Shown here: positions 1-53,278 of the stretch, in pieces
How the letters are laid out: each line of letters begins with the position of its first letter
Numbering within the stretch: position 1 is the stretch's first letter
Assembly (NCBI GenBank): GCA_903944165.1
Contig: CAJAQT010000051.1
Span: forward strand, 1 to 53,278
DNA length: 53,278 nt
Reading direction: 5' to 3'
DNA from: an uncultured Methylococcaceae bacterium
Lineage (GTDB): Bacteria > Pseudomonadota > Gammaproteobacteria > Methylococcales > Methylomonadaceae
The notes under the pieces: generated by a model
What the model saw: the letters and a program-made list of their open reading frames with translations, nothing else
What the model was told of the DNA's origin: nothing
Databases searched by the model: none
Translations under genes and position numbers: made by a program

Positions 1-93
1 CAAGAGCGGTGGCTGGCATTTTCGGGGGCGATGTTATGTTTTGCTTACATGGGCATGGTGGCCGTCACCAAAAACCCATGGTTTTTCTTATAA
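1..93 (+). CDS. C-terminal end of a SirB2-family membrane protein (partial)
   Basis: The window opens inside a reading frame that runs from base 1 to a TAA at 91-93 and encodes about 30 residues, too short to appear as a complete ORF. The peptide is hydrophobic and ends in VAVTKNPWFFL. That resembles the last transmembrane helix and tail of SirB2-type integral membrane proteins, which usually end in a VALTKNP-like motif. The N-terminal part lies outside the window, so the family call rests on this short tail only. It is co-directional with the next two genes. Confidence 0.5.
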   Translation, partial: QERWLAFSGAMLCFAYMGMVAVTKNPWFFL

Positions 94-106
94 CACACAG
101 CAATAC

Positions 107-158
107 GCTTGAAGCCAAGTAGGGTGGACGAAACTGTCCTGACCAAAACGCTTCAAGC
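107..158. repeat. Intergenic inverted repeat (REP-like)
   Basis: Perfect 9-bp arms GCTTGAAGC (107-115) and GCTTCAAGC (150-158) flank a segment containing the AGGGTGGA motif that recurs in other spacers of this window. It could act as a terminator for the SirB2-type gene, but no T-run follows, so a REP-like element is the better description. Confidence 0.55.
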
Positions 159-175
159 TTAGTTGTAAGTATTCT

Positions 176-207
176 CCCCCCCTCCCTTTTTTTTCTCAAA
201 GGGGGGG
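176..207. repeat. C7/G7 hairpin with T-rich loop
   Basis: A run of seven C (176-182) and a run of seven G (201-207) can pair around a loop containing eight T. It lies between the SirB2-type end and the next gene. It may be a transcript-end structure. Homopolymer runs of this length are also prone to length variation. Confidence 0.4.
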
Positions 208-285
208 ATTCTATGCTTAAAATGTAATGTTTGGCAGGGGCTGAATAATTACGCTTAGTTTTATTTAATTTAAGGATGAGCAATT

Positions 286-798
286 ATGTTTATTCATACG
301 TTACCTATTATTTTTACTTACACGCATTTATTTACTCTTTATGAAGCACTGATTTTTTGTGCGGCGATATTTTTGTTAACCTTTCTTTATACTCATGAGG
401 TTGATCGGCATTGGCAAGATAAAGAGCTTGGTAATTGGTATCATTTTTTACATTCAGCATGGCTTGGCAAGTTGTCGTTATGGCGTGCTTTCTGGCCTTT
501 TTTTGTATTAATTAATCTCATCCTGTTTTATATTGATTACCGCATTAGTAATGTAAGCTATACCATTGCTAGTTGGAAAACGGTGCATGGCATGGTGCTG
601 TTCCCTATTCTTTGGTGGATTGTGTCGGTGTGGCGTTGTTCGCGTTATTGTCGATATAAAATATGGGCCGCTGCCGCACGCACCGTCACGGTTTACCTTA
701 TCCTTGAATTATGCTTACGTTTTTTTATTGCTACACAATATCCACACACACTCTTTGATTGCCGTTTGTTAGTGATGGAATATGGCGATTGCTTGTAA
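286..798 (+). CDS. Hypothetical integral membrane protein, 170 aa
   Basis: The ATG at 286 follows an AAGGATGAG Shine-Dalgarno-like stretch. The protein is very hydrophobic and rich in aromatic residues, with about four predicted transmembrane segments (around residues 12-33, 68-88, 102-120 and 130-150). Between the first two lies a polar, Trp/His-rich loop (residues 38-62). I do not recognise a family and see no catalytic motif. It lies between the SirB2-like end and the DUF2782 gene, about 75 bp upstream of the latter, so the genes may be co-transcribed. Confidence 0.75.
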   Translation: MFIHTLPIIFTYTHLFTLYEALIFCAAIFLLTFLYTHEVDRHWQDKELGNWYHFLHSAWLGKLSLWRAFWPFFVLINLILFYIDYRISNVSYTIASWKTVHGMVLFPILWWIVSVWRCSRYCRYKIWAAAARTVTVYLILELCLRFFIATQYPHTLFDCRLLVMEYGDCL

Positions 799-872
799 GC
801 AGTCGCTACCACAGGGCTTAAAAAAGATCCCGCCCAATAATCCCTATTATTTTTTGCTATGAGAAACCTATT

Positions 873-1235
873 ATGCGCAGTTGTTTATGTCGTTTAGCGG
901 TGCTGTCTGTATGCACTTTATTGCCGTTAATGAGTCTGGCAGTTGAGGGTGTTTATAAAGATAATTTAGAAGCTTTGCCAGAAGTGCCCGAGCCACCTAG
1001 TGCGCTGCACGACGGTGAAACTATCGAACCTGATATTACAATTTATCGTAAAGAAAAAAAGACCGTTCAAGAGTTTCGTCGTAATGGTCAGCTTTATATG
1101 ATTAAAATCATTCCAGAAATTGGCGCACCGTATTATTTTCTTGATACCAATAACGATGGTCAACTCGATGTGCGTAGCGGTGATTTAGATAAAGGCAGTC
1201 GCGTTAATTTATGGAAATTATTAGAGTGGAAATAA
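873..1235 (+). CDS. DUF2782 family periplasmic protein, 120 aa
   Basis: An N-terminal signal peptide (MRSCLCRLAVLSVCTLLPL, cleavage probably near residue 23) is followed by a short acidic/proline segment. The conserved DUF2782 core then contains NGQLYMIKIIP, PYYFLDTNNDGQLDVR and a closing WKLLEW. The family is common in gammaproteobacteria and has no established function. The small size and export signal suggest a periplasmic or envelope-attached protein. Length is normal for the family. A hairpin terminator follows at 1263-1299. Confidence 0.85.
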   Translation: MRSCLCRLAVLSVCTLLPLMSLAVEGVYKDNLEALPEVPEPPSALHDGETIEPDITIYRKEKKTVQEFRRNGQLYMIKIIPEIGAPYYFLDTNNDGQLDVRSGDLDKGSRVNLWKLLEWK

Positions 1236-1262
1236 GTTATTGAGACTGTGAAAGTATTAATC

Positions 1263-1299
1263 TGGGAGGGGCGCTTTAAGCGAAGCTTCTCCCACTTTT
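1263..1299 (+). terminator. Putative intrinsic terminator after the DUF2782 gene
   Basis: Arms TGGGAG (1263-1268) and CTCCCA (1289-1294) enclose a further GCTT/AAGC pairing and are followed by CTTTTG and an A/T-rich tract. It sits 28 bp after the stop codon of the DUF2782 gene. Confidence 0.6.
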
Positions 1300-1405
1300 G
1301 TTAAAAAATTTTTGCACATTTACTTACACCCTACGTCGCTAGGTTTCTTTATGCGAGATACGCGGTTATCAACCCCTACTTACTTACCGTTTTTATTGCT
1401 TGTCT

Positions 1406-3004
1406 ATGCTAAGAATTATTGAACTCAAACTTCCGTTAAATCATTCTGATGATGATTTAAACACCGCAATTTTACAGCGCTTAGCCATTCCTGCTGAGGC
1501 CTGTACGCGTTACAGTATCTTTCGTCGCAGTGTTGATGCACGCACTCGACAACACATTTTTTTTATCTATACCTTAGATGTTGAGACACCATTAGAAGCC
1601 GCTATTCTTGCTCGTAACCCTCAAGACCCACAGCTGGTATTAACACCAGACACGACGTATCGACAGGTAACGCGGGCAGCAACGCAGGCACTTCGTCCGG
1701 TGGTTATTGGTTTAGGACCCTGTGGCTTATTTGCGGGCTTGATTTTGGCGCAAATGGGCTTTAAGCCAATCTTATTAGAACGTGGCAAAGCCGTTCGTGA
1801 ACGGACCAAAGACACTTTTGGCTTGTGGCGACAAGGCATATTAAATCCTGAATCCAATGTGCAGTTTGGCGAAGGCGGAGCGGGCACTTTTTCTGATGGC
1901 AAACTTTATACACAAATTAAAGACCCCCATCATTACGGTCGAAAAGTGCTCACTGAATTTGTTAAGGCTGGTGCGCCTGAAGAAATCTTATGGGTCAATA
2001 AGCCGCATATCGGTACCTTTAAGTTAGTCTCGATGGTTGAGCGAATGCGTGCAAGCATCATTGCATTAGGGGGGGAAATACGCTTTCAAAGTCGTGTCGA
2101 TGATTTTTTAATTGAAAACCAACGCCTCTGTGGAGTGCAACTTTCTAATGGTGAGATTATTAATAGTCATCATGTCGTGTTAGCCATTGGCCATAGTGCC
2201 CGCGATACTTTTCAGGTGCTATATGACCGGGGCGTGTATGTCGAAGCAAAAGCCTTTTCCATTGGCTTTAGAATAGAACATCCGCAGTCATTAATTGATG
2301 CTCAACGCTATGGTGCTTATGCGGGTCACGCTAAATTGGGTGCTGCTGAGTATAAACTGGTGCATCATTGTCACAATCAGCGTTCAGTGTATAGTTTTTG
2401 TATGTGCCCAGGTGGTACCGTGGTGGCAGCAGCCTCGGAAGCCAATGGCGTGGTAACTAATGGCATGAGCCAATATTCACGCAACGAGCGTAATGCAAAT
2501 AGTGGCATTGTGGTGGGCATTACCCCTGAGCGTGATTACCCTGATCATCCCCTTGCTGGCATTGCTCTACAGCGCCAATTAGAAGCCCATGCTTTTGTGT
2601 TAGGTGGCAGCTCTTATCAAGCACCTGCGCAATTAGTAGGTGATTTTTTAACTGCACAGACTTCAACTGCGCTGGGTAAGGTATCACCCTCATATACACC
2701 TGGCGTAAACTTAACTGATTTAAGCACAGCGTTACCCGCGTATGCCATCACTGCATTGCGAGAGGCCTTGCCTATGTTTGACAAAAAAATAAAAGGTTTT
2801 GCCATGCCTGATGCGTTATTGACTGGCGTAGAGACACGCACCTCATCACCCATACGTATCAAACGTAACGCCTTGTATCAAAGCATTAATATCCAAGGAT
2901 TGTATCCTGCTGGCGAAGGCGCTGGGTACGCAGGCGGCATTTTATCAGCGGCTGTTGATGGTATTAAAGTTGCTGAGGCCGTCGCCTTAGCCTTAAATGA
3001 ATAA
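1406..3004 (+). CDS. COG2509-type FAD-dependent oxidoreductase, 532 aa
   Basis: The protein begins with a small N-terminal domain typical of COG2509 proteins (MLRIIELKLPLNHSDDDL). A Rossmann FAD-binding motif GLGPCGLFAGLILA (around residue 101) and the E of LLERGK follow. Further motifs are FGEGGAGTFSDGKL and a C-terminal GLYPAGEGAGYAGGI that closes the flavin site. Length is typical. The physiological substrate of the family is unknown. I prefer the ATG at 1406 over an in-frame TTG six bases upstream; neither has a strong ribosome site. The gene appears to be a single transcription unit upstream of msrB. Confidence 0.9.
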   Translation: MLRIIELKLPLNHSDDDLNTAILQRLAIPAEACTRYSIFRRSVDARTRQHIFFIYTLDVETPLEAAILARNPQDPQLVLTPDTTYRQVTRAATQALRPVVIGLGPCGLFAGLILAQMGFKPILLERGKAVRERTKDTFGLWRQGILNPESNVQFGEGGAGTFSDGKLYTQIKDPHHYGRKVLTEFVKAGAPEEILWVNKPHIGTFKLVSMVERMRASIIALGGEIRFQSRVDDFLIENQRLCGVQLSNGEIINSHHVVLAIGHSARDTFQVLYDRGVYVEAKAFSIGFRIEHPQSLIDAQRYGAYAGHAKLGAAEYKLVHHCHNQRSVYSFCMCPGGTVVAAASEANGVVTNGMSQYSRNERNANSGIVVGITPERDYPDHPLAGIALQRQLEAHAFVLGGSSYQAPAQLVGDFLTAQTSTALGKVSPSYTPGVNLTDLSTALPAYAITALREALPMFDKKIKGFAMPDALLTGVETRTSSPIRIKRNALYQSINIQGLYPAGEGAGYAGGILSAAVDGIKVAEAVALALNE

Positions 3005-3071
3005 AGACAGCACATCCCTTTTATCTTCTTCCTTAACACGCTAAGCGTACTAACTTAATTGATGAGTTTCT

Positions 3072-3491
3072 ATGAGCAAACTAATACTTAATTCACCCAC
3101 AGTCGTTAAAAATGAAGCCGAATGGCAAGCTGAACTCACTCCCGAGCAGTTCTCAATTTGTCGTTTAAAAAGCACCGAGCGCCCGTTTACAGGTCAATAC
3201 ACCGACTGTAAAAGCGCAGGCGATTATCATTGCGTATGTTGTGATACCGCGTTATTTAGCTCAACCACAAAATACGATTCTGGCTCTGGCTGGCCAAGTT
3301 TTTGGGCACCTATCAATAAAACCAATGTGACTGAGATTGCTGATGTTAGTCATGGGATGCGTCGCGTTGAGGTCACCTGTGCTGCGTGTGCGGCACATTT
3401 AGGGCATGTCTTTACCGATGGCCCAATGCCAACGGGACTGCGTTACTGCATTAATTCTGCGGCACTGCATTTTTACGAAGAAGCCTTATGA
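3072..3491 (+). CDS. msrB: Peptide methionine (R)-S-oxide reductase
   Basis: This 139-aa protein matches MsrB over its whole length. It reduces methionine-R-sulfoxide in oxidised proteins. Two zinc-binding CxxC pairs are visible (C54/C57 and C103/C106). The substrate region SGSGWPSFW and the catalytic cysteine C126 in [13 protein letters not shown] are also present. There is no export signal, so the enzyme is cytoplasmic. The stop codon overlaps the start of apeB (ATGA), which implies translational coupling. Confidence 0.95.
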
Positions 3492-4792
3492 GTAGCCATG
3501 CTCAAGTTCAACAATTGCTGGATTTTATTGATGCCAGCCCAAGTCCTTGGCATGCCGTTGCGTCACTTGAGCAGCAGTTACTTTCGCAGCATTTTCAGCG
3601 TCTTGATGAAACCGATTGCTGGACACTACAGCCAACTCAACGCTATTACGTCATTCGTGATGATTCGTCCATTATTGCTTGGATTATGGCGTCGACACCG
3701 CTTGCTGAACATGGCTTTAAAATAGTGGGGGCGCATACTGATTCACCTGGCTTGCGCGTTAAACCGCAGGCAATTAATCATCTTGAGGGATTTTTACGCG
3801 TTAATGTTGAGGTTTATGGTGGACCCATTTTAGCGACCTTTGCTGATCGAGATTTAAGTCTTGCCGGACGCCTTACTTATAAAAATGAGCAGGGGGACTT
3901 AGCAAATACTTTGGTTCGTTTTGATGCCCCCTTACTAAGACTGCCTAATTTAGCCATTCACATGAATCGAGGCGTGAATGAGGACGGTTTGAAATTACAA
4001 AAACACGCGGAGCTGCCCTTGATATTAAGCACCTTAGCTGAAGAGCAGCTCCCTGCTGATTATTTTACCTCGCTGTTACGCGAGCACGCTAAGCTTGATA
4101 CTACAAAAATTTTAGCCTGGGATTTGGCTATTTACGACACCCAAAAAGGCACATTTTGGGGCGCTAACGATGAATTTTATGCAAATAGTCAGCTAGATAA
4201 TTTAGCCTCTTGTCATGCCGCGATGACTGCCTTATTAACAAATGAGAGTGCAACATCGCCCGCCACACAGCTGTGTGCCTTTTTTGATCATGAAGAAGTT
4301 GGCAGTGAAAGTCATAAAGGTGCTGCAGGCAGTTTTTTACCCGATATTTTGCAACGTATCGCTTTCGCCACGCAGACCAATGCAGAGGATTTTGCCCGCG
4401 CCATGGCTCACAGTTTTTTAATAAGTGCAGACATGGCTCATGCCTATCAGCCTAGTTTTCCACTCGCGTATGATGCTGATCACAAAGCCATTGTAAACCA
4501 AGGCCCGGTAATAAAAGTAAATGCTAATCAACGCTACAGCACTGAAAGCCCTACTGAGGCATTATTTATTAATTGGTGTCAAGAAGCTGGCGTGCCTTAT
4601 CAGAAATATTCACATCGCTGCGATTTACCCTGCGGCAGCACCATAGGGCCCATTACTTCGGCCAAACTTGGCGTACGCTCGTTGGATATTGGTAATCCTA
4701 TGTGGGCCATGCACAGCCTACGTGAAAGTGCCGGCGTGTTTGATCATCAGTATTTAATTCGTGTGTTACAGCATTTTTTTAAAGCAACGTAA
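3488..4792 (+). CDS. apeB: M18 family aminopeptidase
   Basis: This 434-aa cytoplasmic metallo-aminopeptidase carries the M18 signatures. They are [13 protein letters not shown] (first metal ligand), [11 protein letters not shown], the catalytic/metal motif [23 protein letters not shown] and a C-terminal MWAMHSLRE. It removes N-terminal residues from peptides using two metal ions. The ATG overlaps the msrB stop by four bases. Length is normal for the family. No obvious terminator follows; the downstream spacer holds a REP-like element. Confidence 0.95.
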
Positions 4793-4820
4793 CGGCTAGC
4801 AATGGTAATCCCTACAAAAC

Positions 4821-4878
4821 AGTGCATAGGTCGCAATAGCGTGACATAAAAGACATTCGCTGCGCTATGTATGAAAGG
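4821..4878. repeat. REP-like intergenic element, GTGCATAGGTC family
   Basis: The start reads GTGCATAGGTCGCAATAGC, and almost the same stretch (one base different) recurs at 32495. Further in, ATTCGCTGCGCTATG adds palindromic character. It occupies the spacer between two convergent genes. Confidence 0.5.
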
Positions 4879-4887
4879 CAGTGACGC

Positions 4888-5934
4888 CTAAGGGCCATTA
4901 ACCCTTACCGCGCGAAAAAAGGCCTTATCGCTGGATTTAATTGTTAACGATGTTGTCCACGTGTTGCCCGAAGCGCTTAGCGTTTTCCAAGGCAAAATAC
5001 CTGCGTTTGCAGAAGTCTTATTAAAAAACTCGCTCGGTACATCATTTTGATTATGGTAATAATATAAATTATAGTGCTCGCCTGCGTGTAAATTAGAGAC
5101 CGTAATTGTTAGCGTAATAGGCATAGCCTTTGGTCTACTTGCTGTATTGTGAACAATTGCTGGGCGTTCGTAATTAACATTTGTGGTCAATCGTACGGGA
5201 AGTGTTTCGTGGTATTTATCCAGCACGCCGGTAATCGCAAGCCCATATTTTGTCGTCGGGTAGGTTGGCAGTGAATACGTATTGTCGTCTTGTGCATTGG
5301 CAACCTGTCGATTAGCTAAATAAGCTTTTATTTCAAACGCATAGTAGGGCGACTGTGCACTATTATCACTAAATTGTATAACATCAGTCGGATGATAAGC
5401 TGTGTTTAAAGGGAAATCTGAGCCAACCCCAAAAACAGGCACAATGTGATCATACTCCGCATCGCCTGCGTTAGTAAAAACGCCCATAATGACAGGGTAT
5501 CCTTTGACAACCTGATCTTTTAGCCACGCATAAAATACCTCTGGACGTTTGCTGGCCACCGCCTTCGCCGCTAAGCGTAATCGCTGTGCCGCGCTAACTG
5601 CATTTACACCAAGCAACAGTTGTGCATGTTGTTTATATTGTTTTATTGCGGGCGAGGCAATCGCACGGACATCATATTGCGATAAATATTGACCATAATA
5701 TAAGCCCGCACTAATCATTGAAACCTCCCCACAATACCCATAATTACCATCCCATTGAATACGCGTAGGGATGTCGTTAAGCACCCAGTGCAGACGTGTC
5801 ATCGGTAATGGCTGCGCTACAACTGCCAGAGTGCGCCGCGCCGCTGCATACTCTGAACTTGCTGGCGCCGTCATGGATAATATCATGCAAAAAATAGCCC
5901 AACCGATTCGCCACGCAAAACTGTTTTTTATCAT
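4888..5934 (-). CDS. Secreted papain/C39-like fold protein, 348 aa
   Basis: A signal peptide follows the chosen ATG (MIKNSFAWRIGWAIFCMIL, cleavage near ASS at residues 25-27). In-frame starts lie 21 and 36 bp further upstream. The mature N-terminal half has a cysteine in GNYGYCGEV (C68), a histidine in AEYDHIVPV (H163) and FSDNSAQS (D190/N191). This is the Cys-His-Asp/Asn order expected of a papain- or C39-like peptidase. The C-terminal third reads as beta-rich with many Thr/Asn residues. No named family is recognised. It is 63 bp downstream of the orphan permease and probably shares its transcript. A non-catalytic homologue remains possible. Confidence 0.7.
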   Translation of the reverse strand: MIKNSFAWRIGWAIFCMILSMTAPASSEYAAARRTLAVVAQPLPMTRLHWVLNDIPTRIQWDGNYGYCGEVSMISAGLYYGQYLSQYDVRAIASPAIKQYKQHAQLLLGVNAVSAAQRLRLAAKAVASKRPEVFYAWLKDQVVKGYPVIMGVFTNAGDAEYDHIVPVFGVGSDFPLNTAYHPTDVIQFSDNSAQSPYYAFEIKAYLANRQVANAQDDNTYSLPTYPTTKYGLAITGVLDKYHETLPVRLTTNVNYERPAIVHNTASRPKAMPITLTITVSNLHAGEHYNLYYYHNQNDVPSEFFNKTSANAGILPWKTLSASGNTWTTSLTIKSSDKAFFRAVRVNGP

Positions 5935-5997
5935 CGTGCTGTCCCGACGTATCATTGTTTTTCTTAGCAAATACCCAATAAGCTGTGCTATGCGCGG

Positions 5998-6975
5998 CTA
6001 AGCCAGACGGACACGAGGGTCAACTAAAGTATAAGAAATATCTGTTAATAACAAACCAATAATGTAGAGGCCTGAGCCCAAAAATACCATGGCACGGACA
6101 ATCGCAAAATCTTGGCTGTTAATCGCATCAATGGTGTAACTGCCTAATCCAGGAATACTAAAAAATGATTCCATCATTAAACTGCCCATAAATAACAACG
6201 GTAAAATCACTACAACGCCTGTTAAAATAGGGATCATGGCATTAGGCAAAACATGCTTGAATAATGTTTCTATTTCACTAAGACCTTTGGCGCGTGCGGT
6301 GCGCACGTAGTCTTTATCAATTTCCTCCAAAAACAAGGTGCGATACCAACGCACTCCCGAGCCCACGCCTGAAAACACACCAATAATAATGGGTAAAATT
6401 AAAAAACGTAGCCCATGTAAACCATCGTCATAACCCGAAATAGGCACTAAGCGTAGCACCTTAGCCACCACAAATTGTCCGCCAATAATATAAAAGAGTG
6501 AGGATATTGACAGCAACATCACGGTTAATAAGGTGCCTAATTGTGCCAGAGATGAATGTCTAAACATGACTAAAAATAACGCTAAACAAACATTGACCAA
6601 TAACCCGATAACAAGCGTAGGAAACGCTAAGGCTAAACTTGGCCAAGCACGCTCTTTAATATCTGCATTGATATTTCTACCGCCATCAGAAATACCAAAT
6701 TGGAAAAAAAAGAGCCCTACTGATTTTTGGAAAAAAATGGTATGAGTGATTTTTTCTTGCGCCGCAGCCGTAGAATTCCAAAGCAAAGGCAAATCATAAC
6801 CATGCTGCTGCTTCCAATTATTAATCGCCGCTTCCGTGACATGTTTTTGACCCAGCTGCATACGCGCCATATCATCTGGACTATTCACCACAAAAAATAA
6901 CACGAAGGTTAGAATATTTACGCCAATTAATAACGGTATGGCATATAAACAGCGGCGAATAATATAGTTGAGCAT
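5998..6975 (-). CDS. DppB/OppB-type ABC transporter permease, 325 aa
   Basis: The N-terminus MLNYIIRRCLYAIPLLIGV is the classic first helix of peptide/nickel permeases. The EAA-loop signature follows in the C-terminal half (DYVRTARAKGLSE, then FKHVLPNAMIPILT). The last helices end in LLLTDISYTLVDPRVRLA. About six transmembrane helices are visible. The family imports di/oligopeptides or related solutes together with a second permease, two ATPases and a binding protein, and none of these partners is nearby. Length is normal, so this is an intact but orphaned subunit. Confidence 0.9.
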   Translation of the reverse strand: MLNYIIRRCLYAIPLLIGVNILTFVLFFVVNSPDDMARMQLGQKHVTEAAINNWKQQHGYDLPLLWNSTAAAQEKITHTIFFQKSVGLFFFQFGISDGGRNINADIKERAWPSLALAFPTLVIGLLVNVCLALFLVMFRHSSLAQLGTLLTVMLLSISSLFYIIGGQFVVAKVLRLVPISGYDDGLHGLRFLILPIIIGVFSGVGSGVRWYRTLFLEEIDKDYVRTARAKGLSEIETLFKHVLPNAMIPILTGVVVILPLLFMGSLMMESFFSIPGLGSYTIDAINSQDFAIVRAMVFLGSGLYIIGLLLTDISYTLVDPRVRLA

Positions 6976-7038
6976 GAGTACCTATTAATTATACAAGGGC
7001 GCATTAGCGATGCGGTGCAATACAGTTATCACCTATTG

Positions 7039-7086
7039 CAATCCTATGGATTGTGTTTTATGGGGTTGCAGACAAAGCCTGTCGCC
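7039..7086. repeat. Short palindromes and REP-like motif between MCP and permease
   Basis: CAATCC (7039-7044) and GGATTG (7048-7053) form a small stem. The following GGGGTTGCAG...AAGCCTGTCGCC resembles the GGAGTGCAAGC/GCCTGTACTCC hairpins at 21310 and 41111. It may mark the end of the receptor transcript or simply be a dispersed repeat. Confidence 0.35.
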
Positions 7087-7098
7087 CTAAATAGCGTA

Positions 7099-9210
7099 TC
7101 AGAATTTAAATTTAGCAATAATGTCCGCGAGTTGCTGTGTTTGTTCTTCAAGTGATTCAGTGGCTGCAGCAGCTTGTTCAACTAAGGCGGCATTTTGTTG
7201 CGTAACATCATCCATTTGCTCTATAGCGTGTTTAACTTGGCGTATACCCGAGGCCTGCTCAGCCGAAGTGAGCGTGATTTCTGTCACAAAACTCGAGACC
7301 CGATGAATCGCCTGCACAATTTCGCTCATGGTTTTTCCTGCCTTAGCCACTAAACGCGTTTCATCATTCACGTGCTCAACTGAGTTATCAATCAATTGCT
7401 TGATCTCGCCTGCAGCAGAACTTGCACGTTGCGCTAAATTACGCACTTCAATCGCAACCACTGCAAAGCCCTGCCCCTGCTGCCCTGCACGCGCCGCTTC
7501 AACAGCTGCATTAAGCGCCAAAATATTCGTCTGAAAGGCAATATTATCGATAACAGAAATAATATCGACAATTTTATTAGTCGCCACATTAATATTATTC
7601 ATATTAATGACTACCTGATTAACAACCTCAATGCCTTCGTTTGCAATGGTGGTCGCACCTAAACCAAGCTGCTTAGCATCTTGTGCCTTTTCACGATTGG
7701 CTTCAACTGCGGTGGTTAACTGTTCCATACTTGCAGCCGTTTGCTCAAGACTTGCAGCTTGTTCTTCGGTGCGATTGGATAAATCATTATTACCTGCGGC
7801 AATTTCTTGTGCTGCGGTAGCAATGGTGGTTGAGGCAAATTTAATTTCACCAATGAGGCCTTTAAGATTAGTTACCGTCCGATTAATACGCTCTTTAGCT
7901 TCACCAAATATACCTGGATAATGTTGCTGAATGGTTTGGCTTAAATCACCTTCGGCTAAAGCATTCGCAACCCGTAAAATGTCAGTAAAAGCAACGTGAT
8001 TAGTGTTAATTAAGGTATTTAAGTCCGTTAAAATTTCTTTGAAAAGATATTCGTAGTGATCGGCATCGCTACGTTTAGAAAAATCACCTTGTGCGCCCGC
8101 CGCTGCAAGTGTTTTTATTTCGTGGTTAATTGCTAAAAAATTTTCTTTAACGCGGTTCATCGTTTTCGTAATGATTAAAGTTTCGCCAGGCAACACCTCC
8201 ATATTGGTAGAAAAATCACCTTTCGCATATTCCGTCATGAGATCAATTACCCGATCGTTTAGGCTAATTCTTGATTGGATAAGCTGGTTAACATCCATTG
8301 CCATCGTCGCAAAAACACCCGTATATTTATGGTGATTTAAATTGACTGAAATCATGCCCAGATTATGTTGTTTAGCCATGTACTCTAAGTCTTCCACAAA
8401 TTCTTTAAGCGCGTCTTGTGTCAACTGCATTGAGTGAAAGACTTCGCCAAGCTCATCTTTTTGATGATGGCTATTAATAACTGAGCTCAGGTCTCCTTTA
8501 GCAAGCGCACGGGCAATATCTTGAGCAGAATTCAGCGACGTTAAAATGCCACGGTTAATTTTTAAAGTAAGCCACAAGGTAAGCAAAATAGTGCCCACGA
8601 AAATGCCCAGTAAACTTAGTTGATACCAACGCTGCGTGGTATTGGTTGTGGCTTCAATGGTCGTATTGATCGTGCTTGCTAAGTTGACCACTTGATCAAT
8701 GGCATGACGATGTGCTTCATAAGCGTGACGCATGACGGTTAAGCTGTGTTTAACCGCAGCAGCATCACCTTTTTCAATACTAGGAAATAAATGTTGCGTA
8801 GCTTCCTGATAAAACAGACGAGCTGGGTGATATGCGGTCTCCAGCAATGCGCTGCGTAAGCTAGGCTCAAGTGTTTGTGTTAGCCAGTAATCATGACGCT
8901 TTTCATAATCATGATTAAGCTGGATAAATTTTGCATTTAACGATGCAATTTCTGCCTTATCGGTGCTTTGTGTTAATTGAATGGCAACTAAATACGATTC
9001 AATGATGTATTCAGGTGGCGGGAGAACATCAGCAATAAGATCTTTACCTTGAACGATTTCTTGATAAATAGGCCCGTTAATATTCAAGGTGGTCATCAGG
9101 GTAAACGCGGCCATGCCAAACATCGTAAAACCTACGATCATGGTACTGAGAATCACAGTAAATCGTGCCTTAATGCTCATGTGATGGAATAGATGCTGTT
9201 TATTTGCCAT
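7099..9210 (-). CDS. Transmembrane methyl-accepting chemotaxis protein, 703 aa
   Basis: TM1 lies at about residues 20-40 and is followed by a roughly 150-residue, mostly helical periplasmic domain. TM2 contains LLGIFVGTILLTLWLTL, and a HAMP domain follows. Between HAMP and the signalling hairpin are several further HAMP-like repeats (segments containing AKGDFS, AQGDFS and AEGDLS). The cytoplasmic tip has the conserved NIAFQTNILALNAAVEAARAG. There is no C-terminal CheR/CheB-tethering pentapeptide. The frame extends upstream to a TTG at 9282. I chose the ATG at 9210; the ATG at 9180 is an alternative. It is not part of the che cluster. Confidence 0.9.
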   Translation of the reverse strand: MANKQHLFHHMSIKARFTVILSTMIVGFTMFGMAAFTLMTTLNINGPIYQEIVQGKDLIADVLPPPEYIIESYLVAIQLTQSTDKAEIASLNAKFIQLNHDYEKRHDYWLTQTLEPSLRSALLETAYHPARLFYQEATQHLFPSIEKGDAAAVKHSLTVMRHAYEAHRHAIDQVVNLASTINTTIEATTNTTQRWYQLSLLGIFVGTILLTLWLTLKINRGILTSLNSAQDIARALAKGDLSSVINSHHQKDELGEVFHSMQLTQDALKEFVEDLEYMAKQHNLGMISVNLNHHKYTGVFATMAMDVNQLIQSRISLNDRVIDLMTEYAKGDFSTNMEVLPGETLIITKTMNRVKENFLAINHEIKTLAAAGAQGDFSKRSDADHYEYLFKEILTDLNTLINTNHVAFTDILRVANALAEGDLSQTIQQHYPGIFGEAKERINRTVTNLKGLIGEIKFASTTIATAAQEIAAGNNDLSNRTEEQAASLEQTAASMEQLTTAVEANREKAQDAKQLGLGATTIANEGIEVVNQVVINMNNINVATNKIVDIISVIDNIAFQTNILALNAAVEAARAGQQGQGFAVVAIEVRNLAQRASSAAGEIKQLIDNSVEHVNDETRLVAKAGKTMSEIVQAIHRVSSFVTEITLTSAEQASGIRQVKHAIEQMDDVTQQNAALVEQAAAATESLEEQTQQLADIIAKFKF

Positions 9211-9748
9211 GGGAAGCGGTGTCCAGTTAAATGTAAATAAAATGAGGCTTATAAATGTATCTGAAATATAACGTAGTGACAAAGTTTGTATGTTTTCAAC
9301 CCTGCGATGTATTGATAAAAATATCGCGTAAAGCTTAGCTTGTGTCGTAATCGCAAAAATGGCAAGTGCTTCATATTTGTAGGCGTCAATAATACCAAAT
9401 TAAGTTAATTATTGCCCTGTTACTGAGGCTTATTCACTAAGACACGCTAATGGGCAAAGAGGCGACGTAACGACGTATTGGTTAAGTTGGCAAATGATTT
9501 GCTTGCTAACTTAACAATAAGAAACTGTCTGCTGAACACGCACAATAATGCTGTAAATGCACTTAATCTTATGGACAAAAGAACAACATAACGCGGTTAT
9601 TGTTTGCTTTACGACACAAAATATTACTTCACATCGCATACGATTAACGCTTATTAAAACACCGTAACGCAGGTAATGCGTTGACGTGAAAAAATAACGC
9701 CATGCATATATACACATCAATAATATTAACGCAAATTAGGAGATAAAA
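9211..9748. other. 538-bp spacer between divergent MCP and nafY-like genes
   Basis: This region must contain divergent promoters. The main structure is a palindrome overlapping a sigma-54-like sequence at 9481-9515. No full TGT-N10-ACA NifA site is found upstream of it. About 245 bp remain between that site and the nafY start, giving either a long leader or an unseen second promoter. Small frames here look random and no RNA gene is recognised. Confidence 0.5.
9481..9515 (+). promoter_or_regulatory. Palindrome overlapping a sigma-54-type promoter match
   Basis: TGGCAA-N5-TTGCT at 9488-9503 has the exact GG-N10-GC spacing of a sigma-54 -24/-12 promoter directed at nafY. The match is embedded in a near-perfect nested palindrome: GTTAAGTT (9481-9488) pairs with AACTTAAC (9508-9515), and GCAAAT pairs with ATTTGC inside. 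The hairpin could therefore explain the match by chance. The distance to the gene (about 245 bp) is long. Confidence 0.4.
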
Positions 9749-10456
9749 ATGGACGGATTACCCCGTGAACTTGCTTTACGTATTGCCTTAGCTGCGCGTA
9801 TTTTACCTGGCATTTCGGTACCGAGATTATTGGAAATATTACATGAGCGCTTGGGTTCACCTTTAGATGATGAAAAATTAAAAGCCATTACTGTCACTAA
9901 CTTAAAAACAGGCTTGGGTAGCCTTGATGGCGAGGAAGATGGTGAGGATATCGGTATTGGCTTGGCTAATATCAAGCTAGCGGTGCGTTACTTGTGGGGG
10001 GATGAAGCGGAAGATGAAGACTTACCGGAAATAATGCCCTATAAAGCAGGCGACATGCCCGAATCAATTCGTATTGCCATAGGTTCCAACAGTGGCGCAT
10101 TAATTAACGGACACTTTGGCTCGTGCATACGTTTTTTGGTTTATCAGTTATCTCGACATGCGTGCACGCTAATTGATATACGTTCCACACTTGAAGCAGA
10201 CAGTAGCGATGATAGAAATTTATTTCGTGCTAATTTAATCAATGATTGCCATGTTGTCTTCGTGCAATCAATTGGAGGGCCGGCCGCAGCAAAAGTGATA
10301 CGTGCGGACATCTATCCCATAAAAGTGCCCGACGTCACCGAGGCAGTGGAGCAACTAAAAGAATTTCAACGCGTGTTTGACGCGCCACCACCGTGGTTTG
10401 CAAAAGCGCTGGGTTATTCAGCGGAAGCAAGTGCACGATTTAGTCACATGGCGTAG
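9749..10456 (+). CDS. nafY: NafY/NifY-like FeMo-cofactor-binding protein, 235 aa
   Basis: A strong ribosome site (TTAGGAGATAAAA) precedes the ATG. Residues 1-85 are helical and match the N-terminal NafY/NifY domain that contacts apo-dinitrogenase. An acidic linker (about 84-95) follows. Residues 105-225 form the NifX/NifB-like cofactor-binding domain with NGHFGSC at 120-126. By family knowledge, the His of this motif (H122 here) is the FeMo-co ligand region. The protein carries cofactor to, or stabilises, apo-NifDK. It stands alone, more than 30 kb from the nif operon in this window. Confidence 0.85.
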   Translation: MDGLPRELALRIALAARILPGISVPRLLEILHERLGSPLDDEKLKAITVTNLKTGLGSLDGEEDGEDIGIGLANIKLAVRYLWGDEAEDEDLPEIMPYKAGDMPESIRIAIGSNSGALINGHFGSCIRFLVYQLSRHACTLIDIRSTLEADSSDDRNLFRANLINDCHVVFVQSIGGPAAAKVIRADIYPIKVPDVTEAVEQLKEFQRVFDAPPPWFAKALGYSAEASARFSHMA

Positions 10457-10588
10457 GTTGTTAATATCGTTTAAGTCATCCACGTGTTGGCTTTTATAAG
10501 GTTTTGTCTGGATTAGCTGGTAAGGAGCGTAGCAGGAATGCGGCACAATTAAAGCGGTTAACGTCTTATCAAAAATACCGTTTCGATG

Positions 10589-10625
10589 GTCTAAACGCCC
10601 AACAACAGTAGCAGACTCTTTAGAC
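10589..10625. repeat. Inverted repeat between convergent nafY and ftsK
   Basis: GTCTAAA (10589-10595) pairs with TTTAGAC (10619-10625) around a 23-base loop. Just beyond, GAAGCCTGCCCTACG is related to other dispersed elements of the window. It could help separate the convergent transcripts, but it has no clear T-run. Confidence 0.35.
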
Positions 10626-10645
10626 GAAGCCTGCCCTACGATAAC

Positions 10646-12910
10646 TTATGGTTTTACTGGCGAAGGTGCTAATACCACGCGTGAGCCATTGGTTTCTGCC
10701 GCACTGACAATGCCTGCGGCTTCCATTTCTTCAATCATGGTGGCGGCGCGGTTATAGCCAACTTTAAAGCGTCGTTGCACACTGGATATCGAGGCTTTTC
10801 TTGATTCAGTAACAAACTGAACGGCTTGGTCATACAGCGCATCGCTTTCGCCTGTTGTTGGTGCAGAACCGCCATTGACAAAACTTTCTAAGCCTTCAAC
10901 CGCCTCTTGCGTGACTAAATCTAAGTAGTCGGGGGGGGCTGTTTGTTTCAAAAACTCCACCACGCGGTGCACTTCATGATCATCAACAAATGCGCCATGA
11001 GCACGAATGGGTATGCTGGTGCCTGAAGGTAAAAATAACATATCACCATTGCCTAATAAGGCCTCAGCGCCACCTTGGTCTAAAATTGTCCGTGAATCTA
11101 TGCGTGACGATACTTGAAAAGAAATACGCGTGGGAATATTCGCTTTTATCAAGCCTGTTAATACATCTACTGAGGGGCGTTGCGTAGCCAAAATAAGATG
11201 AATGCCTGCCGCGCGGGCTTTTTGTGCTAAGCGGGCAATTAACTCTTCAACCTTTTTCCCCACGACCATCATCATGTCCGCTAATTCATCAATAACGATG
11301 ACGATGCTGGGCAGTGTGGTTAATACTGGATAACTTTCACCCTCAGCTAAAGGCATAACTTGTTGCCATAAGGGGTCACGAATTTCTTCGTTACGACTGG
11401 TCGCGTCGGTGATTAATTGATTAAAACCTGCGATATTACGAACACCTAATTTAGACATTAATTTATAGCGCCGTTCCATTTCTGCAACCGCCCAACGTAA
11501 GGCATTGCTGGCTTCTTTCATATCGGTTACCACGGGCGTAAGCAAATGAGGAATGCCTTCATAGACCGATAATTCCAACATTTTTGGATCAATCATAATC
11601 ATCCGTACTTGCTGCGGCGTGGCTTTAAAGAGCAAGCTTAAAATCATGGTATTAATGGCTACCGATTTTCCTGAACCCGTTGTCCCAGCGACTAATACAT
11701 GAGGCATTTTACCCAAATCAGCCACGATGGAGGTTCCTGCAATATCTTTACCCATGGCTAAGGTGAGTAAAGATTTTGAGTTCGTGAAAATAGGCGAAAC
11801 GATTAACTCACGTAAATTAACCATTTCTCGTTCACGATTGGGGATTTCTAAACCTACGACCGATTTACCAGGAATAATTTCAACAATACGCACGCTGGTG
11901 ACTAATAATGCTCTGGCCAAGTCTTTTGCTAAGGTGCTAATACGACTTACTTTTACACCTGCAGCGGGCAGTAATTCAAACCGCGTAATGACTGGGCCAG
12001 GATGAAAACCTACCACGGTTACCGTGACATTAAAATCAGCCAGAATACCTTCAACTTGTCTGGACATGTTTTCTAAATCAGCGTCAGAATAACTAACAGC
12101 ATGAGATTCGCGCTTGTCTAATAATTCTAAGCTAGGCAGTACACCTTTTTTGGGGTCATAAGAGACTGATTTCTTTTTGTTTGGGCTAGTTGTTTTTGCT
12201 GCGTGTGGTGGCGTATTTTCTGGTGTTTTTTCAGGGGTGGTGACGCTGGTTTTTTTCTTTATTTTGGCACTCACTTTTTTAACAGATTGCGACTCTGAAG
12301 AAAACTCTGGTTGCCCATAGCGACCTAATTGTTGCCACAAGCGATGACAAATTAACGCGGTATATTTGCCGATAATATCAATTAAAGCAACCCATGATAA
12401 TTCTGTCGCTAAGGTAATGCCTGCCAATAACAGCACAATCAAAAATAAGGTTGCGCCTGAGTTACCCATTAAATTTAAGATTGTTTCGCCTGTCTCTTCA
12501 CCTAAAATGCCGCCAGTATTGCGCGGCAATTGGAACCCCACGCGTAAGATGTGTAAATGCAGCAAGGCGGCACTTGATGCCGTGAGCGCTAATAAACCTA
12601 ACCAACAAATAATGATTTTTTCCCGTTTGTGCTTTATTTGACCGTACAGTAAGTAACTTTGCCATACTAAAATAATGGGAAATAAATAGGCAGTTAAGCC
12701 AAATAGGCTGAGCCCTAAATCAGCAATCCACGCCCCCATAAGACCGCAAGCATTACTTATCGTGCGCGTTGTGCCGCTATGCGTCCACCCCGCGTCTTCT
12801 AAGTTAAACGTCACTAACGAAATTAATAAAAATAACGCGCTAGCCAATAAGCTTAACGCGGCGACTTCTCGTAAACCTCGAAACATGTTTTCTTCCATTA
12901 CAGCAAGCAT
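10646..12910 (-). CDS. ftsK: DNA translocase FtsK
   Basis: The 754-aa protein has an N-terminal membrane domain with four helices within residues 1-180. A Lys/Thr/Pro-rich linker (about 205-255) is followed by the hexameric ATPase motor and a C-terminal winged-helix gamma domain (last ~65 residues, [20 protein letters not shown]). Walker A is GTTGSGKS at 409-416, and the Walker B region is [12 protein letters not shown]. It pumps DNA through the division septum and activates XerCD at KOPS/dif. The short linker makes it smaller than E. coli FtsK. A second start (ATG at 12898) is possible. trxB lies divergently upstream, a common gammaproteobacterial arrangement. Confidence 0.95.
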
Positions 12911-13116
12911 AAAAAAATAATAATAAAAGGTAATTATACGGTTATAACTGTTTTAACGCAGACTTGCCATTACAAAACCGCAATTCTTCTTATAGTCTTC
13001 GCACGTCATAACCCATATTCTCACTATTTAGAAGCTGTTTAGTGACATACTTACCTTGCTGCTTTTGCGTAGATCTTACAGCGTAGGCACTTTGTTTATG
13101 CGATGCTATATTGTAA

Positions 13117-14142
<1,026 letters not shown>

Positions 14143-14294
14143 GCTAGCCGTCGTACTTATAATGATTGATCACCTGATTTTGCTTGTAGGCCATAAGGGT
14201 GCGTTATCTTATTTAATTATCGCCCCCACCTTGGCAACATGGGGGCTGAGCACGAGCTATTTCTTCCGCCATTACCTGTTATCTGAGGTGACCA

Positions 14295-14984
14295 ATGATA
14301 CCCATTAGAGATACTGCTCCTTGCGAATCAACGCCTATTGTCACGTGGTCAATCATGGCACTCTGCACGCTTATCTTTATCAGCATGTACTTCATGCCAA
14401 TGAGTGATAGTACCCGCTTGATGACGCTTTATGGCATGGTTCCAATCCGCTATACGCACGGCTGGCTTGGTATTCAAGGCTTACCCTTTGATGGCTATTT
14501 GTCTTTCGTCACTAATTTATTTTTACACGCCACATGGTGGCATTTGTTAATGAACATCTGGTTTATGTGGATTTTTGGCGACAATGTTGAAGATCGCATG
14601 GGGCACTGGCGCTTTCTCATATTTTATTTATTGTGCGGCGTGCTTGCTACATATCTGCAATGGGTGTTTGATCCTACCTTAACGATTCCTGTTATTGGTG
14701 CTTCAGGCGCCATTGCCGGTGTGTTAGCCGCCTACTTTTTTCTTTATCCACTTGAACGTGTCGTTATTTGGGTGCCTATTTTATTTCTCCCCATTGTAAT
14801 TCATGTGCCGGCTATTGCCTTTTTAGGTGTATGGATTATTTTACAATTGCATAATGCCACCACGGCATTGGTCTTTAAAAACACGCCCATTGATGTTGCG
14901 TGGTGGGCACATTTAGGTGGTTTTTTAGCGGGATGGGTGCTATATCGATTTTTCCTTATTAAGAAAACTACACAAGAAAAATAA
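14295..14984 (+). CDS. Rhomboid family intramembrane serine protease, 229 aa
   Basis: Six to seven hydrophobic segments are present. The rhomboid L1 motif WWHLLMNIWFMWIFGDNVED (residues 81-100), catalytic serine S137 in GASGAIAG and catalytic histidine H206 in WWAHLGGFLAGW are all visible. The enzyme cleaves transmembrane substrates within the cytoplasmic membrane. A GAGGTGA ribosome site precedes the ATG. Substrates cannot be inferred. The following gene starts 99 bp downstream behind its own promoter-like sequence. Confidence 0.93.
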   Translation: MIPIRDTAPCESTPIVTWSIMALCTLIFISMYFMPMSDSTRLMTLYGMVPIRYTHGWLGIQGLPFDGYLSFVTNLFLHATWWHLLMNIWFMWIFGDNVEDRMGHWRFLIFYLLCGVLATYLQWVFDPTLTIPVIGASGAIAGVLAAYFFLYPLERVVIWVPILFLPIVIHVPAIAFLGVWIILQLHNATTALVFKNTPIDVAWWAHLGGFLAGWVLYRFFLIKKTTQEK

Positions 14985-15005
14985 AGTCATTTAGCTGCTT
15001 TAAGG

Positions 15006-15011
15006 TATAAT
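15006..15011 (+). promoter_or_regulatory. TATAAT -10 box upstream of the 109-aa membrane protein
   Basis: A perfect TATAAT lies in AAGGTATAATTCGCGGC, about 73 bp before the ATG at 15084. A convincing -35 hexamer is not seen at 16-18 bp, so the promoter call rests on the -10 element. Confidence 0.45.
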
Positions 15012-15083
15012 TCGCGGCTAAAAAAAGTAGGCTCAATTACAGCTTACAACTCAATTTAATTAAGTTATCAGGAACGTAACCTC

Positions 15084-15413
15084 ATGAAAAAAATCAACAT
15101 TGCGTTAGTAAGGCTGCTTCAATTTGTCGTATTTGTACTGTTCACCTTTATGGTTATTGCATATTTTGGAGCAATGGTTTTATTGCCTTTAGATATTATC
15201 GCCTTACTGATTAAATTACTCACCACATTTGGTTTACACGGTTTTATTGCCGCATTAATTGCCATTCCTATGGTGGGTTATTTATGCCTATTGGTTTATA
15301 AAACTCCTGGCCTGTGTCAAATGGTCGTGGATACTGGCGTCGAAATGGTTACAACAGGTAAAACTAGAGTCGAAAGCTTTAATGATATTGTGAAAACGGT
15401 TGACGCTGCATAA
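15084..15413 (+). CDS. Hypothetical small membrane protein, 109 aa
   Basis: An AGGAA ribosome site precedes the ATG. Two hydrophobic stretches (about residues 10-40 and 47-72) are followed by a polar C-terminal tail of about 30 residues (VEMVTTGKTRVESFNDIVK). No known family is recognised. It has its own -10 box and is followed by a strong bidirectional hairpin, so it is probably monocistronic. Confidence 0.7.
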   Translation: MKKINIALVRLLQFVVFVLFTFMVIAYFGAMVLLPLDIIALLIKLLTTFGLHGFIAALIAIPMVGYLCLLVYKTPGLCQMVVDTGVEMVTTGKTRVESFNDIVKTVDAA

Positions 15414-15547
15414 CGGCGTCACCAAGCAACACATTGTGTGCAACGGGGTATTTGGTAAGAAGTTTGGCACTAAGTTACGTTACCAATACCTTGGGATATA
15501 GCTAAGTGTCTAAGCTTTATCCATTCTTATCCGCATAAATCTTGATT

Positions 15548-15581
15548 CCCCCAATTCATCAAAGCAATGATGAGTTGGGGG
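15548..15581. terminator. Bidirectional terminator hairpin between convergent genes
   Basis: A 14-bp stem with one G-U pair (CCCCCAATTCATCA at 15548-15561 with TGATGAGTTGGGGG at 15568-15581) has a 6-base loop. It lies between the plus-strand gene ending at 15413 and the minus-strand gene ending at 15591. It is the strongest simple hairpin in this part of the window. Confidence 0.75.
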
Positions 15582-15590
15582 ATGTAAGCT

Positions 15591-16082
15591 TTACTTTCTT
15601 GATCCCGCAGCAGGATCTGGTGTGTCTAACATACGATTAATTAAATTGGTTTGCTGAGACACCCGGTCTTCTTGAGATAAATCAATCATACCTTTAAGCT
15701 CTGCAAAGCGTTTTTCTGCTTCCTGCAACTGCTCGGTCGCCTTAATTACATCCCCGTGTTGAAGCGCTTGTCGAGCCTGTTTCAAATACCCATTGGCTCG
15801 ATTACGATTTCTATCAAGTTTGTCATTGGCATTAATTTCTTTGCTAAGTTTTAATGCTTCCTTGATATCATCAACAATAACATCATTATTTGCTGTTTTA
15901 CTTTGGTCTTTAATTGTAGCTAAGGCTTTTGAAATTTGTCCTAAGGTTGCATCGATCCCTTCCATGGGGGTCATTTTATTGTACATACATGCCATCCCTA
16001 AACAGAGATCAGCTGAACTTGTAAATGAACTTAAAGACAGGGTCAGTGCTGCTGCCACGATGGTGATATTGATAATTTTCAT
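15591..16082 (-). CDS. Exported helical hypothetical protein, 163 aa
   Basis: A clear signal peptide (MKIINITIVAAALTLSLSSF, cleavage around ASS/AD at residues 22-25) is followed by a short segment with two cysteines (LCLGMACM). The rest is a long helical, charged region resembling small coiled-coil or TPR-like periplasmic proteins (KEALKLSKEINANDKLDRN, then QARQALQHGDVIKATEQLQEAEKR). No family is recognised. It is convergent with the 109-aa membrane protein and downstream of, but 169 bp from, the two-component genes. Confidence 0.75.
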   Translation of the reverse strand: MKIINITIVAAALTLSLSSFTSSADLCLGMACMYNKMTPMEGIDATLGQISKALATIKDQSKTANNDVIVDDIKEALKLSKEINANDKLDRNRNRANGYLKQARQALQHGDVIKATEQLQEAEKRFAELKGMIDLSQEDRVSQQTNLINRMLDTPDPAAGSRK

Positions 16083-16251
16083 AGTGTGTCCACTTTGTTA
16101 TTGTTGTTATTAGTGTGTCGATAACCATTAAATACCAAGTGTATTTATAGGTTTTTTTTGACGGCATGGACTGTAGCATAATTTTTTACTTTAAGCCGCT
16201 ACATTGTTACGAAAAAGTTATAAAAAGCACCGCAATTTGAGCAGAATAAAC

Positions 16252-17871
16252 TTAACTATGATGCTTGAGCTTTTCACTTAAACTGCTAAAAAAACTCAAT
16301 TTACTCTGCCAGGTTTGATCAACGCTGGGCGTATGTAAAAGAAAAGTGACAGTGACTTTTAAGCCACCTAATGAAGACACGCCTAAACATAATTCTGCAT
16401 TATGAATTGCCGCAATACGCTGCACAATAGATAAGCCTAAGCCAGTGCCTGGGGCTGCTTTTGCGGTTTTTATGCAGCGATGAAAACGCTGTAAAGATTT
16501 TTCATATTGATCTGGCTCAATGCCAGGCCCTGAATCCTCTACGCTAAACACTAACTGCTGCGTCTTACCTTCTAAGCTAATTAAAATTGTGCCATTGTTA
16601 GGTGTGTATTTAATTGCATTATCAAGCACATTTCTAATTAAAATCGCAAGCAAGGGCAGATTAACAATGACATGAATGGGATTGTCTTCATGAAATTCCA
16701 TTTGAATACGTTTTTTATGTGCTTCGGGTTCTAAATTCGCAATAATTTGAATAATTTCTTGTCCAAGTGCGGCGGGCTCACGATTTAAAAACTCGGTACT
16801 GGACTCAATACGAGAAAACGTAAGCAATTGTTGAACAAGATAAGTCATTCGATTAACGGCTTGCTCAATACGCTTGAGTGCTTGCTTTCTAACGCCATCA
16901 TCATGTGTGCGCATGGCTACTTGTGCTTGCGTTAATAAGCCCGCTAAGGGCGTGCGTAATTCGTGGGCAGCATCTGAGGTAAAGCTGCGTTCATGCTCAA
17001 AGGCTTCTTCTAATTGCACAAATAAGTTATTAATCTCATTAACAACAGGGATGATTTCATTGGGCAGTTGCCGTGTCGAAATAGGCTTTAAATAACTGGC
17101 CTCACGTTTGGCTAAGGATTTTTCTAAGCGATCAAGTGGTTTTAAGGTATGCCCAACAATAAACCAAATCACCACGCCTAAAATAGGTAAGCCAATGAGA
17201 AATTGGGTGACTAATTGCGCAGAAATTTCATCGGTAAGTTCCGCTCTTATTTCTTCTTTTTGAGCAACATGAATAACATATTCACCATTTGAGTTGGCAA
17301 TACTGAAAACATGCCAGAGATGATTATCGATATTGGCGGTACTAAAGCCGGTTTCTGCACTGGAAAAGGCAAAACGGGGGGCACTTTCAGAATGCAATAA
17401 TAAGCCTTCTTTTTTTGACCAAAATTGAAACGCAATTTTGCCCTCGTATTGTCGACTTAAGGCATTGGCCTGCAAGACATCATCAAACAGATACCATAAC
17501 TGTGTGTCGATATTTGGTTCATCAAAATCATGCAGTGAATATAACAAGGGATCTTTACCCGTGGCTAACAAGCCACTTTCATCTGGCCACAGCTGAAAGC
17601 CTTTTTTACGTTTGAATTTATGCTTTAACGCATAAGTATGAAGATTATTATCCAGATGCGGCTGGCTCCAATACGCAGATAACGAGCCTTCGTGTAATAA
17701 ATTTTCTACAAAGGCATTTAACACTTTGCCAGATTGAGACAACTCCGCATCAAATAAACTGGCCACCTCATCGCGGGTGTGTTGATAACTAATATACGCA
17801 GCAATACCCCATATCAGCATGGAGGCAGAGAGTAAACTGACCAATAACAATTGCCGTAATGAGTAATTCAT
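16252..17871 (-). CDS. QseC/PmrB-type sensor histidine kinase, 539 aa
   Basis: TM1 lies at about residues 8-28. A large periplasmic sensor domain (30-215), TM2 (about 220-240) and a HAMP region follow. The H-box SDAAHELRTPLAG places the phospho-accepting His at 303. The ATPase motifs are LDNAIKYTPNNG (N-box), DSGPGIE (G1) and GTGLGLSIVQRIA (G2). The start codon overlaps the stop of the response-regulator gene by one base, so the pair is translationally coupled. The signal is unknown. The periplasmic domain is longer than in short PmrB-type kinases. Confidence 0.92.
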   Translation of the reverse strand: MNYSLRQLLLVSLLSASMLIWGIAAYISYQHTRDEVASLFDAELSQSGKVLNAFVENLLHEGSLSAYWSQPHLDNNLHTYALKHKFKRKKGFQLWPDESGLLATGKDPLLYSLHDFDEPNIDTQLWYLFDDVLQANALSRQYEGKIAFQFWSKKEGLLLHSESAPRFAFSSAETGFSTANIDNHLWHVFSIANSNGEYVIHVAQKEEIRAELTDEISAQLVTQFLIGLPILGVVIWFIVGHTLKPLDRLEKSLAKREASYLKPISTRQLPNEIIPVVNEINNLFVQLEEAFEHERSFTSDAAHELRTPLAGLLTQAQVAMRTHDDGVRKQALKRIEQAVNRMTYLVQQLLTFSRIESSTEFLNREPAALGQEIIQIIANLEPEAHKKRIQMEFHEDNPIHVIVNLPLLAILIRNVLDNAIKYTPNNGTILISLEGKTQQLVFSVEDSGPGIEPDQYEKSLQRFHRCIKTAKAAPGTGLGLSIVQRIAAIHNAELCLGVSSLGGLKVTVTFLLHTPSVDQTWQSKLSFFSSLSEKLKHHS

Positions 17872-18536
17872 TACTCGTCTTCATTATCAATAATGTAGCC
17901 AACGCCGCGCACTGTTCTAATTAAACCAGTATCAAGTTTTTTTCGTAAATGATGAATATGAACTTCTACCGTATTACTTTCCACATCTGAATGCCATGAG
18001 TACAGGCTTTCTTCGAGCCGTGCTCTGGAAATAACACGACCGATATTGTTCATTAAGAAATTGAGGATTTCGAATTCTTTTTGTGATAACTCAACTTTTT
18101 CACCTTTGCAGGTTACTTGATGGGCGGCGGGATCAAGGCTAATGTCTTTGTAATCGATAGTGGGCACGCTGCGACCATCTTTACGGCGCGATAATGCTCG
18201 TAAGCGCGCACAGACCTCGTCAAGCTCAAAAGGTTTAATAACAAAATCATCAGCGCCGCTGTCTAAGCCCAACACCCGATCAGGTAAGGTATCTTTGGCA
18301 GTTAACACCATGACGGGCGTTTCATCTTTACGCGCTCTTAAGGTTTTTAATACCGTCATGCCATCCATGTCGGGCAAATTTAAGTCCAGTACGATTAATT
18401 CATAACTATTAAGCTTTAAGGCTTCATCGGCAAGTTTGCCGCTGGTCAGCCAATCAACAGCATAACCTTCCATGGTTAAGCCTGCGACTAAGCCATCGCC
18501 CAATATTTCATCATCTTCTACAAGTAATAAGCGCAT
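17871..18536 (-). CDS. OmpR-family response regulator, 221 aa
   Basis: A receiver domain has the acidic pocket EDDE, the phosphorylation site D51 in IVLDLNLPDMDG and K101 in the VIKPFE loop. It is followed by an OmpR/PhoB winged-helix DNA-binding domain (SRARLEESLYSW, then VHIHHLRKKLDTGLIRTVRGVGY). It is the QseB/PmrA-type partner of the kinase encoded immediately downstream. The gene begins 20 bp after the UPF0182 gene, suggesting one transcript for the three. Confidence 0.93.
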   Translation of the reverse strand: MRLLLVEDDEILGDGLVAGLTMEGYAVDWLTSGKLADEALKLNSYELIVLDLNLPDMDGMTVLKTLRARKDETPVMVLTAKDTLPDRVLGLDSGADDFVIKPFELDEVCARLRALSRRKDGRSVPTIDYKDISLDPAAHQVTCKGEKVELSQKEFEILNFLMNNIGRVISRARLEESLYSWHSDVESNTVEVHIHHLRKKLDTGLIRTVRGVGYIIDNEDE

Positions 18537-18556
18537 GGTATTTAAGGTGAGGTAGA

Positions 18557-21154
18557 TTAATAGCGTTTATCAATAAAAATTTGTTTTAAGCGCTCAAACG
18601 CGGCCGGCAAGGTTTTATCCATAATGGTTTCATTGCCAATAGAAACAATCACACGGGTTAATTCTGGCATAGCGTTTTTATTGGCGCCAAGATAAATTGG
18701 CTGCACATACAGCACGGTGTTGCCCATGGGTAAAATAACCATACGCCCCATTTCAATCACTGATCCGTATTGCCCCCACAGCGTGAATTGTTCTGAAATT
18801 TCAGGAACTTGCTGGGTTAAAGCTTCGATTTGTGCAGGTCCATTTACTTGCGTATCTTTACCAAATTTATACACCGTAATACTGGGTTTATAGTCTGCAT
18901 TACAGCGTTCTTTATCCATAATACCTGCCATGCCAATCATACTGAGATTATTACGATTAACTGGTGTCATGGGTTCAATGAGGACAAATTCTTCTTTATC
19001 GTTACAGTTGCCAAAGTCCATAGTTTGATAATAAGGCATGACGATATTTTCACGGACGTGCGCAAAATCCCAGGTCTCTGCTTGTTCATAAAATAACTCT
19101 GGCGTCGTTTGATGATATTTTGCATACATTTTCATTTGTATATAAAACAAATCGCGGGGATAACGTAAATGTTGACGAAGCTCGGCCGGCATTTCTGTCA
19201 ACGATTTAAATAAGCTGGGATAAGCATTATTGTAGGCGTTGATAATAGGGTCTGCTTCATCGGCAAGGTAATACTCCACATCACCATCAAAGGCATCAAC
19301 GATAACTTTTACTGAATTACGAATGTAATTAAAATGTTGCTTTTCGTTTTGGAAAACATCATCGATAGGTTTAGCTACGGGATAATGTTTAGATAAGGTG
19401 TAGGCATCTTGTACCCAATAAAAACGATCACGCGTCATCACTAAATACGGATCTTTATCTAAGTGTAAGAAGGGGGTGAGTTTAGTAATACGCTCACTGA
19501 TATTACGATGAATTTTTATTTTGCTGTCATTGGTAATATTGGTGGAAAAGAAAATTTTCTCGTCTTTAAAGTAAAAAGCAAACAATAGTTTTCTAAAATA
19601 TGATGAAATGGGAATACCGCCTATTCCATGATAGTCGGTGCTTAACTCAGTATCAGGTGAACCTGCAATATCAACAATTTTTAATTTATTCGGGACAATA
19701 GCGTAATCAAATTGTTCTTGACCATAATACAAATCAGGATGCTTTACGGTAAAACCCACTTCAGATTGTAAATTTAAATCTCGTAAATACCATTGCTGCG
19801 GATGATCTGCCTCTTGCGCTGCGGGGGTGACCACCGCACCATAACCATGAGTGTAGCGAAGATGCAAATTTTCCCAATTTTGAGCTTCTTTGGGTAATTT
19901 TGAGGTATTGATTTCACGCGCAGAAATATTAACTTGACGCACATGATCCAAAACATGGTATCTGTCTTCATCAACCGATCTAAATTTATAATACGGTCTG
20001 ATTTCTTGTAATTGTTTATAGCTATCAATAATAAATTCACGATCCCAGACGGGAATATTTTCAAAGCGTTGTTGAGTGCCCCAATTTTCAATATCTTTTT
20101 GCGCATTTAAATTGATGCTTTTATCAATAGTTTTGATATTACGTAAGTTGTACGCATCAAGCGTGGCATCAATATTGTGTTGGATGAAGGGTTTTTCTGC
20201 CCGAACAGGATTAGGGTTCACCACATATTTTTGAATAATGTGGGGAATAAACTCAATTTTAGGCAGCAACAAGGCTAATAAGAAGCTAGCTAAGGAGATA
20301 AAAAGGGGTGTTTTAATGCGGTGTTTTTCAGAAAAAATAAACAAACACGCACTGCCAGCCAAGGCTAAAAAGGTAATAATGCCAAGCCAGATTAACGGTA
20401 ATTGGTAACGTAATTCAACAAAACCTGGGCCATAAAAAATGGGCGCATGGGTATCGGTATACAGCAAGGCAAAGCGTTGCAGCATGAAGCCCCACACCAC
20501 AAACGCCACAATAAAACCAATCAATAAGCTTAAATGAATTTTTGCACCCAGCGGAAACTCTTTACGTTGATAAGGCACAATCAGATGTTCCAGCACATAC
20601 AGTGCACCTATCATCATAAAAACAAGCACTGCGGTAAGCAATAATTCATGTTGAATTAGTGCGTAAATAGGGTATGACAATAAATAAAAACTGACATCTA
20701 AACCATATACAGGCTCTGTGGTGCCAGAACTTTCACCAAAGAAAAATAATAACGCACTTTCCCATTGATTATAAAAAGGGAGGGCGATAAAAATAGCCAG
20801 TAATAAAGAAAGGGGCGTATAAATTTTTACTGAGCCTGTCATAAAAGTATCAGCAAAAAAAGTAAATCTTCGCTTAGTTTTTACATCAGTATCAGCAAGT
20901 GGATTTAAGCCTAAATAGCGCGATGCAATCCAAAAATGGAAGAAGAAAATGACAAAAAATACCAGCGTTACACCGCCAGAAAGAAAGAACTTATACAGCA
21001 ATTTAAGCCAAAAATATGACCCTAGTTTGATTGATTCAAACAGCCATAAATCAACAAATAGATCAAGAAAGACGAAATAAAAGGCAACGTAGAAGATAAC
21101 AGCGATGACCAGTATCGCACCAATTAACGCGGGTATAAACGTTAGCTTTCGCAT
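18557..21154 (-). CDS. UPF0182 family large membrane protein, 865 aa
   Basis: About seven transmembrane helices occupy residues 1-310. A large extracytoplasmic region then carries the conserved COG1615 features (LRYTHGYGAVVTPAA, DLYYGQ, LRYPRDLFYIQM and QPIYLGA). The function of the family is unknown. An AAGAGGT ribosome site selects the ATG at 21154 over an in-frame TTG at 21187. Full length for the family. It is upstream of and probably co-transcribed with the two-component system, which could sense something related to this protein. Confidence 0.9.
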   Translation of the reverse strand: MRKLTFIPALIGAILVIAVIFYVAFYFVFLDLFVDLWLFESIKLGSYFWLKLLYKFFLSGGVTLVFFVIFFFHFWIASRYLGLNPLADTDVKTKRRFTFFADTFMTGSVKIYTPLSLLLAIFIALPFYNQWESALLFFFGESSGTTEPVYGLDVSFYLLSYPIYALIQHELLLTAVLVFMMIGALYVLEHLIVPYQRKEFPLGAKIHLSLLIGFIVAFVVWGFMLQRFALLYTDTHAPIFYGPGFVELRYQLPLIWLGIITFLALAGSACLFIFSEKHRIKTPLFISLASFLLALLLPKIEFIPHIIQKYVVNPNPVRAEKPFIQHNIDATLDAYNLRNIKTIDKSINLNAQKDIENWGTQQRFENIPVWDREFIIDSYKQLQEIRPYYKFRSVDEDRYHVLDHVRQVNISAREINTSKLPKEAQNWENLHLRYTHGYGAVVTPAAQEADHPQQWYLRDLNLQSEVGFTVKHPDLYYGQEQFDYAIVPNKLKIVDIAGSPDTELSTDYHGIGGIPISSYFRKLLFAFYFKDEKIFFSTNITNDSKIKIHRNISERITKLTPFLHLDKDPYLVMTRDRFYWVQDAYTLSKHYPVAKPIDDVFQNEKQHFNYIRNSVKVIVDAFDGDVEYYLADEADPIINAYNNAYPSLFKSLTEMPAELRQHLRYPRDLFYIQMKMYAKYHQTTPELFYEQAETWDFAHVRENIVMPYYQTMDFGNCNDKEEFVLIEPMTPVNRNNLSMIGMAGIMDKERCNADYKPSITVYKFGKDTQVNGPAQIEALTQQVPEISEQFTLWGQYGSVIEMGRMVILPMGNTVLYVQPIYLGANKNAMPELTRVIVSIGNETIMDKTLPAAFERLKQIFIDKRY

Positions 21155-21309
21155 ACAGACCTCTTGGTAAATAAAGGGAGTAATCAATGAGTTTGTGTGT
21201 GCTGTGCCTTTTTTAAAAAGGCTTACACGTTAAACATACGGGTATTTTAGCACTTAACACTAACTTAGTAATGGCTTGACGCGCTTACTTTTGATGATCA
21301 ACTAAGACA

Positions 21310-21356
21310 GGAGTGCAGGCTTCGCCTAAAACGCCTACTGTTGGTGCTTGCACTCC
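21310..21356. repeat. REP-like hairpin, GGAGTGCAGGC family
   Basis: GGAGTGCAGGC (21310-21320) and GCTTGCACTCC (21346-21356) form a near-perfect stem. The same arms recur at 41099-41123. It lies in the spacer between the slyD stop and the UPF0182 start. Confidence 0.6.
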
Positions 21357-21426
21357 CTACACCCTAGTTTATATATGCTGTCTTGCCCTTGCTGGATAAC
21401 AGCGGTATTGATGGTCGAACCGCTAC

Positions 21427-21906
21427 TTAATGATGGCAAGCTTCGCCATGCACATGACCATGCTCAAGTTCTGCTTCGGTAGCAGGTCTAAGGCCTATAA
21501 TTTCAACCTCGAAGGTAAGTGCAACATCAGCTAAGGGATGATTGCTATCGATTGTCACGTTATCACCTTCTACCGCCACGATAGTAACAATCGCTGGATT
21601 TTCAGCAACATCGGCTTCAAATTGCATGCCCACTTCAATGACATCGCCTTCGTCAAACATATCGCGAGGAATCACTTCAATACGATCTTCAGAGAAGATA
21701 CCATAAGCATCTTCAGGCTCTATTCTAACGGTAAATTTTTCGCCTACGGCTTTTCCATGCAGGGCTTTTTCAAGACCTGTAATAACTTGACCTGAGCCAT
21801 GTAGATAAGTCATCGGCTCTTCGCCAATGGAGCTGTCAATAATTTCGCCATCGTCATCGGTGAGCGTAAAATGAATGGTAACTGCTATGTTATCAGTAAC
21901 TTGCAT
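21427..21906 (-). CDS. slyD: SlyD-type FKBP peptidyl-prolyl cis-trans isomerase, 159 aa
   Basis: The FKBP core is split by an insert-in-flap domain as in SlyD. Typical segments are VTIHFTLTDDDGEIIDSS, YLHGSGQVITGLEKAL and EPEDAYGIFSEDRIEVIPRD. A short His-rich tail (EHGHVHGEACHH) replaces the long metal-binding tail of E. coli SlyD but could still bind nickel or similar metals. It acts as a cytoplasmic folding catalyst/chaperone. It is separated from fliJ by 237 bp of sequence in which I see no gene. Confidence 0.92.
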   Translation of the reverse strand: MQVTDNIAVTIHFTLTDDDGEIIDSSIGEEPMTYLHGSGQVITGLEKALHGKAVGEKFTVRIEPEDAYGIFSEDRIEVIPRDMFDEGDVIEVGMQFEADVAENPAIVTIVAVEGDNVTIDSNHPLADVALTFEVEIIGLRPATEAELEHGHVHGEACHH

Positions 21907-22143
21907 TTAAAAATCCTATAGTATGATTAAAAAAAAGCACTATGATAAAGCTTTGCTAAGCGCTTGTCCTAAAATTAAACGCACATAACAGTGTTTCCTT
22001 GCACTTAACAACCAGATTAACGACTAGCAACAGCATACAGGACACTCAGCACGGCTTGACCGCTCACCTTAAGCGTCGCCGAAAAATCTCCCACGAACGG
22101 CTTAACGTTAATAACAGTGTCCTACTTTTAGTTGGTCGCCAGA

Positions 22144-22590
22144 TTAAGTGTCTTTATGTTTTCTACTAGAACGCGAGGCATGCTCATCTTGCGCATTCTG
22201 CTCCTGTTTATCTTGAACTTTTTGCTCATCACGGAGCGCACTGGCACATACTTTTTCTAAGCTAGTGGTACGATGATGTAAACCTTCCCACACTTTACGT
22301 TTATGGTGTAACTCGTTTTCTATTCTTGTGAGCGCAAGCTCTTGACCATGAATAGCCGAATCCAGCTTTTCCATAAATGCGCGAAAATCAAGAAGCTGTC
22401 TAATTCCCGTGCCGGCGCTGCCCATACGCTTAAATTTTTCGGCATACTCTAGGCGATAATGCTTAAGCTGTTCTACTTGTGTTTGACTGGTAAGCAGTCT
22501 TTTTTGAACCTCAGCAATGACTTCTAAGGCTTTTTTTTCTTGCATGAGATTAAGATCAACTAATGCTTGAATTCGTTTGGATTTTTTCAC
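22144..22590 (-). CDS. fliJ: Flagellar export chaperone FliJ, 148 aa
   Basis: A small, almost wholly alpha-helical coiled-coil protein begins MKKSKRIQALVDLNLMQEKK and ends in a charged tail. Length, composition and position right after fliI identify it as FliJ. It cycles export chaperones and engages the FliI ATPase ring of the flagellar type III apparatus. A 104-bp gap separates it from fliI. No fliK or later flagellar gene follows, so the cluster stops here. Confidence 0.85.
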   Translation of the reverse strand: MKKSKRIQALVDLNLMQEKKALEVIAEVQKRLLTSQTQVEQLKHYRLEYAEKFKRMGSAGTGIRQLLDFRAFMEKLDSAIHGQELALTRIENELHHKRKVWEGLHHRTTSLEKVCASALRDEQKVQDKQEQNAQDEHASRSSRKHKDT

Positions 22591-22694
22591 AAAGGGATGG
22601 ACGATAAGTGGGCGAATTGAATAAGGACAAAAAAAGAAGATCTAATATGCTTAAGGAGCAGAACATGACAACGATACACAAATTACCCGATTAC

Positions 22695-24038
22695 TTAGCT
22701 CATCAATAAGTGTTTAAGCTCATCAACACTCCGAGAAATATCCACGGCCTCGTCCATGTCTTGTTGTAGAAACTGAACAATTGCAGGATTCTTTTCAATG
22801 GCACGATCAATACGCGCATCGGAGCCAGGTTGGTAGGCACCGACGCTGATTAAATCGCGATTTTGTTGATAGAGTGAATAAAGCCGGCGTAACTCACGGG
22901 CTAGCTGCATGTGCTCACCTTTAATAATATCGGGCATTACCCGACTCACCGAGGCTTCAATATCTATCGCTGGATAGTGTCCTGATTCTGCTAGTGCTCT
23001 GGACAGTACGATATGACCATCTAATACCCCGCGTGCGGCATCGGCAATAGGATCATTATTATCATCACCTTCCGCTAAAACGGTATAAAACGCAGTGATT
23101 GATCCACCACCATGATCGGCATTACCCGCGCGTTCGACTAAATGCGGTAATTTAGCAAAGACTGACGGAGGATAGCCTTTAGTCGCGGGCGGCTCATCAA
23201 TGGCTAAAGCAATCTCACGATGCGCTTGGGCAAAGCGCGTTAACGAATCCATTAACAACAAAACATCTTTACCTTGATTACGAAAATATTCAGCGATACT
23301 GGTGGACATTAGTGCGCCATGAACACGCATTAACGGGGGGCTATCGGCAGGCGTAACCACCAATACGGCACGCTTTAAGCCCTCTTCCCCCAAGGTTTTT
23401 TGAACAAATTCATTAACCTCTCGTCCCCGCTCGCCAATTAAACCCACCACCACAATATCGGCTTTAGTAAATTTAGTCATCATGCCTAATAAGATACTTT
23501 TACCCACGCCTGTTCCTGCAAATAGGCCTAAGCGCTGTCCTCGACCCACACACAAAATAGAGTTAATAGCACGAATGCCTACATCAAGAGATTCCCGAAT
23601 GGGTTTACGGGTTAAGGGATTAATGGGGGAGCCATTAAGCGAAATAAACGCGTCTGTTTTTAAGGGGCCTTTACCGTCAATGGGATTGCCCGAACCGTCT
23701 AAGATGCGCCCTAATAAGCCAAAACCTACTTTTGCCATGCTGTGATTATTAGTAGGAATGACCCGACAATCAGGTTCAAGCCCATGCACTTCGGTGGTGG
23801 GCATTAAAAATAATCGCGTCCCCGCAAAACCTACGACTTCTGCTTCGATAATACGTCCAGATTTTGCCTCAATATTGCAACGCGAGCCTATTGCCGCACG
23901 GCAACCTACCGCCTCAAGTGTTAAGCCCACCATTCTTGCCAGCGTACCTTCAACAACTAATTCTGGTTTTTTGTTTAATCTTACTGTGTAGGGATGTAAG
24001 CGTTGCACCCAACGCTGAGTTTGCTCATGAGAGGTCAT
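22695..24038 (-). CDS. fliI: Flagellum-specific ATP synthase FliI
   Basis: This 447-aa protein is homologous to F1-ATPase beta. Walker A is AGTGVGKS (174-181), and the Walker B region is DVLLLMDSLTRFAQAHREIA. The segments GLIGERGREVNEFV and GYPPSVFAKLPHLVERAG are typical of FliI/type III ATPases. It energises unfolding and entry of flagellar export substrates. The ATG overlaps the fliH stop (TAATG). Confidence 0.97.
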   Translation of the reverse strand: MTSHEQTQRWVQRLHPYTVRLNKKPELVVEGTLARMVGLTLEAVGCRAAIGSRCNIEAKSGRIIEAEVVGFAGTRLFLMPTTEVHGLEPDCRVIPTNNHSMAKVGFGLLGRILDGSGNPIDGKGPLKTDAFISLNGSPINPLTRKPIRESLDVGIRAINSILCVGRGQRLGLFAGTGVGKSILLGMMTKFTKADIVVVGLIGERGREVNEFVQKTLGEEGLKRAVLVVTPADSPPLMRVHGALMSTSIAEYFRNQGKDVLLLMDSLTRFAQAHREIALAIDEPPATKGYPPSVFAKLPHLVERAGNADHGGGSITAFYTVLAEGDDNNDPIADAARGVLDGHIVLSRALAESGHYPAIDIEASVSRVMPDIIKGEHMQLARELRRLYSLYQQNRDLISVGAYQPGSDARIDRAIEKNPAIVQFLQQDMDEAVDISRSVDELKHLLMS

Positions 24039-24946
24039 TATTGTTGTTCTAAAGGTGAAGGTATTTCTGTTTCTGTTTCTGTTTCTGCGTCAAGGTCGGT
24101 TTCAACTTCAACGTCGGAGACAAGTGCAGTTTCGGTTTCAAGTTCAGCGTCATGCTGTTCATCACCAAACTCAAGCAGATGACTGGACTCAATTGTTGCT
24201 TCTGGCGTTGTAGCGATGCGAATAGCCGTGTCGAGATGTCCAGCTGCGGACTCATTGCCTAACACATTATTTAAAATCTGAGCGATGCGGTGCTCGATAC
24301 TGGCATTAATATGCGATACCTCGGTATCAATTTTACAACCGCCAGGACTAATGCTAGTGTCTTCAATAAGACTCCAGGCCGCTGACAAATCTTCCGCCAC
24401 GATCCATTCACGTACTAATTGACAATCATTAGGGTGTAAGTGAATCAGCAGTTTTTGACTTGCCAGTGGTAATAATTTAAGGGCGGCTTTTATGGTAGCC
24501 GTAATGTGCTCAGGATGAATTTTAAGCTCGGTGTTAATAACCTGCGAGGCAATACCAATAACTAGAGTGATGAGTTCTTTTTCTACTTCTTCATCTAATT
24601 CCAGCAACGATGTTGTTAAGGACTTAATTAAATCAGTAAACGCATGTGCTTGTTGTGTTACTACAGGCACCGTTTCGTCATAGCCTTGCTGTTTGCCCTC
24701 GGCTAAACCTTGCACAAAACCTTCTTGCTTGCCGTGCTCATAGGCTTCGTTGTAAGCCTGTTGCTGCATTGCCTCAATTTCTTCTACGGTAAGAATAGGC
24801 ACAGGTTCTGCGGGTGGCTCAGGTATCGCAGGTTCTTTTTTTTGCTTATGATGCGGCGTGCTGCCTTGATCATCATCCCATAAATTGGGTGCTTGCCAGA
24901 CATCTAAATTAGCAAGCTCACGCGTGGTAAATGAATTTTTATACAT
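24038..24946 (-). CDS. fliH: Flagellar assembly protein FliH with acidic C-terminal extension, 302 aa
   Basis: The N-terminal proline/acidic region and the glycine-spaced helix (YEHGKQEGFVQGLAEGKQQG) are hallmarks of FliH, which regulates and tethers FliI. The globular C-terminal domain ends near residue 252. About 45 further residues are highly acidic, with a Glu/Thr repeat (ETETETE) encoded by tandem TTTCTG units. The ATG at 24946 overlaps the fliG end (TATGTATAA). A GTG five codons upstream is an alternative. Confidence 0.88.
   Translation of the reverse strand: MYKNSFTTRELANLDVWQAPNLWDDDQGSTPHHKQKKEPAIPEPPAEPVPILTVEEIEAMQQQAYNEAYEHGKQEGFVQGLAEGKQQGYDETVPVVTQQAHAFTDLIKSLTTSLLELDEEVEKELITLVIGIASQVINTELKIHPEHITATIKAALKLLPLASQKLLIHLHPNDCQLVREWIVAEDLSAAWSLIEDTSISPGGCKIDTEVSHINASIEHRIAQILNNVLGNESAAGHLDTAIRIATTPEATIESSHLLEFGDEQHDAELETETALVSDVEVETDLDAETETETEIPSPLEQQ
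24064..24087. repeat. Hexanucleotide microsatellite in fliH (4 x TTTCTG)
   Basis: Four perfect TTTCTG copies (plus-strand reading) encode Glu-Thr pairs in the acidic FliH tail. Change in copy number would keep the reading frame. Confidence 0.8.
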
Positions 24947-25946
24947 ACGCGTCTTTGCCACCTTCGCCGCCTAATTGTACGTCACCAGCGTCGACTAATT
25001 TTTTAACGGTACTCAATATTTCTTTTTGGGCACCCTCAACATCGCTTAATCGAGCGGGTGGTGAGGCTTCTAAATCGTCGCGTAAAATCTCAGCAGCACG
25101 TCTGGACATATTGGTAAAGATTTTTTCTTTTAAGTCATCACTGGCTCCACGCAAGGCCAGTAAGAGCTGTGCAGTTGATACCTCGCGCAATACTGTTTGT
25201 AAATCCATGCCACTCATAGCGCCTAGATCTTCGAAAACGAACATTTTATCTAAAATTTCTTGTGCTAATTCAGCACGTAAATCAGAAATTTCACCCATAA
25301 CTGTGTCACTTAATGCCCCTTCCATAAAGTTAAGAATATTAGCTGCGGCATCAACGCCACCTAAGGTCGTTGATTTTACGTTTTCACTGCCTGTTAATTG
25401 TCGCTCCATAATTTCATCTAATTCTCGCAACGCACTGGGGTGAACGCCTTTCATGGTCGCAATACGCATAATTAAATCTGAGCGCATATTTTCGGGCAGA
25501 TTGGTTAAAATCTCAGCCGCCTGATCGCCTTCCATAAGCGATAAAATAGTGGCGACAATTTGCGGATGCTCCATACGAATCATATCGGCAATAGAGCGCG
25601 CGTCCATCCATTTTAATTGTTCAATCCCTTTGGTGCTGCCGCCTTGCAAGATACGGTCGAGAATACTGCCGGCTTTATCTGGCCCTAAGGCACTGATTAA
25701 CACGGTACGAATATAGCTGTCGGTATCCATTCCTAATGAGGTGCGACTTTTAACGTCAAGAATCACTTCTTCAAGCACTTGATCCATCATTTCTGGCGTA
25801 ATTTCAGTAATATTAGCCATCGTGGTACCCAGCACCTGCACTTCACGACGGTTCATATTTTTAAAAATCATCGCAGCTCTGTCCATGCCAATAGCAAGCA
25901 TCAGTACCGCAGCACGTTCGGTTTTATTGAGTTCTTTTGTTGCCAT
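24939..25946 (-). CDS. fliG: Flagellar motor switch protein FliG
   Basis: The 335-aa protein shows all FliG domains. The N-terminal part binds FliF (TERAAVLMLAIGMDRAAMIF). The middle domain has the EHPQIVATIL motif (MEHPQIVATILSLMEGDQAA). The C-terminal torque domain has charged residues (SDDLKEKIFTNMSRRAAEIL). It transmits stator torque and switching. The stop overlaps the fliH start. No good Shine-Dalgarno precedes the ATG; the 44-bp gap to fliF suggests coupling to upstream translation or a weak site. Confidence 0.96.
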   Translation of the reverse strand: MATKELNKTERAAVLMLAIGMDRAAMIFKNMNRREVQVLGTTMANITEITPEMMDQVLEEVILDVKSRTSLGMDTDSYIRTVLISALGPDKAGSILDRILQGGSTKGIEQLKWMDARSIADMIRMEHPQIVATILSLMEGDQAAEILTNLPENMRSDLIMRIATMKGVHPSALRELDEIMERQLTGSENVKSTTLGGVDAAANILNFMEGALSDTVMGEISDLRAELAQEILDKMFVFEDLGAMSGMDLQTVLREVSTAQLLLALRGASDDLKEKIFTNMSRRAAEILRDDLEASPPARLSDVEGAQKEILSTVKKLVDAGDVQLGGEGGKDAYV

Positions 25947-25990
25947 ATACGGAGGTTAGTTAGTTGATTACGATCTATAGTTACGGGGGT

Positions 25991-27805
25991 TTATTTAATC
26001 CATGTTTTGATAACTTCAGCAACCAGTTGTGAATCATTATCAACTAATTTTTTTACATATTCTAAGCGACTTTCATACGTTTGTGGGGTATCCAATAACA
26101 ACATATCCACGGCTTGTTTATTTGCTTGTAACAACAAATCATCATCTGCAGGCGTGGCGATAGGCACACCATTTTCATCAAACTGCACTGGACGGCCTTG
26201 TGCATCAACGCTGCCCAACATCTGCGCTTGAATCTCTTTTTCTTTAGCGACTTCAGCTTCGTGTTCAGCAACAATTTCGGCTTTAATCTCCTCTTCACTA
26301 CGTCCGGCTAAACGACGCATTGCAGGCCGTAAAACGCCAAAGATTAAGAATAATACGGCCAAGGCTGCGGCTAATTTCTTCATTGCATCGATAAACCATA
26401 ATTGCTCCCACAGCGGTAGTTCAGGTAAGGCTTCCAGTGCATCAGGGGCTTTAAAGGCAACATTAGTCACCGTCACTTGATCTCCGCGTTCGTTATCAAA
26501 GCCCACTGCTTGTTTAACTAAGTTAGTGAAGCGATCAATTTCCTCTTGATTATAAGGATCTGATTTAGGCTTACCTTCAGCATCAAACGAGTGTTTATTA
26601 TCAACAACCACCGCAACAGACAAGCGCTTTAATAGCCCTGTAGCTGAACGAGTATGGGTGATGGTTTTATCAACCTCAAAGTTTTTCGTGGCATTTTTTG
26701 AGGACGAGGCAGGAGTTGTGTTGGTGTTGCTGGTGGTGGATTGATTTTGACCAGGCGTGGTAGGCTTTTGCTGTTGCGTAGTTTCTGGCGAACTGCCTGA
26801 AGCCGTAGGTTGATTTGATAAAGCACCAGGAATGCCCTGCGTACCGGGTAAAGAATTATTTTCTTCGGAAGATTGTTCACTGCGCAGCACGGTATTTTTG
26901 GGATCAAAATTTTCCTGCGTTTTATCCATTTCAGTAAAATCAACATCAGCGGAGATTTGAGTACGCATACCATCACCCACTAACGGCGCCATAATATTGG
27001 CTATGCGTTCCATTAAATGTTCTTCGAGGTCTTTTTTATAATCAAATTGTTTGGCGGTTAAATACCCTAAAGAGGATTCTTTACTATTCAGGAGTCGTCC
27101 CTTTTGATCGACCACCGTCACTTGCTCAGCTTCTAATTGCGGCACACTAGACGCAACAAGGTGAATGATAGATTCAATTTGTTCTTTGCTTAACGAGCGA
27201 CCTTGATAGAGATTAACCATTACCGAGGCACTGGGTTTTTTGCGTTCACGAATAAAGACTGATTGCACTGGCAGGGCTAATAATACCCGTGCTGATTTGA
27301 TATTTTGAATAGAAGAGAGAGTTTGGGCGATTTCACCCTCAAGTGCCCGCTGAAAACGCATCAGCTCAACATTCTTACTCGCGCCAATGCTTTGATCTTT
27401 ATCTAGTAATTCATAACCTAAGCTTTTACTGCGAGGCAAACCTTGGCCGGCAAGTTTAATTTTAAGCTCATTAACCTTGTCCATCGGCACTAAAATAGCT
27501 CCAGACCCCGGCTCTACCTTGTATTTAACCTCTAGGGTATCTAAATAAGTAATGATGTCAGAGGTATCTTGCGGGCCAATTTCGGCAAATAATCTGGCAT
27601 AAGAAGGCGTATCAGACCACAACACAACCGCCACACTTATGGCAATGCTTACCGCCAGAATAAGCATAATGCCCAACTGCTTAGCAATGGTCATTTGCGC
27701 CAACCCTTTCATGGCTGGATGAATAATTCGTTCGCTTGCTAACGCATCCTGAACGTTAGCTAACATCGAATTAGTTGCGGGCGGAGTACTTTCTTGTTCA
27801 CTCAT
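25991..27805 (-). CDS. fliF: Flagellar MS-ring protein FliF
   Basis: The 604-aa protein has TM1 at about residues 46-66 and conserved ring-building motifs (YARLFAEIGPQDTSDIITYL, then ALEGEIAQTLSSIQNIKSARV). A low-complexity Gln/Thr/Ser/Pro region lies at about residues 315-375. TM2 lies near residue 480, followed by the cytoplasmic FliG-binding tail. It forms the inner-membrane base of the flagellar motor around the export gate. It lies 37 bp downstream of fliE. Confidence 0.96.
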   Translation of the reverse strand: MSEQESTPPATNSMLANVQDALASERIIHPAMKGLAQMTIAKQLGIMLILAVSIAISVAVVLWSDTPSYARLFAEIGPQDTSDIITYLDTLEVKYKVEPGSGAILVPMDKVNELKIKLAGQGLPRSKSLGYELLDKDQSIGASKNVELMRFQRALEGEIAQTLSSIQNIKSARVLLALPVQSVFIRERKKPSASVMVNLYQGRSLSKEQIESIIHLVASSVPQLEAEQVTVVDQKGRLLNSKESSLGYLTAKQFDYKKDLEEHLMERIANIMAPLVGDGMRTQISADVDFTEMDKTQENFDPKNTVLRSEQSSEENNSLPGTQGIPGALSNQPTASGSSPETTQQQKPTTPGQNQSTTSNTNTTPASSSKNATKNFEVDKTITHTRSATGLLKRLSVAVVVDNKHSFDAEGKPKSDPYNQEEIDRFTNLVKQAVGFDNERGDQVTVTNVAFKAPDALEALPELPLWEQLWFIDAMKKLAAALAVLFLIFGVLRPAMRRLAGRSEEEIKAEIVAEHEAEVAKEKEIQAQMLGSVDAQGRPVQFDENGVPIATPADDDLLLQANKQAVDMLLLDTPQTYESRLEYVKKLVDNDSQLVAEVIKTWIK

Positions 27806-27842
27806 GGGTAATCAGTGCTTGAACGGGTTTATTTAAGCCGCA

Positions 27843-28163
27843 TTACATCGGCATATTCATGACATTTTGGTAAGCATCTATTAATTTATTTCTTACTTGT
27901 AAGGTTGCCTGAAAAGCAACGCCTGCTTTTTGTGTTGCCACCATCACGTCGGCAATACTGGTAGTGCTTTTGCCTGCTTCAAAAGATTCTGTCAAATTCT
28001 TGGCGTTTTGTTGAAGTGAATTAACTGAATCAACCGATTGTTTAAGCAAATCACTAAAATTAGTATCTGCTACTGGCGTTATTGGCTTAGCACTCGCACC
28101 ACTGGCGGCAAAAGACATTGACCGCATTTGGGCTAGCATCAGATTAACATTCATGTCACTCAT
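27843..28163 (-). CDS. fliE: Flagellar hook-basal body protein FliE
   Basis: The 106-aa protein ends with the conserved FliE region (DVMVATQKAGVAFQATLQVR, then LIDAYQNVMNMPM). It is an adaptor between the MS ring and the rod. It is the first gene of the fliEFGHIJ operon, with a sigma-54-type promoter 36 bp upstream. An AGAGAG ribosome site precedes the ATG. Confidence 0.95.
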   Translation of the reverse strand: MSDMNVNLMLAQMRSMSFAASGASAKPITPVADTNFSDLLKQSVDSVNSLQQNAKNLTESFEAGKSTTSIADVMVATQKAGVAFQATLQVRNKLIDAYQNVMNMPM

Positions 28164-28198
28164 AAATTAACTCTCTTTGTGCAATTTTTAATTGTAAA

Positions 28199-28214
28199 AG
28201 CATGTTTAATGCCA
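28199..28214 (-). promoter_or_regulatory. Putative sigma-54 promoter of fliEFGHIJ
   Basis: On the minus strand, TGGCAT-N5-ATGCT has GG and GC exactly ten bases apart. It would place the transcription start about 25 bp before the fliE ATG. Sigma-54/FleQ-FlrC control of fliE operons is normal in polar-flagellated gammaproteobacteria. Confidence 0.65.
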
Positions 28215-28274
28215 AAAATTGCAATCAAGGTTAATTTACGCTTCGGCTAGTGCTTAGCGAGCAGTTGCACTCGC

Positions 28275-28460
28275 TTAATTCGACAAACTCATCACACATA
28301 GCCGCCCTAACGTTAACGATGAAACGCCAGCAGAAAGACTGTATTGCTTTATTATTTGGAGTAAAAAAGCTTCAGCTTGTTTTGTATTATAACGCCAAGA
28401 GCTAAATAGACTGTGAACAGTGTTGGAGTCTGTGTTAACTGTCATTGTCATAATGAGCAT
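28275..28460 (-). CDS. Possible small protein, 61 aa, between cheA and fliE
   Basis: This frame begins 8 bp after the long cheA stop. Its ATG is preceded by AAGGACTGTA, a reasonable ribosome site, and it runs 61 codons. The C-terminal half (KQAEAFLLQIIKQYSLSAGV) looks helical. Its fourth to eighth codons coincide with a 21-bp sequence repeated at 35638. No homologue is recognised. It may be a real small gene of the che transcript or a chance frame; it ends before the fliE promoter region. Confidence 0.35.
   Translation of the reverse strand: MLIMTMTVNTDSNTVHSLFSSWRYNTKQAEAFLLQIIKQYSLSAGVSSLTLGRLCVMSLSN
28437..28457. repeat. 21-bp repeat, copy 1, with internal dyad
   Basis: AACTGTCATTGTCATAATGAG is identical to the sequence at 35638-35658. 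It contains the dyad TCATT-N5-AATGA. Both copies lie in spacers of the che cluster. Confidence 0.6.
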
Positions 28461-28468
28461 TACAGTCC

Positions 28469-31400
28469 TTACCCAAACATATACGCTACATCTAATAACA
28501 TGCCGATATCACCACTGGCGAGCAGTGCACAACCGGTAACGCCACGAATATCAGATAAAAATCCTTGCATAGGTCTAATTAATACTTGCTGTTGACCAAT
28601 TAACTCATCCACCGCCACGGCTATACGCTGCTCTTGTTTACACACCACAACAAATAAATGCATCTCGCTTGAGGACGACTCCTCTTCTGACCGCCCTACT
28701 GAGCGCGGTGAGTTTTTTAGTTGATTGCTTTCCGATAAAAACTGTATGGGTAAGACTTCATCGGCAGCTAAACGTAACATTGATTGCCCCCCATCAGCTG
28801 AAATATGAAAAACTCGCTGCGTTTCAGCGCGAACAATACGTTGAATAGCATTAATAGAAATAACATATTGCACATCCCCCACACGCACCACCATACCCTC
28901 AACAACCACCATTGCTAAGGGCATTGTTAAGTGGAAATGTGCACCACGAAACGGAGATACTGCGCCGATGTTTAAATCGCCGCCATTGCGACGAAGTTGC
29001 TTAGCCAGCTCAGAAAAATTCACGCCGTCGTCACCGATATTTTTGCTTACCGAACCAAAACCATCACTCAACATCAACGCGGGTTCAATTTTTTCAACAG
29101 ACCATCCTAAGTGTTGAATGCGTTGCGTTATTGATGAAATATCAATGCCTTCGCCATCATCTTCAAGATGTACGCTGATATGATCTTCATGCTTAGAGAG
29201 GGCTATCGTAATGTGTGCCTGCGGAGATTTGCCGTTTTGAATGCGTTGCTCTGGCGTTTCTATGCTCTGATTGATACAAAAATCAATTAGGCTACGCAGA
29301 GGGGATTTAAGTTTTTCAACCATGCTTAAATCCACATCAGTGCTATCCCCCTCCGTGACTAGCTTTACCTCACGACCCGCTTGTCTGGCGACAGCTTCAA
29401 GATACGGAAATAACGGAGTAAGTAACAAGGCTGCAGGACGAACGCGCTGCGTGATAGCGGCTTCTTGTAAGCGCGTTAAGATCGCGGCATTATGACTTTC
29501 TAGTTGCATCAATTTTTCTAATTGCTCTTGGCAATTTTCCAATGATTGCCTAATCGCTTGATAGGCTATAGATTTTTTCTGCTCCAGTGTGGCAACGCCA
29601 ACATCAAAGGTATGTAAAAAATCATCTGCAAATAAATTTGCTAAGGCATGCTGCATCATGGCCTGCCCCGTCACTAATTCACCAATCATTTCCAACATAT
29701 CTATCGACATGCCTTGCGGAGTCGCCACTAAAGCGCTTTGGTTTTTTTCTGTGATGAGCGCTTTATCTTCAGCTGAAGCGTTCACGCTAGTTTTATTATT
29801 GGCGTTAGCCTGCGTTACTTTATCGGCAAGCACGGCTTCTAATTTTAAATATTGCCCTGAAGGATCCAGTGCGCTTAATGAATCCACTAAACTTACTTGA
29901 TCGAAGTGTGCAGAAATTAAAAAATCAAATAAAGTGCGATCACCTTCAAAAACAGTAACATTGCTGATGGCTTGGATACCACTGGAGCTTAGCCAATTAA
30001 GAAAATGGGTGGCAAGCTCTTCGTCCTGATTAAGGTCGGCACGCAAAATATAAAAATAATGTTGATTGTTTCTTGCTTGCGCCACCATAGTGATACTTTC
30101 TGGCGTTAATACCTTATGAAAGGACGCCGGCAAGCCTAACGAGTGTTCAATTTGAGTGGATAATAAGGTGCCACTTGACACAAAAACTGCTTCTGACGCT
30201 TCTTGTAATAATTTTTCAATTTGTGCCATATCAGGTACTTCGCCTGATTTTGCTGCATCTAAAATAATTTCTACATCGTTAATATAAGACTTTGTCATGT
30301 GCAATAACATGCTGTCGGGTTCTACACCGTGTAGTTCGGCACGGGCATATAAATCTAACAAGGTCATACTTAACAGGGCGGCTGTTTCTTTTTCATAAAA
30401 CCAACAGGCATGATAAATTTTTATAAATAAATCTTTGATAAGCAGTATGTTTTTCTCAATATTCTCATGCTGCCGTAAGCCATCGACCATTAAGCGCATT
30501 GCTAACAAACTATCAAAAATATGCTCAGCACACCAATTACGTAAAATAGTCAGTGGGTCAATTGTTAAGCTGGTACGTTCACCTTCCATTACTTCGGCAA
30601 TGGTGACTAACTCTAGGTAAAGTTTAAATTCTAATTGCTCATACTGAATAGCTGGCGCCATTGACGCAGTCGTTGCCAAGCTAATGATTTCGTCGATAAC
30701 CTCTAAAAAACGTACAAATCCAAGGCTATCGCCTAAGACTTTCAGGTCATGAGCTGCTGTGGAAAGTTGCGCGCATAACTCAGGGGAATGCTCCTGTTTT
30801 AAACGGCCTAGCAGTTGCGATAAACGTCCCAAAGGCACGGTTAAATTATCCAGAAAATGATAAATAGGATCATTGTTTTCTTGCACGATGGAATCACTAA
30901 AGCACTCTAATTCGGCAAAAGGATCGTCTTTATTTTGATTTTCAACTAAGGCATAGAGTTCGGTAACCAAGGCGTGTGCTTGTCGTACCGACGGTGTTTG
31001 CAGAGTAAGATAGGCATTGACTAATTGTAGCCAGTCAAGCATACCAATTTGTTCAGCAGCATGATGCAAGCGATCAACCTCTTCTGCAAACAAAACGATG
31101 CTTTGCTCTGCATCATAGTCTACGAGGGTACGCTCCATTTCGGACAAAATATCATGCGCCATACTCATGAATATCTCAAGGTACACAGGGTCGGCGGCAA
31201 GTGATTGTTTATCGATAGGTTCAAACACGATTGATTCTAGCAACGTGGGGGGTTCTGGGTGAGAGGGCGCCGTTGTGGTATTGCGCGTATTGTCTTCTAC
31301 TATTTTCGCCTGTTGGCAGACTAACAGCGTGTGCTTGATTCGCTTGATAAGGTCTTCAGATAATTCAACAGATACATCATGATGAGAGGCGACGGTTGTT

Positions 31401-31714
31401 TCTAACATACTCCGCAAACTATCCGTGGTTTCTAATAATAATTGCAGCATATCGTGATCAAAAGGCACACCGTCATCGCGCACTAAACCAATTAAATCTT
31501 CGGCATGATGGGCAACAGATTCAACCACTGATAAGCCCAGCATTCTGGCATTACCTTTGTAGGTATGCATGGCACGGAAGAGTCGCGCCACCGTGTCAGT
31601 ATTGCCGGGCGTGTGCTGTAACGCCAAAAGACATTCTTCGACCTCATCTAATGATTGATTGCCTTCATCTGCATACATACTCCAGATTTCATTCATATCG
31701 AATTCTTCAGTCAT
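28469..31714 (-). CDS. cheA: Long CheA (CheA3-like) with Hpt and degenerate kinase core, 1081 aa
   Basis: An N-terminal Hpt domain has the phospho-accepting histidine H50 in FRAMHTYKGNARMLG. Two more Hpt-like segments contain H217/H218 (LHHAAEQIGM) and H322 (AAHDLKVLGDSLG). After a roughly 300-residue region without clear motifs come P3-like helices (about 650-800) and an ATPase-like P4. In P4 the N-box has lost its key residues (Asn replaced by F812, the DHG motif by NQS) and the G2 box is unrecognisable, although DDGEG (852-856) remains. A CheW-like P5 closes the protein. It probably cannot bind ATP normally and is a substrate for the short CheA. Last gene of the che cluster. Confidence 0.88.
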   Translation of the reverse strand: MTEEFDMNEIWSMYADEGNQSLDEVEECLLALQHTPGNTDTVARLFRAMHTYKGNARMLGLSVVESVAHHAEDLIGLVRDDGVPFDHDMLQLLLETTDSLRSMLETTVASHHDVSVELSEDLIKRIKHTLLVCQQAKIVEDNTRNTTTAPSHPEPPTLLESIVFEPIDKQSLAADPVYLEIFMSMAHDILSEMERTLVDYDAEQSIVLFAEEVDRLHHAAEQIGMLDWLQLVNAYLTLQTPSVRQAHALVTELYALVENQNKDDPFAELECFSDSIVQENNDPIYHFLDNLTVPLGRLSQLLGRLKQEHSPELCAQLSTAAHDLKVLGDSLGFVRFLEVIDEIISLATTASMAPAIQYEQLEFKLYLELVTIAEVMEGERTSLTIDPLTILRNWCAEHIFDSLLAMRLMVDGLRQHENIEKNILLIKDLFIKIYHACWFYEKETAALLSMTLLDLYARAELHGVEPDSMLLHMTKSYINDVEIILDAAKSGEVPDMAQIEKLLQEASEAVFVSSGTLLSTQIEHSLGLPASFHKVLTPESITMVAQARNNQHYFYILRADLNQDEELATHFLNWLSSSGIQAISNVTVFEGDRTLFDFLISAHFDQVSLVDSLSALDPSGQYLKLEAVLADKVTQANANNKTSVNASAEDKALITEKNQSALVATPQGMSIDMLEMIGELVTGQAMMQHALANLFADDFLHTFDVGVATLEQKKSIAYQAIRQSLENCQEQLEKLMQLESHNAAILTRLQEAAITQRVRPAALLLTPLFPYLEAVARQAGREVKLVTEGDSTDVDLSMVEKLKSPLRSLIDFCINQSIETPEQRIQNGKSPQAHITIALSKHEDHISVHLEDDGEGIDISSITQRIQHLGWSVEKIEPALMLSDGFGSVSKNIGDDGVNFSELAKQLRRNGGDLNIGAVSPFRGAHFHLTMPLAMVVVEGMVVRVGDVQYVISINAIQRIVRAETQRVFHISADGGQSMLRLAADEVLPIQFLSESNQLKNSPRSVGRSEEESSSSEMHLFVVVCKQEQRIAVAVDELIGQQQVLIRPMQGFLSDIRGVTGCALLASGDIGMLLDVAYMFG

Positions 31715-31875
31715 AGTCTTATCTTTAGTTGTGTAGTTGGAAGCAGGTTAGATTTGATGTTCATTACTGTTTTATTAAACTTATCGACAACCCAATTAAC
31801 CATGAGTCAGCACGAACGATGGCGTTACTTAACTTAATTGCAGTGACTTAAGAGAGGGCAGACACTAGACTTAAC

Positions 31876-31905
31876 CGTTCGCCCTGAGCCTCTTGAAGGG
31901 TGAGC
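31876..31905. repeat. REP-like element, TTCGCCCTGAGC family
   Basis: CGTTCGCCCTGAGCCTC followed by TTGAAGGGTGAGCG forms an imperfect palindrome of the CCCTGAGC...GAAGGG type. A relative lies at 34747. It is in the 270-bp spacer between cheY and the long cheA; no promoter is obvious there. Confidence 0.55.
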
Positions 31906-31988
31906 GATGAAGCCATCCCGTCTTAACTAGGTCGTCCCTTTGTTAGCGTGGGCGGTCAATAGTAAGCCTATAAAGTATAGGTATCTTA

Positions 31989-32396
31989 TTACGTTAATCC
32001 AACCAAGCGACGCATTACTTGAGTTAACTCTGTACCACGAGCATCGACTAAGTCTAAGGACACTGCACCTGAAGGCTTAGAAACAATCGCATCAGCACCC
32101 AAAGCACGTGCTTTTGCCGCGTGTGGTGACCCTGCTAACGCGACTGACGATAAAATAATTATCTTGGCTTTGCTTTTGAGCTTAGCAAAACGTAAAAATT
32201 CCAAGCCATCCATTTCTGGCATTTCAATATCCAAGAGAATTATGGCTAAATCTTTATGTTTATCTAATTCTTCTAAGGCTTTTTTGCCATTTTCAGCAAA
32301 GGCAACTGCCCTAAACTCGGGCATTTTTGCAACAAATGTGCGAATAACAGAACGCATCATTACTGAATCATCAACCACCATTACTTTATATTCCAT
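31989..32396 (-). CDS. cheY: CheY-type response regulator, 135 aa
   Basis: A stand-alone receiver domain has acidic pocket D9/D10, phosphorylation site D56 (ILLDIEMPEMDG), S83/S84 and K107. The segment after beta-4 (SSVALAGSPHAAKARALG) and the KPSG tail resemble the receiver part of CheB more than E. coli CheY. By position, between the soluble MCP and the long CheA, it corresponds to CheY6 of R. sphaeroides. It probably signals to the flagellar switch. AGGT precedes the chosen ATG; a GTG one codon earlier is possible. Confidence 0.92.
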   Translation of the reverse strand: MEYKVMVVDDSVMMRSVIRTFVAKMPEFRAVAFAENGKKALEELDKHKDLAIILLDIEMPEMDGLEFLRFAKLKSKAKIIILSSVALAGSPHAAKARALGADAIVSKPSGAVSLDLVDARGTELTQVMRRLVGLT

Positions 32397-32493
32397 CACT
32401 TACCTTATAGTTTAGTTGTTGGGCGTGATTTACCGCCCTTTTATTTAATTGATAGGCTACCCACTTAACACTGAGCAGCGTGAAGTTAAGCCT

Positions 32494-32566
32494 CGTGCAT
32501 AGGTCACAATAGCCTGAACGTATTGCGACGCGTTGTAGTTCACCATTTGGTGCGCCCCCTATAACA
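32494..32566. repeat. REP-like element, GTGCATAGGTC family
   Basis: It begins GTGCATAGGTCACAATAGC (relative of 4822) and continues with an arm CGCAATA pairing to TATTGTG. It then reads GTTGTAGTTCACCATTTGG. The pairing CACAATA/TATTGCG gives the stem. Confidence 0.55.
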
Positions 32567-32651
32567 CTGGTTTTACCAACAGAAAAACCCAATTTTTCGA
32601 CCTCAACAACAGGAAACAGGGTAGCTTGGGGGCATAATGAAAATTGCTGTT

Positions 32652-32676
32652 GGTGGATACACGATGTTTATCCACC
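32652..32676. repeat. GGTGGATA/TATCCACC hairpin
   Basis: Perfect 8-bp arms with a 9-base loop, followed by CTACC. This is a widespread type of dispersed bacterial hairpin. It is related to the AGGGTGGA segment at 121-128. Confidence 0.6.
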
Positions 32677-32722
32677 CTACCTTGATGACATTGACTACCT
32701 TAACTTTTTATTACACGTTACC

Positions 32723-34651
32723 TTAAAACTCACCAAAGCCTCGCTCATCAGCATCTAACGGTAAGATGGCTTTAGGCGCGGTTTTTTTTATCGTGCTAGG
32801 CGCTAAGGACACTGCGTGTGTTTTAGCTGTGGTTAATCCAAGCAACTGAGGGTTAGCTAATAACGCTTTGATTTGCATTAATAACTCTGGAGTTAAGCCT
32901 TCTAAACCCATGTTTGCTAAGTCATTGGCTTGTTTTGGGCGTTCCCGTAGTTTGAAATTACGTATTTCACTGCGCATGATATTAGCGACTCGATTTAATT
33001 CATTTGAAGCTGTCGCTAATTCTTCTGCTTGCTGACTGCTTTCTTGGGCTGCTTTGGCTACTTGATTCATCGCGACATTAATTTGTGACACACCCGTTGA
33101 TTGCTCAACACTTGCTGTCGCAATCTCTGCTACTAAATCTTTGACTTTAATCACATTACCCACAATTTGATCCAGGGCAACACGCGTTTCGTTGGCTATT
33201 TCTACGCCTTCAATAACCCGTTTAGATGAGTTTTCAATCAATTCAGCAGTTTCACGCGCTGCTTTTGCACTTCGCCCTGCTAAGTTTCTTACTTCCTGAG
33301 CAACGACTGCAAAGCCTCGACCATGTTGTCCTGCTCGCGCGGCTTCAACCGCAGCATTTAATGCCAGCAAGTTGGTTTGGAAGGCAATTTCATCAATCAC
33401 TTTAATAATTTTGGCGATATTTTGTGAGGACTCATTAATCGCGCCCATCGCCTCAATCATGCCGCCCATTTTAATTTGACCTTGATTTGCGGCTTGCGAA
33501 GTATCAATCACCAATTGATTGGCGGCATTTGCGTTGTCAGTATTGGCTTTTACTTGGCTATCGGTTTCTTCTAAACTTGAGGTGACCTCTTCAACAGATG
33601 AAGATTGTTCTTCTGCGGTAGACGCCATATTTTGAGAGGCGGCATTAAGATGATCGGCAGAATCTCCCACCTGTTCAACGGTGCCAACAATTTGATGCAT
33701 TGCAGTGTTGATACTGATCAAGGCATTTTCAAAGGTGTCTTTAATGCGTAAAAACTCACCTTGATAATCGCCTTCCATAGTGAGGCTTAGATCGTTTTCA
33801 CCTAGTGCCTCAATGATGTGCATAATGTCATAAATAGGACTAATAACAGAATCCAAGGCACCATTCATTGCTGACACAATTTTAGCAAATTCTCCTTGGT
33901 GCTGACTCACATCAACACGAATGCTAAGGTCACCCTGTTGCGTTGCTAAGGCTACAGCATCAATATCACCAATCATTCGGCGAATATTCTCCCGCATTAC
34001 ACGCGTACTTTCATGTAAATTTGCTGCGGCACCTTTGCAAAATTCTTTTGTAATTAATACCTTATCTAATTTCCCATGTGCTACTTCAGCTAATACCTCA
34101 GAAATATGCTCCATAACGGACACGTCCGCCCACTCCACCATCGTGCCGGTGCGCTTAGCTTGGGTATCAAATAATGGCGTTGCGGTTAATTCAAAGACCC
34201 ATTCACCTAATTTAATGCGTGTTTTAAATGGCTGAGTTAAGTGCGCAATCATGTCACGTTGATGAGCAGGATTCTTATGAAACACATCCATGCTGCTACC
34301 AATTAACTTATTTTTATCAAAATGTGGTAGATATTTACGAATACCTTCTTCCGCATTAGCAAACATTTCCATCACACTTGGATTCATGTAAGTAATAATA
34401 TTATTTTCATCCGCTATTTGAATGCACGTACTAACGTGCTCAAGTAAATGGGTATCTAGTGTGTGTTGCGACTCTGCCATGATGATTTCCTGTTCGTGTT
34501 GAATTATGGGTTGCGTTAGCGGTGTTTTTTTTACGACCGTTGTTTTTATTGGCGCGGGTGGTTTGTCTGTATGTTCTTGCTGTCGTGTATCTATCCAATC
34601 TAAAGGATCGTTCATTACTCGCCCTGTCTCACGTTTTTTTCTTTCTGCCAT
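32723..34651 (-). CDS. Soluble PAS-containing chemoreceptor (TlpT-like), 642 aa
   Basis: No hydrophobic segment long enough for a membrane helix is present, so this receptor is cytoplasmic. A basic N-terminus (MAERKKRETGR) precedes a disordered linker and a PAS domain (about 68-180). HAMP-like segments and a complete signalling hairpin with DEIAFQTNLLALNAAVEAAR follow. It sits downstream of a ParA-type gene, as tlpT does in R. sphaeroides. There the basic N-terminus stimulates the ParA ATPase to place the cluster. GGAG six bases upstream fixes the ATG at 34651; the frame also opens with a TTG at 34663. Confidence 0.92.
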   Translation of the reverse strand: MAERKKRETGRVMNDPLDWIDTRQQEHTDKPPAPIKTTVVKKTPLTQPIIQHEQEIIMAESQHTLDTHLLEHVSTCIQIADENNIITYMNPSVMEMFANAEEGIRKYLPHFDKNKLIGSSMDVFHKNPAHQRDMIAHLTQPFKTRIKLGEWVFELTATPLFDTQAKRTGTMVEWADVSVMEHISEVLAEVAHGKLDKVLITKEFCKGAAANLHESTRVMRENIRRMIGDIDAVALATQQGDLSIRVDVSQHQGEFAKIVSAMNGALDSVISPIYDIMHIIEALGENDLSLTMEGDYQGEFLRIKDTFENALISINTAMHQIVGTVEQVGDSADHLNAASQNMASTAEEQSSSVEEVTSSLEETDSQVKANTDNANAANQLVIDTSQAANQGQIKMGGMIEAMGAINESSQNIAKIIKVIDEIAFQTNLLALNAAVEAARAGQHGRGFAVVAQEVRNLAGRSAKAARETAELIENSSKRVIEGVEIANETRVALDQIVGNVIKVKDLVAEIATASVEQSTGVSQINVAMNQVAKAAQESSQQAEELATASNELNRVANIMRSEIRNFKLRERPKQANDLANMGLEGLTPELLMQIKALLANPQLLGLTTAKTHAVSLAPSTIKKTAPKAILPLDADERGFGEF

Positions 34652-34746
34652 CTGGTTCTCCAAATTAACATTGTCAGTCCGTTAGGGTGCAATCGCAATA
34701 ACTCTCGCACCTTATACCCTTTACTGCCCATCGTTAAGTAACACAA

Positions 34747-34790
34747 CCGTTCGTCCTGAACTACGTTGAAGCCTGTCGTGAGCTCTTCGA
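34747..34790. repeat. REP-like element, CCGTTCGTCCTGA family
   Basis: CCGTTCGTCCTGAACTACG, then AGCCTGTCGTGAGCTCTTCG, is a degenerate relative of the element at 31876. It lies between the coiled-coil nuclease-like gene and the MCP. Confidence 0.5.
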
Positions 34791-34817
34791 GTGCGCGGTA
34801 TGAGCCATTTGCTCAGC

Positions 34818-35498
34818 TTACAATACCAACAAATTTTCACCATGCTTAGTTTGCACAACGTTGCCACTACGTTGTAACACAAAAAAACCACGCGCTAAGG
34901 CATTTTCTTTGGCTTCATCGTAGAAATGAAATGAAGCAAGGGCTCCATACAGGCGGCAATGGTTATACACAGGAAATAACTTTTTAAAGTTTTTCATTTT
35001 GCGCTCTAATTTGTCCACATCCTTTTCATGTGCTTTGTATTTAACCTCAATAATGCCAATCGCTGTCCCGTTTGTCATCACAATATCGTATTCTTCTTGC
35101 ACATTGCCACGATGTTTACACTGACTTTTAGTAATATCATCAAAATAAATTTCACCTAAATGCGGATCATCAATCAAGCTATTAAAGAAAAATTCCTCGG
35201 CAATATCACCTTGATTTTTCTTCATGCTCCCAAAATCAACACCCACTCGTTTTAAAGTGTCATTGGTTTCTTGCTGTGATGCTTGCAACGCTGCAATCTG
35301 GCGACTGTTTTCTTGTTGTTCTTTTGCAATGTCTTGGTGTGATGCTCGCAACGTTGCAATCTGACGACTGTTTTCTTGTTGTTCTTTTGCAATGTCTTGG
35401 TGTGATGCTCGCAACGCTGCAATCTGACGACTGTTTTCTTGTTGTTCTTGTACAGTTTCTCTCAAAATTGCCCAAATCTCATCGGCCATTGCACTCAT
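34818..35498 (-). CDS. Coiled-coil plus PD-(D/E)XK nuclease-like protein, 226 aa
   Basis: Residues 18-80 hold three near-identical 21-residue (three-heptad) coiled-coil repeats of the type EQQENSRQIAALRASHQDIA. A C-terminal domain has EEYDIVMTNG and IGIIEVKYKA, giving D138 and E151-x-K153. These are the D...ExK pattern of PD-(D/E)XK nucleases and resemble DUF3782-like proteins. No nuclease activity can be assumed. It is inserted between parA and the soluble MCP gene, where R. sphaeroides has nothing. GGGAG upstream supports the start. Its role could be unrelated to chemotaxis. Confidence 0.75.
   Translation of the reverse strand: MSAMADEIWAILRETVQEQQENSRQIAALRASHQDIAKEQQENSRQIATLRASHQDIAKEQQENSRQIAALQASQQETNDTLKRVGVDFGSMKKNQGDIAEEFFFNSLIDDPHLGEIYFDDITKSQCKHRGNVQEEYDIVMTNGTAIGIIEVKYKAHEKDVDKLERKMKNFKKLFPVYNHCRLYGALASFHFYDEAKENALARGFFVLQRSGNVVQTKHGENLLVL
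35275..35463. repeat. Three tandem 63-bp repeats inside the coiled-coil gene
   Basis: Units 35275-35337, 35338-35400 and 35401-35463 are nearly identical (a few substitutions; the third diverges at its end). Each encodes 21 residues, i.e. three heptads. High identity at the DNA level points to recent duplication and possible copy-number variation. Confidence 0.9.
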
Positions 35499-35557
35499 TT
35501 TATCTCCCGCAAAATATAGTAGGTTGGTACCTGTCTTGAACTTTATCGAATGCAGCA

Positions 35558-35591
35558 GTTAGCGCATTCATCGCGTGATGGATGCGCTAAC
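35558..35591. repeat. Strong hairpin, REP-like
   Basis: A 15-bp stem with one G-U pair (GTTAGCGCATTCATC at 35558-35572 with GATGGATGCGCTAAC at 35577-35591) has a 4-base loop. It is flanked by AGGTTGG (35521) and CCAACCT (35603), so the whole 35517-35612 segment looks like one palindromic mobile-type repeat. It lies upstream of the coiled-coil gene. Confidence 0.65.
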
Positions 35592-35637
35592 CGCTTATCA
35601 ATCCAACCTTAAGGTTGAGCACATTAAACTCTATGTC

Positions 35638-35658
35638 AACTGTCATTGTCATAATGAG
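35638..35658. repeat. 21-bp repeat, copy 2
   Basis: Identical to 28437-28457 over 21 bases, including the dyad TCATT-N5-AATGA. It is between parA and the coiled-coil gene. Confidence 0.6.
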
Positions 35659-35707
35659 AATTGCTGTGCCTCAGCACCCCTCTGCTGCATTCATACTGTC
35701 GTATCGA

Positions 35708-36418
35708 CTATTGCACCAGATGAGCTTTAGCTGCTAACACCCACATAACTAATGCCTGATAGTCGTCAGCGCCTGCACTATTAGGTGCATAATCAAAAAT
35801 GGCTTGTCCGTAACTGGGGGCTTCCGCTAAACGTATATTGTTACGAATTACGCCGTTAAATACCTGTTCTCCAAAACGCTCAGTTAGCCGCGCACGCACT
35901 TCACGATGCACCACTAAACGATCATCATAGCGACACAATAACAAGCGTAAACGCTGCCATGAGATAGCCTCAGCTTCCATCCGTTGCAGTAAACGACTGA
36001 TCCCCTGCATACTTAAAAATTCTGGCTCCATGGGTGTTAATACCCAATCACATTGCGCCATCATGGTAGCAACTTCTGTGTTCCATATTGGTGGCGCATC
36101 AACTATGACCCAGTCGGTTAAGGCTGCTAAAGTCGCACGATGTGGGCGTGTGGAATGTGGATTCCAATCGCCAGGTATTAATTGGACATTTTCTGCGACA
36201 ACTTCAGGCTGTGGTGTGCGCTCTGCTGCCAACCAATCGCTTACATTCCATGATAAATTTTCTGCGCGTAAGCCTAAGGCTGCGGTTAAATGCGTTTGTG
36301 GATCAAGATCGATTAAGGTAACAGACTGCTGTGCAAAACGCGCAATGCCTAATCCCAAATTTACCGCTGTGGTGGTTTTACCTACTCCTCCTTTTTGGTT
36401 GAAAATAAGAATTTTCAC
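35708..36418 (-). CDS. parA: ParA/MinD-family ATPase (PpfA-like), 236 aa
   Basis: A deviant Walker A motif with signature lysine (KGGVGKTT, residues 9-16) is followed by LIDLDPQTHLT and DWVIVDAPP, typical of small ParA ATPases. There is no N-terminal DNA-binding domain. In R. sphaeroides the homologue at this position (PpfA) uses nonspecific nucleoid binding to segregate the cytoplasmic chemoreceptor cluster. The start is GTG, with GAGGG nine bases upstream, 15 bp after cheW. No parB gene is nearby, in keeping with a receptor acting as the ParB-like partner. Confidence 0.9.
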   Translation of the reverse strand: MKILIFNQKGGVGKTTTAVNLGLGIARFAQQSVTLIDLDPQTHLTAALGLRAENLSWNVSDWLAAERTPQPEVVAENVQLIPGDWNPHSTRPHRATLAALTDWVIVDAPPIWNTEVATMMAQCDWVLTPMEPEFLSMQGISRLLQRMEAEAISWQRLRLLLCRYDDRLVVHREVRARLTERFGEQVFNGVIRNNIRLAEAPSYGQAIFDYAPNSAGADDYQALVMWVLAAKAHLVQ

Positions 36419-36433
36419 TTAACACTGCCCTCG

Positions 36434-36994
36434 TTAAACCGCTTCTAGCACAGCGTGTAAGGCTTGATTGATTTCTATCCGCTGATTTGAAACCAAGCGT
36501 TCTATATCTAAAATAATCGCGACCTTTTTGCCTTGTTTACCAAAACCTTTGATTACGCCATGCTGACTTGTTTCGCCCATTCTCGTGGGTAAATCAATAT
36601 GGCTTTCTGGAATTTCCAACACTTCACTGACATGATCGACAACCAGTCCAATCATAACCGTATCGATATCCAACACAATAATCACTGTGCGCTCAGTGTA
36701 AGGCTTGCTTGGCATATTAAAGCGTAAGCGAACATCCATGACCGGGATGACTTTACCTCGCAAATTAATCACCCCTTTAATAAAACTTGGCACATCCGGC
36801 ACGCCCATAATGCGTTGCAACCCTACCACTTCAGTGACATAACTAATGCCGATGCCATATTCTTCTTCAGCAACACCAAAGGTTAAATACATATCTTCAA
36901 TGTTATCTTCATCATTAAAAACTAACGTTGTATTTTCGTACTCGGCGTTATCGTACTGTGCTTCATGGCCTAATTGTTCTGTTACCTCTGACAT
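36434..36994 (-). CDS. cheW: Chemotaxis adaptor CheW, 186 aa
   Basis: A single CheW/SH3-like domain is visible (YLTFGVAEEEYGIGISYVTE, GVINLRGKVIPVMDVRLRF and MIGLVVDHVSEVLEI). It has an N-terminal acidic extension of about 30 residues. It links receptors to CheA, here probably the soluble MCP to the split kinase. GAGGTAA precedes the ATG. A 512-bp gap with a pseudogene separates it from cheB, so it may begin a separate transcript with parA. Confidence 0.95.
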   Translation of the reverse strand: MSEVTEQLGHEAQYDNAEYENTTLVFNDEDNIEDMYLTFGVAEEEYGIGISYVTEVVGLQRIMGVPDVPSFIKGVINLRGKVIPVMDVRLRFNMPSKPYTERTVIIVLDIDTVMIGLVVDHVSEVLEIPESHIDLPTRMGETSQHGVIKGFGKQGKKVAIILDIERLVSNQRIEINQALHAVLEAV

Positions 36995-37083
36995 GATTTA
37001 CCTCGTAGTGTCATCATAAATATTAAGTGAATAGGATTATAGGATCACTGCCCACAGTTAAGCAAAATGTAGCGTAGGAATGG

Positions 37084-37147
37084 GCATGAAATAAGGTAAG
37101 CACGTTGCCAAGAGTCGGGGTACACAGTTGTTCACTTTATTTCATGC
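37084..37147. repeat. 11-bp inverted repeat GCATGAAATAA
   Basis: Perfect 11-bp arms separated by 42 bases, upstream of cheW. The right arm abuts a second 9-bp inverted repeat (37146-37154 with 37183-37191). Confidence 0.55.
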
Positions 37148-37196
37148 TCGCTTCTAACAATAGAGAGTAAAACTGGCGTTTGGAAGCGAGCAAAGG

Positions 37197-37424
37197 TTAA
37201 AAAATAGCTGTCACCATCAGCGATACTACACTAGCCAGTAGTACACCTAACATCCATTTAAGCAGCATTAAATCGGCACAAAGAGGTGCTAATTTACTAT
37301 CAAAGTAATCCCGCGTTACTCATTCACTCTGTGCTTTAACAATAACTTCTGCTTGTTTTTGCTCAATACCAAACTGTGTTAGTGCTGTCGTTAGCGCTAA
37401 GGTATCAAAAGTAATGGTGCTCAT
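37197..37424 (-). pseudogene. DUF1640/CCDC90-like coiled-coil protein, interrupted by a TGA
   Basis: Reading from the ATG at 37424 gives MSTITFDTLALTTALTQFGI and then QAEVIVKAQSE. An in-frame TGA (37320-37322) follows. The same frame continues with VTRDYFDSKLAPL, LMLLKWMLGVLLASVVSL and a stop at 37197-37199. This is the normal order of short bacterial DUF1640 proteins: helical N-terminus, coiled coil, C-terminal membrane anchor. A coiled-coil segment appears shortened. Because both halves are in frame and well preserved, the inactivation looks recent. Confidence 0.75.
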
Positions 37425-37506
37425 AGTTAGCTGTGTAGGTTAAATTTTTTAAATCATATTTAGGATGCAATAGCACAAGAGACTGTAAATATAGTCTGTT
37501 GTGCTT

Positions 37507-38562
37507 TTATTTTCGCTTAAACGCTGTCATTAATAAGGCTGGAATTTGCTCCAAAGGCACCATGTGCTTGGCTCCGCCTAATTGATGAGCAACTTGGGGC
37601 ATACCAAATACCACGCAACTTGCTTGGTCTTGCACTACAGTAAACCCACCTGCTTGACGAATCTCTAATAAGCCTTGCGCACCATCCTTACCCATTCCTG
37701 TTAATACTGCTGCGGCAGCATTAACGCCTACTATGTTAGCTACTGATTTAAATAACACATCAACCGAGGGACGACTGTAATTGACGGGCTCACCCTCGAT
37801 TAACGCTATTTTGTATTGACCGCCTGAACGCTCAATAATGGTATGTCGATGCCCACCTGGTGCTAAAAAGATATGTCCCGGTAAAATTCGATCACCATGC
37901 TCTGCTTCTTTTACCTGCATTTTACATAAGGTATTTAAACGTTCTGAAAAGCTGGTCGTAAAGCCTTTTGGCATGTGCTGAACAATGACCATGCCTGGAG
38001 CATTGGCTGGAAAGGCGGGCAAAATTCTCACCAAGGCTTCAACCCCTCCCGTAGATGACCCTAATGCGATAACTTTATCGGTTGTTTCACCTAAATTAGT
38101 GACGGTATCAATATCTTTTCGAACCGTACTGTTTTTAAAATGTTCAACATTGGCTGACGCCGCTATTTTAATACGTTGGTTAATCATATCTCGCATTTTT
38201 GGTAAATCATCCATAATGCCCATAACGGGCTTAGCCATGACATCAACAGCACCTGATTCTAGTGCTTCTAAGCTTATCATTGCGCCTTTTTGTGTTAACG
38301 AACTAATAATAATAGTTGGGATTGGCATGATTGGCATGAAACGTTTTAAAAAAGTCACCCCATCCATGCGTGGCATTTCGACATCAAGCGTGATCACATC
38401 TGGTTTTAATTCCACCATCATATCTCGGGCCATATACGGATTTGACGCTTCGCCAACGACCTGTAAGTCAGGATCGGTACGCATACCCTCGGCTAAAATG
38501 CGTCTAACCAATGCCGAATCATCGACAATTAAGACCCGAATTGGTGTTTTTATTTTGCTCAT
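37507..38562 (-). CDS. cheB: Chemotaxis protein-glutamate methylesterase CheB
   Basis: The 351-aa protein has a receiver domain with D60 (ITLDVEMPRMDG) and a methylesterase domain. Its catalytic triad is S170 (GSSTGG), H196 (VQHMPKGF) and D293 (GMGKDGAQG). It demethylates receptors on phosphorylation. The ATG overlaps the cheR stop (ATGA), so cheA-cheR-cheB are translationally coupled. It corresponds to cheB2 in the cheOp3 order. Confidence 0.97.
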   Translation of the reverse strand: MSKIKTPIRVLIVDDSALVRRILAEGMRTDPDLQVVGEASNPYMARDMMVELKPDVITLDVEMPRMDGVTFLKRFMPIMPIPTIIISSLTQKGAMISLEALESGAVDVMAKPVMGIMDDLPKMRDMINQRIKIAASANVEHFKNSTVRKDIDTVTNLGETTDKVIALGSSTGGVEALVRILPAFPANAPGMVIVQHMPKGFTTSFSERLNTLCKMQVKEAEHGDRILPGHIFLAPGGHRHTIIERSGGQYKIALIEGEPVNYSRPSVDVLFKSVANIVGVNAAAAVLTGMGKDGAQGLLEIRQAGGFTVVQDQASCVVFGMPQVAHQLGGAKHMVPLEQIPALLMTAFKRK

Positions 38563-39389
38563 AATGGCTTCCTATATACCCCCACTTCAACTGGTTGCCA
38601 ACGCGTCTGCAAACCTCGTAACGACATCGTAACACTGGTAATTAACCAACCGCCCGGTTCAGTGACGTTATAAATAGCTTCAATAACTTCAGTTTGCTGT
38701 GCGCGATCGAAGTAATATAAAACATTTCGACAAAATACAACATGAAAAGGACGTTTAAAGGGATACGGTGTGTTTTTTAAATTAAGTCTACGAAAGGTAC
38801 ACATTTGCTGAAACTGTTGCTTGACTCGATATTGATTCATGCCCACAGGATCAAAACCATAGTCTAGGTATTCAGGCGGTGTTTTATCAACATGCAAGCC
38901 GCCATAGATTCCTTTTTCTGCGTGAGCAATCACTAACTCACTGATATCCGTGCCTAAAATTGCCAGCTGTTTTTTAGCCCAGTCTAGCCCCCTCGTTTGG
39001 GCAGCAATCATGGCAATCGAATAAGCTTCATCGCCTGTTGAGGCGGCGGCACTCCAAATGCGTACATTTGTGATAGGTAATTCTGGCAGAATACTTGCCT
39101 GAAAATAATTTAAAACAGATAGTTCACGAAAAAAATAAGTGTGATTGGTAGAGGCTGCATGAATAACAGCAGTTTCTAAGTCAGCGTTTTGACCTTTCTC
39201 TAAGGCAGTTGCTAAGGCGTTTAAATCAGGAAGTAAGTACGTTTCACGAACTTTATCCATACGCAGCATTAAACTTTCTTTTTTATTATCAAGAAAAATC
39301 ATTCCGCTTCGATTGCGTAGCCACGTATTAATTCTTTGGTATTCTGCTTCATTAAAATCCAAAGTAGCCGGTGTTTGAACCCCTCCCAT
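38559..39389 (-). CDS. cheR: Chemotaxis protein methyltransferase CheR
   Basis: The 276-aa protein has the N-terminal helical CheR domain and the SAM-binding domain with WSAAASTGDEAYSIAM, VVFCRNVLYYFD and GGWLITSVT. It methylates chemoreceptor glutamates. Its start overlaps the cheA stop by one base (TAATG) and its stop overlaps cheB. The soluble MCP has no obvious pentapeptide tether, so CheR would act by direct binding. Confidence 0.96.
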   Translation of the reverse strand: MGGVQTPATLDFNEAEYQRINTWLRNRSGMIFLDNKKESLMLRMDKVRETYLLPDLNALATALEKGQNADLETAVIHAASTNHTYFFRELSVLNYFQASILPELPITNVRIWSAAASTGDEAYSIAMIAAQTRGLDWAKKQLAILGTDISELVIAHAEKGIYGGLHVDKTPPEYLDYGFDPVGMNQYRVKQQFQQMCTFRRLNLKNTPYPFKRPFHVVFCRNVLYYFDRAQQTEVIEAIYNVTEPGGWLITSVTMSLRGLQTRWQPVEVGVYRKPL

Positions 39390-40615
39390 TAGTGAACTCC
39401 TCGCGCCAATTCTTCACAATCCAATACGATAGCAATTTCTCCATTACCCAATAAAGCACAGCCATGACTTGCTCTGATTGCCTCTAATTGCCCTTGTAAT
39501 GGCTTCATTACTACTTGTTGCTGATCAAAAATTTCATCAACAGGCATACCGATTAAGCCCAACGTGGTTTTAAATACAACGACAATTTGCGTTTCCAAAG
39601 CAGGTAACTGTGTGCTGTCTTCATTATAAAATCGTGCTAATCGGCAAACAGGAATTAAGCTGTTTCTAACACGAATCAACTCAGCACCATTAGCCGCTGA
39701 GACATGGGCAAGCTGCTCTGTTTCAGGTCTAAAGACTTCGTTAACTACATCAATGGGCGTTGCAAATAACCGTTGTCCGATGCGCATCACTAAGCTATCT
39801 AAAAAAGCAAGCGACAAGGGAATCGATAATACTACTTGGGTTCCGGCTCCAGTTTGACTGTTTACTTGAATATGTCCACGCAAACTTTTCATGGTGGCAT
39901 TTAAGACATCCATGCCCACACCTCGACCAGATAAATTGGTGACCACCTCGGCAGTTGAAAAGCCTGGCTGAAAAATAACTTGCCATAATCGCCAATCTTC
40001 AGGCTCTTCAGTTACGCCCATCAGCCCGCGTTCACGTGCGCGGCTTAAAATTTTATCGCGTTGCAAGCCACGCCCATCATCTGCCACCGTAATTCTAATA
40101 TCGCCCCCTTGCTGCTCAGCACTTAGCGTGATGGTGCCCGTTGCAGACTTGCCTGCCAAGATCCGTTCTTCAGGTGATTCCAAACCATGATCGGCACAGT
40201 TTCTAAGCACATGCACTAAGGGTTCGTACAGTCGGTCAGCGACTAATTTATCAATTTCAGTGTCTTCGCCGATTAATTTAAGAACTATTATTTTGCCTGT
40301 TTGACGCTCTAGCTCGCGTACCATTCTGCGCATACGGCGAAATACTTCACCCACCGAAACTTGCCTAAGTTCGGCAGCGGCATCTTGCATTTCGGTTAAT
40401 AACATTTGCAAACGATGCGCTGAATTAGCAAATTCTGCCAATTCTAAACCACGCAAATCAGGGCTATTAATAACTTCTGAAATGCCTAAACTTAATTCAC
40501 CAACCAAATCCATTAAGCGATCAACTTTAGCAATTTGAATACGTAAAAATGCTGATTGTGTCGATAACTCAGGGGGCGCACTGTTATCCATCGTGTCTGG
40601 AGCTGATGATTTCAT
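39389..40615 (-). CDS. cheA: Short CheA (CheA4-like) kinase lacking the Hpt domain, 408 aa
   Basis: The protein starts almost directly with the P3 dimerisation helices (residues 20-85). P4 retains all ATP-binding boxes: N-box with H135, R138, N139 and DHG 142-144, G1 DDGRG 179-183 and G2 GRGVGMD 230-236. A CheW-like P5 follows (about 262-405). P1 (Hpt) and P2 are absent, so it cannot autophosphorylate on its own histidine. The natural substrate is the Hpt of the long CheA encoded at the other end of the cluster. It is the first gene of the cluster. No good ribosome site is seen before either candidate ATG. Confidence 0.93.
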   Translation of the reverse strand: MKSSAPDTMDNSAPPELSTQSAFLRIQIAKVDRLMDLVGELSLGISEVINSPDLRGLELAEFANSAHRLQMLLTEMQDAAAELRQVSVGEVFRRMRRMVRELERQTGKIIVLKLIGEDTEIDKLVADRLYEPLVHVLRNCADHGLESPEERILAGKSATGTITLSAEQQGGDIRITVADDGRGLQRDKILSRARERGLMGVTEEPEDWRLWQVIFQPGFSTAEVVTNLSGRGVGMDVLNATMKSLRGHIQVNSQTGAGTQVVLSIPLSLAFLDSLVMRIGQRLFATPIDVVNEVFRPETEQLAHVSAANGAELIRVRNSLIPVCRLARFYNEDSTQLPALETQIVVVFKTTLGLIGMPVDEIFDQQQVVMKPLQGQLEAIRASHGCALLGNGEIAIVLDCEELARGVH

Positions 40616-41189
40616 TGTATATTGAATAGTGACCGCGCGCGCATCGTGTATAGAATCATAATAAAGAGTGGCTTAAATGATGTTGAGTAGCTGCCCTACA
40701 CATAACACGCCATAAAACACGTTAGTATTAAGGGACACGATGAGTATGGCATTAACTACAACTAAAACTAAGATGACTCAACGTTGTGGCTGAGTGTAAT
40801 GAATAACAATCAATCCTTCAATAACATAAACGCAAGGGAAATAAAGTAAAACGACGCTAAGCCCTTTTATTAAGCATAGTGGACAACTTTTATCTTATTT
40901 TATGAACGCTGGACACCGCTTATCCACGCGGAAAATGCGCTATACAACAGACGTTGTTAGTGACGGTAAAATTATTTGATGCGGGCTTTTTGGGGTAGAC
41001 AGTGCTTGGCAAGTGTAGTCTTTGCGTAACTAGACGGCTTAATCGGCTACTCATTAAGATGAGATAACATGAATAGTATGATGTGTGTGGTGTGGGGGTG
41101 GAGTGCAAGCAAAGCCTGTACTCCTGATGATCCTTGCGCTTAAGGATAAGCTTGCTTAGCCAACGGCTAAGCATTAACAGCGGTAAATC
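40616..41189. other. 574-bp spacer between the nif and che operons
   Basis: It should hold the promoter of cheA-cheR-cheB and the end of the nif transcript. A REP-like hairpin with GGAGTGCAAGC (41099-41109) and GCCTGTACTCC (41113-41123) and a perfect hairpin at 41153-41173 are visible. A systematic look for GG-N10-GC on the minus strand in the first 300 bp found no sigma-54 site. The 84-codon frame at 40920-41174 has no credible start or codon pattern. Confidence 0.55.
41153..41173 (-). terminator. Hairpin after the nif operon
   Basis: Perfect 9-bp stem TGCTTAGCC/GGCTAAGCA with a 3-base loop, 16 bp beyond the stop of the last nif-associated gene. The T-run is missing, so it is a terminator-like hairpin rather than a textbook terminator. 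Confidence 0.5.
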
Positions 41190-41759
41190 TTAGATAGCAC
41201 CAACAGCGGCATCTTTGATGACTACAATAGTATTTGCCTCAGCTTCCTGATACGAAACTACGGGCGTTTTTGCCTGATAAGTTTTAGCGGCCGCGTAAGC
41301 AATCGCAACCTTATCTTCAGCCGATTGATTTTTTAGCTCATGTTTTTCGATGTACAACTCCTCCAAAATTTCATTCCACACCAGACCTTCTTTAAAAGGT
41401 AGCAAGGTATAGGTCATGCCAGCCAACTCAACTTGCATACCTTTGCTGATATTTTCCACATAAATCAGTGCAATGCAGTCAGCAGCAAGATCCGCTTTAT
41501 ATTTTTCTACAAACATTGGCAATAAATTAAGTGTAGGTAACAGCCCGTTAATAAATTTTATTTGGTCATGCTCAATGAGCAGCGCAGAATGAATAAACAA
41601 GGCTTCGGGTGGTTTACGATCAGTGCTTGAGCCATCACGCAAGCTGCCTTCTTTTAACACAAGATCACCGCGATAGGCATAAACGCCTGGCGTGCTGGTT
41701 TCACCGTTAACCAAAGTGACGGTTAATAAGCCTTTAGCTTGATAAGTTTCTAATAACAT
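41190..41759 (-). CDS. Nif-operon protein of unknown function, 189 aa
   Basis: An AGGAG ribosome site precedes the ATG. The protein is soluble, without signal peptide or clear metal motif. It starts MLLETYQAKGLLTVTLVNGE and ends in VVIKDAAVGAI. A beta-rich N-terminal half (YAYRGDLVLKEGSL) is followed by a helical segment (WNEILEELYIEKHELKNQSA). I do not recognise the family. As the last gene of the nifENX operon it is probably expressed under nitrogen-fixing conditions. Confidence 0.75.
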   Translation of the reverse strand: MLLETYQAKGLLTVTLVNGETSTPGVYAYRGDLVLKEGSLRDGSSTDRKPPEALFIHSALLIEHDQIKFINGLLPTLNLLPMFVEKYKADLAADCIALIYVENISKGMQVELAGMTYTLLPFKEGLVWNEILEELYIEKHELKNQSAEDKVAIAYAAAKTYQAKTPVVSYQEAEANTIVVIKDAAVGAI

Positions 41760-41809
41760 TAATATTCTCCTAACTAGAGTAATGGGTAAATTAGTGTGAC
41801 TGACAAGTG

Positions 41810-42184
41810 TTATTGAGGGAGCGGCAGTAATTTAGCCTCAGCTTTAATATTGCCCGCCTGCCCCCACGCAATCACACTCTCCACACACCACGAACATTTG
41901 GTGGGGTGCGCTTTAAGCACATCAAATTCGGCATAAAAACTGCCTTCACTATTAAAGTTAAGACAGCCTATGCGTTGTTTTTTCAAGCTATCGTACCAAT
42001 AGCCCAGTAAATTATGTGTACCCGTAAAGGGATCTTTAACTAATTCAAAGAGCGCCTCATCGTAACAAGGATAAAGAAGACACTCCGTAGCGGCAAAGCC
42101 TAGCGCGTTAATTTCAGCGCACAAGCGCAGGCAAATGGCTTCTGCTAACTCACGCTGCAAGGTAATCTGTTCAGCTAAAACCAT
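41810..42184 (-). CDS. Nif-operon protein of unknown function, 124 aa
   Basis: I chose the ATG at 42184, 14 bp after the upstream gene; the frame also opens with a TTG at 42205 overlapping that gene. The soluble protein has five cysteines, including LLYPCYDEALF and a possible pair in KCSWCVESVIAW (CxxC). A conserved-looking aromatic segment reads NLLGYWYDSLKKQRIG. The CxxC could bind metal or act in redox, but no family is recognised. Confidence 0.75.
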   Translation of the reverse strand: MVLAEQITLQRELAEAICLRLCAEINALGFAATECLLYPCYDEALFELVKDPFTGTHNLLGYWYDSLKKQRIGCLNFNSEGSFYAEFDVLKAHPTKCSWCVESVIAWGQAGNIKAEAKLLPLPQ

Positions 42185-42198
42185 AAGAGTACTTAACG

Positions 42199-42522
42199 CT
42201 ACCAAATATCCGCCGGCACCATCAACTCAGCAACAGGCGTTCCGCCCAGTAAATGCTGTGCAATGATGGTTTTAACATCTTCTTTTTTTAACGTGCCGTA
42301 CATCACACCTTCTGGATACACCAACACACTAGGCCCGATCATGCACGGGCCCATACAGCCCGTGTTGGTCAGGGCGATTTTTTCAAACAGGTTTTGGCTC
42401 TGAATTTCGTTCATAAATTCATTCATAATTTCTGCACATCCTGAGCTGCTACACGAGCCACGGGGATGACCTTGCGGGCGATTTTGAGTACAAATAAAGA
42501 CATGTTTTTCGGGTCTGGGCAT
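42199..42522 (-). CDS. Thioredoxin-like [2Fe-2S] ferredoxin, 107 aa
   Basis: Four cysteines in the arrangement ICTQNRPQGHPRGSC and GCMGPCMIGP match the thioredoxin-fold 2Fe-2S ferredoxins of the C. pasteurianum/Azotobacter Shethna type. VLVYPEGVMYG is a conserved family segment. A GAGGAG ribosome site precedes the ATG. Family members occur in nif clusters and may donate electrons to nitrogenase or take part in cofactor assembly; the exact role is unsettled. Confidence 0.88.
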   Translation of the reverse strand: MPRPEKHVFICTQNRPQGHPRGSCSSSGCAEIMNEFMNEIQSQNLFEKIALTNTGCMGPCMIGPSVLVYPEGVMYGTLKKEDVKTIIAQHLLGGTPVAELMVPADIW

Positions 42523-42554
42523 GATTAACTCCTCTTAAAATTAAGTGTGGATAG

Positions 42555-42872
42555 TTAGGCGGAAATTTTATGCTCATGGGTAAAGCAATTTTTTGGACAC
42601 ACTTTCGAACAGGCGGTACAGCCAATACAATCTAGGGCATTGCTAATGCTCATGACCATGCTGTTATCGTCCTCGTCTTCAAAGTCACCGTAATCATCGT
42701 CAAATTCTTCAGCGTCTAGCGCATCGGACTTTTCAATTAAATCAAAGACGTCACGAGGACAGACTTTAAAGCAACGACCACAACCAATGCAGATTTTCTG
42801 ATTAATTTCGGTAACATAAGCAGGTGTCCACGTACTGCCGCCAAAGGTAACGCTGGTGACAAATTCAGTCAT
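42555..42872 (-). CDS. fdxB: Nif-specific ferredoxin III (FdxB), 105 aa
   Basis: Two [4Fe-4S]-type cysteine clusters (CIGCGRCFKVCPRDVF and CIGCTACSKVCPKNC) are separated by a very acidic insert (EEFDDDYGDFEDEDD), as is usual in FdxB. It is a low-potential electron carrier tied to nitrogen fixation. GAGGTGG upstream of the ATG at 42872 fixes the start; the longer frame to 42938 is rejected. It lies 14 bp after the DUF683 gene. Confidence 0.93.
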   Translation of the reverse strand: MTEFVTSVTFGGSTWTPAYVTEINQKICIGCGRCFKVCPRDVFDLIEKSDALDAEEFDDDYGDFEDEDDNSMVMSISNALDCIGCTACSKVCPKNCFTHEHKISA

Positions 42873-42886
42873 ACGCCACCTCGCGT

Positions 42887-43099
42887 TTAAGCTAATTGAG
42901 CTTGCGCGGCAAGCAACTTCTGATGGGCATCGTCCCAATTTTTACAGGCAACATACGTCGCTTGCGCAATGCCTAATAACTCGTGATAGCCTGCCGGTAA
43001 GTTGTCTTCTATCAAATCATGTAACGCCATTGCGTGTTCATTTGCTAAGCGTTTAAGCCTCTTAACTTCTTTCTCCAAGTATTGAACATCTTCAGTCAT
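42887..43099 (-). CDS. DUF683/CCE_0567-type nif protein, 70 aa
   Basis: This small helical protein (TEDVQYLEKEVKRLKRLANE, then LHDLIEDNLPAGYHEL) matches the DUF683 family that accompanies nifX and DUF269. A cyanobacterial member, CCE_0567, binds metals. A GAGGAAG ribosome site selects the ATG at 43099. It lies 10 bp after the DUF269 gene. Confidence 0.92.
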   Translation of the reverse strand: MTEDVQYLEKEVKRLKRLANEHAMALHDLIEDNLPAGYHELLGIAQATYVACKNWDDAHQKLLAAQAQLA

Positions 43100-43109
43100 T
43101 TTTACTTCC

Positions 43110-43583
43110 TCAGTCGGTGGCAGCAGCAGGGTATTTCTCAATTAAACCTAAGGCTTTTTCAAGCACTTTATCGGTTTTTTCAATTAAATCTTCCAAGCTA
43201 GCAAAGCCAAAACGATGCGTGTCTCGAAGGATTTTATCGACGATAACCAGCTTGCCCACCATGATTAAAGCACGGCCAAAACCTTCGTGACTCAGGTGCA
43301 CAATTGGTGCCGCCATCAAGCCAGATTTTTTTTCAATAAGCGTTGCCACCGAGTTGTAATAGGCTTTTAAACGGGCAATGGTAATTTCATCAGGATCGCC
43401 AATAACAGGAATCGCTTGCTTGCGCTCTTTGGTTAAAATCACAGGATCAATGATTTTAGCTTCCGACCACCCCGCGTAAGTATCGTAAGTATCGATAGCG
43501 CGTAATTGTCTGATGTAATCTATAACAATATCTGAATTTAAATTGACATCATTTTCTGGTACGACTAATGCGGCAGTTGCCAT
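43110..43583 (-). CDS. NifX-associated nitrogen fixation protein (DUF269), 157 aa
   Basis: Segments FIR-type IDYIRQLRAIDTYDTY, LIEKKSGLMAAPIVHLSHEG and GRALIMVGKLVIVDKILRD match DUF269. This family occurs next to nifX in most Mo-nitrogenase clusters, and its biochemical role is unclear. An AGGAG ribosome site precedes the ATG. It is 127 bp downstream of nifX, the largest gap inside the operon; no promoter is recognised there. Confidence 0.92.
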   Translation of the reverse strand: MATAALVVPENDVNLNSDIVIDYIRQLRAIDTYDTYAGWSEAKIIDPVILTKERKQAIPVIGDPDEITIARLKAYYNSVATLIEKKSGLMAAPIVHLSHEGFGRALIMVGKLVIVDKILRDTHRFGFASLEDLIEKTDKVLEKALGLIEKYPAAATD

Positions 43584-43710
43584 AGGTTTTCTCCTGAAAA
43601 GTAAGATGGGTTAGCAAAGCGTCCCCAACAGTTGATTTGTAAATTAAGGGTCATCATTTAACCCCCTTGGTTTAAAAGAGGTCGACTAACACTAAAAGCC
43701 ATCATGCCAA

Positions 43711-44196
43711 TTATTCATCCCAGCCTTCTTCTGCCATGTGCGCAAAGCGGTCAGGATCTGGCTGCTTATGCTGATTAAGTGCTTTTGCCAACCAACTGGA
43801 TGGGCCGGCTTTAATTTCATTTTGCAAATCGATAATTAAGTCCTTAATTTTGCTGCCTTCATGCACTTTAATGGGCTGGATATTGCGCGCGATTAATTGA
43901 TTAATTGCCGAACCGCCGACAGCTTGGCAATACACGGCAGCACAGCCATTAAGTAACTCAAGTTTTACAGATAACTTGTCCTCATTACCGTCTTGGCTAA
44001 GCTCACCAAATTGTGCAGCTTCCAGCAGTTGCGCATGATCTTTGTCCACTGCGTACACAGCAAAGCATTTTGCCGAACCAAAATGTTGATTAACGGTTTC
44101 CATATCGGTGCTTGCGAACGCGATTTTTAAAGCAGTTTTCATAAATTGCTCCTTAGCAAGGTCGGGCACAAGGTGCATACGTCGCGTTAATGACAT
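43711..44196 (-). CDS. nifX: FeMo-cofactor/NifB-co carrier NifX, 161 aa
   Basis: The single cofactor-binding domain begins ALKIAFASTDMETVNQHFGS (HFGS carries the ligand region) and continues to an LIDLQNEIKAGPSSWLAKAL tail. NifX shuttles NifB-co/VK-cluster to NifEN. I keep the ATG at 44196, two bases after the nifN stop, because MSLTRRMHLV resembles the N-terminus of other NifX proteins. An internal ATG at 44142 has a better ribosome site (AAGGAG) and could be the true start. Confidence 0.93.
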   Translation of the reverse strand: MSLTRRMHLVPDLAKEQFMKTALKIAFASTDMETVNQHFGSAKCFAVYAVDKDHAQLLEAAQFGELSQDGNEDKLSVKLELLNGCAAVYCQAVGGSAINQLIARNIQPIKVHEGSKIKDLIIDLQNEIKAGPSSWLAKALNQHKQPDPDRFAHMAEEGWDE

Positions 44197-44198
44197 GA

Positions 44199-45584
44199 CT
44201 ACGCCGACTCACTCGCTGCACTGAAAGGTTTTTGAGCGTACAGCGAGCGGTAAACAGGAATATCATCGTGCGAAAAATTAATCACCAAATTGGCTAAATC
44301 AAACAGTGTTTGGCGAGTGCCACGATAACCAACCCACGTTTTTTGATAGCCGCCAATCATGTCGTACAACGGAAAGCCCGCCCGCAAAATTGGGACACCC
44401 AAACGTTCTGCCGTGGCGACAGCATGAGAATTACCTATCAGCAATTGCACCTTATGTTCTTTACTCATCACCTCCATATCTTCAAGATCACCAATTTTGA
44501 TGCGGGCAACAGGGATTTTTGCTAACAACGGCGTAGCGCACGACGTGACGGCCACCACCACCTCGGCACCCATTTCTTGTACTAAATCGATGAGTGCTGC
44601 CAGTAAATCGGCATCGGCAGCAATGCCAATGCGTAATTGTCCAAGCATAAAATGCGTATCTAACATGGCATCTTGTAATTGCGCCCGTTGCCGTTCCAAC
44701 CGTTCAGGCACGGGATGAGTGCTGATTTCTGCCAAGGCACACAGTAGCGCATCCGTGGCTGTTAAGCCGTAAACATGATCGAGGGCGTAAGTGGGCACCC
44801 CCGTTTTGCTTTCCAGCAGCTCAGCGGCTTTACTTAATGACGCCCCAATAACCAGTGTTGCCAAGGCATCGCCTAACGTCGCCAGTTCAGAGATTGAGGT
44901 ACCGCCGATGGTCACAGGACTAAAATCATCATCTGTTAAACACCCATCTAAAGACTCGGCTAAATCTGGAACAAATACTGGTCTAAGCTGAAATAGTTCA
45001 AAAATATCGCGCAGTGCTTCCAAATCCCCCGGTGTTAACAGGTAACTGACCAGCACATTAACTTGATGCTTACGCTTTCCAGGGCAGGTTCCGGCTTCAT
45101 TGGCATCGGGAACTAAGGCACGAATAATTTCCGTTAAGGTTGCTGCATAACCCGTTTCAACACTGCCAGTAAAATCGGGCGTATTAACCGCAACCACAGC
45201 AATGTCGGCAAACTGAGGATTCGCGTCTCTAAACTCACGCACATTACGCTGTACATCAGCGCCCTGCGTTTCAGCTAAGCCAGTTGTTAAAATGGTAATC
45301 AAGGCAGGGCGAGATTTTTCGGCAATAGTCTTAATGCCGACACGCACATTTTCATCAGCACCCATAACCGAACTGCCCTGATCCATGGCCGTACTTTGCA
45401 AGGGAATAGGCTCACGAAAATGCCGCACAAAAAAAACTTTAGCAAACGCAGTACAGCCCTGCGAGCCATGCAGCATGGGCATTGCACGATTAAAGCCTAA
45501 AGTAGCCAGTGCGCCACCAATAGGTTGACTGGCTTTTAAAGGATTAACCGAGAGCGCCTTATTACGTTTTAAAATATCAGCCAT
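44199..45584 (-). CDS. nifN: Nitrogenase FeMo-co scaffold subunit NifN, 461 aa
   Basis: NifK-like paralogue starting [20 protein letters not shown]. The conserved P-cluster-type region is [20 protein letters not shown], and [13 protein letters not shown] and [15 protein letters not shown]-type segments follow. With NifE it forms the alpha2-beta2 scaffold on which FeMo-co matures. An AGGAG ribosome site fixes the start at 45584, overlapping nifE by eight bases; the upstream frame to 45656 is discounted. Full length. Confidence 0.95.
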
Positions 45585-46974
45585 TGCTGCGCTCCTGAGA
45601 GGTGACGCGTCGCCACGGCGCAGGCGTTCTAACCGCTTGCCAAACAGGGCTTTCAATAGTCAGCGCTAATTGCCGCACCAATTCCAACATGCCCTGATAG
45701 CCTTCATAACCAAACTCACGTTCCTGATTAATATCCAAAAAGGGAATTTTGGCCTTTAATGCCGTGTACATATTGCGCCCCCCAGCAATTAAAATATCGG
45801 CGTGATACTCGTGGACAATACGGATTAATTCTTTGGGGCTACCATCATTAATCATTACCGTGTTCTCGCCCATTAATTCGCGGATGCGTGCTTTATCTTC
45901 TTCAGTAGATTTATTGGTACCCGTAGCAACGACAATCATGCCCAAATCCTGCAAAGCAGAGATTACCGACCAACTTTTTACACCACCAGTAAATAACAAC
46001 ACGCGCTTACCTTTTAAACGCGCTTGCCATGGTTCTAATAGCGTTTTAATACGGCTTTCTTCTCGTGTAATAAGCTGTTCGGTCCGTTCGCTTAACTCCG
46101 CATCGTTTAACGCCTTAGCAAAATCGCGCAGGGCTTGACTGGTGTCGGTAATACCGTAAAAACTGCCTTCAAACCAAGGCGTACCATATTGTTGCTGTAA
46201 TTTTCGAGCGACATTCACCATGGCTTTTGAGCACACCATCATATTCACTTCGGCTTTGTGCATGGTTTGTACTTCACGGAACCGCGCATCGCCAGACAGC
46301 GTACATAAAATACGCAGCCCCAATTCATCCAATAACGGCAACACATGCCAAAATTCGCCCGCAATATTGTATTCACCAATAAGATTTACATCATGAATGT
46401 TAAGTGGGCTGTTCATGGGCAAGGGATCTGGCTCACGCGTCCCAATCACCTGCGCCACCATCGCATCACCGGCAATGCGGTTACCTAAATTTTTAGTGCC
46501 ATAAAAGCCTGCACAATCAATAGCAACAACAGGAACCCCCCAGTGCGCCTGGGCAGATTTACACACGGCACTAATATCATCACCAATTAACGCTGGCACA
46601 CAGGTGTTATAAACAAATACTGCGGGCGGCGCGAAACTGTCTATCGCTTGTTTAATAGCATGAAACAAACGCTTTTCAGCGCGCCCCATCACAATATCCT
46701 GCTCCGTTAAATCCGTAGTCATACCAATACGATATAACTCCGCGCCAGAAGAGCGTGTGCCACGGTTATCCCAAGAACTTCCTGAACAGGCAATGGGCCC
46801 GTGGACAATATGGGCGACATCAGCAATCGGCAACAAAGCAATTTGCGCACCATCAAAAGCACAACCACCCGCCGCAGCACCTGGTTTGGGTTTGGCACAG
46901 CCCGACTTTTCTTTTTTGTTATGCTCACAAGCAGGTTCGTCAAGCAACGCGGCAATATCTTTTGTCGATTTCAT
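45577..46974 (-). CDS. nifE: Nitrogenase FeMo-co scaffold subunit NifE, 465 aa
   Basis: NifD-like protein with [54 protein letters not shown] and a C-terminal [17 protein letters not shown]. It assembles FeMo-co with NifN. The extra N-terminal cysteine-containing stretch ([16 protein letters not shown]) is typical of NifE. First gene of the operon; AGGG lies ahead of the ATG, and a sigma-54 promoter and a NifA site lie just upstream. nifHDK are not adjacent. Confidence 0.97.
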
Positions 46975-47006
46975 GGCAAATACCCTAAAGTTTTTTTAAA
47001 AACTAA

Positions 47007-47022
47007 AGCAAAGCCTATGCCA
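47007..47022 (-). promoter_or_regulatory. Sigma-54 promoter of the nifENX operon
   Basis: On the minus strand, TGGCAT-N5-TTTGCT-type spacing is exact (TGGCATAGGCTTTGCT, GG-N10-GC). The predicted start is about 20 bp upstream of the nifE ATG. Confidence 0.85.
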
Positions 47023-47067
47023 TTAAATAAGTAATTGAATTTAAAGCTGTTTATTGTTTTTTTGTTC

Positions 47068-47083
47068 TGTAGGAAAACCGACA
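47068..47083 (-). promoter_or_regulatory. NifA upstream activator site
   Basis: A perfect TGT-N10-ACA palindrome (TGTAGGAAAACCGACA) lies 46 bp upstream of the -24 element. A second copy with N9 spacing (47190-47204) is imperfect. Confidence 0.75.
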
Positions 47084-47437
47084 AAGTGTCAGTTAAGGGG
47101 GGGGAATTACTAAAATATCCATGAACGTTTCGCTTAAATTCAAGATATTTTATAAAACAGGGAGGGGGAACTGCCAAAAGAAGGCGTGATGTATCTTCAT
47201 AACATAAATAAAGAGGTGTAACCCTCTTCATGATTATCTTATTAACCACGGCAATGAAATCATGACAAAAGCGCTCACCGCAGAATGCCAATCTGTTTGG
47301 CAACGATGCGCATTTGTGAAGACATTTCAATCATCAATGGAGTGTCTTTACTCGAACTTATGCGCGCACTTCATGGCTCGATGAGTTCGTGGGTAGACGG
47401 GAATATAGGAATACTAATTATTACTGGTAAAAAAAAA

Positions 47438-47454
47438 GGGGAGCAAAGCTCCCC
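47438..47454 (-). terminator. Intrinsic terminator of ftsH
   Basis: Stem GGGGAGC/GCTCCCC with a 3-base loop. On the minus strand it is followed by a run of about ten T, 16 bp after the ftsH stop codon. Textbook rho-independent terminator. Confidence 0.9.
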
Positions 47455-47469
47455 TTAAATGAGCGCACC

Positions 47470-49401
47470 TCAAACTTGTCCGGCAGGTTTATGTTTGTTG
47501 ATAGAATTTTTATCTGCCTTAGGGGGAACTGTGTCGTTTTTATCCAGTTTTGTCATTGTGGTTGAACTGGGTTTGTTTAAATCAATATCTTTGGGAGGCT
47601 GTGGATCATTGCCTGACATTAATGCGTCAATTTGGTCTTTATCAATAGTTTCCCATTTCATCAGCGCATTGGCCATTTTATGCAGGATGCTAATGTTATC
47701 TTGCAGAATGGTTTCAGCTTTGTGGTAGTTTTTATCGATGACTGCGCGTATTTCTTCATCAATATGATGCGCTACCGTGCTTGACACCTTGCTTCCTTGC
47801 GAGCCAGGGTAACCCATAAACGGCTGACCACTTTCTTCGCCATAAACTAAGGGTCCTAACTTATCTGAAAAGCCCCAGCGAGTGACCATGTTGCGTGCTA
47901 ATTCTGTAGCGCGTTCAATGTCATTTGAGGCACCTGTGGTGACACGATCACCGCCATAAATCATCAGTTCTGCAATTCTGCCGCCAAATAAGCTCGCAAT
48001 TTGGCTTTCCAGTTTACGTTTGCTGGCACTGTATTGGTCTCTTTCGGGTAGGAACATGGTAATGCCTAGGGCACGACCACGGGGCATAATGCTAACTTTA
48101 TAAACAGGATCATGATCATCGGATAACTGGCCAACAATACAGTGCCCTGCTTCGTGGTAAGCCGTTAATAATTTGTCATCTTCAGTCATTACCATGGTGT
48201 GTTTTTCTGCGCCCATTAAGATTTTGTCTTTTGCTTTTTCAAGGTCATGCATAGACACTTCTTTCTTATTAGCACGGGCAGCAAATAATGCGGCTTCATT
48301 GACTATGTTAGCTAATTCAGCACCTGAAAAGCCTGGCGTGCCACGAGCAATGTATTTCAATTCAACATCTGCTGCGGCAGGGACTTTTTTAATGTGCACG
48401 TTAAGAATTTGTTCTCTGCCTCGTACATCTGGCAAGCCCACATTAACTTGACGATCAAAACGACCTGGTCTTAATAAGGCTTTGTCAAGAATGTCCGCTC
48501 TATTGGTTGCTGCAATAACAATCACCCCTTCATTACCGTTAAAGCCATCCATCTCGACTAATAATTGGTTTAAGGTTTGTTCGCGCTCATCGTTACCGCC
48601 ACCAACGCCCGCACCACCGCGTTGTCTACCAACAGCATCAATCTCATCGATAAAGATAATGCAGGGTGAGTGTTCTTTCGCTTGTGCAAACATGTCTCTT
48701 ACCCGTGACGCGCCCACACCAACATACATTTCTACAAAATCTGATCCTGAAATAGTGAAGAATTTAACTCCCGCTTCACCTGCAATAGCACGTGCAATTA
48801 ATGTTTTACCTGTTCCTGGAGGCCCCACCATTAAGATGCCTCGAGGAATTTGTCCACCCAATTTTTGAAATTTTTGTGGATCAGATAAGAAATCAACTAA
48901 TTCAGCCACTTCTTCTTTTGCTTCTTCACAGCCGGCGACATCATTGAAGGTTGCAGTTAATTTATCTTCTTCCAGCATTTTGGCTTTACTTTTACCAAAA
49001 TTATTGCCTCCCAAGCCGCCACCTTGCATTTTGCGTGCATAAACTATCCACACGGTAATTAATAACAGCATGGGGAACCATGAAATAAAAATTTGTAAGA
49101 ACAGCGATTGCTGGGCAGGCGGAATCGTTCTAATCTGTACTTTGGCGTTAAGTAAATCGTCAATTAAATGTGGGTCGCCTGGGTTAAAGGTTTCAAAATT
49201 TTGCCCATCAGCTGTTCTGATTTTAATAAGTTGACCACTGACTTCAACGCGATCCACTAAGCCATTTTTAACTTTGGTAATAAATTCAGAATAAGCCAGA
49301 GAGTCTTGATAGGTCGGCGTAGTATTGACGCGCTCATAAATTAAGAACGCTCCAGTAAAAACAACGCCCCAAAGCAGCGCATTTATTAGGTATTTTTTCA
49401 T
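47470..49401 (-). CDS. ftsH: ATP-dependent zinc metalloprotease FtsH
   Basis: The 643-aa protein has TM helices at about residues 5-22 and 103-122 around a small periplasmic domain. The AAA+ module has Walker A GPPGTGKT (193-200), Walker [13 protein letters not shown] and the second region of homology. The zinc-protease motif is [11 protein letters not shown]. It degrades membrane and regulatory proteins. AGGAG precedes the ATG, and a strong terminator follows. Normal length. Confidence 0.97.
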
Positions 49402-49524
49402 TTTTCATCTCCTGACCGCAGCGCGGGTCATCTAATAAAACTACTATAAAATGATATGGGCATTCAACAGTTGACGTTGTTACATCAATCTCACGCTAAA
49501 GCAATTCATACCAAAGTGTTCAAT

Positions 49525-50901
49525 TTATAAAAAGTACATCAGTTGTTGACCAAAACTTGTTTTAATTTTGTTGAGCGCAATGACTTGAATTTGTCTTACA
49601 CGTTCACGCGTTAGATTTAATTCAGAACCAATTTCTTGCAAAGTCATTTCGGTGCCCGTTTCAACGCCAAAATGTTCGCAGATTATTTTGGCTTCTCGAG
49701 GATTTAGCGTATCAATTGCTTTAGATAATAATTCGGTTAATTCTTTATCTGCAATGGTTTGCAAGGCATGCGCAAAAATATGTTGCTCTAAATAATCAAT
49801 GGGTGCAAATGAATCTTCGTCGTCATCTTGGTTCTCTAAAGACAATGCAGTTTGAGCAAAAGTAAGAATTGAAAAGATTTCAGCTTCAGACAATTTGGTG
49901 TAGTCAGCAAGCTCTTTCACGCTTGGCTCAATGCCGGTAAGGGCAGATAGCTCATTTTTTGCACGATACACTTTATTTATGTTTGCAACTTGACCACAAG
50001 GTACTCGCACTAAACGTTCTCCTCGCGACAGTGCGCGTGAAATTGCTTGTCTTATCCAATATCCAGCATATGTTGAAAATTGAAAGCCTAATTGGTAGTC
50101 AAATTTATCAACGGCTTTTAATAAACCTGTCTGCCCTTCTTGTACTAAGTCATCAAAGTCTAAAAAGCCAGATTTATACTGGTTGGCAATGAAAAGTACT
50201 AGGCGCGAGTTAGCTGCTGCAAGTTCTTGTCTAGCCTGCTGCCATAATTTTTCAGCAACGGTAATAGCTAGGGCATGCTCATACATTTCGCTGCTAGAGA
50301 GAAAAAGGAATGCAGTATCATGAAGTGCAATGGCTGAAAATAATTCTGGATAGTTAGTTTTGTTGAAGCGATTTTTTTGTTTTAAGCAAGACAGATGCCG
50401 CATGAGCGCATCAGAATGTTTAGGATTAGCCTGACATAGACCGCGTAAATCACAGCTATAAACGATTAAATCAGTGAGTTTGTTTAAATCATTAAAGGTA
50501 TAGGGAAAGCTTTGAAGTGCTAAGGAAAGTTGATGTTTATAATAATCAACGCGACCTTGGCTGTTTTCGTTGTTGTATTGATTTGCTAAAACAAAATACT
50601 TTTTAATCTCACCTAAGGACGTAGCCAGATCTGAGGCTAAGCTTTCTTGCTCGTCTTCAGCCTCAACGCTGAAGTTATTTTTTTCGTATTGATTGAATAG
50701 CCATAATGCACACACAGGGAATTGTGCAAGTGCATTAATTAAGTGTAGTTTTTGATTGTTCAGTTTTCTGGCAATGTCAAAATTTGAATTTTCAACCCCC
50801 TCAGATACTTTAGGCAAATGTTGATTTGCCAGGTTAAGGGGTATTTTTTTATTAACAAGTGCGCTGTTTTGTCTGCTTGCATGTTCAGTTAGATAAGCCA
50901 T
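49525..50901 (-). CDS. RpoD-like alternative sigma-70 factor, 458 aa
   Basis: Regions 2-4 are clear: region 2.1-2.3 (SRLVLFIANQYKSGFLDFDD, then LVQEGQTGLLKAVDKFDY), 2.4 (FSTYAGYWIRQAISRAL), 3 and 4.2 (MTLQEIGSELNLTRERVRQI). The N-terminal 200 residues include a segment like the RpoD non-conserved region (LINALAQFPVCALWLFNQYE) but lack regions 1.1 and the usual DPVRMYLREMG of 1.2. It therefore looks like a degenerate RpoD paralogue, not the housekeeping factor. It is 123 bp upstream of ftsH, same strand; its regulon is unknown. Confidence 0.9.
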   Translation of the reverse strand: MAYLTEHASRQNSALVNKKIPLNLANQHLPKVSEGVENSNFDIARKLNNQKLHLINALAQFPVCALWLFNQYEKNNFSVEAEDEQESLASDLATSLGEIKKYFVLANQYNNENSQGRVDYYKHQLSLALQSFPYTFNDLNKLTDLIVYSCDLRGLCQANPKHSDALMRHLSCLKQKNRFNKTNYPELFSAIALHDTAFLFLSSSEMYEHALAITVAEKLWQQARQELAAANSRLVLFIANQYKSGFLDFDDLVQEGQTGLLKAVDKFDYQLGFQFSTYAGYWIRQAISRALSRGERLVRVPCGQVANINKVYRAKNELSALTGIEPSVKELADYTKLSEAEIFSILTFAQTALSLENQDDDEDSFAPIDYLEQHIFAHALQTIADKELTELLSKAIDTLNPREAKIICEHFGVETGTEMTLQEIGSELNLTRERVRQIQVIALNKIKTSFGQQLMYFL

Positions 50902-51405
50902 ATCACCAATCCCTCATTAAAACAAAGTGTTTAGAAAAATAATCGGTTGCGCTGTAATAGACTTCCTTATCAATCACGACTGATGAGTTTCTTCAATAAT
51001 AGCGACAATTACCTGTCTTTGTTGCCAATTTGTTTACTAATCATTTCACCATAATGTAACAATAAGGCAATAAGTCGTCAAGATATAGTTTTACAAAACA
51101 TGAACAAAATTTGTTATTTATTTGTTGGTGGTGATTTTTTAGCGCTGTATAACACTGTATTTTTAAGCTTATATGCTTGATAAATAGGTTATTTATAGAT
51201 ATTTTAGGGAAGGCTTAAGTATGAGGGGCTGTCCAGCTTTTACGAAGTGACTATGATTTTTGTTAATCGATTTTGTTTGTCTAGTTATGACGTTGTCGTA
51301 GGTTTAAAAACAGGGAGTGTTGAAGGTATTTTTGTTTTAGCGTGTCACGAGTAAAAGCAGTTAACGCACCTCAACAATCCCAGCAGAAAATTAAGTAGGA
51401 AACGT
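50902..51405. other. 504-bp AT-rich spacer
   Basis: This should carry the sigma-factor gene promoter and the 3-prime end of the cytochrome-like gene transcript. I see no gene, RNA or convincing hairpin in it. Confidence 0.4.
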
Positions 51406-52311
51406 TTATTTTTTAAATAGGTTTTTGATTTTTGGCCATACTTTCTCTAGCCACTGTGCGTGCACATAGCTTGAGATGGGAGTAATTACGCATTTAATTT
51501 TTTGAACAACTATCATCAACTTTTTGATCGGTGTATTTTCTGGGTCATCACGCCATTCAATATAATGTGCGCCGATGCCATCAACAAACACGGGTTTAAA
51601 TAGCCACATTTCTAAAATAGAAGTCACCCACATAAACATAAAAGAAATTCCCATGCCCATCCCTGCAAAAATAACTAGCCAAGCAAACATTGGGTGAATT
51701 TTTGTTAGCCACCACGACATAATGTCGGCAATCAGGAAGAAATAGGGCATGCCAATCGCTAAGCATTTATACTGCATGGTGGTGGTTTCAGCAAAGCTAA
51801 AAATGAGTCCAACAAACATGAAGATGAAGCTTATACCAAACAAATGAATATGCGAGACACGTGTGAGTGAGGCAAAGGTCGCGCCGCTGTCTTCAGTGGT
51901 GTATGACTTCAAAATGTCAAAATCATTGAAGTTTGGTAAGCCTGACGCGTCTTTGTTGTGACACGTTGCACAGCGTTCTTGAATGATTTTTTCAATCCCA
52001 TCGTCGGTATATTTGTCCTCATCGGCACCATTTCTTACCCATTCGATAATGGCAAACCGTTCTTGGGCAGACGCGTTCGCCTTCATTGCGCCATTAAGTT
52101 GATTCTCCATGACTGTTCCCGAGCGATTGCCATAATAACTGTAAACAATATCATTGATAGATAAGCCAAATTGACCATCTGCCATGCCGTGGGTAAATAA
52201 AATTTGCAAAATAGCAAAAAAATAACCAACGCCAACAGTGCATAGGTAACCAGTAAATAATACTTTAATGGGCGTATCATGGTTTTTTAAAGAAGCATAA
52301 TTAAGCGTCAT
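51406..52311 (-). CDS. Membrane-bound mono-heme c-type protein, 301 aa
   Basis: One transmembrane helix (about 18-40) is followed by a roughly 105-residue extracytoplasmic region. It contains a single heme c site CATCH (C114-H118), with no obvious sixth ligand chosen. About three further helices (150-235) follow. Histidines at helix ends and starts (H41, VSHIHLFG near 149/151, KIHPMFAW near 206) could hold a b-type heme. A C-terminal basic cytoplasmic tail closes the protein. AGGAA precedes the ATG. Family not recognised; probable role in electron transfer to or from quinones, by inference only. Confidence 0.8.
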   Translation of the reverse strand: MTLNYASLKNHDTPIKVLFTGYLCTVGVGYFFAILQILFTHGMADGQFGLSINDIVYSYYGNRSGTVMENQLNGAMKANASAQERFAIIEWVRNGADEDKYTDDGIEKIIQERCATCHNKDASGLPNFNDFDILKSYTTEDSGATFASLTRVSHIHLFGISFIFMFVGLIFSFAETTTMQYKCLAIGMPYFFLIADIMSWWLTKIHPMFAWLVIFAGMGMGISFMFMWVTSILEMWLFKPVFVDGIGAHYIEWRDDPENTPIKKLMIVVQKIKCVITPISSYVHAQWLEKVWPKIKNLFKK

Positions 52312-52863
52312 AAAATTTCCTAAAGAGTAAATGTTGATAAATGATAATTTTGTAGTGAAACCGTAAGATAGTGGTGAAAAATACCATTTACCCTCTTAAT
52401 TTCATAAAGTTATCGTGGACAATTTTAGCATGATTGATTTATCTCTTTAGTTTTACCGTGTCTGGAATAACAAGTTTATTTGTTTTAGCAAGGACGGACT
52501 GCATCAATCAAGCAGTACAGTCTTATTTATAGTTATTTTGTTCAAAAGCAAGTTAATGGCATACTTAATCTAACGAAGGCTGCATGCGGTATTTTTTTAT
52601 AACTTTTCGTTGCCAGAATTTTGTCAGTGATGATAATTAATTCTTTTATAGTCTTAAGCTCTTAATTTAAGTTTACTTTTTTAAGCTCACTTTCTTTTGC
52701 ACATAATAACGAGTTTCTGATTAAATTTAAGGTTGCGAATTGTTTGGCTGATATGCGTAAATGCATTTTTTTAAGCTGTGTTGAATATTTAAGTTATTTA
52801 AATGTTTGTGTTAAGTATTTTATGGATTGTGCTGTGTTCACAATTTGATTCTTTGAGGTAGAA
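52312..52863. other. 552-bp AT-rich spacer between divergent genes
   Basis: Divergent promoters for the heme protein and the small acidic protein must lie here. The sequence is rich in A/T and T-runs. No RNA gene, repeat or specific promoter can be supported. Confidence 0.4.
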
Positions 52864-53094
52864 ATGAGTAAAACATCGAGTAAATCTGCAAATAAAGCCA
52901 ATACATCACCTTCATCTACTGAAATAGACGATGATGACGATCTTTTTGATAACAGCGAGTTTTCGGCACTTCCAGAAAATTTAGAAAAAGAAACTATAAA
53001 AAAGGACGCACGTAGAAAAATTGAAATTTATTGGGAAAAAAAAATGCTGAGAGAGCAATTTGATGATTTTGATGAGTCTGAATTTGGTTTTTAA
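52864..53094 (+). CDS. PA3496-type small acidic protein, 76 aa
   Basis: A Ser/Lys/Thr-rich N-terminus, an acidic stretch (STEIDDDDDLFDNSEF) and a C-terminal helix (RRKIEIYWEKKMLREQFDDF) match the PA3496 family described as putative envelope-integrity proteins. No signal or membrane helix is present. GAGGTAG precedes the ATG. The function is not established. Two hairpins follow the stop. Confidence 0.75.
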   Translation: MSKTSSKSANKANTSPSSTEIDDDDDLFDNSEFSALPENLEKETIKKDARRKIEIYWEKKMLREQFDDFDESEFGF

Positions 53095-53105
53095 TGAGTG
53101 CCAAT

Positions 53106-53157
53106 CAAGCCCAACCAATCGTCATGCTTCTTAATGATACGCGCTAGGTTGAGCTTG
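53106..53157. repeat. REP-like inverted repeat after the PA3496-type gene
   Basis: CAAGCCCAACC (53106-53116) pairs with GGTTGAGCTTG (53147-53157), 10 of 11 positions. It may also help end transcription. Confidence 0.5.
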
Positions 53158-53194
53158 AAGGCTGAAGCAGTGTGTTTAATTATTTTTATGTATA

Positions 53195-53224
53195 CGTGGA
53201 AAATAAAGATCTCTATTCTCCACG
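53195..53224 (+). terminator. Terminator-like hairpin near the window end
   Basis: CGTGGAAAATA (53195-53205) pairs with TATTCTCCACG (53214-53224), with one mismatch. No strong T-run follows, so this is a tentative terminator for the small acidic protein gene. Confidence 0.4.
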
Positions 53225-53278
53225 CACTCGTTTAGCGCGGTTTTAACAGTTTGGGCTCGAATGCGGTGTCTCGTTCCA

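Follow-up and report, generated by a model that had tools for sequence, protein, structure and literature searches.

Two complementary CheA proteins in a Methylococcales chemotaxis operon, orthologous to CheA4 and CheA3 of R. sphaeroides

Does a chemotaxis operon that encodes two CheA proteins, each incomplete, specify one kinase divided over two polypeptides? Textbooks know the split CheA3/CheA4 kinase from work on a single organism. The window analysed here, the whole 53,278-nucleotide stretch of contig CAJAQT010000051.1 from an uncultured Methylococcaceae bacterium, a methanotroph, encodes CheA proteins of 408 and 1081 residues, neither of which carries P1 and an active P4 in one polypeptide, the canonical single-chain pattern. 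Our reading, with a probability of roughly 0.88, is that they are CheA4/CheA3 orthologs forming one kinase over two chains, with trans phosphorylation of His50 of the long CheA, a methionine-finger CheY, an inferred phosphatase activity, an N-terminal half of the long CheA with the architecture of a complete CheA on contig C165 of the same genome, and a P4 that serves as a pseudokinase domain.

The operon lies on the minus strand. The cheA4-like gene (39389..40615), assigned from its open reading frame, Pfam matches and motif alignment, encodes the short CheA, which comprises P3, P4 and P5 with an intact ATP site and no Hpt. It is followed by cheR (38559..39389, 276 residues), cheB (37507..38562, 351 residues, receiver and methylesterase), cheW (36434..36994, 186 residues) and a ParA/PpfA-like ATPase gene (35708..36418, 236 residues), all identified by open reading frame, Pfam and locus comparison. 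The 226-residue ORF at 34818..35498 (minus strand), with coiled-coil repeats and a sub-cut-off Pfam match to PD-(D/E)XK, is present only here and in PowLak16 among the loci compared, and is no core part of the operon. A TlpT-like chemoreceptor (32723..34663; Pfam, hydropathy) with MCPsignal and HAMP domains is soluble; it has no transmembrane stretch, with a maximal KD19 of 1.14 compared with 2.96 for E. coli Tar. The CheY6-like cheY (31989..32399; Pfam, CheY alignment), whose methionine finger lies in VDDSVMM, precedes the cheA3-like gene for the long CheA (28469..31714; Pfam, profile matches, alignments and a model of the middle region). Directly downstream on the same strand are fliE (27843..28163), the first gene of fliE-F-G-H-I-J, and fliF (25991..27805).

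The Pfam scan of the short CheA identified H-kinase_dim, HATPase_c (1.3e-16) and CheW domains and found no Hpt. Its ATP boxes are RNCADHG (138–144, with Asn139), DDGRG (179–183), GFST (218–221) and GRGVGMD (230–236), and all four are kept in 12/12 short CheAs aligned. The long CheA comprises P1/Hpt (1–136), P3 (about 668–760), a pseudo-P4 (about 765–933) and P5 (934–1081), the phospho-histidine being His50 within HTYKGN. P1 and P5 are set apart by about 800 residues, as in the CheA3/CheA4 type. Pfam matches cover Hpt (22–101, 9.5e-11) and CheW (939–1079, 4e-13), whereas HATPase_c (22.8 bits against a cut-off of 26.4) and H-kinase_dim (14.9 against 23) fall below threshold. In the pseudo-P4 the N-box Asn is replaced by Phe812, DHG by NQS (815–817) and GFST by GFGS, and the G2 box is gone; the G1 box, DDGEG (852–856), is intact. 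DHG, GFST and an intact G2 box each occur in 0/21 long-CheA orthologs aligned, and 20 of them have lost the N-box Asn; the exception, in G092, carries an Asn there with DHG deleted. Since these losses are shared across the 21 orthologs, they are not due to chance. G1 (DDGxG) is kept in 12/13 long CheAs outside Rhodobacteraceae and 0/8 within. Before counting, the frame-broken long CheA of L050/G399 and those of G576, G418 and G351, cut at contig ends, were dropped; the frame-broken G527 was retained in the 21-row alignments and left out of the trees. L104 and L145 duplicate L048 and L049, and L098/L229 and L101/L234 overlap; each was counted once.

The first-pass annotation had described a short CheA with every ATP box and no Hpt, and a long one with Hpt His50 that lacks the N-box Asn (Phe812), DHG and the G2 box. 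The Pfam scans, motif positions and alignment bear out both descriptions, and domain content and motif state likewise support the view that each protein is incomplete and complements the other. P1, P2-like, P3, P4 and P5 types are all recognizable across the pair as in E. coli CheA, although here the functions are divided over two genes and extra Hpt-like bundles are present. Kinase and Hpt also reside on two polypeptides in the bipartite CheA that Berry et al. (2023) describe, in which the Hpt has a gene to itself; the Hpt partner here, however, is a 1081-residue protein with a dead P4 and its own P5.

The closest known system is cheOp3 of Rhodobacter (Cereibacter) sphaeroides. The long-CheA P1 matches that of R. 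sphaeroides CheA3 (PDB accession number 3kyi) with an E value of 5.4e-35, the next isolated CheA P1 (8c5v_C) yielding 1.1e-10. The long CheA aligns end to end, with 35% identity, to the CheA3 of G116, which is close to a copy of the R. sphaeroides protein (132/134 P1 residues as in 3kyi), and a profile of three window-type CheA3 sequences finds the middle of the G116 protein at 2.6e-118. The order cheA4-cheR-cheB-cheW-(parA)-mcp-cheY-cheA3 recurs in 16/17 loci with both genes on one contig (it is permuted in L135), the ParA count being 7/19; the two systems also share the soluble receptor and ParA. The methionine finger occurs in 22/22 operon CheYs aligned and not in E. coli CheY, and the CheA3 pocket that recognizes CheY6 (Ile11, Leu14, Tyr15, Asn56, Val59, Leu60) corresponds to Ile10, Met13, Tyr14, Asn55, Met58 and Leu59 of the window's long CheA. 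End-to-end homology, the same operon and the same CheY specificity residue thus identify the pair as orthologs of CheA4/CheA3. The host, by contrast, belongs to another class and order, and the fli genes follow cheA3 in the window whereas fliE lies beyond cheA4 in R. sphaeroides. The window's CheB has Leu in place of the methionine finger that R. sphaeroides CheB2 carries, according to PMC2817712; Leu is also found in 2/5 readable Rhodobacteraceae CheBs, so this finger is not constant within the family.

PMC2817712 documents CheA4-to-CheA3 trans-phosphorylation biochemically and a CheA3 that does not autophosphorylate. By analogy through this orthology, one kinase acting in trans, as initially proposed, is the best reading of the pair. 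The short CheA would sit at a cytoplasmic receptor cluster via P5 and CheW, bind ATP and, acting in trans, phosphorylate His50 of the long CheA, from which the phosphoryl group would pass to the operon CheY, recognized by its methionine finger. The region between P1 and P5 may, as in R. sphaeroides, also dephosphorylate CheY-P.

Hpt-like bundles at about 176–260, 283–374 and 387–489 and a P2-like domain at 518–640, absent from the first-pass annotation, lie between the Hpt and P3. Full-length AlphaFold2 prediction from a 6-row alignment was of poor quality (mean pLDDT 52.7, pTM 0.30), leaving P3-P4-P5 unusable, and the blocks of residues 650–925 had pLDDT of 25–66. The segment 165–640 (pLDDT 74.5, pTM 0.47) was the sole model used. 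Foldseek returned one match with E < 0.001, the repeat protein BRIC1 (6ff6, 4.1e-4); CheA P1 (1i5n_C) matched with probability 1.00, target TM 0.75 and E 0.13, which lends support to Hpt-like bundles and to nothing beyond them. To our knowledge, the CheY-P phosphatase activity of CheA3 has no sequence signature, so the activity of the window's protein can only be inferred. Polar middle positions kept in 21/21 long CheAs include Asp454, Arg458, Asp467, Asp560, Thr587 and Asp597; Asn585 is kept in 20/21 and Gln222 in 19/21. Because Asp560, Asp597 (Glu in the C165 type) and Gln222 are kept in long CheAs and are replaced in two or more of the three complete CheAs of the C165 type, they are the first candidates for a phosphatase site, although a catalytic role for any of these residues is a guess.

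In an hhalign comparison the complete C165 CheA (P0003, 985 residues) runs collinear with the long CheA across 906 profile columns (E 1.5e-66), and its type alone, 3 of 106 CheAs compared, matches both the P2-like domain and, clearly, the Hpt2-like bundle. It differs in having all ATP boxes intact and a shorter helical middle, and its gene stands in a separate cluster that includes a receiver and a CheW of its own. In its N-terminal half the long CheA appears to descend from a CheA with several Hpt domains and a P2-like domain, the C165 architecture; the collinearity and the exclusive sharing of the P2-like domain imply that the "unique" phosphatase region arose by reshaping part of a multi-domain CheA. 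C165-type CheAs occur in 3/181 Methylococcales genomes. Across 185 Gammaproteobacteria genomes only the window's own was found, at a cut-off of 1e-80 with at most four candidates scored per genome, settings under which others may have been missed. In the P3–P5 tree the best topology groups CheA3 with CheA4 (SH-aLRT 92, with a long-branch warning), while grouping CheA3 with C165 is not rejected (p-AU 0.186). The signals of descent thus differ, the N-terminal half pointing to C165 and the best P3–P5 tree to CheA4, the duplication of Berry et al.

The first-pass annotation had also set the long CheA apart from R. sphaeroides CheA3 by its P3/P4 remnants and suggested an evolutionary intermediate. 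The first contrast is outdated, as PMC10542144 and PMC10782961 already describe H-kinase_dim, HATPase_c, P2 and two further Hpt domains in CheA3, and Berry et al. 2023 report additional Hpt domains together with P2, P3 and a dead P4. What stands is that erosion of the P4 has gone less far in the window: N-box helix, G1 box and lid length are all preserved, and all three are missing in the 8 Rhodobacteraceae copies. A neutral relic undergoing loss would fit the fall in HATPase_c score from a Methylovulum MAG (39.4 bits) through the window to a Methylomonas MAG (13.9) and G116, in whose long CheA the Pfam scan found no match. However, the lid was lost both in three Methylococcales sister to the window pair and in Rhodobacteraceae. 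Lid loss therefore does not form a single series, and because it recurs on the tree, the scores cannot be read as one course through time. Two of five homologs scanned exceed the Pfam cut-off (39.4 and 35.3 bits) and a third (25.4) exceeds the window. For the window compared with its 90% relative, a single pair of sequences, dN/dS is 0.087 for the dead P4 (169 codons), 0.094 for P3, 0.122 for P5, 0.161 for P1 and 0.138 for the whole gene. The dead P4 is thus under purifying selection (dN/dS 0.09), although its value is somewhat above the 0.052 of the short CheA's active P4. With repeated shortening, fuller P4 domains in some homologs and constraint on a dead domain, the intermediate is unsupported and neutral decay is rather doubtful. 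The same constraint, together with the full-length P4 and DDGEG, would suit a long CheA that still binds ATP as a weak or conditional kinase with a compensated N-box change, but the combined loss of N-box Asn, DHG, GFST and G2, the latter three in all 21 homologs, and the lack of autophosphorylation by R. sphaeroides CheA3 (PMC2817712) render this highly improbable. The P4 appears from its motifs to have lost catalysis and yet been kept as a pseudokinase domain.

Another account dispenses with a dedicated pair: the long CheA would serve as a phosphate sink or CheY-P phosphatase supplied by other CheAs of the cell, and the short CheA would phosphorylate other P1 domains. A third, complete CheA that pairs with the two had been named as an observation that would count against the initial reading, and the genome does encode at least two complete CheAs elsewhere (C125 and C165), either of which might pair with the CheAs of the operon. 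Either could phosphorylate His50. CheA4 is present in 22/25 genomes with a long CheA and was not found in G480, G351 and G339. In G480 and G351 the contig ends before its expected place. In G339, where the operon lies inside a 3.4-Mb contig, no cheA4, cheR or cheB was detected next to the long-CheA gene and no cheA4 elsewhere; a long CheA can therefore persist without its partner. Nevertheless, co-occurrence in 22/25 genomes, in one conserved operon where contigs permit a view, and the trans activity of the R. sphaeroides pair (PMC2817712) make this account unlikely, and a dedicated pair remains preferred.

The split pair was found in 14/301 Methylococcales genomes. PMC10782961 places it in Rhodobacteraceae, emerging early in the family. 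The literature that could be searched yielded no split pair outside Rhodobacteraceae, and no paper was found on a CheA lacking P1 combined with trans-phosphorylation; the occurrence in Methylococcales is new. Methylococcales CheA3 form one clade with SH-aLRT 79, and a single CheA4 clade has a p-AU of 0.215. Nesting of Rhodobacteraceae among Methylococcales, seen in a first 126-row tree (SH-aLRT 84 and 93), is absent from the CheA4 tree and from the tree of full-length CheA3 that is rooted on C165. The Rhodobacteraceae pair adjoins a second FliF, which resembles gammaproteobacterial FliF more closely than the native FliF does; a group of carrier and Methylococcales FliF without E. coli has a p-AU of 0.063. 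This neighborhood, together with the pair in Methylococcales, points to a module that moved with a flagellum. PMC12363192 counts 23 fla3-type clusters among the acquired ones of Rhodobacterales, fla3 corresponding to R. sphaeroides Fla1 if our reading is right. As a tentative proposal, the long CheA may be, instead of a crippled kinase, a CheA rebuilt as a regulated phosphatase-phosphodonor whose pseudokinase P4 pairs with CheA4 via P3 and gates both activities, with the phosphatase site in the Hpt-like bundles or the P2-like domain shared with the C165 type, the module having spread between Gammaproteobacteria and Rhodobacteraceae with a flagellum.

An R. sphaeroides-type division of labor in a distant bacterial order bears on the origin of the split kinase. 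With a fuller pseudo-P4 and a collinear complete CheA at hand, the role of a kinase-dead P4 and the CheA3 residues that dephosphorylate CheY6-P become testable.

The reading frames and motifs of the two CheA proteins match their description in the first-pass annotation. The short, CheA4-like protein (408 amino acids, 39389-40615, minus strand) contains N139, DDGRG (residues 179-183), GFST (218-221) and GRGVGMD (230-236), and no Hpt domain was found in it. The long, CheA3-like protein (1081 amino acids, 28469-31714, minus strand) carries H50 and retains the G1 box DDGEG (852-856), and it lacks the N-box Asn (F812), the DHG motif (NQS, 815-817), GFST and the G2 box. In R. sphaeroides, neither CheA3 nor CheA4 autophosphorylates; H51 of CheA3 is phosphorylated by CheA4, CheY6 and CheB2 receive the phosphoryl group from CheA3-P, and the CheA3 middle region dephosphorylates CheY6-P (parts consulted of PMC2817712 and PMC2924250). 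By orthology, trans-phosphorylation of the long CheA by the short CheA is the best inference for the window. Met13, the specificity residue of CheY6, is present in all 22 aligned operon CheYs and missing from E. coli CheY, and its pocket on the window P1 maps in our numbering to I10, M13, Y14, N55, M58 and L59. The CheB receiver (37507-38562) has Leu at the Met-finger position, as do all eight other aligned Methylococcales CheBs, so the long CheA may not feed CheB in the window; Met occupies this position in three of the five readable Rhodobacteraceae CheBs. The operon receptor has no transmembrane stretch.

By far the best match of the long-CheA P1 domain is 3kyi, the P1 structure of R. sphaeroides CheA3 (E 5.4e-35); the next isolated CheA P1 follows at 1.1e-10. 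The P1 of genome G116 (locus L076) is identical to 3kyi at 132 of 134 residues, so the genome is that of R. sphaeroides itself or of a very close relative; it was used as the stand-in for that species (row Rh_sphaeroides), and end-to-end alignment of its long CheA with that of the window gave 35% identity. Operon organization is shared as well: the gene order cheA4-cheR-cheB-cheW-(parA)-mcp-cheY-cheA3 occurs in 16 of the 17 loci with both genes on one contig. The permuted operon of L135 (G491) reads cheW-parA-mcp-cheY-cheA3-cheA4-cheR-cheB, with cheA3 and cheA4 adjacent. In 19 loci, among them the window, cheW and mcp are both visible; tblastn found no ParA in seven of these (L051, L097, L099, L100, L102, L134 and L140), the cluster being otherwise conserved. 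Of 25 genomes with a long CheA, 22 also yielded a short one (14/15 Methylococcales, G1134 and 7/9 Rhodobacteraceae). The clear exception to pairing is G339 (L229), a member of the Rhodobacteraceae that keeps the long CheA but yielded no cheA4, cheR or cheB; its long-CheA operon is fast-evolving, and the single other CheA matched has 805 residues. The long CheA of Candidatus Methylobacter oryzae KRF1 (L050:5015-8258) is split into two overlapping frames of 481 and 671 residues, by assembly error or a real break. Within the window operon, a 226-residue frame with repeated coiled-coil units lies between parA and the receptor (34818-35498); it matches a PD-(D/E)XK nuclease below the Pfam cut-off and, among the loci compared, was found only here and in PowLak16. 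Upstream of the operon (42555-45656) lie a ferredoxin gene and a nitrogenase component 1-type gene.

At a cut-off of 1e-45, the long CheA was found in 14 of 301 Methylococcales genomes (3/20 within the window's genus), in the window alone among 369 genomes of the class, and only in the window and G1134 among 398 of the phylum. G1134 was taken as an alphaproteobacterium because its other CheA groups with Rhodobacteraceae CheAs. Nine of 295 genomes from the family to which a Rhodobacteraceae locus belongs gave long-CheA homologues in a search at 1e-40 with a profile built from three window-type proteins; two more gave generic CheA matches. These searches cover samples, partly of draft genomes, and such cut-offs may miss remote forms. 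Named carrier contigs belong to Methylococcaceae and Methylococcales MAGs, Candidatus Methylobacter oryzae, Methylovulum and Methylomonas. No print report of CheA3/CheA4 in Methylococcales was found in the literature searched, which takes in few subscription journals; a survey of 206 species, as its abstract counts them, describes such variants as rare and, in the part consulted, reports a CheA3-like protein with a linker of this length from Roseovarius alone (PMC2829493).

Older descriptions of R. sphaeroides CheA3, on which the first-pass annotation drew, give 794 residues between P1 and P5 (PMC2817712, PMC2829493, in part). Using HHpred and AlphaFold2, Berry, Andrianova and Zhulin (2023) recognized in this middle region P2, H_kinase_dim, a further two Hpt domains and a HATPase_c without one helix (PMC10542144; PMC10782961, in part). 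Contrary to the first-pass annotation, the P3/P4 remnants are thus not peculiar to the window, and what stands of that contrast is a difference of degree. A P3-P5 profile matches the window protein in one piece at 185 bits, and eight Rhodobacteraceae long CheAs at 12-25 bits over P3/P4, with P5 as a separate piece. Both the N-box helix and the lid are missing in these eight and kept in the window. The lid is also missing in the Methylomonas, AMbin126 and A1bin241 proteins, and part of it in G1134. Pfam HATPase_c scores the window protein at 22.8 bits; of five homologues scanned, Methylovulum reaches 39.4, G1134 35.3, G501 25.4 and a Methylomonas MAG 13.9, and G116 has no match. An AlphaFold2 model of residues 165-640 shows a beta-alpha-beta-beta-alpha-beta domain (about 538-629) and three four-helix bundles (about 176-260, 283-374 and 387-489), with weak support from Foldseek. 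Three bundles, as the model suggests for the window, would be one more than the two additional Hpt domains that Berry et al. reported for R. sphaeroides.

The window's own genome encodes, on contig C165, a complete multi-Hpt CheA of 985 residues (L057:3126-6080), collinear with the long CheA and with Hpt, H-kinase_dim, HATPase_c and CheW above Pfam cut-offs and all ATP boxes; elsewhere the contig encodes a 473-residue protein with three CheW matches. Complete CheAs of this type occur in 3 of 181 sampled Methylococcales. Profile comparison with 21 long CheAs aligned 906 columns (E 1.5e-66). Among 106 other CheAs, of which 17 are short, 81 match P1 and some are truncated at the ends of their loci, only the three C165-type proteins match the P2-like domain (3.1e-16 to 4.5e-21; next 0.42). 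They are also the best matches to the Hpt2-like bundle (1.2e-6 to 3.5e-4; next 0.019) and, by a narrow margin, to P1; bundle Hpt3 does not single them out among the 106. From these matches, the N-terminal half of the long CheA seems to share descent with the C165 type. The P3-P5 tree places CheA3 nearest to CheA4 (SH-aLRT 92, long branches), and a nearest relationship to the C165 type was not rejected (p-AU 0.186); Berry's scenario, in which CheA4 arose by duplication of the CheA3 core, may hold. When the tree of long CheAs is rooted on the C165 type, the lid-less Methylomonas trio is sister to the lid-bearing window pair (SH-aLRT 98 for all five together), apart from Rhodobacteraceae, so P4 was shortened more than once. 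Between the window protein and its 90% relative, dN/dS (Nei-Gojobori, one sequence pair) is 0.087 for P4, 0.094 for P3, 0.122 for P5, 0.161 for P1, 0.285 for bundle Hpt3 and 0.311 for the linker before P3; the active P4 of the short CheA gives 0.052. The Methylomonas-AMbin126 pair gives 0.068 for P4, with dS saturated. By these rates, the dead P4 is a maintained domain that does not drift. Given recurrent shortening and this constraint, the earlier idea of an evolutionary intermediate is not supported.

In the window, fliE-F-G-H-I-J directly follow cheA3. Neither gene of the pair fliE and fliF turned up next to cheA3 in the remaining Methylococcales stretches under comparison, that of the 90% relative among them; G116, G323 and G162 carry fliE on the far side of cheA4, in opposite orientation. 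A window-like FliF (>170 bits, a cut-off chosen after the scores were seen) is encoded by 8 of 9 Rhodobacteraceae with a long CheA versus 2 of 61 without (Fisher p 4e-8), and in seven of those eight it lies less than 10 kb from cheA3. In a FliF tree that contained no FliF from other alphaproteobacterial orders, these proteins cluster with FliF of Methylococcales and E. coli, apart from the 12 native ones included (support 100), and they branch in the same pattern as the long CheAs. Fla1 of R. sphaeroides is regarded as derived from a gammaproteobacterium (PMC7277832, in part), and recruitment from other alphaproteobacterial orders is described for the acquired clusters (PMC12363192, in part). 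The trees point to neither a donor nor a direction of transfer; in Rhodobacteraceae the split-CheA module and the flagellum with a window-like FliF travel together.
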